Source: Hyphomicrobiales bacterium (GTDB lineage: Bacteria > Pseudomonadota > Alphaproteobacteria > Rhizobiales > Rhizobiaceae). From it: a DNA stretch of 39,867 nt. Location of the stretch: contig JAJFHU010000041.1 of assembly GCA_021775455.1 (NCBI GenBank), forward strand, positions 1 to 39,867, read 5' to 3'. How positions within the stretch are numbered: position 1 is the stretch's first letter; every line of letters starts with the position of its first letter. The position numbers and the translations under genes were made by a program. This document shows, one piece after another, positions 1-39,867 of the stretch. The notes under the pieces are model-generated. The model ran no database searches. It had not been told where the DNA came from and worked only from the letters and a program-made list of their open reading frames with translations.

Positions 1-138
1 ATGGTGATGCCTGGTGACAATGTGGAGATGGAAGTTGAACTGATCGTGCCAATCGCGATGGAAGAGCGCCTGCGCTTCGCCATCCGTGAAGGTGGCCGGA
101 CCGTCGGCGCCGGCATCGTAGCAAGTATTATCGAGTAA
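1..138 (+). CDS. tuf: Elongation factor Tu, C-terminal fragment (cut by window edge)
   Basis: The frame open from base 1 encodes the last 45 residues of EF-Tu, the GTPase that delivers aminoacyl-tRNA to the ribosome. The segment covers the end of beta-barrel domain 3: [15 protein letters not shown], then [15 protein letters not shown] close to the stop, which is the near-invariant EF-Tu C-terminus. The internal ATG at base 1 is not the gene start; the gene begins upstream of the window. A hairpin with a T-rich tail follows 6 bases after the stop, and the last 28 bases of the gene recur at 240-267. The identification is secure; which copy of tuf this is cannot be told. Confidence 0.95.
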
Positions 139-144
139 TGGGAT

Positions 145-176
145 TGTGGGGTACAATGTTGCCCCACAGTTTATTT
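145..176 (+). terminator. Intrinsic terminator of tuf
   Basis: A perfect 7-bp stem (TGTGGGG at 145-151, CCCCACA at 162-168) with a 10-base loop is followed by a short T-rich stretch (GTTTATTT). It starts 6 bases after the tuf stop codon. This is the expected position and shape of a rho-independent terminator, though the T-tract is imperfect. Confidence 0.7.
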
Positions 177-442
177 ACGACCGGCGGCCGACGGCCAAAA
201 ACAATGCAAACAAGCGCCAGCGCTTGCTTTGCGCGGCGTCGGCATCGTAGCAAGTATTATCGAGTAAGAGATGTAGTTTGCGATTGCCAAGGGAATGATT
301 CAGTGATTCATTCCCGGCTTCGATTGGGCTGAGCCATGCGAAGCACAATCACCAACAAAAATTTACTGACTGTACATTGGGCTTGCCCGTATTCTTATGG
401 AAACCATTCGGTTGGTGAAGCAATCCATGTAATAGCTGGGTC
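169..442. other. Intergenic region with hairpins between tuf and the BrkB-like gene
   Basis: No convincing gene is present; the 64-codon frame at 138-332 starts on the tuf stop and resembles nothing known. The stretch holds a hairpin at 206-232 (GCAAA then CAAGCG pairing with CGCTTG and TTTGC around CCAG, with one bulged base), the duplicated tuf tail at 240-267, and a second hairpin at 291-315 (GGGAATGA pairing with TCATTCCC). The promoter of the next gene presumably lies at 330-430, but no clear -35/-10 pair stands out. Confidence 0.6.
240..267 (+). repeat. Duplicate of the tuf 3' tail (28 bp)
   Basis: Bases 240-267 are identical to 111-138, the last 28 bases of tuf including its TAA stop; the match extends a few more bases upstream with one C/T difference. 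There is no EF-Tu coding sequence in front of this copy, only a hairpin at 206-232. It therefore looks like a leftover of recombination or partial duplication between tuf copies, not a gene. Confidence 0.8.
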
Positions 443-1255
443 ATGAATCGCATTCTAAAGACATTCTGGATCGCTGGCATAAAACTCACCTATGAGGGCG
501 GGTTGGCAATCGCCTCCAATGTGGCGCTGGCGCTTCTCTTGTCACTGTTTCCTTTCCTGATGTTGATAGCAGGTCTCGTCCAGTGGTGGGGAAGTCCGGA
601 GTTGGCCGGAGACGTGGTAAATCTCATATTCAACCACTGGCCAGAAGACGCGGCAAAGCCGATTGCTGACCAAGTCAAGATTATCATTGGACAGAGCCCC
701 GGGGAAATTTTTTCCCTTGGCACTCTGGTAGCGTTGGTACTTGCCACCAATGGAGTGGAAAGTGCGCGGGATGGTTTGAACCGTGCCTACAAGGTTCCAG
801 AAACACGATCATTCTTGAAACGCCGGCTGCAAGGTGCTGTTTTTGTATTGGCAGGTGCAGTCGGCCTGATAGCAGCAGCCTTGATTTTGGTCGGAACACC
901 GCTGATTTGGACTTTCCTGCTCATTTCAATGCCGTGGTTGAAACAATTCGCGTTTACGATAACGCTTGCTCAATACGGGCTTGCCCTTGTGCTTCTCTGG
1001 TTAAGCCTGTTCTTCTTTCATTATTTTCTACCCGACGGACACCGCAACATTCGACAACTGTTCTGGGGAATACTCATATCAATTGTTGGCATACTTGCCG
1101 GTTCAAAACTGTTTGCAATTTATTTGCACAGTTTTGCCGATTATACGGCCCTCTATGCAGGACTGGCAGGCATAATGACTGCAATCATATATCTTTATTG
1201 TCTGGCAGTTCTCATTCTCTACGGAGCTGAGTTTAATGCTGCGCTTATGGAGTAA
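443..1255 (+). CDS. YihY/BrkB family inner-membrane protein
   Basis: The 270-residue protein has about six predicted membrane segments and the family layout: an N-terminal amphipathic stretch, then a hydrophobic segment around residues 25-45 (NVALALLLSLFPFLMLI), and the typical ESARDGLNRAY motif near residue 110. The YihY/BrkB family (UPF0761) are polytopic inner-membrane proteins of unsettled function; the old 'ribonuclease BN' label was a misassignment. Length is normal for the family. It stands alone, with tuf upstream and a convergent gene downstream, so context adds nothing about its job. Family assignment is firm, function unknown. Confidence 0.85.
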   Translation: MNRILKTFWIAGIKLTYEGGLAIASNVALALLLSLFPFLMLIAGLVQWWGSPELAGDVVNLIFNHWPEDAAKPIADQVKIIIGQSPGEIFSLGTLVALVLATNGVESARDGLNRAYKVPETRSFLKRRLQGAVFVLAGAVGLIAAALILVGTPLIWTFLLISMPWLKQFAFTITLAQYGLALVLLWLSLFFFHYFLPDGHRNIRQLFWGILISIVGILAGSKLFAIYLHSFADYTALYAGLAGIMTAIIYLYCLAVLILYGAEFNAALME

Positions 1256-1311
1256 TGTTGCAAGAGTTTTTTGCATGAAGGCAGATTTGAGTAAACAATC
1301 GCAGCAATATT

Positions 1312-1845
1312 TCAATTCTTTGGCGGGTTTTGATTTTGAGACTTCAAATTCGCAAGCATATCCGTGTGTATTGTACCATCCAGTTTTGTGAGTAGTTGCA
1401 GAACTTGAGCAAGCATTTCCCTGACTTGATCTTCCTTGTCTGAAAATTCAATATCTGCAGTTTCGGCCAATTCGGACAAGTCATTTGCGAGGGCTTTCAG
1501 TTGACCGGCATCGCCACATTCACCTTTTGAACCCGTCTGTTCGCCGAGCGATTCCATTAGTCCATTAAGTGAACCCTGAATATCCTCAAGCTGGTCCAAT
1601 GTGTTTTTGGATTTGTTACCCATTGTACATCCTATTTTGTTCTTCAAATTGTCGACTTCTGATTTCATTCTTCCTGTAGAAACTGCTGCATTGAACTTGC
1701 TGCCGCAACAGCCAGAAGTGCTTTGTTGATTTCTTGAATTGCCCAAAGTTTGTTTGGCACCCTGCTTGCCGACTTGGTTTGATGTTGCATTTTGATAATC
1801 GAAATTGCTCTTTGAACAACTAGCACCGGATAAGCCTTCAGTCAT
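1312..1845 (-). CDS. Hypothetical Cys-containing protein, last gene of the ArsR-permease operon
   Basis: Not recognised. The 177-residue protein has no membrane segment and no signal peptide. The first half is polar, rich in Gln, Asn, Ser and Gly, and carries several cysteines, including a vicinal pair (SGCCGSK near residue 47) and an isolated IGC near residue 73. The second half (about 80-165) is acidic and predicted helical (ELAETADIEFSDKEDQVREM). A good ribosome-binding site (GGGAGA, 6 bases before ATG) supports the start. It lies 155 bases downstream of the permease on the same strand, so it may be co-transcribed and controlled by the ArsR-type regulator. The vicinal cysteines would fit soft-metal or arsenic(III) binding, but that is inference from context. 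Confidence 0.6.
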   Translation of the reverse strand: MTEGLSGASCSKSNFDYQNATSNQVGKQGAKQTLGNSRNQQSTSGCCGSKFNAAVSTGRMKSEVDNLKNKIGCTMGNKSKNTLDQLEDIQGSLNGLMESLGEQTGSKGECGDAGQLKALANDLSELAETADIEFSDKEDQVREMLAQVLQLLTKLDGTIHTDMLANLKSQNQNPPKN

Positions 1846-2000
1846 TGCATTCTCCCATTGTTACTGGGCAAACTTTTCACATTGCCTTGCAATTTCAAAT
1901 CCGCGTTGATTACCTAAGGTGTTAACCGATGTAGGGAGATGAATAATGAGGCCGTCCCAAGTGCGTGGAATACCTGCAATGCTGGTAAAGACTTCATGAT

Positions 2001-3038
2001 TCAGATGATCAATATGAACAACAATCCTGACAGTATCGAGCCTATTAGCCCAAGCAGGAAGTAGGTTGCGAGTACCGGGATCCTCACCAACGAATAGATG
2101 CCTACTACGGCTGGTATGCATGAAACTGCACCTGCAATCATGAATGCCATACCAGCTCCCGCCGACATTCCCTGTTCCATGAGCCCGGCAACAAGGGGAG
2201 GTGCCACATACGAATTTAGATAGGCAGGTGCACCAAGTAACGCTGAGATTACGATTGGCTGCACACCTTCACCGCCCACAAGTCCGCCAATCAATTTTGC
2301 AGGTACATAATGGATCAGCAGGGCTTCGAGCAGATAAGCCAACGTCAACCATTTTAGAAGAAACAGGGCGTTATATAGGAATTGTTCCCTGAATATCGAG
2401 ATGCGCCCGCCTTCTTGCCAGAATTTCCAGACCGGTTTATCAGATCCGATACCCGGTCCGCAGCTGCAATTGTCTGCAACAGATCCCGGCTTGGCAGGAG
2501 ATTTCAACATGCCGCCACGGGTCATGAAAGCAGTGATGAAGCCTCCAAACAAGCCGATGCCCACCGCAAATATTGCCTTGGCGATGGCAAAATTCCAGCC
2601 AAGCGCACCGGCGGTAATAAACAGCGTTGGCGGATCTATAAGCGGCGAGGAAAGCCAGAATGCCATGATTGCGGAAAGCGGAGCACCGGCAGCTATCAAG
2701 CCTGCAACAAATGGAATAACTTCGCATGAACAAAACGGAGCAAGCCCGCCAATGAGCGCTGCCATGATGATCATCCGGTACTCCCTGCCTTCAAAAACGC
2801 GTGCAATCGTGTGTTCTGCACTAGTGGCTTTAAGCGCCGCGATCATCAATACAGCGACTATAATGTAAGGCAGCGTGCTCAGAAGTGCTTTCACGGTGAA
2901 ATCAATTGTCCAGGCCATGTTTCCTGGATCAAGAACTGCAATTGCGGCAAGTACCAGGACAATTGCACCCCATGCGGACCGCAATCGCGGCAGGGAGGAT
3001 GCGAGACGATTAAGTCCTGATAACGCAAGTTCCGTCAT
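2001..3038 (-). CDS. ArsP-like permease (UPF0718/DUF318 family)
   Basis: The 345-residue polytopic membrane protein has two halves of about four membrane segments separated by a cytoplasmic loop with cysteines (DNCSCGPG, about residues 190-196). The family signature GLAPFCSCEVIPF (about residues 98-110) and the second-half motif GAPAYLNSY match the permease family that includes the organoarsenical exporter ArsP and the SO_0444 type Cu/Zn exporters. The start overlaps the end of the upstream ArsR-type gene by 4 bases (ATGA), so the two are translationally coupled. Likely role: inner-membrane efflux of a metalloid or metal. The substrate cannot be fixed from sequence; organoarsenical, arsenite and Cu/Zn are all possible. 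Confidence 0.82.
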   Translation of the reverse strand: MTELALSGLNRLASSLPRLRSAWGAIVLVLAAIAVLDPGNMAWTIDFTVKALLSTLPYIIVAVLMIAALKATSAEHTIARVFEGREYRMIIMAALIGGLAPFCSCEVIPFVAGLIAAGAPLSAIMAFWLSSPLIDPPTLFITAGALGWNFAIAKAIFAVGIGLFGGFITAFMTRGGMLKSPAKPGSVADNCSCGPGIGSDKPVWKFWQEGGRISIFREQFLYNALFLLKWLTLAYLLEALLIHYVPAKLIGGLVGGEGVQPIVISALLGAPAYLNSYVAPPLVAGLMEQGMSAGAGMAFMIAGAVSCIPAVVGIYSLVRIPVLATYFLLGLIGSILSGLLFILII

Positions 3039-3373
3039 GGGTTTACTCTATGGATTTTCGAGTGGGAGTCGTTTTCGTGTCCTCCAGAATCCAGGCAGCA
3101 CTCCTGTAGAAGAAATCCAGCCAATGCTTCCAGTTGGTCGTACACCGCACGGTTTATGATGGAACGGCCGTTCTTTTCTTGCGTGACCAGTCCAGCTGCG
3201 CTCAAGAAACGGATATGATGAGCCAGCGTGGAAGCCGGAATGTCCAGCCGCTGCTGAATTTCGCCGATTGCCAAGCCATCTGGCCCGGCACGAACCAGTG
3301 CCAGAACCACCTCAAGTCGTGGTTCTGATCCAACAGCAGCAAATCCCTGGGCTGCGATCTCAATTTCCATCAT
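3035..3373 (-). CDS. ArsR/SmtB-family transcriptional regulator
   Basis: The 112-residue winged-helix regulator has the recognition-helix region RLDIPASTLAHHIRFLSAAG (residues about 43-62), then the wing (LVTQEKNGRSIINRAVY). A cysteine pair near the C-terminus (LLQECCLDSGGHEND, about 88-102) with a nearby His/Asp could be the metal or metalloid sensing site; the classical ELCVCDL box of ArsR is absent. It is the first gene of the minus-strand operon and overlaps the permease start by 4 bases. A palindrome lies 22 bases upstream of its start codon. It probably represses the operon until the metal(loid) binds. Confidence 0.88.
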   Translation of the reverse strand: MMEIEIAAQGFAAVGSEPRLEVVLALVRAGPDGLAIGEIQQRLDIPASTLAHHIRFLSAAGLVTQEKNGRSIINRAVYDQLEALAGFLLQECCLDSGGHENDSHSKIHRVNP

Positions 3374-3394
3374 AATTATCCTTTTAATAACGAT

Positions 3395-3414
3395 ATAACT
3401 AGAAATATAGTTAT
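3395..3414 (-). promoter_or_regulatory. Operator-like palindrome upstream of the ArsR-type gene
   Basis: The perfect 7-bp inverted repeat ATAACTA (3395-3401) / TAGTTAT (3408-3414) with a 6-base spacer lies just upstream of the regulator start at 3373. AT-rich imperfect palindromes at this position are the usual binding sites of ArsR/SmtB repressors, so autoregulation of the operon is the natural reading. Confidence 0.55.
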
Positions 3415-4092
3415 GTCAAGGTGTGCTTGATATCTCGAATTACGAGAGCGGGGCGCAAGTCATGCACCGGTAAAACCGGTTTATGTAAAAACGTGGCGCA
3501 AATCCTGCACCCCGCCGGTGATTGGACGGACATTGGTTACCCAAGCCATCCTTGGAGCCAGAGCGCTGCAATCCCGGAGTGCTTGTTGTCACCACTCCTT
3601 TACCGTCATCTCGGTTGACCTGCCGTAGTGCAGGCCGGGCAGCTTTATCAAACCGCAACAAAGTTGCTGCGATCTGAAACTGAGGCTCCTCCCGTGCAGC
3701 AAACCACGTCAGTTTACTACAGGAGACACCGTTCCTCACCCACAAATCACCGTCATGACCAATGTCCCGTTGGTGAGGACAGATGAATAATCTCACAGGT
3801 ATTCAGGGCGGGGATAAGTTTTTTAAAAATATTTGGACCGGCTAAAATTTTGAAAAGGGATGAATATGTAGTGATGGCGTAAACGCGATCCCGCGCTCAC
3901 ACCATCACACATTTTGGCCCACACAAATAGTAATCCATATCAACAATCGCCACATGTTTCGAATTGTATGACTTAATCAATCATCACACAGTGATCGTTG
4001 ACTTTTTCTTGTTGTGCTTCCACAATTTGCACCAGAATCAATATACCCGGAATTCAGGCAGCCGTGTTATCCGATTTGCGCAAGTAGATTAA
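3415..4092. other. Long intergenic region with short repeats, no recognised gene
   Basis: About 680 bases separate the ArsR-type operon from the AraC-type gene. The part at 3430-3800 is relatively GC-rich and the part at 3800-4090 is AT-rich. It contains small hairpins TCTCG/CGAGA (3433-3447) and ACCGGT/ACCGGT (3466-3480), and an imperfect 16-bp direct repeat (GCGCAAGTCATGCACC at 3453-3468 and the same with two changes at 3496-3511). A 118-codon minus-strand frame covers 3440-3796, but its product is Arg/Cys-rich and resembles nothing known. It could be a decayed mobile element or a structured RNA; neither can be supported further. Confidence 0.45.
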
Positions 4093-4116
4093 TTGCAGTC
4101 AAAGACAGGGCAAAGA

Positions 4117-5070
4117 GTGGATGCAGCAAATACATCTGTTAGGCCCCAAGGTCTTTCCAAAAAGATCTTCGATGATATCGATGAACAGGCTGCGCGTCTC
4201 ACAGTTCACGATCAATGCTATGAACAGCTTAGTCGAGGGTCATTCAAGGGCGAGCGGTCAAAAGCGGTTTTGAGCGATAAAGTTAGTGTTTACTTTGAAA
4301 AATATAACCAAAAGCTGGATCAGTGGGGTTGTATACCAGAAGACCGGTTCACGATTTTTTTCCTTATGGATAGTAATGCCCATTGCAAGGTAAACGGAAA
4401 AATATTTACCGCAGATGACGTTGCCACTGTATGGCCCGGCAAGGAATATCACTTACTGGGCTTACCAGGGGTTCATTCTTGCGCCTTGAGCGTAAATCAG
4501 GAACTTCTTGATGAATTTGGGTTGGCGGGCATTAATTTGCGGAGACTTGTTCATAGTCATAACTCCTGTTTTGCGGAGACTTTGCGGCAATTGGCCAGAA
4601 GTGCAATTACTACTATTGAACAGAATGTTGGAACACCTGTGTCCGGCTCGGTATCCGGGTTTGGTGCGTCAATTGCTGAAACCCTGGTAGCTGGCATCGG
4701 TGAAGTAGATGAGAGTATGCTGTTTACCTCACCACGCCATTATCTTGAAATTGTCAGGCGGGCTCGAGACTATATCGATGCCCATGCTGAAGAAGATATC
4801 CGGATCCCTCGCATATGCAAGGAGATTGGTATCAGTAGGAGAGCACTTGAATATGGTTTCCAGAATTGTTTTGAACAGTCACCAGCAACTTATCTACGAA
4901 GTGTACGATTGAACGAAATCCGAAGGGCGCTGAAATTGCCGGAAAATTCTGACCGTTCAATTGGTGACATTGCAGCACAGTGGGGTGTGTGGCATCTCAG
5001 TCGCTTTGCCCAGTATTATCAGGCGCAATTTGGTGAACTCCCATCAGAAACTCGCAGCAAAGTGGCTTGA
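4117..5070 (+). CDS. AraC-family transcriptional regulator
   Basis: The protein is about 317 residues long (325 if the TTG at 4093 is used). The C-terminal 100 residues form the double helix-turn-helix of the AraC family: RRARDYIDAHAEEDIRIPRIC, then the first recognition region (GISRRALEYGFQNCFEQSPATYLR), then the second HTH (DIAAQWGVWHLSRFAQYYQAQFGELPSE). The N-terminal 210 residues lack close resemblance to a known sensor. There is no ATG near the start; GTG at 4117 has GGG six bases upstream, TTG at 4093 has no visible ribosome-binding site. No target gene can be inferred; the neighbours are the unrelated ArsR operon and a GGDEF gene. Confidence 0.85.
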   Translation: MDAANTSVRPQGLSKKIFDDIDEQAARLTVHDQCYEQLSRGSFKGERSKAVLSDKVSVYFEKYNQKLDQWGCIPEDRFTIFFLMDSNAHCKVNGKIFTADDVATVWPGKEYHLLGLPGVHSCALSVNQELLDEFGLAGINLRRLVHSHNSCFAETLRQLARSAITTIEQNVGTPVSGSVSGFGASIAETLVAGIGEVDESMLFTSPRHYLEIVRRARDYIDAHAEEDIRIPRICKEIGISRRALEYGFQNCFEQSPATYLRSVRLNEIRRALKLPENSDRSIGDIAAQWGVWHLSRFAQYYQAQFGELPSETRSKVA

Positions 5071-5249
5071 ATTCCGGGATCGTTTTCTTCAAAGAGATTT
5101 GTAACTACGATCGTCTGCGATTGCAGAATGGCGCCAGGTGTTCGACTTGGAAGCTGCCGTTTTGAAAATATTGGCGAACAATTAACCATTCTTGTTAGCC
5201 GTATGTAAGGCGGGAGATGGTATTAAAAGCTGTGGGTAGGCTGGTATGA

Positions 5250-6041
5250 ATGATTACGTTGATAAAAAGAAGAAGGCACTCGGATACATCCACGTGGATG
5301 CTGATGGTCAATACCATCCTGTTCGGTGTTGGTGCTGGTCTTGTTATATTTCTGTGGATTGAGTATTCGCAAGGATCACCATTTCTGCAATTCCATGATG
5401 GCAGCTTCTTGACGCTGGAGCAGCGCTTGCTGCTAGCGACCGGGGCAGTAATGTTTGCCGGATTTTGTCATTCACTTCTGATTTTACAGTCCAATATCAA
5501 GGGTCGCCAGAAATACAATCTGATATCAAAAGCCCAGAATTCTGATCCGGAAAATCTTGCAATGCTGGATCCTTTGACCCGGATCAACAATCGCCGTTAT
5601 TTTGACGGCATACTTGACGCATTTGTCGGCGAATTTCGGGATTTGGATTCCACGTTTGGAGTAATCCTTCTTGCGCTTGATGATTTTGATTCCATTAACG
5701 ATACATATGGTGAAAATGCCGGGTTTTCTGTCCTGTATCAGGTTGCGCAGCGCATGAAAAACAATGCACGCGAATATGATACCGTCGCACGTATCAGCAG
5801 TGACGAATTTGCTGTCATTGCGCCAATCGTCAATCAACAACAATTATCGTCGATCGCCGAGCGATACAGGGCCGATATGTTCAATCTGGAAATAGAGTAT
5901 GGTGTCGTCAAAGTACCGGTAAGCTCTTCAATTGGTATTGCGATATTTGAAAACGAGTTCAGTGCGTCAGATTTATTTTTCAAAGTAGAGCAGAATCTTC
6001 GCGACTCACCAGGTAAAAGCAGTAACAGCATCGCGGCGTGA
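5250..6041 (+). CDS. Membrane-bound GGDEF-domain protein with degenerate signature
   Basis: The 263-residue protein has two membrane segments (about residues 18-37 and 60-80) followed by a GGDEF domain (about 100-255). The family landmark DPLTRINNRRYFD is intact at 107-119, but the catalytic signature reads SSDEF at 183-187 in place of GG(D/E)EF, and the helix equivalent to the metal/GTP site reads LALDDFDSINDTYG (141-154). Active diguanylate cyclases need the two glycines for GTP binding, so this copy is probably inactive as a c-di-GMP synthase and may act as a sensor or binding partner. It is a single-gene unit. Family call is sure; lack of activity is inference. Confidence 0.85.
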   Translation: MITLIKRRRHSDTSTWMLMVNTILFGVGAGLVIFLWIEYSQGSPFLQFHDGSFLTLEQRLLLATGAVMFAGFCHSLLILQSNIKGRQKYNLISKAQNSDPENLAMLDPLTRINNRRYFDGILDAFVGEFRDLDSTFGVILLALDDFDSINDTYGENAGFSVLYQVAQRMKNNAREYDTVARISSDEFAVIAPIVNQQQLSSIAERYRADMFNLEIEYGVVKVPVSSSIGIAIFENEFSASDLFFKVEQNLRDSPGKSSNSIAA

Positions 6042-6131
6042 CCAAGGTTGCTATCCTCTCACCCAAACAAACATTAAATTAGCCGACGCATGTTAAAGTG
6101 CTGCGCATAAGTATGGTCAACATTGAGCTGG

Positions 6132-6776
6132 TCAGTTGGCCTTCTCTTCGCTGGAATCCAAGGGACCACGGGCTTTTGGGAAATTGAGGCGCCAACCTAA
6201 TCTTATTGCCAGTACGCGTATCATAAACGCGGGCACTGCGGATAAAGCGGTCCTGATTTCGTCGCCAATGCCAATCGGGATGAGGATGTATAATAATGCC
6301 CCAAATGTTGCTGCGCTGATATAGATTTCCTGTTTCAACAGTAGAGGTGTCTGGTTGCATATCACATCGCGCAAAATGCCTCCAAAGCTTGCGCTCATGG
6401 CTCCAAACAATATGGCGACTATCGGATGGGCACCAGCAAGGTCTGCGGCTCTTGCGCCCAAAACTGCAAACAAAGCCATACCAGCAGCATCCGCATATAA
6501 GAGCCATGTCATCCTTTTGCCGATTATGTTGCGGTTGAAAAAGCAGGACAATATAGCACAGGAAATACAAACCGTGATTGGGAGCGGAGCACTTACCCAA
6601 TTGAGTGGCAGGTTACCCAGTAAAAGATCGCGCATCGTTCCGCCACCTATCCCGGTGACGGTAGCGATAAGGCTGACCCCGACAACATCCATGCCAAGTC
6701 TCAATGCCATCAATGCGCCACTGAGCGCAAAAACGGCGGTACCGATTAATGATAGCCATGGAAAAAATTCTTCCAC
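6132..6776 (-). CDS. Trimeric intracellular cation (TRIC) channel family protein
   Basis: The 214-residue, almost wholly hydrophobic protein has about seven membrane segments. It shows the internal duplication typical of the bacterial TRIC/UPF0126 (YadS) family: the motif TGIGGGTMRDLLLG in the first repeat (about residues 40-53) and FGGILRDVICNQTP in the second (about 128-141). Bacterial TRIC proteins are potassium-permeable homotrimeric channels. The C-terminal tail after the last segment is polar (RGPLDSSEEKAN). It is divergent from the small secreted protein at 6884 and convergent with the GGDEF gene. No operon partner. Confidence 0.88.
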   Translation of the reverse strand: MEEFFPWLSLIGTAVFALSGALMALRLGMDVVGVSLIATVTGIGGGTMRDLLLGNLPLNWVSAPLPITVCISCAILSCFFNRNIIGKRMTWLLYADAAGMALFAVLGARAADLAGAHPIVAILFGAMSASFGGILRDVICNQTPLLLKQEIYISAATFGALLYILIPIGIGDEIRTALSAVPAFMIRVLAIRLGWRLNFPKARGPLDSSEEKAN

Positions 6777-6883
6777 ACGCTACTCCTTTCAAAACATTTT
6801 TCTCCTCGTCTGTCCTAGCATGAATTAACCACGGATTAACCCTCGCTGTGTGTAACTGAAGCCGCATAGGGAAAGATTGCAAC

Positions 6884-7117
6884 ATGAAAACATTGATACT
6901 GTCTTCGCTGGTGCTGATGATTGCTGCGGTGGGTAGTTATCGTACTCAAGGCCAAGGCAATTTGGTCGATGCACCAATTGGTCGTGTTGCTGTTGATCCC
7001 ATAACCACCGGATCGCCGTTGACCAGGCAGCAACTTGATGACTGGCAGGCGCGACGCATTCAATTTACCCAATGTGGAAACTGCGAAGCTTTGAAGCAAC
7101 CATATCCTGCACATTGA
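6884..7117 (+). CDS. Small secreted hypothetical protein
   Basis: The 77-residue protein starts with a clear signal peptide (MKTLILSSLVLMIAAVGS, then polar sequence). The mature part is short and polar, with two cysteines close together (TQCGNCEAL, about residues 64-72) that could form a disulfide or bind metal. Not recognised as a named family. The gene begins 108 bases from the divergent TRIC gene and ends 88 bases before the NDUFA12-type gene. Signal peptide and plausible codon use support it as real. Confidence 0.6.
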   Translation: MKTLILSSLVLMIAAVGSYRTQGQGNLVDAPIGRVAVDPITTGSPLTRQQLDDWQARRIQFTQCGNCEALKQPYPAH

Positions 7118-7205
7118 ATATTGCGGTGATCAGTCCTGAAGGCCCTTGTAAAATTCGGTTTATGTCGGCATAACCTAGACAACGATTTTAGGCAGAGAGC
7201 CCACA

Positions 7206-7583
7206 ATGATGCAATTCATCAAGCAGTTATTTACCTGGTGGAATGGGTCTACGATAAACACCCGTTTCCATATTTGGCGAACTGCCATGAGAGTTGGCGA
7301 AGATGAATTGGGTAATGTTTACTATGAAAGTCGCGATGGGAAACGGCATGTTCAGTATGCCGACTATGCCGAAGCAAGCGCCATACCCGCGGGCTGGCAT
7401 GGCTGGATGCACTATCGCGTAGATACACCACCGAGCAAAGAAAACTATCAGGCGCGGGAATGGCAGAAATCGCATCTGCCAAATCAAACCGGTTCGGCCA
7501 ATGCATATTTCCCAAAAGGCTCGCTCAACAATCCTGAAGACCGCCCAAAGGTTACCGGGGATTATGAGGCTTGGTCTCCATAA
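7206..7583 (+). CDS. NADH:ubiquinone oxidoreductase accessory subunit, NDUFA12 family
   Basis: The 125-residue protein matches the complex I accessory subunit NDUFA12 (B17.2), shared by alphaproteobacteria and mitochondria. Recognisable blocks are the N-terminal FTWWNGSTINTRFHIW, VGEDELGNVYYESRDGKR, and the Trp/His-rich AGWHGWMHYRVDTPP (about residues 62-76), followed by a polar tail ending DYEAWSP. Such proteins sit on the matrix/cytoplasmic arm of complex I and help its assembly or stability. As in many alphaproteobacteria the gene is far from the nuo operon and near DUF2155 and aat. Two ATGs in tandem (7206 and 7209) are possible starts. The stop codon abuts the start of the phosphatase gene. 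Confidence 0.9.
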   Translation: MMQFIKQLFTWWNGSTINTRFHIWRTAMRVGEDELGNVYYESRDGKRHVQYADYAEASAIPAGWHGWMHYRVDTPPSKENYQAREWQKSHLPNQTGSANAYFPKGSLNNPEDRPKVTGDYEAWSP

Positions 7584-8315
7584 ATGATTGTTGGCGAAGC
7601 GCGGATTGCCGCTGGCTTGCGTATTTATGCAATTGGCGATGTACATGGATGTCTTCGCGAATTTGACCAACTAATCCGCAAAATCGATAAAGACCTGAAA
7701 GACAATCCGGTTAAAAAACATCAGTTGGTTTGCTTGGGCGACTACGTGGATCGTGGTCCCGATGTCAAGGACGTCATTGAGCGTTTGATGAAGCTCGACA
7801 AGAGCGACCGGGATACGGTATTTCTCAAAGGAAATCATGAAGACTGGTTATTGGGCTTTTTGGATGATCCTGATGTTATGGGTGCAAGCTATTTGAACTG
7901 GGGTGACCTACTTACACTGAATTCATATGGTGTCGAAAACAATCCAGGCGCGGTCAATACGGATCTGGCAAAAGCGGCACGGCGACTTATTCCAACGAAA
8001 CATCGCGTGTTCTTGAAAAAACTGCCGGTTTACCACTGTGTGGGAGATTTTTGTTTTGTTCACGCTGGCATTCGACCTGGCATCAATCTTGGAAAACAAC
8101 TGGAGCATGATTTGATCTGGATCAGGGATGATTTCTTGCAACATTCGAAACCATTTGATCGGGTGGTCGTACATGGTCATACACCAACAAACAAACCGGA
8201 AGTGCACCCAAACCGGATCAATGTAGATACAAGATGTTATGACACCGGTATCCTTACCGCTCTGGTAATTGAAGAAAGGGACATACGCTTCATTCAAACT
8301 GAAGGATGGGGTTAA
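7584..8315 (+). CDS. PPP-type metallophosphoesterase (serine/threonine or ApaH-like phosphatase)
   Basis: The 243-residue calcineurin-like phosphatase carries every metal-site motif of the PPP family in order: GDVHG (about residues 18-22), GDYVDRG (about 51-57), GNHE (about 83-86), VHAG (about 156-159) and VVHGHTP (about 193-199). These give the two-metal active site that hydrolyses phosphomonoesters or diadenosine polyphosphates. The ATG follows the previous stop directly (TAAATG), so it is translationally coupled to the complex I subunit gene. Whether the substrate is a phosphoprotein or Ap4A cannot be told. Confidence 0.88.
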   Translation: MIVGEARIAAGLRIYAIGDVHGCLREFDQLIRKIDKDLKDNPVKKHQLVCLGDYVDRGPDVKDVIERLMKLDKSDRDTVFLKGNHEDWLLGFLDDPDVMGASYLNWGDLLTLNSYGVENNPGAVNTDLAKAARRLIPTKHRVFLKKLPVYHCVGDFCFVHAGIRPGINLGKQLEHDLIWIRDDFLQHSKPFDRVVVHGHTPTNKPEVHPNRINVDTRCYDTGILTALVIEERDIRFIQTEGWG

Positions 8316-8431
8316 GTTGGAGCTGGCGGCTCCAGGAGGGTGTTGGCAATGAGGCTAATTTGTCTTTCACATGCCCGAATCCCGTGCTATCGACTGTCAA
8401 AAATTAAAGATAAACAGGTGTGGATTAAAAT

Positions 8432-8845
8432 ATGCGGATTGGTGTTTCAAGGTTCAGTTTAGCGCTTTTTACACTAGGTGCATTGCTGGTGCTTTCTGCC
8501 AATCCTGCCAATTCGCAAAAAATCTCCAATCGGGTTGCTGAATTCACCGGGATCGACAAGATTACCGGCCGAATTATCACCTTCGATGTTTACATTGATG
8601 AAACGGTTCAATTTGGGGCGCTGCAGGTAACGCCACGGGTTTGCTATTCGCGACCTGCGACCGAGACCCCAAAAACCACCAGCTTTTTGGAAGTCGATGA
8701 AATAACGCTTGACCGGAAAATTCGCCGGATTTTCACTGGTTGGATGTTTGCTGACAGCCCGGGCCTCAATGCAATCGAGCACCCGGTCTATGACGTTTGG
8801 TTGAAGGATTGCAAGATGGAGTCGGACGTAGCGCCACCATCGTGA
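8432..8845 (+). CDS. DUF2155 domain-containing exported protein
   Basis: The 137-residue protein has an N-terminal signal peptide (hydrophobic residues 8-24, cleavage likely after NSQ/NPANS). The rest matches DUF2155, an alphaproteobacterial periplasmic family: the segments [14 protein letters not shown], then [10 protein letters not shown] with one conserved Cys, [21 protein letters not shown] and YDVWLKDC with the second conserved Cys. The two cysteines probably form a disulfide. Function of the family is unknown; it commonly neighbours the NDUFA12-type and aat genes, as here. Its 3' end overlaps the convergent aat gene by 58 bases. Confidence 0.88.
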
Positions 8846-9459
8846 CCCGGCCAACGTCCTTCTTCAAGAAGCGCTTGTTCCAACATGATTTGATAGCGGT
8901 CTCGCGGCACTTCCACACCACCAAATTTCGAAAGATGTTCCGTTGTAAACTGGGTATCCAAAAGAGTGAAGCCGCCAGTTACCAATGTATGTGCGAGATG
9001 GGCCAAAGCCACTTTGGATGCATTGTGCATCCGTGAAAACATGCTTTCACCAAAAAATGCCCCACCCAGGCGTACACCGTATAATCCCCCAACAAGTTCA
9101 CCTTCATACCAGACCTCAACGCTATGGGCGTGGCCAATTTTATGAAGCTGGCAATAAAGATCGAGTATCCGCCGATTTATCCATGTTGATTTGCGTTGCG
9201 GTGTTTCCTGGGCGCATTCGCGAATAACGCGCGAAAACACCGTGTCATAACGAATATCAAATCGATTTTTCTTGAGCTCTTTCTTGAGTGATCGGGAGAT
9301 ATGAATTCCATCGAGCGGCAGAATTCCCCGGAACTCCGGTTCCACCCAGAACATGCCGGGGTCATCGGCGGACTCCGCCATAGGAAATATTCCGCATGCA
9401 TAGGCCTTCAGCAAAACTTGCGGTGTAATTTCAAGAAGAATGTCATTTTTGCCGGTCAT
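8788..9459 (-). CDS. aat: Leucyl/phenylalanyl-tRNA--protein transferase
   Basis: The 223-residue protein is Aat, the N-end-rule enzyme that transfers Leu or Phe from its tRNA to the N-terminal Arg or Lys of proteins, marking them for ClpS/ClpAP degradation. Family landmarks: the start block [14 protein letters not shown] (residues 16-29), [15 protein letters not shown], the [25 protein letters not shown] region, [20 protein letters not shown] and [16 protein letters not shown]. Length is usual for the family. It lies 14 bases downstream of accC on the same strand, so it probably ends the accB-accC-aat operon, a common alphaproteobacterial arrangement. Confidence 0.95.
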
Positions 9460-9473
9460 TACCGAGATTAAAT

Positions 9474-10814
9474 CTATGATTTAGCCAAATAATTTTCAAG
9501 CCAGTGAATATCATAATCGCCCTTTTGTATATCTTCATTCGCGACAAGTTTGCGGAAGAGGGGCAGGGTGGTTTCAATCCCGTCTACTACAAACTCGTCC
9601 AGGGATCTACGCAACCGCATCAAGCATTCAGGCCTGGTCCGTCCATGAACAATCAGTTTACCAATGAGGCTGTCATAATGCGGTGGTATTACATAACCTT
9701 GATAAACACCTGAATCGACCCGAACCCCCAATCCACCAGGTGGATGGTAATACTGGATAGTACCAGGTGACGGGACAAATGTTTCAGGGTGCTCGGCGTT
9801 GATGCGGCATTCAATGGCGTGGCCAAACAACTGCACATCGGATTGCTCAAATGACATACCGTTTCCGGATGCCACGCGAAGTTGTTCGTTTACCAAATCA
9901 ATCCGGGTGATCATTTCAGTCACCGGATGTTCGACCTGTAGCCGAGTATTCATTTCGATAAAGTAGAACTCGTCGTCTTCATACAGGAATTCTACGGTGC
10001 CAGCACCAGAATACCCCAATCCCTGAACAGCCTTGGCGCATATATCGCCAATCCTTCTGCGCGCCTTGTCGTCAAGGGCGGGTGATACAGCTTCTTCCCA
10101 AACCTTCTGGTGCCGACGTTGAAGCGAGCAATCCCGTTCCCAAAGGTGTACACCACCGCCCTTGCCATCACCAAGTACTTGAATTTCAATGTGTCTGGGT
10201 TTGCTGAGGTATTTTTCAATGTATACGGCATCATCACCAAAAGCTGCTCCGGCTTCTGAACGCGCCGTATGCAGGGCCTCGACTATATCAGCCTCAGTCA
10301 TGGCAACTTTCATGCCTCTGCCACCACCGCCAGATGCGGCCTTGATCAAAACAGGATAACCGATGTCAGCGGCAATTTTCTTGGCTTCAACGGGATCTAC
10401 TACCGCGCCTTCAGAGCCCGGAACAACAGGGATTCCAAGCTCCTTCGCAGTTTTTTTCGCTGCAATCTTGTCACCCATAATGCGGATGTGTTCTGCACTT
10501 GGGCCAATAAAGGTGATGTTATGGGCCTCAAGAATTTCAGCGAATTTTGCGTTCTCTGATAGAAAACCATATCCAGGATGGATGGCATCAGCGCCAGTGA
10601 TTTCACATGCGGCGAGAATTTCGTGCATGTTAAGATAACTGTCGCGCGCTGCTGGCGGTCCAATGCAAACGCTCTCGTCTGCCAGACGCACATGCATTGC
10701 TTCTGCATCAGCAGTTGAATGTACGGCAACAGTTTGAATTCCAAGTTCCTTGCACGCACGTAATATGCGCAGGGCAATTTCACCACGATTGGCAATTAGA
10801 ACTTTGTTAAACAT
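9474..10814 (-). CDS. accC: Acetyl-CoA carboxylase biotin carboxylase subunit
   Basis: The 446-residue ATP-grasp enzyme carboxylates the biotin of AccB using ATP and bicarbonate, the first step of fatty acid synthesis. The N-terminal block [16 protein letters not shown] is diagnostic; the ATP-grasp domain shows Lys116 (MGDK), Lys158 (VLIKAA) and the glycine loop GGGGRGMK (162-169). The bicarbonate/biotin region [17 protein letters not shown] and the substrate motif [16 protein letters not shown] are intact. Length equals the usual 445-450. It follows accB with a 16-base gap. Cytoplasmic, essential housekeeping gene. Confidence 0.97.
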
Positions 10815-10830
10815 GGTTGCTGGCCTTCAA

Positions 10831-11301
10831 CTATTCGATCAGAAGCAATTGTTCGCCAAATTCAACCGGCTGGCCATCATCGACTAAAATCGCCGCAACT
10901 GTTCCAGAAACCGGAGTCGCGATCTGGTTCATGGTTTTCATCGCTTCCACGATCATGACCGTTTGACCCTTTTTGACCACATCACCTACTTTGACATACG
11001 GATCAGCGCCAGGAGCGGGAGAATAATAGGCCGTGCCCACCATTGGAGATGGAACATTACCAGTTACCTTGGATGCTGCTCCCGCATCACTTGCTGCTGG
11101 ATGAGTAACCGAAGTCGACGCAGGTGTTGATGGCAGTACTGGAGCAGCGACTTGCAGGGTTTGTTGAGACGAAGCCCGTGATACGCGAATGCGAAGATCA
11201 TCCTGCTCAACTTCAATCTCTGTTAGATCAGTCTCGGTTAGCAGGTTTGCAAGGTCCTTGATCAAACCTTGATCAATTGTAGTATTTTTCTTGGTTGCCA
11301 T
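10831..11301 (-). CDS. accB: Acetyl-CoA carboxylase biotin carboxyl carrier protein
   Basis: The protein has 156 residues when started at the ATG at 11301 (MATKKNTTIDQ), the usual BCCP start; the frame stays open 24 codons further upstream (to 11373) but that part is not conserved. The N-terminal helical domain (10-45) is followed by an Ala/Pro/Ser/Thr linker (45-80) and the biotinyl domain (83-156). This carries PSPMVGTAYY, the 'thumb' insertion typical of acetyl-CoA carboxylase BCCP, and the EAMKTMNQI site with the biotinylated Lys122. It carries CO2 between AccC and the AccAD transferase. First gene of the accB-accC-aat unit; aroQ, often upstream in related bacteria, is not here. Confidence 0.95.
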   Translation of the reverse strand: MATKKNTTIDQGLIKDLANLLTETDLTEIEVEQDDLRIRVSRASSQQTLQVAAPVLPSTPASTSVTHPAASDAGAASKVTGNVPSPMVGTAYYSPAPGADPYVKVGDVVKKGQTVMIVEAMKTMNQIATPVSGTVAAILVDDGQPVEFGEQLLLIE

Positions 11302-11524
11302 ATTTACTCGCTGAAACTGTTTCCCTTTTGGGTCTTGCTGGCTTATCCCGGTGACCGCCTGTTTCAAAGCCAAAACCTCTAATTCAGAACATATCTGTTT
11401 AAAGATTTCAGGGCTGTATCACAAGTCCGGTAAACCCAGCCGCAGGGCTTATACACATGCGGTGATTAATAAGCAATCAGCTAAATTTGGTGCAATATGA
11501 GTCGGTCCAATTCGCAAGGAGCTC

Positions 11525-12283
11525 TTACTCGGTGGTCAGTTGGTCCACGCGTTGGGATAATTCATCAAAACCTACAGCGCCGAATACGACTTCATCGCCT
11601 ATAATGTAAGAAGGTGTGCCACCTATACCGAGGCCGGCAGCAATAGCCTGAACTTCATCCAGGGCTTCTGCAATGTAGGGTTTTTCCATTTCAGCCCGAA
11701 GTGTTGCTTCATCCGCTCCCATGGCAAGTGCAAGCTCGACTGCTCGGGCACCATCTTTACGACCGGACAATCCAAGCAGATCAATATGAAACTGCGCATA
11801 CTGATCTGGCAAAACCTTTGAGACAGCCATACTTACCTGATGCGCTTCTACTGAGGCTGGTCCGAGGATTGGAAATTCCTTCAGAACAAACCGAACTTCC
11901 TTGTTGGAGTCCAGCATCCGGTTCATGTCATCAAGTGCCCGCATGCAAAATCCGCAATTGTAGTCAAAAAATTCAACTACTGTCACACTGGCTTCCGGGT
12001 TTCCTATTTCAATTTGATGAGGCGAAGAGTAAATTGCCTCCTTTTTTGCCTCCAACGTTTGTTTTTGTGTTGCGGCAGTTTGTTGCTGTTGTTTAGCCTG
12101 CAGTACGTCCTGCATTTCGATTAATATTTCGGGATTCGAAAGGAGATATTCTCGTACAATCATCTCGACATCTGCACGATTATCTACTTCCTGTGCTCTA
12201 CTTGTCGTAGGTTGTAACGCAAACATGCTACCGGTAGCCATCATGACGGCGAGGAATGCAGCGATCGATTTATTAGATGTCAT
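11525..12283 (-). CDS. DsbA/ScsC-like periplasmic thiol oxidoreductase
   Basis: The protein has 252 residues from the ATG at 12283, which has a good ribosome-binding site (GGAGACC); an upstream in-frame ATG at 12331 would overlap the protease gene. Signal peptide about residues 1-30, then a charged Gln-rich helix (about 38-85) like the oligomerisation arm of Com1/ScsC proteins, then a thioredoxin fold with the CGFC active site (Cys110-Cys113) in VVEFFDYNCGFC and the cis-Pro loop GIGGTPSYIIG. It should oxidise or isomerise disulfides in the periplasm. It starts 20 bases after the M48 protease stop and is probably co-transcribed, suggesting joint envelope protein quality control. Confidence 0.9.
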   Translation of the reverse strand: MTSNKSIAAFLAVMMATGSMFALQPTTSRAQEVDNRADVEMIVREYLLSNPEILIEMQDVLQAKQQQQTAATQKQTLEAKKEAIYSSPHQIEIGNPEASVTVVEFFDYNCGFCMRALDDMNRMLDSNKEVRFVLKEFPILGPASVEAHQVSMAVSKVLPDQYAQFHIDLLGLSGRKDGARAVELALAMGADEATLRAEMEKPYIAEALDEVQAIAAGLGIGGTPSYIIGDEVVFGAVGFDELSQRVDQLTTE

Positions 12284-12302
12284 ATTGGTCTCCAACCATA
12301 AT

Positions 12303-13697
12303 TTAGCGAAGCTTTGGTGGCTTGTAATCAATAATATCCTGTAAACGAAGCCATTGTGGACTGCCCGTCTTCACTTTTGGTTGAGCGCGCAGGGCAAATT
12401 TTTTCGCCTCAGCAAAATTGCCTTGCAAGAATTTTTGCTCGGCGCTGGCGGCGATGGCCAGGTTTTGTTTACCTTGAATTGCATAGGCGCGAGCCATGTA
12501 GCCATAGCCATCCGAAGAGTATCGATCCCGTGAAAGTCCTGCTTTCAGGTAGTTAATGGCCGGTTCAAGATTTGCCTTGTTGTTTGTCTGCAACAGCGAG
12601 TGGCCTAGCTGGATCATTAACAAACCATTTTGGCGATCATTAAGGGAAACGGCTTTGGAGTAATACTTTACCGCAGCTCCAACATTGCCTGCCTTTAATG
12701 CCATTTCACCCATAATTTCATATATGAACTCATTGTTTGGCTGCTCTTTTACTAGCCTGCCAAGTTGCTCAATTCCCTTTTTGGGAGAGCCCGACAGATA
12801 GGTTGATATTGCATAACCATATCTTGCAGGAGCACTTTTCAGATCATTACGAAACAGCGCCCTGACGCCACCGGGTCCAGCAGAGAAAGCGGCAATCTTG
12901 GCTCTGGCCATGTCATGTCTGAGTTGAAGGGCAGGCGGATCTTTTTTTGTAAAGTGGGGGCTTTTTTGTGCAATTTCGTTTAAAAGCGCCACCCGCTCTC
13001 TCGGAAGAGGGTGACTGATCGCATAAGGGTCAAGACCCGATGATTTAAAAAGTGAATTTTTTGAAAGACGCTTGAAGGTGTTGATCATGCCCAGGGAAGA
13101 TTGGCCGGTTTTATCCAACAATGTGACCCCGGTATGATCTGCATCAACCTCGTCTTCGCGTTGATAGGCGAGCAGGTTTCGCATAATGCCTTGTTGGCTA
13201 CCCATGAAGATAGCTCCAGCAGCTTCTGTACTTCCTGCCGCTACGGCTCCTGCGCCTGCAAGGACAGATAGCACAGCCAGCGCCTGAGCCTTTTGAAGTC
13301 GATCCCTCAATCCGGTCAAGTGGCCCCGGATGATATGGCCGGTTTCATGCGCCAGGACGCCGATAATTTCATTTGGAGTATCGGACTTCATTATTGCGCC
13401 GATATTTATGAACATTCTCGTTCCGGTAACGAAAGCATTGAAGTCTTCCCGGTTTAACAAGAAAACTTCAACAGCATTCTTGCTCAGACCACCGGCACTG
13501 AACAACGGGCGGGCATAATCATTCATCAGCGTTTCAATTTCTGCATCGCGCACCCAGGCAATGTTTCTCTTCTTCTGCGCATTTGCGAAATCCAAAGTCA
13601 AAAGATGAAACATCAGACCGATAGCCAATACCGGAAATGCAACTCGCACTATCGCGGCGAGCATTGATGGTCGATATGGACATTTTTTGATATTCAT
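12303..13697 (-). CDS. M48-family periplasmic metalloprotease with TPR domain (BepA-like)
   Basis: The 464-residue protein has an N-terminal signal/anchor (about residues 12-38). The M48 zinc protease domain covers about 45-260: HETGH at 117-121 supplies two His ligands and Glu118, and EVDAD at 183-187 supplies the third ligand. The C-terminal half (about 290-440) is a TPR array. This architecture is that of BepA/YfgC and its relatives, which degrade or assist misfolded outer-membrane proteins such as LptD and BamA. It precedes a DsbA-like gene in the same operon. The family is sure; the BepA role is by analogy. Confidence 0.9.
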   Translation of the reverse strand: MNIKKCPYRPSMLAAIVRVAFPVLAIGLMFHLLTLDFANAQKKRNIAWVRDAEIETLMNDYARPLFSAGGLSKNAVEVFLLNREDFNAFVTGTRMFINIGAIMKSDTPNEIIGVLAHETGHIIRGHLTGLRDRLQKAQALAVLSVLAGAGAVAAGSTEAAGAIFMGSQQGIMRNLLAYQREDEVDADHTGVTLLDKTGQSSLGMINTFKRLSKNSLFKSSGLDPYAISHPLPRERVALLNEIAQKSPHFTKKDPPALQLRHDMARAKIAAFSAGPGGVRALFRNDLKSAPARYGYAISTYLSGSPKKGIEQLGRLVKEQPNNEFIYEIMGEMALKAGNVGAAVKYYSKAVSLNDRQNGLLMIQLGHSLLQTNNKANLEPAINYLKAGLSRDRYSSDGYGYMARAYAIQGKQNLAIAASAEQKFLQGNFAEAKKFALRAQPKVKTGSPQWLRLQDIIDYKPPKLR

Positions 13698-13870
13698 CAG
13701 GCTAAAACCATAAAGCAGTTACAAGAGTTTCTATTGTTAGCAAATAGTGTTCATTTTGGGGAATACCCACAATCAACCATTGGAGCGATTTGCTCAAGTC
13801 ATCATATTGCAGTTTTTGATCAAATCTGTGATATCTGCCACCTCCCTGAAACCTTTTTGCCGGATAATCC

Positions 13871-15031
13871 ATGATTCCTTCTCAACGCAGCAAAATACTG
13901 CCTTTTCGAGCCATGGATGTGGTTGCAAAAGCTAACCAGGCGATTGGTGACGGGCGTGATGTAATCATGATGTGTATTGGTCAACCATCGTCTCCCGCAC
14001 CTTCTACTGCCCTGATGGCGGCAAGGCGCGCATTGGAGCACGGCAAGATTGGCTACACCGATGCTGCCGGCATATCCGCCCTCAGGAAGCGAATTGCGCA
14101 GTACTATCTGGAAAGGTACGGCACAGATATTGATCCGCGAAGAGTATTCGTCACAACAGGCTCGTCTGCAGGCTTCACCCTATCGTTTCTTGCAGCATTT
14201 GATCCAGGAGATCGTATCGTTATTCCGTCGCCGGGTTATCCGGCATATCGCAACATCTTGAAATCTCTTTCTCTTGAACCCGTTGAAATTGAAACACTGG
14301 AACAGGATCGTTGGACAGTTTCTGCTGACCAGCTTGATGAATTGCATTCGAAGGAAAGGGTTCACGGAATCCTGATTGCAAATCCCAACAATCCGAACGG
14401 TACGATGATGGCCCCGGAAGCATTTCGTGCGCTTGTTGACCGAGCTGCCAACCTTTCAATAAAGTTCATTTCCGACGAGATTTATCACGGACTGACTTGG
14501 GGTCAGGCGGAGGTGACTGCGCTTGAAGTGAATGATGACTCATTTATTATAAATTCGTTTTCAAAGTATTTTTGCATGACTGGATGGCGAATAGGCTGGA
14601 TGATTGTGCCGGAAGACATGATTGATACCGTTGACCGGTTGCAGCAGAACATTTTCATTTGTGCGCCAGAGGTATCACAAATTGCAGCGCTTGCCGCCTT
14701 TGATGGCATTGATGAGATGAACGTGGTCAAGCAGGGTTATGAGAAAAACCGTGATTTGGTCATTAAAAGACTGAACCAGTTGGGATTGACCAGAATTCAT
14801 CCGATTGACGGTGCTTTTTATGCCTATGCAAATACATCAGGTATCGCAGAAGATTCGTTGATTCTATCAAACAGAATTTTGCAAGAGGCAGACGTGGCTG
14901 TTACGCCCGGCCTCGATTTTGATCCAGTTTCGGGAAACAAGTGGATGCGGTTTTCCTTTGCTGGTGATAATTCTCGACTGTCTGACGGCTTTGACAGGTT
15001 GGACGAGTGGATGGCCAGACAAAACGCTTGA
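13871..15031 (+). CDS. Pyridoxal-phosphate-dependent class I/II aminotransferase
   Basis: The 386-residue fold-type I aminotransferase has the substrate/PLP features in order: CIGQPSSPAP (about residues 35-44), GYTDAAGISALRKRIA, the PLP-phosphate loop TTGSSAGF, PSPGYPAYRN, IANPNNPNGT, ISDEIYHGL (Asp and Tyr contact PLP), the Schiff-base Lys in NSFSKYFCMTGWRIGW, and the carboxylate-binding Arg in MRFSFA near the C-terminus. The family includes aspartate, alanine and aromatic aminotransferases; the substrate cannot be fixed. It is divergent from the M48 gene (174 bases apart) and convergent with rne. Confidence 0.9.
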   Translation: MIPSQRSKILPFRAMDVVAKANQAIGDGRDVIMMCIGQPSSPAPSTALMAARRALEHGKIGYTDAAGISALRKRIAQYYLERYGTDIDPRRVFVTTGSSAGFTLSFLAAFDPGDRIVIPSPGYPAYRNILKSLSLEPVEIETLEQDRWTVSADQLDELHSKERVHGILIANPNNPNGTMMAPEAFRALVDRAANLSIKFISDEIYHGLTWGQAEVTALEVNDDSFIINSFSKYFCMTGWRIGWMIVPEDMIDTVDRLQQNIFICAPEVSQIAALAAFDGIDEMNVVKQGYEKNRDLVIKRLNQLGLTRIHPIDGAFYAYANTSGIAEDSLILSNRILQEADVAVTPGLDFDPVSGNKWMRFSFAGDNSRLSDGFDRLDEWMARQNA

Positions 15032-15044
15032 TCTTGGGCGCAAT

Positions 15045-15079
15045 AAAAAAAATGGGCCGGGATTATTGCTACCGGCCCA
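15045..15079 (-). terminator. Intrinsic terminator of rne
   Basis: An 8-bp stem TGGGCCGG/CCGGCCCA (15053-15060 with 15072-15079) and an 11-base loop are followed, on the minus strand, by A and then eight T residues (complement of 15045-15052). It lies 39 bases after the rne stop and has textbook shape in the rne direction; on the plus strand there is no T-tract. Confidence 0.85.
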
Positions 15080-15117
15080 AATGAATCCAATACTGAAAAC
15101 CGATTTCAGTGCCGAAT

Positions 15118-18060
15118 TTAGAAGAAGTCTCCAGTGCCGCCGCCCCAAAGTCCCTCTTTGGACGCCTCCGAATCTGACGCTTCATTAGGAGCAGCTTCAT
15201 CCGCCTTCTTTTTACGAGGTCTGCGGGTATTGCGGGAGCGGTTTGGTCGATCAGATTCTTCTTCAGATCCTGACGCTTCTGCTCCAGATTCTGTTTTTGA
15301 CTTGGTTTCCGATGTGTCGGCAACTGCTTTTACAACGCCAGTAGCGGCTTTGTTGTCAGCTTTTTTGGTGCTCTTTCTGCGAGTAGTTCGGCGTTTCGAC
15401 TGTTCTTCACCATCGGATTCATTGTCGGGATCTGACGCGGATGATGTTTGATCTGCTGCACTATCTTCGGTTGCTTCCTGATCGGTTTCCGGTTTTGAGC
15501 GATTTTTGCGACCACCTCGAGCACCGCGACGGCGTTTTTTCGGTTTTTCGCTATCGGAATCGTCCGAATTGGTATCCGCATTGTCGAGTGATGCTGTTTG
15601 ATCTTCAGCTTCACTTGCGTTGGATGAATCGACTTCTTCCTTGTGTGAAGATGAATCCTTGCCCCTTCGCTTGCGTCGCTTTCTGCGACCAGAATCATCA
15701 TCATCATCAATTTGAGTATCATTTGGTTGCTCGGCAACTTGGTGTTTGCCGATTGCCGCAGAACCTTTCTCAATTACAAAATCCTGGCCCTTGATCGAAT
15801 AATCACCTTCTATTGTGATCGTCAGTCCATAACTTTCTTCAAGTTCGCTGAGCGCTTGGCGTTTCGTATTCAGCAGTTGAATGGCAATATTCGGAGTTGT
15901 GCGTACTGTTACATTGAACCGGTTGTGCCGGGCCACATGGTCTTCAATGCCTCGATATACATGCAAGGCTATCGCAGAACCTGTCCGAACGTGGCCTTGC
16001 CCACCGCAATGCGGGCAAACATCCATTGTGCTTTCAAGGACGCTAGCGCGGATGCGTTGTCGCGACATTTCCATTAATCCAAAATGCGAAATTCGACCCA
16101 GTTGAATTCGTGCGCGATCGTTTTTCAGGCAATCCTTGAGTTTCTTTTCAACCGCGCGGTTGTTTCTGCGTTCCTCCATGTCAATAAAGTCAATTACGAT
16201 CAATCCCGCAAGGTCACGCAAACGCAATTGCCGGGCAATTTCTTCAGCTGCTTCGAGGTTTGTCTTTAGCGCAGTGTTTTCAATTGAGTGCTCCCGAGTA
16301 GCGCGCCCTGAGTTCACATCAATAGCAACAAGCGCTTCAGTCTGGTTCATCACCAGGTAGCCACCAGATTTCAGGGTGACTTCTGGAGAAAGCATCCGCT
16401 CCAGATAGGACTCAACTCCGTATTTGGAAAACAGACTCTGAGGCTGATTGTAGAGTTTGATATTTTTGGCGTGACTCGGGATGAGCATGCCCATGAATTC
16501 CCTGGCTTCATTGTAGCCATCTTCACCAGTCACCAGTATTTCGTTGATTTCCTTGTCATAAAGATCACGAATGGAGCGTTTAATGAGGCTACCTTCCTCG
16601 TGGACCAGGCAAGGCGCTGCGGAAGACAGCGTCAAATTACGAACCCGGTCCCACACCCTCATAAGATATTCAAAGTCGCGCTTAATCTCGACCTTGGTGC
16701 GGGATGCGCCAGCAGTGCGTAGAATAACCCCCATGCCTTCCGGGACATCCAGTTCTGATGCAATTGCCTTTAACCGTTTGCGGTCATTGGTATTCGAAAT
16801 TTTCCGTGAAATGCCGCCACCTCTGGCTGTATTAGGCATCAGCACGGAATAGCGCCCAGCAAGCGACATATAAGTTGTAAGAGCAGCACCCTTGTTGCCG
16901 CGTTCTTCCTTGACCACTTGTACCAGCATTACCTGCCGACGCTTGACAACTTCCTGAATCTTGTACTGCCTGCGGCTGCGTCTGCGCTCAGGAACTTCCT
17001 CCATTGCGTCTTCCTGCCCCACGGATTCGACATCTTCATCAGCGAATTCGGTATCATCATCGGTATTAACGGGGACTGGATCTTTGTCAGTTCCATTGTC
17101 ATCCTCGTTTGACTCGTTTTTGGACTTGGTGCTTTTGCGACGGCTAGCGCGGCGTTTTGCTGGTTTTTCTTCCACCTCGTCCTGGGAAGAACTGTCTCCA
17201 GTTTCACCATCTTCCGATCTTTTTGTATCGTCGCTTTCATCTGTAACTTCTTTTGATGATTCAGTATCAGCTGATGCTGAAGCTTCTTCATCCTTACTAG
17301 ACGTTTTTCGCCGAGTAGTTCGACGCGTTTTTCGCGCTGGCGGAGAATTGTCGTTATCTGGTTCATCTTCCCCATCTTCGTCGTCGGGCAGGGGCTCTGA
17401 TATTGAATCGGTATCCATTGCTGCAGCAATTGACTTGGAATTGTCTCCATCGTCATCATCAGAAGTATCTTCTGAATCATCATCTGCCGAACCATCGGTG
17501 GATTCAGCTTCGGTTGCATCTATTGCAGTTGGCGTCTCAGAAGCTTCGGCTTCCGGAGACTCTTCATTGGATGCTGATTTCTCATCGCTACCGGAATTAT
17601 CCTCTTCGCCGGTTTTCGCCTTCTTTGAAGTTCTTGATTTCCTTCTGGGCTTGCGTTTTGCTTTCGGCTTTTTCTCTTCAGCTTCTTCTTCACCGTCTGG
17701 TTCAGCGCTATCACCACTACTTGCAGCTTGTTCCAAATCAGCCTCGTCGGCCTCGCGGTGTGCACGTGCCTGTTGGGCTTCTTCTTCAAGAAGTGCCTGC
17801 CGGTCAGCTACCGGAATTTGATAATAGTCGGGATGTATTTCCGAAAAAGCCAAAAACCCGTGACGGTTTCCGCCGTAATCGATGAAAGCCGCCTGCAATG
17901 ACGGCTCAACGCGCGTTACTTTGGCGAGGTATATGTTACCCCTTAGTTGGCGTTTTTCCTGAGACTCAAAATCGTAATCTTCAATACGATTGCCGCGTAC
18001 CACCGCCACCCGTGTTTCTTCCGGGTGGGAGGCGTCTATAAGCATTTTGTTGCCAGACAT
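15118..18060 (-). CDS. rne: Ribonuclease E/G (RNase E) with long acidic insertion
   Basis: The protein has 980 residues from the ATG at 18060 (MSGNKMLIDASHPEETRV), the conserved RNase E start; the frame continues upstream to 18147 without conservation. The S1 RNA-binding domain (about 35-90 and 365-410) is interrupted by a low-complexity acidic/basic insertion (about 95-360), usual for alphaproteobacteria but long here. The catalytic core follows, with metal-binding aspartates in ALVAIDVNSG and GLIVIDFIDME, and the Zn-link CPHCGGQGH. The C-terminal 300 residues are disordered, with Arg/Lys patches, and end GLWGGGTGDFF, probably a degradosome scaffold. RNase E starts mRNA decay and processes rRNA and tRNA. 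Confidence 0.95.
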   Translation of the reverse strand: MSGNKMLIDASHPEETRVAVVRGNRIEDYDFESQEKRQLRGNIYLAKVTRVEPSLQAAFIDYGGNRHGFLAFSEIHPDYYQIPVADRQALLEEEAQQARAHREADEADLEQAASSGDSAEPDGEEEAEEKKPKAKRKPRRKSRTSKKAKTGEEDNSGSDEKSASNEESPEAEASETPTAIDATEAESTDGSADDDSEDTSDDDDGDNSKSIAAAMDTDSISEPLPDDEDGEDEPDNDNSPPARKTRRTTRRKTSSKDEEASASADTESSKEVTDESDDTKRSEDGETGDSSSQDEVEEKPAKRRASRRKSTKSKNESNEDDNGTDKDPVPVNTDDDTEFADEDVESVGQEDAMEEVPERRRSRRQYKIQEVVKRRQVMLVQVVKEERGNKGAALTTYMSLAGRYSVLMPNTARGGGISRKISNTNDRKRLKAIASELDVPEGMGVILRTAGASRTKVEIKRDFEYLMRVWDRVRNLTLSSAAPCLVHEEGSLIKRSIRDLYDKEINEILVTGEDGYNEAREFMGMLIPSHAKNIKLYNQPQSLFSKYGVESYLERMLSPEVTLKSGGYLVMNQTEALVAIDVNSGRATREHSIENTALKTNLEAAEEIARQLRLRDLAGLIVIDFIDMEERRNNRAVEKKLKDCLKNDRARIQLGRISHFGLMEMSRQRIRASVLESTMDVCPHCGGQGHVRTGSAIALHVYRGIEDHVARHNRFNVTVRTTPNIAIQLLNTKRQALSELEESYGLTITIEGDYSIKGQDFVIEKGSAAIGKHQVAEQPNDTQIDDDDDSGRRKRRKRRGKDSSSHKEEVDSSNASEAEDQTASLDNADTNSDDSDSEKPKKRRRGARGGRKNRSKPETDQEATEDSAADQTSSASDPDNESDGEEQSKRRTTRRKSTKKADNKAATGVVKAVADTSETKSKTESGAEASGSEEESDRPNRSRNTRRPRKKKADEAAPNEASDSEASKEGLWGGGTGDFF

Positions 18061-18623
18061 ATTTATAATTCTCCGCAAACGCGGAACCGGTTCTGGCGTA
18101 GAGTGGAATTGTCTCAACCGTAATTGGCATTGTAAAAGCCTGGTCAAATTCTGACTTAATCAACATTATACGCCGCATAAAAACTCGATATACGTTTGCT
18201 ATCTTTGAAGCGAAATTGGCATACTGGACAGATGTGCAGCACAAACTGCCTCCGGGAAGAGGCATTACTCGGTGCTGCGAACCATTCAATGTCATTGAAG
18301 TACGGTTTCTTTCGCGTTGTTAACAGGGACCGGACATACCGGCCAGCGAAGCGCAGTCAGCCATTCCGCAAATAAATTAGAAGGCTTGAGTACGCTGCAT
18401 CGAAACAATTTGCCAATTCAATCAGTCAAATCGTGCGAATCTTTTCCGGTGTCAGCGTGTGTCAATTCCAAAACATGAATCACATCGATTGCTGCACCAA
18501 CACATCCTAAATAAGTAAAAGCTGAACATTGTACAAGAAAAATCAGCAGAATGACCGATTTTTGACATCACATTGGTTTACGGCGTTCTACCGGTATTCA
18601 ATTCCCGACATGTTTGATAAATC
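18061..18623. other. Divergent intergenic region between rne and the amidase gene
   Basis: The 563 bases should contain the rne promoter and its long leader (minus strand) and the amidase promoter (plus strand). For the amidase, TTGACA at 18562-18567 with a 17-base spacer to GTTCTA (18585-18590) is a possible but weak promoter, 33 bases before the start codon. RNase E leaders are often autoregulatory targets, yet no specific structure is recognised here. No gene is supported. Confidence 0.5.
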
Positions 18624-19865
18624 ATGCAAATGAATGTGATTCTATCTACAATCCGTGGCTGTCTTCTCTTAATCACTTTTTTGTCTGCCATTTTGACATT
18701 GGTAAATGGAGATGCGCATGCCGATAATGAGCGTGTAATCGCATTTGCCGGAAGGATTGCCGGCGATGAGAACAGTACCCGTGTATTAATAGATTTTGAT
18801 CGATCCGTGGATGTTAAAACCTTCTACATGGATCAACCTGACCGCATTATTATCGATTTGCCGGAGACGGTCTTTAACCTTGGTGATGATTCCGGGATGA
18901 AACCACGTGGGTTGGTTTCTTTCATTCGCTTTGGGTCAATCAATGAAGGTCTTTCTCGCATCGTATTGTCATTAAGGTCACCGGCCAAGATTTCTGGGGT
19001 GGAAATAAAACCCCGCACAAGTGAAGCGGGCTTTCGCCTGGTAGTTGATATAGACAAGGTAACTGCGTCCGAATTTACTGAACTTGTGAATACGGACCGC
19101 GAAGAAGCAGACAAAACGCTCTCCGAAGCTCCCGCACTCAAAGGTGAAAAACCCGCGGCAAACATTAAGGATGCCGGGAAACTAACGATTATCCTTGATC
19201 CTGGTCATGGCGGAATTGACGGTGGAGCCGTTGGCAAGGGTGGTGTGCTGGAAAAAGACATCGTATTGTCTTTTTCACGCATATTGAAGGAAATACTCGA
19301 GCAGGTCGGTCCATTCAACGTTTTGATGAGTCGAAACAGTGATGATTTTGTCCGGTTAAGCCAACGGCTTGATTTCAGCCGCAACAACAACGCGGATTTG
19401 TTTATTTCAGTTCATGCAGATTCACTAAAACAAAGAAGTGTTCGAGGTTCGACAATCTATACCTTGTCCAAAAAGGCATCCGATCGGCTTTCTGAACAAT
19501 TGGCCGAGTCCGAAAACAGTGTAGACCTTGTTGCCGGGCTTTCCCTGGAAAAGGATGAAGAGGCCATCGTTACTGACATATTGGCTGACTTGACCACTCG
19601 GGAAACGAAACAATTCTCTCGCCAGTTTTCATCGCTGCTTTTGAGAGAATTGGAAGACAGAGTAACGATGATAAAGAATCCTCGACGTTCCGCGAGTTTC
19701 AATGTGTTAATGGCACCAGAAGTGCCCGGTATTCTTCTGGAATTGGGATATCTTTCCAACCCTGAAGACGAAAAGCTGCTGGCCAGCGTTGAATGGCAGG
19801 AAAAAATTGCTGGACTGGTCTCTCAAGCCGTCGTGAAATTTTTCGAACCCCGGTTGGAAAACTAG
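18624..19865 (+). CDS. N-acetylmuramoyl-L-alanine amidase (AmiC-like, AMIN + Amidase_3)
   Basis: The 413-residue periplasmic peptidoglycan hydrolase cleaves the bond between MurNAc and the stem peptide during cell separation. Signal peptide about residues 1-33; AMIN domain (about 37-147) that targets peptidoglycan or the septum; linker (150-185); catalytic Amidase_3 domain (187-410). The Zn ligands are His195 (LDPGHGG), Glu210 (VLEKD) and His264 (ISVHADS), with the catalytic Glu373 in GILLELGYLSN. Length is normal. In related bacteria a penicillin-binding protein 1A gene usually follows; here it is absent, and a palindrome overlapping the stop codon, an IS remnant and an island follow instead. 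Confidence 0.93.
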   Translation: MQMNVILSTIRGCLLLITFLSAILTLVNGDAHADNERVIAFAGRIAGDENSTRVLIDFDRSVDVKTFYMDQPDRIIIDLPETVFNLGDDSGMKPRGLVSFIRFGSINEGLSRIVLSLRSPAKISGVEIKPRTSEAGFRLVVDIDKVTASEFTELVNTDREEADKTLSEAPALKGEKPAANIKDAGKLTIILDPGHGGIDGGAVGKGGVLEKDIVLSFSRILKEILEQVGPFNVLMSRNSDDFVRLSQRLDFSRNNNADLFISVHADSLKQRSVRGSTIYTLSKKASDRLSEQLAESENSVDLVAGLSLEKDEEAIVTDILADLTTRETKQFSRQFSSLLLRELEDRVTMIKNPRRSASFNVLMAPEVPGILLELGYLSNPEDEKLLASVEWQEKIAGLVSQAVVKFFEPRLEN

Positions 19866-19893
19866 GGTCCTGACCCTAGTCGATTGGTCAGGA
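19861..19893 (+). terminator. Perfect palindrome overlapping the amidase stop codon
   Basis: Bases 19861-19880 form a perfect 9-bp inverted repeat (ACTAGGGTC, loop CT, GACCCTAGT) that contains the TAG stop. An alternative hairpin pairs TCCTGACC (19868-19875) with GGTCAGGA (19886-19893). There is no T-tract, so it may be a weak terminator or the scar of the insertion sequence next to it. Confidence 0.45.
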
Positions 19894-20586
19894 TATCGCG
19901 AAGAACGTTTTCCAGGTCACGGGATTGATGATGCAGGAGAAGTTGTTGTTGCCCGACAGTTGAGGCGTTGGCAGCACAGCTTCATCTGGTTAAGCGTCAG
20001 ATATTGCAAGCAGACCGGAAGATACTTGCCTGCCACCGTAGCAATGAGAACTACACAACGCCTCGGGCCGCATTGGCTTGAGACAACGAGGTTGGAAAGG
20101 CAATTGATTGAATAACGCACCCAAGCCAGTCGGCCCACAGACCGGGACAACCCACAAGTGCCAGGGCGCCTGAAGAGCGCGTGCTATTGACCGGGACCCG
20201 ATCTGCGGAGAGCATTATGGCCAGCGGCCATGTAACAAAGCCGCACCAACAGGCCGAACACATGGCAGCTCCGACAAGCAGTGCAACATCAAATCAAACC
20301 CTTGACAACACGGAGCCGTCCACACATGGCACATAACGGACAACGAGGTTAGGTGCTGGTATGCCCGCATTCGGGGGTACAGCAGACGTCTTATTAAGAA
20401 GATGCAACAACGGTCAATAATGGTCATATTTGAAGGCTGGTAGTTCAAAACAACTCGTGCATCAATCGGATCTCGTGCAATTCTTAGTCACGAAAAAAAC
20501 GCCAAAAGATGACATAAATAGTCTTCCCAGCAATAATTCCCTTGAAATCATCACTTAAGATTAGTTGTATAACGCATTGAATTTAT
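19894..20586 (+). pseudogene. Remnant of an IS110-family transposase
   Basis: About 700 bases carry no intact gene. In the plus-strand frame around 19947-20081 the translation reads VEALAAQLHLVKRQ and then ADRKILACHRSNEN, closely matching the helical region that precedes the RLATIPGIG motif of IS110-type transposases; the frame stops at 20079-20081 just where that motif should begin. Other frames continue with fragments but no conserved DEDD core is visible. The piece is therefore a truncated and frameshifted insertion sequence between the amidase gene and the island boundary. Identification rests on one 40-residue stretch. Confidence 0.55.
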
Positions 20587-20600
20587 TGGTGCCCCCACAC
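20587..20600. repeat. attL: 14-bp copy of the tRNA-Thr 3' end
   Basis: TGGTGCCCCCACAC at 20587-20600 is identical to 39346-39359, the 3' end (with CCA) of the tRNA-Thr gene. It lies 143 bases upstream of the integrase gene. A tRNA 3'-end duplication next to a P4-type integrase is the standard mark of an integrated island, so this is read as the left attachment site. Confidence 0.85.
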
Positions 20601-20742
20601 TCCGAGATACTCATGAATTTTACTGTACGTAGTTATCTAATTATCCACATTATATCAACAAGTTAAAGCGATATGTGTATTTCAATGTTTGTGACTGTGC
20701 GCTAGTATCCGCGTAACAAAGTAAGAATATAAGTAAGAATGA

Positions 20743-21936
20743 ATGGCGCGTATCCTAAACAAGTTGACTGCCACCAAGATCGCAAAACTGGCTAAACGCG
20801 GCCGGTACGGGGATGGTGGTGGACTATGGTTCAATGTGGGTCCCAGTTTGGGAAAGTCGTGGGTATTTAGATGGACACCAAGAGGAGGTCAGCCGCGAGA
20901 AATGGGGCTCGGTCCTTTCCCAGCTGTACCACTTGCTTCTGTTCGCGCTTTGGCCGCGCAATGTCGCGAACATGCTGCAGCAGGCCGAGATCCTCGCGAG
21001 GAGCGGGACAGAGATATAGGGAAGACGTTCGGAGAAGTGGCCAATCTTTATCTGGATGCCATGGATAGCCGTTGGACCAATGAAAAGACACGTTGGCAGT
21101 GGAAAGATACTTTGCAAGTTCGTTGCAGCCGAATTCACAAAAGACCCATAGCTGAAATCACGACTGCAGACATACTATCCATTCTCAAGCCAATCTGGGC
21201 AGAAACACCCGAAACAGCCTCTCGCATCAGAATGCGGATGGAAAACGTCATAGATTACGGAAAAGCTCAGGGATGGCGTCAAGGTGACAATCCTGGTCGA
21301 TGGCGCGGCCACCTCGAAAACATTCTGCCAAGACCTCAGAAGCTTGTACAGCGCCATCATGCGGCCATGCCCTATCAGGAACTGCCTGTCTTCATGGATC
21401 GACTGGCTGAACTGAAAGCACTTGCCGCACGAGCTCTTGAGTTACTCATCCTGACAGCAAGCAGAACCAGTGAAATCCTAAAGGCGGAGTGGACAGAATT
21501 TGATCTGGAAGCTGGCATTTGGGTCATTCCCGCCGAACGAATGAAGGCCAAGCGTGATCATCGCATACCGCTTACGGAAGAAGCTTTGTCGATCTTATGG
21601 CCACTTAGTGAAGCGTGTGTATCCGATTTTGTTTTTCCCGGGCAGAAACCGGGCAAGCCTCTATCGGCCATGTCTATGGAAATGCTGTTGCGTCGAATGA
21701 AGGTAGAGAATGCAACAGTCCATGGTTTTCGATCCACGTTCCGGGACTGGTGTGGGGATGAAACAAATTTCCCGCGTGAAGTAGCAGAGGCAGCACTTGC
21801 TCATAAAGTTGGCAACGATATTGAGCAGGCATATCGCCGATCCGATGCACTAGAGAAGCGTAGAAGACTTATGGAAGCCTGGTCCAAATACTGCACGGCC
21901 TCCAGTACGGACAATTTGGTGCATCTGAATGCTTGA
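20743..21936 (+). CDS. int: Tyrosine-type site-specific integrase (P4 family)
   Basis: The 397-residue tyrosine recombinase has an N-terminal arm-DNA-binding domain of the DUF4102 type (LTATKIAKLAKRGRYGDGGGLWF), a core-binding domain (about 95-195) and a catalytic domain (about 205-390). The catalytic residues are in place: Arg241 (TASRTSE), a Lys near 268-270, His327 and Arg330 (HGFR), His354 (ALAHK) and the nucleophile Tyr364 (AYRRSD). P4-type integrases recombine into tRNA 3' ends; the gene sits 143 bases inside attL, matching tRNA-Thr at the other end. Its end overlaps the next gene by 8 bases. Confidence 0.95.
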   Translation: MARILNKLTATKIAKLAKRGRYGDGGGLWFNVGPSLGKSWVFRWTPRGGQPREMGLGPFPAVPLASVRALAAQCREHAAAGRDPREERDRDIGKTFGEVANLYLDAMDSRWTNEKTRWQWKDTLQVRCSRIHKRPIAEITTADILSILKPIWAETPETASRIRMRMENVIDYGKAQGWRQGDNPGRWRGHLENILPRPQKLVQRHHAAMPYQELPVFMDRLAELKALAARALELLILTASRTSEILKAEWTEFDLEAGIWVIPAERMKAKRDHRIPLTEEALSILWPLSEACVSDFVFPGQKPGKPLSAMSMEMLLRRMKVENATVHGFRSTFRDWCGDETNFPREVAEAALAHKVGNDIEQAYRRSDALEKRRRLMEAWSKYCTASSTDNLVHLNA

Positions 21937-22663
21937 AAAGGAATTGGCGGAGACGATCAACCTGGAACGCGATTTGGAGTACCGTCTGGCAGACGGTATT
22001 AAAGACTACAAATCGGATCCTCCGGATAAAACAGAAACAATTTTCAGTTTGGACATTGCCCAATCAGCTTTGAGCCTTCGACGCATAGATAAATACCAGA
22101 CTGCAATCGAGAAAATTGATCTCGACAAACTCAAGAACGAGCTGTCTTTGAGGGATAGGCATGAAGCAGATTACATTCAACCTTTCATTGAAGATAGTGA
22201 TGGCTTCAGCAATTATCTGAGTGGCTTAAATCATCACAATGAGGAAACAAGACAACGTTTCCGAAAACTGCATGCCTGGCTGAAAGAATACAAGATCTTT
22301 GAACAAGTGTTATGGCATACGGATGCAAATCCCCTGTTTGACTGCCTTGAAAAAGTGCCTCAAAAGCGGGGGCGGAAGCCTGGACCGCGTATTGATGATC
22401 GAATTCCTGCTTTTCTGGCAAAGATGGAACATTTAAGGAATCGTGCCACATTCCACGCAGCAACAACCGCAGCGTACAACGCTTGGGGGAAAGGGCATTC
22501 TGAAAGTGCCGTAGTGCCCAGATTGACAATGATACTGAAGAAGAAATTTTGGCTGCGCGAAGAAGGCGTTCGAATTGTTCCCGATTCAGAGGTGGCAAGA
22601 GCCGAAAGTCTAATAAATAAAGGAAATTCTTATTTAGGATTGAAATCAAAATTAAAACTTTAA
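21929..22663 (+). CDS. Hypothetical protein following the integrase
   Basis: Not recognised. The 244-residue soluble, charged protein is rich in helix-forming residues; no membrane segment or signal peptide. A basic stretch QKRGRKPGPR (about residues 148-157) resembles an AT-hook and could contact DNA, followed by a helical region (FLAKMEHLRNRATFHAATTAAYNAW). The start overlaps the integrase end by 8 bases, so it is translationally coupled to it. It may help recombination or regulate the island, but this is only from position. Confidence 0.6.
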   Translation: MLEKELAETINLERDLEYRLADGIKDYKSDPPDKTETIFSLDIAQSALSLRRIDKYQTAIEKIDLDKLKNELSLRDRHEADYIQPFIEDSDGFSNYLSGLNHHNEETRQRFRKLHAWLKEYKIFEQVLWHTDANPLFDCLEKVPQKRGRKPGPRIDDRIPAFLAKMEHLRNRATFHAATTAAYNAWGKGHSESAVVPRLTMILKKKFWLREEGVRIVPDSEVARAESLINKGNSYLGLKSKLKL

Positions 22664-22724
22664 TGACAGCTCGATAATTGTGCTCTTAACAGATGTGTAT
22701 CTACGCACAGCGAAGGATACACAC

Positions 22725-22901
22725 ATGCAGAAGACAGCATACACCGTAAACGAATTGTCAAAAGAAATTGGAATTGGTCGTTCCAAGATTTATTCAGAAA
22801 TCGCCGAAGGAAAACTGAAGTTCCGGAAAATCGGGAAGCGGACAATTTTCCTTGCCAGAGATGTCGAAGCCTATCTCGATAATCTTCCTGAAGTAAACTA
22901 G
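22725..22901 (+). CDS. AlpA-like / excisionase-type MerR-fold DNA-binding protein
   Basis: The 58-residue protein from the ATG at 22725 (AAGGA ribosome-binding site 8-12 bases upstream); an in-frame ATG at 22680 is less likely. It is a single winged helix-turn-helix: YTVNELSKEIGIGRSKIYSEIAEG, then KLKFRKIGKRTIFLARDVEAYLDNL, the classic layout of excisionase/AlpA proteins of prophages and islands. Such proteins direct integrase to excise or switch on its gene. Lies between the integrase cluster and an HTH protein. Confidence 0.85.
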   Translation: MQKTAYTVNELSKEIGIGRSKIYSEIAEGKLKFRKIGKRTIFLARDVEAYLDNLPEVN

Positions 22902-22909
22902 CGCTGGTT

Positions 22910-23719
22910 ATGAAGATCAGTCAGCACGACAATTTGCTTGCCTATAAGGTTATTGTATTCCTGGATGGATTGACGCGTTCTGAAATTCTGGTTGGTTGTG
23001 GGCTTTTGGATCACTTCAACCGAAAAACCGGACTTTGTTGTCCAAGTCATCCAACTCTCGCTGCTGAACTGGATATAGATGAATCTTCGGTGAAGCGATC
23101 GATCAAACGCTTATCAACTGAACCCTTTTGCCTATTCCGGGTTACGCGTCATGGGGGTCGATCAGGCACAAATCAGTACACACCGATCTGGCATCGTTTC
23201 AACGAACTTCTGGAAGAACGCCCAAATATTTGGAAAAAACGAAAGAAAGCGAATTGCAGGTCAACGGTGACCTATGAGGGGGTTCTTGCAAGCCCTGATG
23301 CTGGGTGCGTGGATGACCTACAAACCCAATTAATTAACTCAAATAAAAAACCCAAAGAAGGTGGTGAAAACGCAACGCCGGAGTTGGGGAATGAAAAGAA
23401 GGGCATTGAAGACAAGAAGAAACCAGTGATTAAGGCTAATTCAAAAATCTCCAAAGCCCGGCATTCGAATTCAGTATTCAGTGCATATTCAAACTACACC
23501 ATGTCCAGTAAAGATGTAGCATCTGAAGCAGCTAAGAAGCGAATTGATGAAGCATTCAGGGTTATAGGTGGGGCAGTCTATGCAGCCTACACTGACCACA
23601 CAACATCTGAGCTACTTGAACAAGCCGCAGTAGAAGAAGCAAAAAAAAGAGGACTCGGAGTACCCTTCATTGTACGGAACTTGTTAGCTAAGGGTTGTCT
23701 AATTAAGGGGCGAAATTGA
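22910..23719 (+). CDS. Helix-turn-helix protein, replication or regulation of the island
   Basis: The 269-residue protein has an N-terminal winged HTH (about residues 20-90) of the HTH_36 type: ILVGCGLLDHFNRKTG, CCPSHPTLAAELDIDESSVKRSIKRL, as found in phage and plasmid replication or regulatory proteins. A low-complexity charged middle (about 105-180, many Lys and Glu) and a C-terminal helical region (RIDEAFRVIGG, LLEQAAVEEAKKRG) follow. Starts 8 bases after the excisionase gene, likely the same operon. A role in island replication or gene control is inferred from fold and context. Confidence 0.65.
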   Translation: MKISQHDNLLAYKVIVFLDGLTRSEILVGCGLLDHFNRKTGLCCPSHPTLAAELDIDESSVKRSIKRLSTEPFCLFRVTRHGGRSGTNQYTPIWHRFNELLEERPNIWKKRKKANCRSTVTYEGVLASPDAGCVDDLQTQLINSNKKPKEGGENATPELGNEKKGIEDKKKPVIKANSKISKARHSNSVFSAYSNYTMSSKDVASEAAKKRIDEAFRVIGGAVYAAYTDHTTSELLEQAAVEEAKKRGLGVPFIVRNLLAKGCLIKGRN

Positions 23720-24147
23720 GGGTAGGGGGGTATCCAGTCTTCATGTAATTGATTTCCATAGGACCGGCGGTGGTGTCAGGTAGAGATTTTTTTACCGTGA
23801 TATTTGTTTTTCTTGGTTAGCTACGCCAACAAATGGATCTTGTAGTGAGCAGAGGCTTTATCTTACTGAAAATATTACAAAAAATTTCGTATAGAATTAT
23901 TTGTTGAATTCTGGAGTTTATTTTTCCCGTTTGGTTAGAGGGAAGGGAATTTAAAAAAGGAGGGAATGCGGTCTTTCGCTGCGTGTGCAAAGGTAACTGG
24001 TGACTCAAGCAGAGCGGATATTAATTTACCGACCCACAATTTTTAATTGCGGCGTCGATACATCAATGCAAGCTGGTTCGGCTTCCAACTATGCCATGCG
24101 TGTCTTTAGTTCTGCTGGAAGGCGCAGCACGCCTTCCAGCACCAATT
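23720..24147. other. Intergenic region between island maintenance genes and AIPR unit, with terminator hairpin
   Basis: No gene is supported. The main structure is a perfect 12-bp stem at 24113-24124 / 24130-24141 (TGCTGGAAGGCG with CGCCTTCCAGCA, loop CAGCA), lying 6 bases after the stop of the minus-strand 101-aa gene. It is the likely terminator of that minus-strand unit although no T-run follows. The rest is AT-rich and featureless to the eye. Confidence 0.6.
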
Positions 24148-24453
24148 TTACCTAGCTTGTCGAAGCAATGATTTGGCTTCTTCAATAGCAGTGTTAGCTT
24201 GCTCAAGAGCCTGTATTGCGACCATCGCGTTGCGGCCGTTTGGATAGGGGCCAGGGGGAGGTAGCTTCGTTGGTGGTGCAGAACAAACAAATCCAAAAGT
24301 TCGCCCACTAGCAATTTCAGCTACTCTCCCGCCATTGACGCCAAACCAAGCAGCTACGTCATGTTGTCTATCACCTCGTGCCAACATTCCCTTTATAATT
24401 GCCGCATCCAACACTGAAAGGCGAACCCCACTGGTTTTTGCTCGACGTGTCAT
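24148..24453 (-). CDS. Small HTH-like protein coupled to the AIPR-like gene
   Basis: 101 residues from the ATG at 24453; the longer frame from 24564 lies inside the upstream gene and is less likely. The central part (SVLDAAIIKGMLARGDRQHD, VAAWFGVNGGRVAEIASGRTF) reads as a helix-turn-helix resembling the small 'resolvase-like HTH' proteins common in alphaproteobacteria, followed by a Pro-rich segment (PPTKLPPPGPYP) and a C-terminal helix. The start overlaps the stop of the upstream gene as TAATG, so translation is coupled. A regulator or partner of the AIPR-like protein is the natural guess. Confidence 0.65.
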   Translation of the reverse strand: MTRRAKTSGVRLSVLDAAIIKGMLARGDRQHDVAAWFGVNGGRVAEIASGRTFGFVCSAPPTKLPPPGPYPNGRNAMVAIQALEQANTAIEEAKSLLRQAR

Positions 24454-25904
24454 TACCGCACCTCCATCGGTTCTTGACGGCGCTCTTCGAACAAGGCGTT
24501 CCGAAACTCGCGGACACAAAACTCGTACGAATTTGGGTCTTTCGAGATCTTTTGCGGATCCCATTTGGCCATGTTCAAAACCAGTTGATATGAATCAGCA
24601 ATTCGATCCAAATACCGCTCAACAAAAGCAGCGGGATCTTCAACAGCCCAAGTGACGAGACCGTCTTTAATTGTCATCAGGCCTTTCAATCCATAGATCA
24701 GTGGGTAAATGAGGCCGATTGGGTAGTTGTCCTTGACCGGTTCTCGAAAAAAAGGTGTCGACGGTTGTACAGTCGTGTATCCTTGGACATCCTTACCCGC
24801 CGCCAAGGCATTCTTCCGTGTTTCAGGGTCATAGATTTTGACGATTGGGTTTGACGCAAAGCGACGTTTTCCGTTACCGTTGTATGCCTTTGGGAACTCC
24901 GCATAGATCTTATCATATAGCTTTGGGATGTCGGCGAGCACCTTGAATGCACTTTCAACACCCCTATGTTTTAACTCTCGCTGTGGTCCATGTTTCTGTA
25001 CGGTAACGTCATTGTTGCTCATAAGCTCTTCGAAACGTTTTGAGCATTCCCCCTTGTTTCTGTACGTATTCTGAGGCGTCACACTGAGATCCATGGGAAG
25101 ATCGTCAGCTTCATTCAATACGTTCAAAGGGATCCAGGAAAGTGACACCAAGTCCCGAACTTTGATCGGACGTTTTTCGTCATCGTCTTCCCAGCTGTTT
25201 GGCTTCCATTCAACACGAGCCGCAAACTCATCGGAAACACTGGCCTTTATCGCGTCATAAAAGCCTTGTTTATTTGACTTTGCTTCAAGAGGGAGCTGAG
25301 CGTTGTTGTTGCGCGCCTCACATACTTCTAGGAGCGGCATCAAGAATGCATCAAGGTGATTTTCGGACTCGCCGGACGGAACAAGTAATTCCAGTGGTAC
25401 GAGGAAGTCGAACAAATCTTTGACTCGCTCAATTTCCTCACGTCGTGCGTCCCACTCAAATTTCATTTCATCCCAAGACTTGATTTTCCTCCAGTCTGTG
25501 TCTTCCATGAACTCCTTCAGCACAAACAGGCCAATTGCGAGCATGTTGTGCCCGCCGTCTAGAATTCCTTCAATTGTGGGTTCGTTAAACACTAGGCGAA
25601 ACCTATTGCGTTGCAATGGTTCATAGTTCGCGGTTCCGACCAGAATCCCCTTCGATTTATATCGGAAGAGTGAGGATGATGTTGCCAACGTGGATAGTAT
25701 ATCCTCGACAACTGAGTTTCGTCGGGAGGAGCGAGGATTGGCCGCTAGGCCAGCATTGTCAAAAAGCGGAAAGAGGTTTTTCGCTTGGACGAACCCAATC
25801 AGTCTTTTGATGGGAGTATCGTTTTCAAACTCAGTAGCTTTGTCAGAAGGTTGGGTCGCAACATTTGCGAACCTAATTACGATATTATTTTTATTGTAGG
25901 TCAT
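24453..25904 (-). CDS. AIPR-like (abortive infection phage resistance) family protein
   Basis: 483 residues from the ATG at 25904, chosen for its GGAG ribosome-binding site 6 bases upstream; a GTG at 25985 and an ATG at 25916 are in frame. The N-terminal third has the AIPR layout: a segment around KNLFPLFDNAGLAANPRSS, then the 'short-term allowed' block FRYKSKGILVGTANYE, matching the family's NNGITI region, then IEGILDGGHNMLAI, matching the NGGQT region. The C-terminal part is unfamiliar. AIPR proteins protect by abortive infection through an unknown mechanism. The gene heads a two-gene minus-strand unit inside the island. Match is by remembered motif pattern, not alignment. Confidence 0.62.
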   Translation of the reverse strand: MTYNKNNIVIRFANVATQPSDKATEFENDTPIKRLIGFVQAKNLFPLFDNAGLAANPRSSRRNSVVEDILSTLATSSSLFRYKSKGILVGTANYEPLQRNRFRLVFNEPTIEGILDGGHNMLAIGLFVLKEFMEDTDWRKIKSWDEMKFEWDARREEIERVKDLFDFLVPLELLVPSGESENHLDAFLMPLLEVCEARNNNAQLPLEAKSNKQGFYDAIKASVSDEFAARVEWKPNSWEDDDEKRPIKVRDLVSLSWIPLNVLNEADDLPMDLSVTPQNTYRNKGECSKRFEELMSNNDVTVQKHGPQRELKHRGVESAFKVLADIPKLYDKIYAEFPKAYNGNGKRRFASNPIVKIYDPETRKNALAAGKDVQGYTTVQPSTPFFREPVKDNYPIGLIYPLIYGLKGLMTIKDGLVTWAVEDPAAFVERYLDRIADSYQLVLNMAKWDPQKISKDPNSYEFCVREFRNALFEERRQEPMEVR

Positions 25905-26040
25905 TGGGATCTCCATATTAACCGTTTCAGGTGATGGAGCTGATCCCAGAAATGCAAACGCCTTGAGCGATTGATATGAAGACACCCGGTTTTCACCAAG
26001 ATAGTCGATTCATTGCCTCCCATCCGGTTGACCTATTTCC

Positions 26041-26087
26041 AGAACCCGCTCCGGGTTCTTCACGTCCTTTATCCAAAGGACTTTTTT
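26041..26087 (+). terminator. Double hairpin terminator without an upstream plus-strand gene
   Basis: Two adjacent stem-loops: AGAACCC/GGGTTCT (26041-26047 with 26053-26059, loop GCTCC), then GTCCTTT/AAAGGAC (26064-26070 with 26075-26081, loop ATCC) followed by TTTTTT (26082-26087). The second is a textbook intrinsic terminator on the plus strand, yet no plus-strand gene ends before it, so it may end a small RNA or a relic transcript. Confidence 0.6.
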
Positions 26088-26518
26088 ACATAAGCACTAC
26101 ATGCCGATTTTTCAAGGGAGGATTCTGAAAATTTTAAATATATCGGCGGCAACTATACTATTTCCGTGGTCGCCAGAAATGTTGCGCCTTTCAGGAACGA
26201 CTGCTTTTGATGTCCTATCCAGTGCGCTGATTAATACGTTGTAAGTCCGCTATGGGCCGAGTAGGGAAAATGCGAATATGCCGAATCAATACGTCTCTTT
26301 TCTTATGTGGCGGTTAGTATCTTATATTCTGACATGATACCAATTTGCAGGCTTCTGTTTTGCCATAAGGGAAGGTAACAACGAGACAGTGCAACATGAC
26401 TCCTTTTAACCGTCACTTTCAGTGTTAGCCCATCAAGAAAATGCATATCGAACTAAATTTGAATTTCCATTATATGTTCTCTTTATGTTCGAAAAATTTT
26501 ATGATAAACTGGGAAATA

Positions 26519-26537
26519 TTGTGACAACCTGTCAAAA
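26519..26537 (+). promoter_or_regulatory. Operator-like inverted repeat before the methyltransferase gene
   Basis: TTGTGACA (26519-26526) and TGTCAAAA (26530-26537) form an inverted repeat with a 3-base centre and 7 of 8 pairs, ending 20 bases before the ATG. The methyltransferase has an N-terminal HTH, and many such fused enzymes repress their own gene, so this is a good candidate autoregulatory site. Confidence 0.45.
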
Positions 26538-26557
26538 ATTTACCCAGAGCGAGTTAT

Positions 26558-27814
26558 ATGAACCATCCCGTAACACAGAATGACTTTGCCCTTCTCCGGG
26601 AAAAAGCGGGGCTATCCATAGAAGACGCTGCTTCCATCTTGTGCCGGTCTTCACGAATGATACGGCGTTATGAAACTCGTGGCACGGGCGGGACTATTGC
26701 TCCTCAGTTAGTCATCGAAACGCTTCAGCGGTTTGTTATAGAGCGATGCCACGATGAGAATAACTACGAGGGTGCATTTAGGTTTGTTGATCTGTTTGCC
26801 GGTATCGGCGGACTCAGAATTCCATTCGAGGAAGACCTAGGCGGACAATGTGTATTTACTTCCGAATGGGATCGTTTCGCCCGTGATACTTATGCTGCCA
26901 ATTTTCCTGAAAGTAAGGATCATATCTTTGCGGGTGATATAAGGCCCTTTGCCGATATGCCGGAGCGCATACCTAAGCACGATGTTCTTCTAGCTGGATT
27001 TCCATGCCAGCCATTTTCCATAGCTGGGGTTTCAAAGAAAAACTCACTGGGTAAACCCCATGGGTTCATGTGTGACACACAAGGTACCCTATTTTATGAT
27101 ATTGCAAAGATTATTAGCTACCATCGTCCACCTGCATTTCTGCTTGAGAACGTCAAGAATCTTAAACGGCATGATGGTGGAAGGACCTTTGCAACGATCA
27201 TGCATGTTCTGGAAAACGAACTGAAGTACGAGGTTCACACAAGGGTTATTAACTCAGATTCCTGGGTGCCTCAAAAGCGAGAGCGGATTTTTATTGTAGG
27301 TTTCAGTAAACCCTCATCGTTCAATTTTGATGATATAGTTACACCGGCTAGTGCTGCCCCGACTTTGGGTGTTATCTTGGAAAACGATGTCTCAGAAAAA
27401 TATACCCTGACTGACAAACTTTGGAACTACCTCCAGAAATACAAGAAAAAGCATCAGAAAGCGGGGAATGGTTTCGGCTATTCGTTGTTCGGAAAGGATG
27501 ATGTCGCGAGAACACTTTCGGCGAGATATTACAAGGACGGTTCGGAAATCCTGATTGAGCAGAAAGGCAAAAGGCCTCGCCGTTTGATTCCGCGAGAATG
27601 TGCACGATTAATGGGTTTTGATAAGCTAGGAGAGTCAAAATTTGATATTCCAGTATCAGATACACAGGCATATCGCCAGTTTGGTAATGCCGTTGTTGTC
27701 CCGGTAGTTCGAGCGGTAGCCGATCTCATGAAACCACACTTGGAAGAAGCGATGGCGGCGCGCGACAACCTGCCACTTCAAAGGCAATTGCGGTTGGCGC
27801 CGCCACATGGTTGA
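26558..27814 (+). CDS. DNA (cytosine-5) methyltransferase with N-terminal HTH (EcoRII/Dcm type)
   Basis: The 418-residue C5-cytosine methyltransferase has an HTH (residues about 5-60, LLREKAGLSIEDAASILCRSS) fused in front. Catalytic motifs: I VDLFAGIGGLR (77-87), IV GFPCQPFS with catalytic Cys150, VI LLENVK (195-200), VIII QKRERIF (239-245), and X QFGNAVVVPV near the C-terminus. The variable target-recognition region lies about 255-345. It lies in an operon with Vsr and an EcoRII-type nuclease, so the likely target is CCWGG, methylating the inner C. The HTH suggests self-repression through the inverted repeat upstream. Confidence 0.93.
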   Translation: MNHPVTQNDFALLREKAGLSIEDAASILCRSSRMIRRYETRGTGGTIAPQLVIETLQRFVIERCHDENNYEGAFRFVDLFAGIGGLRIPFEEDLGGQCVFTSEWDRFARDTYAANFPESKDHIFAGDIRPFADMPERIPKHDVLLAGFPCQPFSIAGVSKKNSLGKPHGFMCDTQGTLFYDIAKIISYHRPPAFLLENVKNLKRHDGGRTFATIMHVLENELKYEVHTRVINSDSWVPQKRERIFIVGFSKPSSFNFDDIVTPASAAPTLGVILENDVSEKYTLTDKLWNYLQKYKKKHQKAGNGFGYSLFGKDDVARTLSARYYKDGSEILIEQKGKRPRRLIPRECARLMGFDKLGESKFDIPVSDTQAYRQFGNAVVVPVVRAVADLMKPHLEEAMAARDNLPLQRQLRLAPPHG

Positions 27815-28256
27815 TATTGTCTCAAATGAAGTCCGCAGCCGAATGATGAAAGGCATCAGGGGTAAGAAGACCAAGCTGGAACTCACCCTTGGAAGTGGAC
27901 TGCACAATCGAGGTATGCGGTATAGATTACATCGCAAGGATCTTCCTGGATCTCCTGATTTCGTTTTTTCAAAGTATCGTGCAGTGGTTCTTGCAGAGGG
28001 TTGTTTCTGGCACGGGCACGATTGTCACTTGTTTAAATGGCCTAGCTCACGTGAGGAGTTCTGGACGAAAAAGATAAAAGGTAATGTCAGGCGCGATGAA
28101 AGGAACTTGCAAAAGCTGAAGGAGAAAGGTTGGCGGATTTGTAGGGTTTGGGAATGTTCGCTCAAACGAAAACCGAAACACCATTCTGATTTAGTGTTTG
28201 ATCAATGTGTAAACTGGTTACGGAGTGATAGGCCGTGGCTCGAGATCGCCGGATAA
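27807..28256 (+). CDS. vsr: Very short patch repair endonuclease (Vsr)
   Basis: The 149-residue Vsr nicks DNA 5' of the T in T:G mismatches that arise when 5-methylcytosine deaminates at Dcm sites. Family pattern is complete: RSRMMKGIRGKKTKLE, the catalytic Asp51 in LPGSPDFVF, the zinc- and metal-site block EGCFWHGHDCHLFK (65-77), REEFWTKKIKGNVRRD and GWRICRVWECSLK. The start overlaps the methyltransferase end by 8 bases; its stop is shared with the next ATG (TAATG). It guards the genome against mutation from its partner methyltransferase. Confidence 0.95.
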   Translation: MVDIVSNEVRSRMMKGIRGKKTKLELTLGSGLHNRGMRYRLHRKDLPGSPDFVFSKYRAVVLAEGCFWHGHDCHLFKWPSSREEFWTKKIKGNVRRDERNLQKLKEKGWRICRVWECSLKRKPKHHSDLVFDQCVNWLRSDRPWLEIAG

Positions 28257-29515
28257 TGAAAAAAGGATATCTGTCTGAATATTTCTTTGGGGCTGGATCG
28301 AAAATTCTGACGCGGGTTGACGCGACCTCGAAATCCAATCAGCATGAAGTCGGCGACAAGGAAAGTGGTGAAGTTCTTAAACGTATCCTTGGGACTCAAG
28401 AGCGCAAGGCTGGAAACCGTTTTGTAGCGAAATACATTTGGTTGCTTGATGAGCAGGAATCAATATCCGAGGACGGCTTTCTATCTTGGTATGATACCCG
28501 CGCCAACCAACTACATCGTAGCGCCGAATGGCGACTTTACTATCAGAGTAACGCAATTACCGATTTGATGAACGAAGGTGACCGGCTGTTTGTCGCGAGG
28601 CGCCATAACGACACCGTACTCTTCATTGTGGCACCGGATGATAGTGCGATTGCCAATCAGTTACTCTGGCTATTCGGTATTGATGCTCAAAGCGGGTTTG
28701 ATTTTGATGCTCAAAATTTTGTTGGTGACGATGACACTTTTATCGATTTTGCCACTCGCTTCATCCTTGATGAAATAGGGATCGAATTCGAAGACCCCAA
28801 TGCAAACACGCTTGATACGATTATCGAACGCTACGGCTTCAAATTCCCAGCTACGAAAGATTTTTCTGATCTAGCACGGCTTACACTGCCGGATGTCGAT
28901 GCACGTAATGATCCGGATGAGGCGCTTGTTGCCTGGCTCGACCGTGAAGAGGCGATGTTCCGCCGACTTGAGAACCGAATTGTTGCGAGGGACATTGAAC
29001 GGGGTTGGATTGTTGATGGTACTGTAAATGTGGATGCCTTTGTCAAATACTCGTTGGGTGTTCAAAATCGGCGAAAGGCGCGAATGGGCCGCGCGTTCGA
29101 GAATCATCTTCAAGCTGTCTTCGATGCGCTTGAGCTAAGATATGACGCGCAAATCATCACGGAAAATGGTAAGAAACCAGATTTCATTTTCCCTGGTAGG
29201 ACGGAATACGAGGATTCTGACTTCCCTCCAAGATTGTTGACGATGCTTGCCGCAAAATCGACCTGTAAAGATAGATGGCCGCAAGTATTGCCAGAAGCGG
29301 GGCGTATCATCGTCAAGCATCTTATCACTCTCGAGCCGAGTATCTCTGAATCGCAAACGCATACCATGCGTAACGCAAATGTTCAGCTCATTGTTCCCAG
29401 CCGAATTCGCGGCAGCTACACAAATTCCCAGCAATCTTGGTTGTTGTCTCTTGGTGAATTCGTTGAACATGTTGCAGAACAACAATGGGCAATTGAAAAA
29501 ACCATTTTTAAATGA
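28256..29515 (+). CDS. Type II restriction endonuclease, EcoRII family
   Basis: About 419 residues from the ATG at 28256 (TAATG overlap with vsr); a GTG at 28235 would add 7 residues. The N-terminal half should be the EcoRII effector DNA-binding domain (B3-like); the C-terminal half is the EcoRII catalytic domain: RRKARMGRAFENHLQAV, the PDFIFPG motif with the PD-type Asp, and LTMLAAKSTCKDRWPQVLPEA with the catalytic Lys, then HLITLEPSISESQT. EcoRII cuts CCWGG and needs more than one site. With Dcm and Vsr this makes a complete R-M module. Confidence 0.9.
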   Translation: MKKGYLSEYFFGAGSKILTRVDATSKSNQHEVGDKESGEVLKRILGTQERKAGNRFVAKYIWLLDEQESISEDGFLSWYDTRANQLHRSAEWRLYYQSNAITDLMNEGDRLFVARRHNDTVLFIVAPDDSAIANQLLWLFGIDAQSGFDFDAQNFVGDDDTFIDFATRFILDEIGIEFEDPNANTLDTIIERYGFKFPATKDFSDLARLTLPDVDARNDPDEALVAWLDREEAMFRRLENRIVARDIERGWIVDGTVNVDAFVKYSLGVQNRRKARMGRAFENHLQAVFDALELRYDAQIITENGKKPDFIFPGRTEYEDSDFPPRLLTMLAAKSTCKDRWPQVLPEAGRIIVKHLITLEPSISESQTHTMRNANVQLIVPSRIRGSYTNSQQSWLLSLGEFVEHVAEQQWAIEKTIFK

Positions 29516-29626
29516 TTGCGAAATTTTCAACATTTGTTTGGGTTGTTTCTTGCGCGAATTCAGTGGCTTAATGCTGCGTTATGTGATCTCAGTACGCGCA
29601 TATATCAGAAATGTACACAATATATA

Positions 29627-29656
29627 TTGACAGTAACGGTACAAATCCTATATATA
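29627..29656 (+). promoter_or_regulatory. Sigma-70-like promoter of the GHKL operon
   Basis: TTGACA at 29627-29632 and TATATA at 29649-29654 (16-base spacer; the second TATATA register at 29651-29656 gives 18) form a strong-looking promoter about 42 bases before the first gene of the operon at 29698. It suggests that the GHKL module can be transcribed on its own and not only from the R-M genes. Confidence 0.6.
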
Positions 29657-29697
29657 CAGGAAATTACGACATTGAGAAGTAGATCTGAGAAGAATAA

Positions 29698-29922
29698 ATG
29701 CGAGATAAACGCCAAAAATTTGTGCAGTTGGCTGAAGCGCGAGTGAATCGCGCAATCAAGGACATTCGGCTTATCGGCAATCTTGCAAATCGGAATTCTT
29801 ATGAGTTTACGGATGAAGAAGTCAGAAAGATTTTTAGGGTTATTCAAAAGGAATTGGACGCCGTCAAATCTAGATTTACCGGAGATAGCGGCGGGAAAGA
29901 CAGCGAGTTTCGTCTAAGATAG
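29698..29922 (+). CDS. Small helical protein, first gene of the GHKL operon
   Basis: The 74-residue protein has a high content of Arg, Lys and Glu: AEARVNRAIKDIRLIGNLANR, then EFTDEEVRKIFRVIQKELDAVK, two amphipathic helices with a short disordered tail. Small proteins of this form accompany many defence ATPase operons, but no family name is recognised. It ends one base before the ATPase start (TAGGATG) and lies behind a clear promoter. It may be a regulator or a subunit of the ATPase. Confidence 0.65.
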   Translation: MRDKRQKFVQLAEARVNRAIKDIRLIGNLANRNSYEFTDEEVRKIFRVIQKELDAVKSRFTGDSGGKDSEFRLR

Positions 29923-29923
29923 G

Positions 29924-31780
29924 ATGAATATGGAAAATTGGAGATGGATTTGGCCCCGGGTCGGTGCGGTACCGATCACGCAAGGTACTGATAGCGAAAT
30001 GTTTGATAGGACTGACTATCCATATTCAGATACTTTCGTTCGCGAAGCTATACAGAATACTCTTGATGCAAGACTTGATCTAAGCAATCCAGCTAAAATC
30101 AAATTTCGGTTTCAAAGTGGAGACAAACAATCGTTGCATCCGTTCGTTAGTGGAGCAGTTGACCTTCGAAAGCAGGCCAACTTGTTTGTGCCTGACGAAT
30201 GGGACCAATGTAAAATTGATTGGATAACGATTGAGGATTTCAATACGAGAGGTCTAAGTGGTGATCTCACTGACCGTTTAGGTGATTTTTGGAACTACTG
30301 GCTGAATTTTGGACTATCAAACAAATCTGGTCGAGGTCGCGGCGGTCGCGGAATCGGGCGGGTGACTTTTCTCATAGCTTCCCGTCTCCAGACCGTGATT
30401 GGTCTGACGCGCCGAAAAGAGGACGGCTTAACTGCCGCCGCTGGAATGACCATTCTCAATGCTATGCGTACGCCAGAAGGATTCTGTGCAACACATGCTT
30501 ATTTGGCTGCTGAAGAAGATAACGAGAATTCAATATTTCTCTTGCACAAATCTGATGATTTTCACACTGATATGGCAAAAGCATTTGGTTTCGATGGTTA
30601 CCAAATCCCGCCTTACCACAGTGGTTTAGCCCTCGCGATTCCGTACCCTCATCCGGAACTGACGCCTCAGGGAATATTGGCATCGGCGATAGAGCATTTT
30701 GCTCCAGCCATAATTGGAAATACACTGACTGTTGAAGTTAATGACACCATTCTTGATGGCAAAAACATCTATTCAGTTGCCACGGAAGTGGAAGGCAACT
30801 TTAAGTCGGACTGGATCAGGCAGGATGCCCAACGATTCCTCAAACTTGTAACACTAGGCATTCGTGATAATGGTGAAATTTTATCCTTAGAAGATGTGAG
30901 TAAAGGCTTTTCTGATTACAAGGATTCAGAATTTGTATCGAATTTACAAAGTATCCTGGACGAAGAAAAGGCGGTTTCATTCAGTATTTCATTTCCACTA
31001 GTGCGCAATTCAAAGACACATAAAGTGAGCCTGCGAATTGTAGCTTCTCAAACTCCCGAAAATAAATTGCCCGTTGACAGATTATTCCGAGAAGGAATGA
31101 GCTTGCCAGATGTAAAGACGAAAAATCCAGGTGATATTGATCTGTTAATTTTTGTCGAAGATCTCGAACTTGCAACCTACCTAAACCTTTGCGAAGGCAA
31201 AGCACATTTGGATCTACTGGAGTCAAAGGAAATTCGAGGTAAATTGGAAGCCAAAGGCTATTGGCCGATTATTAGTGTGAAGCGATTTGTAAAGAGCCTG
31301 CCGTCCGAAATCAGAATGCTGCTAATTCCGGACATTACGGAACCAGAGTTGGATGTATTTGACGCATTTTTTGCAATCCCCGATATTGATTCCAAAGGAA
31401 AAAAACACCGTGGCGGCAAGCCAGAAGATCAACCGCCCCCCCCTGATCCTCCGCCACCGCCACGAATATCTCCATTTCGTGTCAGCACGCTTGAAGATGG
31501 ATTTCGGATCGAAGCTAACCCGGAGTTTGAACTCTGGCCGGTTAATATGTCTTTTGCAATAGCCTATGCGGATGGGTCCCGCAACCCATCGTGGAGCCCT
31601 TTGGATTTTAAATTTGATCAATTGGAAAACAGTGCTTCTGGGTGCGTACCTGTGTTCTCGAAAAACAAGTTAACCGCGCGAGATTGTACCGAAGAGTGCA
31701 GGATCGAAGTCACAGGATTTGATACAAGAAGAGAGCTTGATACTAAAATAAGGATCTGGAGAAATGCGTCGAACAATTAG
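29924..31780 (+). CDS. GHKL (MORC/Hsp90-like) ATPase
   Basis: The 618-residue protein has an N-terminal GHKL ATPase domain (about residues 30-260). The N-box is FVREAIQNTLDAR (Glu41, Asn45), the first glycine motif IEDFNTRGLSGDL (Asp105, Gly110, Gly113) and the lid GRGRGGRGIGR (136-146). A second region (about 270-490) resembles the S5/transducer part of such ATPases, then a poly-proline linker (PPPPDPPPPP, about 505-514) and a beta-rich C-terminal domain (about 518-618). MORC-type ATPases often sit next to R-M genes and are thought to loop or compact foreign DNA. The end overlaps the next gene by 17 bases. Exact family not fixed. Confidence 0.85.
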   Translation: MNMENWRWIWPRVGAVPITQGTDSEMFDRTDYPYSDTFVREAIQNTLDARLDLSNPAKIKFRFQSGDKQSLHPFVSGAVDLRKQANLFVPDEWDQCKIDWITIEDFNTRGLSGDLTDRLGDFWNYWLNFGLSNKSGRGRGGRGIGRVTFLIASRLQTVIGLTRRKEDGLTAAAGMTILNAMRTPEGFCATHAYLAAEEDNENSIFLLHKSDDFHTDMAKAFGFDGYQIPPYHSGLALAIPYPHPELTPQGILASAIEHFAPAIIGNTLTVEVNDTILDGKNIYSVATEVEGNFKSDWIRQDAQRFLKLVTLGIRDNGEILSLEDVSKGFSDYKDSEFVSNLQSILDEEKAVSFSISFPLVRNSKTHKVSLRIVASQTPENKLPVDRLFREGMSLPDVKTKNPGDIDLLIFVEDLELATYLNLCEGKAHLDLLESKEIRGKLEAKGYWPIISVKRFVKSLPSEIRMLLIPDITEPELDVFDAFFAIPDIDSKGKKHRGGKPEDQPPPPDPPPPPRISPFRVSTLEDGFRIEANPEFELWPVNMSFAIAYADGSRNPSWSPLDFKFDQLENSASGCVPVFSKNKLTARDCTEECRIEVTGFDTRRELDTKIRIWRNASNN

Positions 31781-32525
31781 ATTAACTGGTCGGAAACAAC
31801 TTCCGATAAGTTGCATCAATGTTCATGTTCGCGATGTCGGAGAAGGCAGAGTAGTCACGCTTGATATTGTAGATCATCAAAAATTCAGTGGTTTTCCAAA
31901 AGATGCACGTTTGACGCTTAGGCTTACCGAGAACAAGCAGATGGAATTGGTGGATTTTGGTACGATAGGTTCGCCAAAACTTATGACGGATTTGCAGAAT
32001 ACTGCGCTAGGTGATCCAAGTTGCCAATTGCGTGTAGCTTCCACTAATGCAGACCACCTTGGGCTGCTACTTGGTAGCACCAAGAATTGGCGTCTAAATT
32101 CAGACAGGCAAGCATCAGGTAACGTTCGGGGGATCTTACGTTTCCAACCAATGCCAATCGCACCACGCGCCTGGAAACTGGATATTCAGGAGAGCGCTCA
32201 CCCGGTTGTACAGATTGATGACAGGATTCCTGATCCTCGAAATTGGGTCAGAACGGATCCAGTATTCATAGCTGCTGTTCTTCCCTCTATACTGCAGCTC
32301 GTGTTTGAAGATATCCTCTCCAAACCATCTCCAGCAGACATCGAATGGATGAATGACTGGATCCGTTGGGCTGATTCGCTGATGCCCGGCTATCCACCAC
32401 CGACTGTTGCGGATGACTTTAACGAACGGAGGGACTGGATTGAGCGTATGGTTGACAGTTTTTGCCTACGTCACAATTTGTCTGATCGAATTATCGATGA
32501 TCTAGAGAGGGAGGTTGCAGCGTGA
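31764..32525 (+). CDS. Unrecognised protein, third gene of the GHKL operon
   Basis: Not recognised. The 253-residue soluble protein has a beta-rich N-terminal part (about 1-165: CINVHVRDVGEGRVVTLDIV, ARLTLRLTENKQMELVDFG) and a helical C-terminal part (about 170-253) with a Trp-rich segment (WMNDWIRWADSLMPGYPPPT). No catalytic motif stands out. Its start overlaps the ATPase by 17 bases and its stop overlaps the next start (GTGA), so it is translated in step with both and likely forms a complex with them. The function is unknown. Confidence 0.7.
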   Translation: MRRTIRLTGRKQLPISCINVHVRDVGEGRVVTLDIVDHQKFSGFPKDARLTLRLTENKQMELVDFGTIGSPKLMTDLQNTALGDPSCQLRVASTNADHLGLLLGSTKNWRLNSDRQASGNVRGILRFQPMPIAPRAWKLDIQESAHPVVQIDDRIPDPRNWVRTDPVFIAAVLPSILQLVFEDILSKPSPADIEWMNDWIRWADSLMPGYPPPTVADDFNERRDWIERMVDSFCLRHNLSDRIIDDLEREVAA

Positions 32526-33301
32526 CTAATTTTGATTGCCTTTGCGAGTTTACTGATGCTGGGATGGAATTATTCAAGCAAGCGTTTGATGGGCGGATTG
32601 ACGAGAATTCTATTGATTTATCGGACCGTTCGTTGGTCGCTGCAATTCCAGAGACAGAAAGTTTCAAAGTTAATGATTGGAATACTGCAAAGGAAATGGC
32701 GGAAGCAATAATCCAATCTGCCGGAACGGAATCAGTGGATAGTTTGTTAACACGCAAAGGGCTTTGGGCTTGGTTAGCATTTGTTCTTCGCGCTCAACTC
32801 TTTCCACGTCGTCGTGATAGCAAGCGAAAGTTGGGAGAAATACATCGCTGGTACCCCAGTGACTTGAATGACTACCAAAAGGGTCAGCGTCATCTTGTAA
32901 GGATGCCAGTACTTCTATTGTATTCCTTTAGCGATACTGCCGATCATTTGCTATGCGGCAAACCATCAGTACCCGGAGAGGTAAGGGAACAACTGACAAG
33001 CCAACAAGACATGTTCCATTCCACATTCCAAGCAGTAGCACGTGCGCTATATTACGATCCTGAAGAAGGTACATTACGGCGTGGTACCGCTGGAAAACTT
33101 GGTGGATCAGCACGACGACTTGCCCAGGTACGAAAGCAACTTGATGTCACATGGGATCTGTTAGCCCTTTCTCCCGAGCAATTATTAGAAAAATTACCGG
33201 AAGAATTTAATCGTTTTAGGGAGCAGTCCAATGTAGAAGATACTAATCTAGTCATCAGCGGTGACCGCAATGTATCACATGCATCCTCATTGGTGCATTG
33301 A
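32522..33301 (+). CDS. Unrecognised protein, fourth gene of the GHKL operon (DUF6339-like?)
   Basis: Starts with GTG preceded by GGAGG, 7 bases away, and overlaps the previous stop by 4 bases. The 259-residue protein is helical and soluble; the middle is the best-defined part: LWAWLAFVLRAQLFPRRRDS (about residues 81-100), then GQRHLVRMPVLLLYSFSD (about 121-138). This recalls the DUF6339 pattern as I remember it, but the match is tentative. No catalytic residues are apparent. It closes the operon; a 327-base gap follows. Confidence 0.65.
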   Translation: MTNFDCLCEFTDAGMELFKQAFDGRIDENSIDLSDRSLVAAIPETESFKVNDWNTAKEMAEAIIQSAGTESVDSLLTRKGLWAWLAFVLRAQLFPRRRDSKRKLGEIHRWYPSDLNDYQKGQRHLVRMPVLLLYSFSDTADHLLCGKPSVPGEVREQLTSQQDMFHSTFQAVARALYYDPEEGTLRRGTAGKLGGSARRLAQVRKQLDVTWDLLALSPEQLLEKLPEEFNRFREQSNVEDTNLVISGDRNVSHASSLVH

Positions 33302-33628
33302 GTGACTCTTGAAATGTTGGTGCAACTCGTATGTTCTAGCGTTACCACTGATAACTCGATCTGGTCGCTCAATTAGTGAAAAATTGCTTTAGAGGGATCA
33401 CTATGAAACGATCAATAATTATTGTTGATAAGGCTGCTTGTAGACAAAGACATTTTACCACCTCAACTAAACATATATACATCTCACAACGAACCACACT
33501 TGAACAAAAATCATCAATCTTGCGACCACACTAATTCATGATGTAATTGAGGAATTCTGCAATGATGATGTCATAAACCGCTCCGCGACGGGCACATTTA
33601 TTTCTGTTAAATTCTAGCTAATTCCGAA
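33302..33628. other. Intergenic region between the GHKL operon and the HAD gene
   Basis: No gene, repeat or terminator with a clear T-tract is seen. The sequence becomes steadily AT-richer towards 33629 and may contain the promoter of the HAD-GT-GNAT cluster. Confidence 0.5.
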
Positions 33629-34339
33629 ATGATGAATAAGATAATTGACAACAAAAAGGCTATCCAAGCGGTTGTATGCGACATCGGGGGGTTCCTGTTT
33701 CCGGATGTTTGGGAAACTATTTTTCTTTCTACAGACCGGCATGCGTGGTTTTCTGAGCTGCCGCCACGTTCAAAAATTGAAAGTGTAGGTAAGATAATTT
33801 GGGACAAATACTCACTCGATAACTCTCCAAAAAACGATAATGAGTTAGAAGTAGCAGAGAAAAAATTTTGGCAAAGTTTTGTTCGTGAATTGGAACTAAA
33901 TATCGATAAAAATATTTTAATTAAATTATCTAATAATATTATTGTTGAAGATAAAAAATCATTATCCTTTGTAAAAAAATGTTCTGATATTGGTATTAAA
34001 ATTTATATTGTGTCAAACAATACTAAGTTTCTATACAAAAAACAGTGGGGAATATTAAAAAATTACAAACTTTTTGACAAAAAAAATGCATTTCTTTCAT
34101 TTGAAATGGGTTGCACAAAAACAAATCCTCCAAATGAAATGTATCAAAAAATTATTGAGTCAATTCAAATAGCGCCCCGCCAAGTGCTTATTATTGATGA
34201 TAGATTAGAGAACATTCAAATGGCTAAAGCAAATGGGTTTCAAACGTTTCATTTTGAAGGGAGTCGTAACGATTATTGGCATCTGAGCGAATTGGTTGCC
34301 GAAAAACGGAGGGGAAGAAATGACCGCAAAAAAGGATGA
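33629..34339 (+). CDS. HAD-superfamily hydrolase
   Basis: The 236-residue HAD phosphatase-like protein has motif I VVCDIGGFLF with the nucleophile Asp (about residue 18) but Gly where many have the second Asp, as in DxGG subtypes; motif II IVSNNT (about 127-132); the motif III Lys in GCTKTNP (about 160-166); and motif IV LIIDDRLENIQMAKANGF (about 188-205). The helical cap lies between motifs I and II. Very AT-rich and Lys/Asn/Ile-rich compared with neighbours, so codon use is foreign even within the island. It overlaps the next gene. Substrate unknown. Confidence 0.82.
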   Translation: MMNKIIDNKKAIQAVVCDIGGFLFPDVWETIFLSTDRHAWFSELPPRSKIESVGKIIWDKYSLDNSPKNDNELEVAEKKFWQSFVRELELNIDKNILIKLSNNIIVEDKKSLSFVKKCSDIGIKIYIVSNNTKFLYKKQWGILKNYKLFDKKNAFLSFEMGCTKTNPPNEMYQKIIESIQIAPRQVLIIDDRLENIQMAKANGFQTFHFEGSRNDYWHLSELVAEKRRGRNDRKKG

Positions 34340-34871
34340 GCTGGAAGCTATTTATTTAGAATATCGGTCACTGAGAGAAGAAATAATTACCGCGATGCAC
34401 GCAAGAAATTCCATCCTTTCGTTTGGATTGGCAACGATTGGTGTGATGTTTTCCGCTATTGCAGCAATTTTTGTAAGTGGATCAAATACTATGTTTTCTG
34501 GATTGGTGCTTTTTATAATCGTTCCGCTGATCGTCGTCTTTATTCTGTTAATTTGGCTTGGTGAGTACCAAAGAATGCACAGAGCAGGAAAGCATATGAT
34601 ATCACTCGAGGAGCGAATTAATCTAATTCAGAAAAAAGAAATATTGACATGGGAAACAATGCTGAGGGACAGGAAAGCTCATATGGGATATCCATATGAT
34701 ACTACGATAGTATTGCTTGTTGCGATATTGTTTGCATCTTTTTGCATTGGGATAACTCTAATTGAGATAACCAATTCCACTTATCAAGTTCTTGCTTACA
34801 TCGCGGGTGCACTGTTTTCAGTAGTTGTCTATGTATCTGCTGTTACCAAGATGTCTGAATTGCGAAAATAA
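34320..34871 (+). CDS. Four-TM membrane protein of unknown function
   Basis: 183 residues from the ATG at 34320, which has an excellent ribosome-binding site (GGAGGGG); an in-frame ATG at 34296 is within the HAD gene. Two N-terminal membrane segments (about residues 28-52 and 58-82) and two C-terminal ones (about 128-150 and 155-177) flank a cytoplasmic helical hairpin with the conserved-looking ARNSILSFGLATIG and LGEYQRMHRAGKHMISLEERI. Not a named family I can defend; two-plus-two TM proteins of this shape occur as pore-forming effectors in several defence systems. It overlaps the HAD gene by 20 bases. Confidence 0.7.
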   Translation: MTAKKDELEAIYLEYRSLREEIITAMHARNSILSFGLATIGVMFSAIAAIFVSGSNTMFSGLVLFIIVPLIVVFILLIWLGEYQRMHRAGKHMISLEERINLIQKKEILTWETMLRDRKAHMGYPYDTTIVLLVAILFASFCIGITLIEITNSTYQVLAYIAGALFSVVVYVSAVTKMSELRK

Positions 34872-34886
34872 GACTTGGATGGCTGT

Positions 34887-35741
34887 GTGATATCTCCCAT
34901 ATTGTATTTGGCTTACAACAGGCCAGACTTAACTGAACGGACCTTTAATGTAGTTCGTACAGCAAGAGTACAACGTCTATTTGTCGCTGTTGATGGTCCA
35001 AATCCGAACACCGAAGATATTGAATCATGCGAAAAAGTCAGATCAATCGTAACGAATATCGATTGGGATTGTGAAGTTAAGTACTTGTTCAGACATCAAA
35101 ACCTTGGATGCAAGGTTGCGGTTGAAAGTGCATTGGATTGGTTCTTCTCAAATGTTGAAAAAGGCTTAGTTCTAGAGGATGACTGTCTAGCTGATCCAAG
35201 TTTTTTTGATTTTGCTACAGAGCTTTTGAATGTTTTGGAAGACTGGGAGGATGTGTCTATGATCTCTGGATTTAATTTCCGGGAACGTATGGGCATTGAT
35301 TATAGCTATCGATTTGGCAGAATTTTTCCGATTTGGGGCTGGGCAACGTGGCGTAAAAATTGGATGATGTACAATTCAAGCATGAACGATTGGGATCACT
35401 TTGTTCAGTCTGGAGTTATTAATTGTTACGGGAATGAAGCGGAAAGACAACTTATCATATTTGAGAAGGAATATGAAAATCCTGACGATCGAACCTGGGG
35501 AGTACAGTGGCGGTACCGCAATTTAGCCCTCAACAAAGTTTGTGCGATTCCAAATGTTTCCTTGATACAAAACATTGGGTTTGGCCACCGAAAAGCCGTT
35601 AGACAAAAAACTTTTCACCCTCTGATCACTAGAGATCCCAGTGCAATGAATGACATAAAGCACCCAACGCATCTTGAAATAGATTCAAAATCAGATGAAG
35701 ACGCGCTTAATTACTATTACTCAAACAAGCCAACTAAATAA
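34887..35741 (+). CDS. Glycosyltransferase, GT-A fold (HlpA-like)
   Basis: 284 residues from the GTG at 34887 or 288 from the TTG at 34875; no ATG is in frame near the start. The nucleotide-sugar binding GT-A fold starts with SPILYLAYNRPDLTERT, then FVAVDGPNPN, FRHQNLGC, and the DxD-type metal motif LVLEDDCLADPSFFDF (about residues 94-109), followed by IWGWATWRKNW. This matches a group of small glycosyltransferases that modify polysaccharides or proteins ('hemolytic protein HlpA-like'). Three bases after the membrane protein and two bases before the GNAT-HIT gene, so in one operon. Confidence 0.82.
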   Translation: MISPILYLAYNRPDLTERTFNVVRTARVQRLFVAVDGPNPNTEDIESCEKVRSIVTNIDWDCEVKYLFRHQNLGCKVAVESALDWFFSNVEKGLVLEDDCLADPSFFDFATELLNVLEDWEDVSMISGFNFRERMGIDYSYRFGRIFPIWGWATWRKNWMMYNSSMNDWDHFVQSGVINCYGNEAERQLIIFEKEYENPDDRTWGVQWRYRNLALNKVCAIPNVSLIQNIGFGHRKAVRQKTFHPLITRDPSAMNDIKHPTHLEIDSKSDEDALNYYYSNKPTK

Positions 35742-35743
35742 TA

Positions 35744-36745
35744 ATGACTCGTGGTTCAGAATCGATAAGACTAGTTCACAATCCCTCCGAAGAGATTCTT
35801 CACTTATGTGTTAGGTATCTTAATTTCAATATTGAGAATGGGAACTTCGATGAGTTGGTGAGAACTCGGCTGATTGAAAGCAGTGAAGTTCATTTATGGA
35901 AAGTTCGACAAGAATCGCATCAAGATTATCGAGTTGCGGCACTGTCACATAACGATGAAGTTGTTGGGCTAGGTTATCTCTCAAAGGGGGCAGGCCGAAC
36001 TTCATGTACAGCGAAAATTGGCTTTACCGTGGATCCTAAATTTCAGGGAATGGGCTTGGGTACAAAAATCTGCCAAGCGCTTACAAAGAAACGTTTTTCT
36101 TTGGGGATAAATCGTTTAGAGGCAAGACCTTTTGAAACCAACTGTAAAGCTGTTTCGATTCTGCGCAATTGTGGATTTGCCCTAGAGGGAATTTTACCAA
36201 GATATGCGACAAACGCCAGTGGTAAGTCTATTACTGCAATTCAAATGGCATTAGTAGAATTTGAAAATTACTATCCCACACCAAGCAATGTCTTGTCATG
36301 CCCATTTTGTTCTGAGAATCTAGATAGGCGAATTGTGGCATCATCATCATACTGCCACCTGATTTACCCGGAGAAAAAGATTGCAGAACATCATGTGCTG
36401 ATAGTTTCAAAAGATCATTACGCTAACGCGTTTGAAGCGCCTTTCCATGTTATGAAAGAACTACTCCTCTTTGGGCAAAAAGTTTCCACTGTACTCAATG
36501 CAAATTTAAAGTCAGAGGGAACCAATCTATTTTATCAGTCAGGATTAGCGGCGGGGCAAACAGTTGACCATTTGCATTTACACATTGTTCCGCGATTTGA
36601 TGGCGATATATCCGAACCTGGGGACTGGTTAAGTCCTGAATTTAAAAGAGTTGAGTATATTCCTTCTATCAAAGAAGTAAGAAAAACTCGATGGGAAATG
36701 ATCGAGTTAATAAAAAGGAACAATTTATTTCCTTATGTCACGTAA
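35744..36745 (+). CDS. GNAT acetyltransferase fused to a HIT-family domain
   Basis: The 333-residue two-domain protein has an N-terminal GNAT domain (about 25-165) with the acetyl-CoA loop VDPKFQGMGLGTKIC (about 96-110) and the RNCGFALEG motif, as in RimJ/RimL-type N-acetyltransferases. The C-terminal domain (about 185-325) is HIT: the zinc-like CPFC at its start (about 187-190) and the catalytic histidine triad DHLHLHIVPR (about 279-288). HIT enzymes hydrolyse or transfer nucleotidyl groups. The fusion is unusual. Starts 2 bases after the glycosyltransferase. Joint role unknown. Confidence 0.88.
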   Translation: MTRGSESIRLVHNPSEEILHLCVRYLNFNIENGNFDELVRTRLIESSEVHLWKVRQESHQDYRVAALSHNDEVVGLGYLSKGAGRTSCTAKIGFTVDPKFQGMGLGTKICQALTKKRFSLGINRLEARPFETNCKAVSILRNCGFALEGILPRYATNASGKSITAIQMALVEFENYYPTPSNVLSCPFCSENLDRRIVASSSYCHLIYPEKKIAEHHVLIVSKDHYANAFEAPFHVMKELLLFGQKVSTVLNANLKSEGTNLFYQSGLAAGQTVDHLHLHIVPRFDGDISEPGDWLSPEFKRVEYIPSIKEVRKTRWEMIELIKRNNLFPYVT

Positions 36746-36977
36746 TAAATTTCATGAGTTTGTAAGGATTTGTAAACAAGAAGTGTTAGTGATTTTTGAA
36801 TCTTCACATGTCCATCCATGATGGGAGTTCTCCAGAAATGTGAATGAAAATGTTCATTCCAATCAGTATGCGTAATAAAGATGGATGCAATCTACACATT
36901 CCTGATTTAAAAACATAATTACGTATTTTATATTTTGTTCACTTGGATTTGATTATTGTCAATTAATGAATAATAAC

Positions 36978-37910
36978 TCACTTACTTCGATAGGAATCAT
37001 GGATTTTCAACCGGGATACGTTTTCGAGTATCGTACGATATTGATTGTATGTGTCGTTCCTTCCATAAACACACTTGTACCACTCTAGCGTCCCTCTCAA
37101 GAGATCTATTTTCTGTTCAGCCCAATGCACATCCCTTGATGCTTTGAAGAATAATGATCGATATTTGCGTCTTTGAGGCCCTGGGATTTTTGGCTTGTCT
37201 CCATGTGTTAGTAGCCCAAGAGTAAGGCGAGGGCGCCTTATCGGATGATATTTGGTTTTTTCGACATTAATTTCAAAGCCAGCATTGTTTACAATATTGG
37301 ATACAATCTCCGACAACCGCGGGTAGTTAAAATTTTTGTCCTTGTAAAAAAATAAGTCATCACTGTATCGAAGATACTTGATGTCCCAAGATGCAGCCAA
37401 GCTCGAAAGTTGTTCATCAAGTCGCCCAACTAAAAGGTTCGACAACATTGGACTTGTAGGCGCGCCCTGAGCCAACCTATCATTCATTGTTGTAAGTTTC
37501 GATAATATGAAACAACATTTTGATTTAAAACCCACTGAATTTAGAAATCCGTGCACTCTTCGAGTTGAAATTGAAGGGAAAAAGTCTCGTATATCAAGTT
37601 TTAGGACTGCTTTTCCAGGACAGAATTCTCTAGCCGCTGTCAGAACAGAACGGCCTGCTACGTAAGAGTGTACGTTCTGACCGACCGGCATTTTAGTCAA
37701 AATTTTATTATTGATACTCCTTTGGACACCTTTGAGCTCGCTATTTGGTATATGTAAATCCCGCAATATTCGCGGATTAGAGCGCTTTGGGATCTGAATA
37801 TTTATGTAATAATTGTCTGCATTCTCGACTAGATAGAAAATATGCTGCGGGGCAAAACCTAAGAAATTAGATGTCGATACAAGGTCAACACATTGCCCCA
37901 CAGCATTCAT
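36978..37910 (-). CDS. Retron reverse transcriptase
   Basis: The 310-residue reverse transcriptase has VLKLDIRDFFPSIS (catalytic Asp106), LAQGAPTSPMLSNLL (147-161), the YSDD box (182-185) and NAGFEINVEKTKY, all typical of retron RTs; LTLGLLTHGDKPKIP followed by RRKYRSLFF is the retron thumb region that usually reads VTGL. The length, lack of a maturase domain and the upstream ncRNA exclude a group II intron. It primes msDNA synthesis from the ncRNA. Its ATG (37908-37910) lies inside the a2 arm of the ncRNA. Third part of an effector-ncRNA-RT operon. Confidence 0.93.
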   Translation of the reverse strand: MNAVGQCVDLVSTSNFLGFAPQHIFYLVENADNYYINIQIPKRSNPRILRDLHIPNSELKGVQRSINNKILTKMPVGQNVHSYVAGRSVLTAAREFCPGKAVLKLDIRDFFPSISTRRVHGFLNSVGFKSKCCFILSKLTTMNDRLAQGAPTSPMLSNLLVGRLDEQLSSLAASWDIKYLRYSDDLFFYKDKNFNYPRLSEIVSNIVNNAGFEINVEKTKYHPIRRPRLTLGLLTHGDKPKIPGPQRRKYRSLFFKASRDVHWAEQKIDLLRGTLEWYKCVYGRNDTYNQYRTILENVSRLKIHDSYRSK

Positions 37911-38055
37911 TCCTACTTCTTCCTCATTCGATGAAGATCAATTCGGCGAAAAGATAAATATGCTTTTCGACTGATTGATCGTCAGGCTTCTGCGTACTTC
38001 GCGTGCCCGCAACGATAACATTGCGTCTCCCTTTGCAGGGAGTTGCTAGGAATGA
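37907..38055 (-). ncRNA. Retron msr-msd non-coding RNA
   Basis: On the minus strand the 149 bases between effector and RT begin with TCATTCCTA (38055-38047) and end with its exact complement TAGGAATGA (37915-37907): the a1/a2 pairing. Directly after a1 comes AGC-like CCTAGC, the context of the branching G in retrons such as Eco1. Two msr hairpins follow (CTCCC/GGGAG, 38042-38027; CGCAA/TTGCG, 38025-38008). The msd is a long hairpin: outer stem GATCAAT/ATTGATC (37980-37974 with 37942-37936), inner stem CGAAAAG/CTTTTCG (37969-37963 with 37953-37947). Mapping the exact msr/msd border needs experiment. Confidence 0.85.
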
Positions 38056-38083
38056 CAAATTCTTGCTTTTGGTTTGAAATTTG

Positions 38084-38926
38084 TCAAGTAACTGCAAAAA
38101 GTTTGGCGCGGGCGGTGCTTATTGCGGTAGTACTAAACGGTTTTAATACTGGGTCATTGTATCCGTTAATTGTTCGGTATCTACCAGATCCATATTTTTC
38201 TATTTTCGTTTGCTGAAACAGATTATGGAGCGCCGCATTAAGTTGTTTTGGAGCCAGACCTGACATCAGTAGCAAATCAGCATAACTCGGCCGCTCTCCG
38301 ACTAGGATCGCAATAAGTGCAATTGCTTTGTTGTACTCCAATCTGATTGGTGAAATGTATTTGGAATAGTCACCCAGTTTCGGTCGATACCTCAACATCG
38401 TATTCAAAACGTAATCGAACCTCTTCATGTAATGAGCGTACTTGTAAAATGTTAATGGATGCAAAACTCTGTCGACAATATCTGATTTGTTGTCTTCGTT
38501 GAAATAAATAACTGAATTCGGGTTCATCTTGCTGATAAGGCTCAAAGGTCCCCTAGCTATATAACTCTCTGCACGATAAAACTTCTCAGATAACAGTACA
38601 ACTAGTCGTTCTCTTATCCCAGCCAACTGTGTAAACGTTCCAAGTTCGGCTATGGAACCCGGTGATTCCAAAATTAGAAGTGTAAAATCCACATCGTGCG
38701 CAAATCTGGCTTCCAATGTTTGCAAATCAGTACTTTGCTTCGTGTAACCAGGTAGATCTTCTATCTCTTCACCATAGACAATTTTTACATTTGGAACTTC
38801 TGACAAAGCATCTCTTGCAATTTTGCGAAGTCCCATTTTTTCGGACGAATATCCTGGTCCACATAGAAAAACCCGCGAGCTGACCCATTGAGCATCGGCT
38901 CTAAGAAGACTTGGTTTTATAATCAT
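38084..38926 (-). CDS. Retron effector: nucleoside deoxyribosyltransferase-like + winged HTH (Eco1 type)
   Basis: The 280-residue protein has an N-terminal nucleoside deoxyribosyltransferase-like domain (about 15-150): VFLCGPGYS, VKIVYGEEIEDL, and the signature LLILESPGSIAELGTF (Glu87, Glu94), followed by FYRAESYIARGPLSLI. A C-terminal winged-HTH domain (about 195-265) carries YADLLLMSGLAPKQLNAAL. Same order and motifs as the Ec86 (Eco1) effector, in which LFPESPGSFTELGAF is the matching block. In Eco1 the effector is held in a filament by RT-msDNA and released by phage. Upstream of ncRNA and RT on the same strand. Confidence 0.9.
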   Translation of the reverse strand: MIIKPSLLRADAQWVSSRVFLCGPGYSSEKMGLRKIARDALSEVPNVKIVYGEEIEDLPGYTKQSTDLQTLEARFAHDVDFTLLILESPGSIAELGTFTQLAGIRERLVVLLSEKFYRAESYIARGPLSLISKMNPNSVIYFNEDNKSDIVDRVLHPLTFYKYAHYMKRFDYVLNTMLRYRPKLGDYSKYISPIRLEYNKAIALIAILVGERPSYADLLLMSGLAPKQLNAALHNLFQQTKIEKYGSGRYRTINGYNDPVLKPFSTTAISTARAKLFAVT

Positions 38927-39345
38927 ATGGTGCCCACAGGCGATAGTTGAGACATTAATGTCAAATCATCCTATCCCAACCCGAAAAACTTCTCAAACCT
39001 GATTGAATTAATCCATGTCTAAAATAGAGGATTTAAGATCTCAACAGTGCTTTCAATTTTGTGGCCAATTTGCAGATTGAGCAGTAGTAACGCCGGTCAA
39101 AAGTAGGCACAAAAGTAGGCATTAAATCAAAGTGGATAAATTAAATTATTGAAAATAAATTGGAAATATAAAGTTTCTGGTGGAGAGGAAGGGACTCAAA
39201 TACTCGTATAGGATTTATATTACCATCCGGTTTCGGGAGGAATATAAAACTCCACCACACAAAAATCGAAGTATGAATAAAAGTAAGATTATAGAATCTT
39301 GCAGGATAATTATATCTTATAATTCAGTATGTTAATAAAAATAAG
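38927..39345. other. Intergenic region at the right end of the island
   Basis: No gene is supported. It contains a perfect 12-bp tandem repeat CAAAAGTAGGCA (39098-39109 and 39110-39121), whose plus-strand reading SKVGTKVGIK resembles the C-terminal tail of tyrosine integrases, and a tRNA-Ser-like 3' end at 39178-39200. Both look like relics of earlier insertions at this tRNA. The retron promoter is expected at about 38930-39000 on the minus strand but is not clear. Confidence 0.5.
39178..39257 (-). repeat. Inverted repeat enclosing a tRNA-Ser-like 3' end
   Basis: TGGTGGAG (39178-39185) and CTCCACCA (39250-39257) are perfect 8-bp inverted repeats 64 bases apart. On the minus strand the lower end reads TTGAGTCCC-TTCC-TCTCCACCA, like the T-loop and acceptor end of a tRNA-Ser with CCA, but the rest is not a tRNA. 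Could be an old attachment site or a hairpin RNA. Confidence 0.4.
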
Positions 39346-39359
39346 TGGTGCCCCCACAC
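39346..39359. repeat. attR: 14-bp core within the tRNA-Thr 3' end
   Basis: Identical to 20587-20600. It covers the CCA, the discriminator, the 3' acceptor strand and three bases of the adjoining T-stem of tRNA-Thr. The segment between the copies, with integrase at one end and tRNA at the other, is the island (18,759 bases from the start of one copy to the start of the other). Confidence 0.85.
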
Positions 39360-39421
39360 GGACTCGAACCGCGGACCTACTGATTACAAATCAGTTGCTC
39401 TACCAGCTGAGCTATAGGGGC
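39346..39421 (-). tRNA. tRNA-Thr (anticodon TGT)
   Basis: A full cloverleaf on the minus strand: acceptor GCCCCTA pairing with TGGGGGC, D-arm GCTCAGCTGGTAGAGC, anticodon stem ACTGA/TCAGT with loop TTTGTAA (anticodon TGT, reads ACA), T-arm with GTTCGAGTC, discriminator A and encoded CCA. 76 bases with CCA. Its 3' end is the attachment site of the island and stays intact after insertion. Confidence 0.97.
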
Positions 39422-39500
39422 ATTGAGGGGGCGTTTAGCATTGGCGTTTCGGCGTGACAAGCGGCAAGGTTGCGCACCTTGCCGCACTGTTTGCCGTGGT

Positions 39501-39867
39501 TTAGTCCGACTTGAACAGCCCCTTCAGGATGCCTTTGACGGCGTCCTTGGGCTTGGCGGTCTCGCCGGTGTCGCTGTTGCCTTTCAGGGCGTCGAGCGCG
39601 CCTTTTACGCCGCCGCCGTCTTTCAGCCCGCCGATTGCCTCTTTGACCTTGTTGGCTGTGCCTTCGGGGTCTTTCAGCAGGCTGTCGATGCCCGCGCTCA
39701 GGTCGGGTCGGATTGAGAGGCTGGACCAAGGGCCCTTGATGATCAGAGGGAAGGCTAGCCCTTCGTCGTCTACGCTGCCGCCCTGGCCTTTCAGCGAGTT
39801 CACGGCCTTCGGTATCATGCGAAAATTCATCGATTGGCCGCCGAGATCGACGGTGCCATTGCCGACG
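39501..39867 (-). CDS. AsmA-family protein, C-terminal fragment (cut by window edge)
   Basis: The minus-strand frame is open from the window edge and encodes about 122 residues ending at 39501. TVDLGGQSMNFRMIPKA is the typical end of the AsmA-like repeating-groove domain (membrane-anchored proteins that carry lipids between the inner and outer membranes), then LAFPLIIKGPWSSLSIRPDL and a Gly/Lys/Asp-rich tail ending LKGLFKSD. The internal ATG at 39830 is not the start. GC content is clearly above that of the left backbone (42 of 60 bases at 39541-39600). It ends 79 bases before the tRNA-Thr gene on the same strand. Confidence 0.85.
   Translation of the reverse strand, partial: VGNGTVDLGGQSMNFRMIPKAVNSLKGQGGSVDDEGLAFPLIIKGPWSSLSIRPDLSAGIDSLLKDPEGTANKVKEAIGGLKDGGGVKGALDALKGNSDTGETAKPKDAVKGILKGLFKSD

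Follow-up and report, generated by a model that had tools for sequence, protein, structure and literature searches.

Layout of the locus

The window, by which we mean the whole 39,867-nucleotide stretch of DNA analyzed, carries a cassette of four consecutive genes on the forward (+) strand. The first encodes a small protein of 74 residues (p74; 29698-29922, ORF call) and is followed by the genes for a 618-residue putative GHKL ATPase (A; 29924-31780), for p253 (B; 31764-32525, ORF call) and for p259 (C; 32522-33301, ORF call with a GTG start). Spacing is tight, with a 1-base gap between p74 and A, a 17-base overlap between A and p253 and a 4-base overlap between p253 and p259. Just upstream on the same strand are genes for a Dcm-type C5 cytosine methylase (26558-27814; Pfam DNA_methylase, 7.4e-76), a Vsr mismatch endonuclease (27807-28256; Pfam, 8.4e-27) and an EcoRII-C restriction endonuclease (28235-29515; Pfam, 2.5e-60), with 182 bases from the EcoRII stop to the p74 start. 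A sequence-only reading of this DNA had described both the coupling of the four genes and their position directly behind a Dcm/Vsr/EcoRII module, and both descriptions hold, the latter by Pfam. The N-terminal HTH match of the methylase was weak (HTH_31, 0.0011, below the Pfam cut-off), and no operator common to the upstream regions of the methylase and p74 genes was found. A second Dcm/Vsr pair in the same genome has no cassette, showing that a methylase of this kind can do without it. The locus probably belongs to a genomic island (20587-39359, no strand assigned), as suggested by an integrase gene (20743-21936) and by two copies of a 14-bp direct repeat (at 20587 and 39346), which corresponds to the 3' end of tRNA-Thr.

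The same reading had placed the four genes behind their own promoter. Our pattern scan called no promoter upstream of p74, and the region 29400-33700 held fewer promoter-like sites (four) than its shuffled versions (mean 7.8); by eye, TTGACA is followed 16 bases on by TATATA, a pair that fails the rule of the scan. In 7 of 11 close relatives, the restriction-modification (R-M) genes lie on the strand opposite to the cassette, which must therefore be transcribed separately in those genomes.

Predicted products of A, B, and C

Assignment of A to the GHKL ATPase superfamily is made by motif, as no HATPase match was obtained in the Pfam scan. Nine aligned ATPases showed no variation at E41/N45 of the N-box, at D105/G110 or in the lid RGGRGIGR (139-146), and the N-box E and N together with three lid glycines are invariant across a set of 11 that is more diverse; both sets include the window's protein. 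The Asp box has the variant form D-x-N-T-x-G. These motifs had been recognized from the sequence alone, as had the poly-Pro linker, which spans approximately residues 503-516 and is partly kept in relatives. R389 is also invariant, as is an ExxxH element (E424-H428) found in 9/9 close and 11/11 diverse ATPases. In the available text of PMC2292703, paraMORC2 is marked by conservation of ExxxH within the C-terminal portion of the S5 domain, and by this signature A is classed as a paraMORC2-type protein. The PADLOC model PDC-M33A matched A (2.8e-18, residues 36-307 of 618) and 9/9 members of its family, and no other PADLOC model matched A. With the window's A as query, no plasmid or phage relative was detected at E 1e-5; more distant A genes, reached through p74, do occur on plasmids.

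B and C had been described as matching no family that could be named with confidence, and our searches agree, since neither p253 nor p259 matched any Pfam, NCBIfam, or PADLOC model, and profile and Foldseek searches gave no credible family or fold. The model of B (pLDDT 82.9, pTM 0.51) predicts a beta-rich N-terminal part and a helical C-terminal part, and that of C (pLDDT 76.3, pTM 0.76) is mostly helical. Foldseek found nothing at E <= 0.001 in the PDB for either model or among viral proteins for B; Fn3-like PDB matches to B were weak, with query-normalized TM <0.3 among the 50 matches listed. No relative of C was found in viral contigs. When sequence profiles of A, B, C, and p74 were searched against solved structures, no match was credible, and none of the three trio proteins showed a signature of a nuclease or of DNA binding in Pfam, family, and solved-structure profile searches.

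Distant relatives of the cassette are complete PDC-M33 A-B-C sets, with DUF6339, the family whose position p259 occupies, as their C. Direct model searches did not join the two groups: the PDC-M33B/C models had no match at E up to 10 to window-type B and C (10 members each), nor did DUF6339 (PF19866) at E up to 1 to window-type C (10 members). With hhalign, the probability for window against PDC-M33 B/C was at most 7.3% with larger sets and 14% for the best pair of the smaller sets. When profiles of the larger sets were compared, P was 0.0048-0.081 for same-position pairs and 0.28-0.69 for mismatched ones, and a further profile comparison was similar (P 0.0072 and 0.028 against 0.42 and 0.71). 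The smaller sets gave P 0.0019-0.49 for same-position pairs, with mismatched window B against window C at 0.036, and B sets of other branches did no better against each other (P 0.12-0.75, one pair at 0.066). These values are only suggestive of homology between p259 and DUF6339/PDC-M33C, and a common origin of window B/C and PDC-M33B/C as a pair is unproven. One DUF6339 protein matched JetB/MukE weakly (0.012), a result that was dropped as probable noise.

Conservation of the trio and its possible roles

The order A-B-C was the same in 9/9 close relatives with sequence running through the cassette (A is broken in L010) and in 11/11 genomes matched by PDC-M33A, namely the window's own and 10 distant relatives; the exception, L022, has C only as a fragment in a 589-residue frame. 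Because this order is kept across close and distant relatives, the coupling is not due to chance. Pairwise identities of A, B, and C correlated with one another across seven loci (rho 0.87-0.93), against rho of 0.02-0.33 with those of the methylase or restriction enzyme at the same loci. At the level of sequence identity, these comparisons show that the trio is inherited as a unit, apart from the neighboring R-M genes.

The cassette is found in bacteria of several groups, beside DNA-methylating enzymes, and its distribution is patchy. Within flanks of up to 10 kb, a C5 methylase homolog accompanied 26 of 30 cassette loci, Vsr 23, and one or the other 27; for comparison, Vsr was present in 68 of 372 class genomes. 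This table and the 37-locus table used for p74 leave out L003 (a near copy of L002), L022, and L079 (a copy of L076), and our counts exclude the plasmid records H4, H9, and H13, which look like copies. L036 had no C5 methylase or Vsr match within 7.4-8.7 kb on either side, and L039, which holds the closest relative of the window's A, matched nothing but a distant methylase at 6.5 kb. The neighborhood survey bore out that the trio travels together and keeps company with 5-methylcytosine R-M genes. The restriction genes beside it vary, including EcoRII, AlwI, MutH/Sau3AI, and Z1 with DUF4420 (L042 and L043). Three loci (L038, L064, and L066) are insertions of methylase, Vsr, and A-B-C only, with p74 in two of them and no restriction enzyme gene; in L038 and L066, no unassigned ORF of at least 100 residues lies between the flanking genes. 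Toward its end, the A gene of L064 seems to shift frame, so that this copy may be dead.

The frequency of Vsr, also present at these three loci, would suit a MutL-like repair helper that aids Vsr at T:G mismatches arising by 5-methylcytosine deamination, or that mends self-damage by the R-M system, and that has no anti-phage role. A is an ATPase of the MutL/MORC type, and MutL cooperates with Vsr in very short patch repair according to the accessible part of PMC2292703. We nevertheless consider such a helper quite unlikely, given that the cassette is rare (C in 5/385 class genomes) while Vsr is common (68/372), that it also occurs with Z1/DUF4420 genes, and that four of the 30 loci (L007, L037, L039, and L085, some with short flanks) have a C5 methylase match and no Vsr in their flanks.

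Our preferred reading, which is tentative and yet could well be right, is that restriction-type systems based on 5-methylcytosine use A-B-C, in many cases together with p74, as a mobile effector cassette. It is favored by the constant gene order, the shared divergence, the invariant ATPase motifs, and the C5 methylase/Vsr company, which holds while the restriction genes vary. The lack of a detected nuclease or DNA-binding signature disfavors it, as do the sparse methylase/Vsr surroundings of L036 and L039, the possibly dead copy of A in L064, and the second Dcm/Vsr pair that has no cassette. The idea that a complex of these proteins is guided by methylation state, put forward from the sequence alone, stays an interpretation and gains support from the three insertions with no restriction enzyme gene, which suggest that foreign DNA lacking the mark is acted on by the unit itself.

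A different role, in which the cassette would halt the cell on sensing that the R-M system has failed or is inhibited, without acting directly on foreign DNA, appears unlikely. Such a guard might accompany several kinds of R-M system and yet evolve separately from them, as the cassette does, but the loci lacking a restriction enzyme leave none to guard, and searches with the trio proteins turned up no toxin-like domain.

MutL and MORC proteins dimerize on ATP and close as clamps on DNA. By analogy, an effector of the preferred kind may work as follows: A would dimerize on ATP and close as a DNA clamp, B and C would give it its DNA or partner contacts, and the resident methylase would mark self DNA. 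The complex would then engage incoming unmarked DNA and either block it or license cutting by a neighboring nuclease; in the window, where EcoRII is present, two effectors would rely on this mark, the second being the cassette. A rival reading in which the complex entraps and compacts unmethylated DNA and stops its expression without a nuclease, like eukaryotic MORC, is in keeping with the lack of a nuclease signature in A-B-C and with the topological DNA entrapment reported for C. elegans MORC-1 (PMC8277788, available text). We judge it distinctly improbable, as nuclease genes (Vsr and various restriction enzymes) usually adjoin the cassette and the link to eukaryotic MORCs is at the level of GHKL type only.

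MORC-type ATPases silence transposons in eukaryotes. The loci composed of methylase, Vsr, and A-B-C make the role of MORC/paraMORC proteins beside R-M genes testable with five or six genes, and could reveal an ancestral role for this ATPase type, in which DNA methylation is read so that foreign DNA can be acted upon.

Known relatives and the p74 family

PDC-M33, a PADLOC candidate system, resembles the window in its homologous ATPase, gene order, similar protein sizes, and methylase/Vsr company, and p74 lies in front of L036; it differs in that only its A model, and neither its B nor its C model, matches the window set. MzaABCDE is reportedly a multi-gene defense system with a MutL-like ATPase (Gao et al. 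2020). This system, named in the available text of PMC9523054, shares with the window a MutL-type ATPase within a gene set, whereas no Z1 or DUF4420 match was found near the window's cassette. The same text presents a putative Z1/DUF4420/methylase defense system type I (Miller et al., 2022), whose core is Z1 and DUF4420 where the window has EcoRII; we take its three additional genes to be A-B-C and its "DUF4220" to be DUF4420. Since the distant relatives are PDC-M33 A-B-C sets, two of them with the Z1/DUF4420 genes of the 2022 system, the layout of the cassette is already on record.

The link between MORC/paraMORC ATPases and R-M genes dates from 2008, when paraMORC2 was described as mainly cyanobacterial and Gram-positive (Iyer, Abhiman & Aravind 2008; PMC2292703). 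As far as the available text goes, paraMORC2 and A share GHKL motifs, the conserved ExxxH, and Dcm/Vsr/restriction enzyme neighbors, and that text describes neither B/C partner genes nor a small upstream gene like those of the window. Shedu type I-D (VcSduA, a paraMORC3) also has a GHKL ATPase and is anti-phage, its ATPase and nuclease mutants having lost activity; unlike VcSduA with its fused DUF4263 nuclease, A had no DUF4263 match in the Pfam scan (PMC12137116, available text). With the paraMORC2 mark, the PDC-M33A match, and related trios beside Z1/DUF4420, calling the operon undescribed, as the sequence-only reading did, was too strong. Our search of the open-license literature found no experiment or phage data on the cassette.

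The p74 family, which has no credible match in Pfam, PADLOC, or NCBIfam, is defined by invariant F8, R15, N31, Y35, and F71 and, in most members, an F-x-L tail. Cas11-type matches were weak and were dropped as probable noise, and two marginal phage matches were seen (E 3e-3). In the p74 tree, L080 was left out and L069 was entered as a 12-residue misparse whose placement is meaningless. Unexpectedly, this unnamed family precedes several different GHKL ATPase families: a GHKL-like gene lies downstream of p74 at 31 of 37 sites and upstream at none of the 37, which also favors the effector reading. Because p74 was decayed or not detected at 4 of 12 close loci and is found with other GHKL ATPases, it is a module separate from A-B-C, and the proposed four-gene set holds for the constant trio and not strictly for p74. 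The small protein may serve the ATPase as a dedicated subunit or as a regulator that docks by way of its conserved tail. We think it rather unlikely that the broader version of the effector reading applies, in which p74-A-B-C would be the restriction effector of a new R-M type, a MORC/MutL-like ATP-driven complex replacing the restriction enzyme with 5-methylcytosine as the self mark, and p74 the founding member of a family of small subunits dedicated to several defense GHKL ATPase families that differ considerably from one another. The p74 family offers a small marker with which GHKL genes of A's kind can be searched for.

A conserved cassette and its restriction-modification partners

The ATPase gene A (29924-31780, +; 618 aa, GHKL type) and the two genes behind it, B (31764-32525, +) and C (32522-33301, +), form a cassette that is real, conserved and mobile, with a function that is a candidate assignment. 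The sequence-only reading described four open reading frames, beginning with the 74-aa p74 (29698-29922, +), separated by a 1-base gap and overlaps of 17 and 4 bases and preceded by the Dcm (26558-27814), Vsr (27807-28256) and EcoRII-C (28235-29515) genes, all on the + strand, and we found the same arrangement. No credible Pfam or NCBIfam match was obtained for any of the four, and PADLOC recognised the ATPase alone, as its candidate model PDC-M33A. Sequence searches found no solved-structure relatives of the four proteins; the structure models predict B to be beta-rich and helical and C to be helical, and structural comparison of these two models gave no convincing match. The operon had been proposed as undescribed, which is too strong for the ATPase type and the trio layout, both already recorded as candidates. 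The terms PDC-M33 and DUF6339 were not mentioned in the open-licence literature searched. New here are this divergent branch whose B and C go unrecognised, the evidence for independence of the trio from the accompanying restriction-modification (R-M) genes, the cassette loci lacking a restriction enzyme (REase), and the p74 family.

One scan of species-genome contigs returned 11 ATPase relatives at 44-63% identity, giving a close set of 12 loci with the window, 10 of which span the whole trio (L011 stops within the ATPase, and the L012 ATPase match ends at residue 160). The neighbourhood survey proposed earlier asked whether the four genes travel together, and those of the trio do: A, B and C kept one order in all 10, A being split over two frames in L010. 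Within the set of 12, p74 was intact in eight loci, decayed through frame changes in the near copies L002 and L003, and not found in L007 or L010. The position of the R-M genes varies: L002-L006 and L012 have them upstream and divergent, L007-L009 have them downstream, and L010 and the window have them upstream on the same strand. Among seven loci that carry Dcm-type methylases, the identity values of A, B and C for each pair of loci correlated with one another (Spearman 0.93, 0.88 and 0.87) but not with those of the methylase or REase (0.02-0.33), on 21 or 15 non-independent pairs. Because the R-M genes shift place and identities track within the trio only, the trio is a unit that changes R-M partners.

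A 14-bp direct repeat occurs at 20587, beside a phage-type integrase gene (20743-21936), and at 39346, the 3' end of tRNA-Thr, which marks 20587-39359 as a likely genomic island. Since the repeat links these two points, a single island of 18.8 kb probably holds the cassette together with the R-M genes and a retron-like pair. The pair (36978-38926, -) comprises a reverse transcriptase (RVT_1, 1.7e-18) and an upstream 280-aa protein with no Pfam match, and looks like a retron with its effector. Adjoining the R-M genes is a 510-aa protein (24453-25985, -) that looks AIPR-like by eye only and had no Pfam match. Immediately 3' of the cassette, 33629-36745 encodes a HAD hydrolase, a small membrane protein and a GNAT-HIT fusion; a possible glycosyltransferase was also noted there by eye.

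Relationship to PDC-M33 and paraMORC2

The PDC-M33A model matched 11 of 398 phylum genomes, the window's own included, and in all 11 (counting L041, whose ATPase frame is short) the ATPase gene precedes, in constant order, two genes whose products are about 240-310 aa long. L035, L036 and L037 matched PDC-M33B (2e-88, 2.7e-40 and 2.1e-38, respectively) and PDC-M33C (9e-70, 1.3e-27 and 8.5e-37). In a scan that left out L043, C was identified as Pfam DUF6339 in L035 (3.2e-46) and L042 (1.8e-5), and below cut-off in L040 and L041. The window's B and C could not be linked by sequence to PDC-M33B/C in profile-profile comparison, where same-position pairs mostly beat mismatched ones, though weakly and with exceptions. 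Eleven diverse ATPases share, without variation, the E and N of the N-box, an arginine (R389 in the window's ATPase) and an ExxxH motif (E424-H428 there); in PMC2292703, ExxxH marks paraMORC2.

The C profile matched five of 385 class genomes, one of them (L022) merely as a fragment. There, the C-like part lies inside a 589-aa frame (7458-9227, -) beside a gene that looks by eye like a Dam-like methylase gene, and A and B were not seen. On an Arthrobacter plasmid (L088, 8967-11084), a gene with the annotation Shedu immune nuclease comes after a DUF6339-containing cassette.

Methylase company and loci without a restriction enzyme

We collected 30 cassette loci via A, PDC-M33A, C or p74, never via Vsr or methylase, and scanned their flanks up to 10 kb, or less where the contig or stretch ends. 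A C5 methylase homologue was present in 26 of the 30, Vsr in 23, and either in 27, the exceptions being L011, whose flank is truncated at one end, L036 and L083, though L083 bears an annotated dcm right at the limit of its stretch. Vsr was found in 68 of 372 class genomes, usually as a single copy, so with genomes of a few megabases we estimate that a chance Vsr neighbour within 10 kb would be expected at well under 1% of loci. The restriction genes vary: EcoRII-like in the window and others, AlwI in L084, MutH/Sau3AI in L083, and Z1 with DUF4420 in L042 and L043. The Z1 and DUF4420 genes match the core of a putative defence system in PMC9523054. The window's own genome also holds a second Dcm (61% identical) with Vsr and a 441-aa neighbour (L106, 2324-4069, -), with no cassette.

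The trio also occurs without an REase. L038, L064 and L066 are insertions with third-position GC below that of flanking genes, containing only a methylase, Vsr and A-B-C, plus p74 in L064 and L066. Between flanking genes, L038 has no further ORF of at least 60 aa and L066 has only two extra short ones (75 and 88 aa). The right-hand boundary of L064 is a 408-aa gene that by eye looks like a housekeeping gene (11096-12322); before it, the sole other ORF above 100 aa is one of 119 aa, antiparallel to the end of A, where A has an apparent frame change. This ORF content leaves no space for an REase gene. L038 belongs to the window type by B (1.6e-24) and C (4.9e-29); L064 and L066, whose A is closest to that of L036, look like PDC-M33 type. 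On the assumption that a methylase points to a threat it protects against, the obvious candidate for that threat at these loci is A-B-C; L036, with neither gene nearby, and the second Dcm/Vsr pair without a cassette count against that role.

The p74 family and its GHKL partners

The range of p74 exceeds that of the trio, covering 16 of 385 class genomes, nine of 383 phylum genomes (three shared with the 16) and 15 of 72,556 plasmid records, some of them from Bacillota, Actinomycetota and Deinococcota. At 31 of 37 sites a GHKL-like gene, in the orientation of p74, lies no more than 3.2 kb downstream, and at none of the 37 is there one upstream (L074 offers just 135 upstream bases); the count used a reference set drawn partly from those sites, and several such genes are broken. 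The partners are paraMORC2 and families of ~830, ~620 and 558 aa. HATPase_c_3 matched the ~830-aa family below the curated cut-off in L074 (2.6e-4) and L069 (0.025), and not in L067, L070, L071, L073 or L077, while its N-box, DxGEGQ and glycine lid are invariant. Matches were below cut-off for the ~620-aa family (L075, 1.3e-3) and above it for the 558-aa family (L076, 2.9e-12). The six remaining sites are L072 (a GmrSD gene), L090 (an IS insertion), L081 (an 802-aa protein with GHKL-like motifs by eye only), L078, L091 and L092.

The p74 tree, built on just 74 columns, groups by partner class: it needs 12 changes, whereas shuffling gives 20.2 on average and not once in 200 rounds so few. All 28 aligned members share F8, R15, N31, Y35 and F71. 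On the simplest reading, each GHKL family would have its own matched p74 as a small subunit or regulator.

One genome, G360, has four p74 sites (L008, L070, L071, L080), three with the 830-aa family; at L080, p74 and its partner both appear broken. On plasmids, p74 and a 620-aa GHKL gene (L087, 6019-11291; L089, 5986-12213) lie close to genes that carry ATP-binding protein and UvrD-type helicase annotations, possibly a separate defence module.
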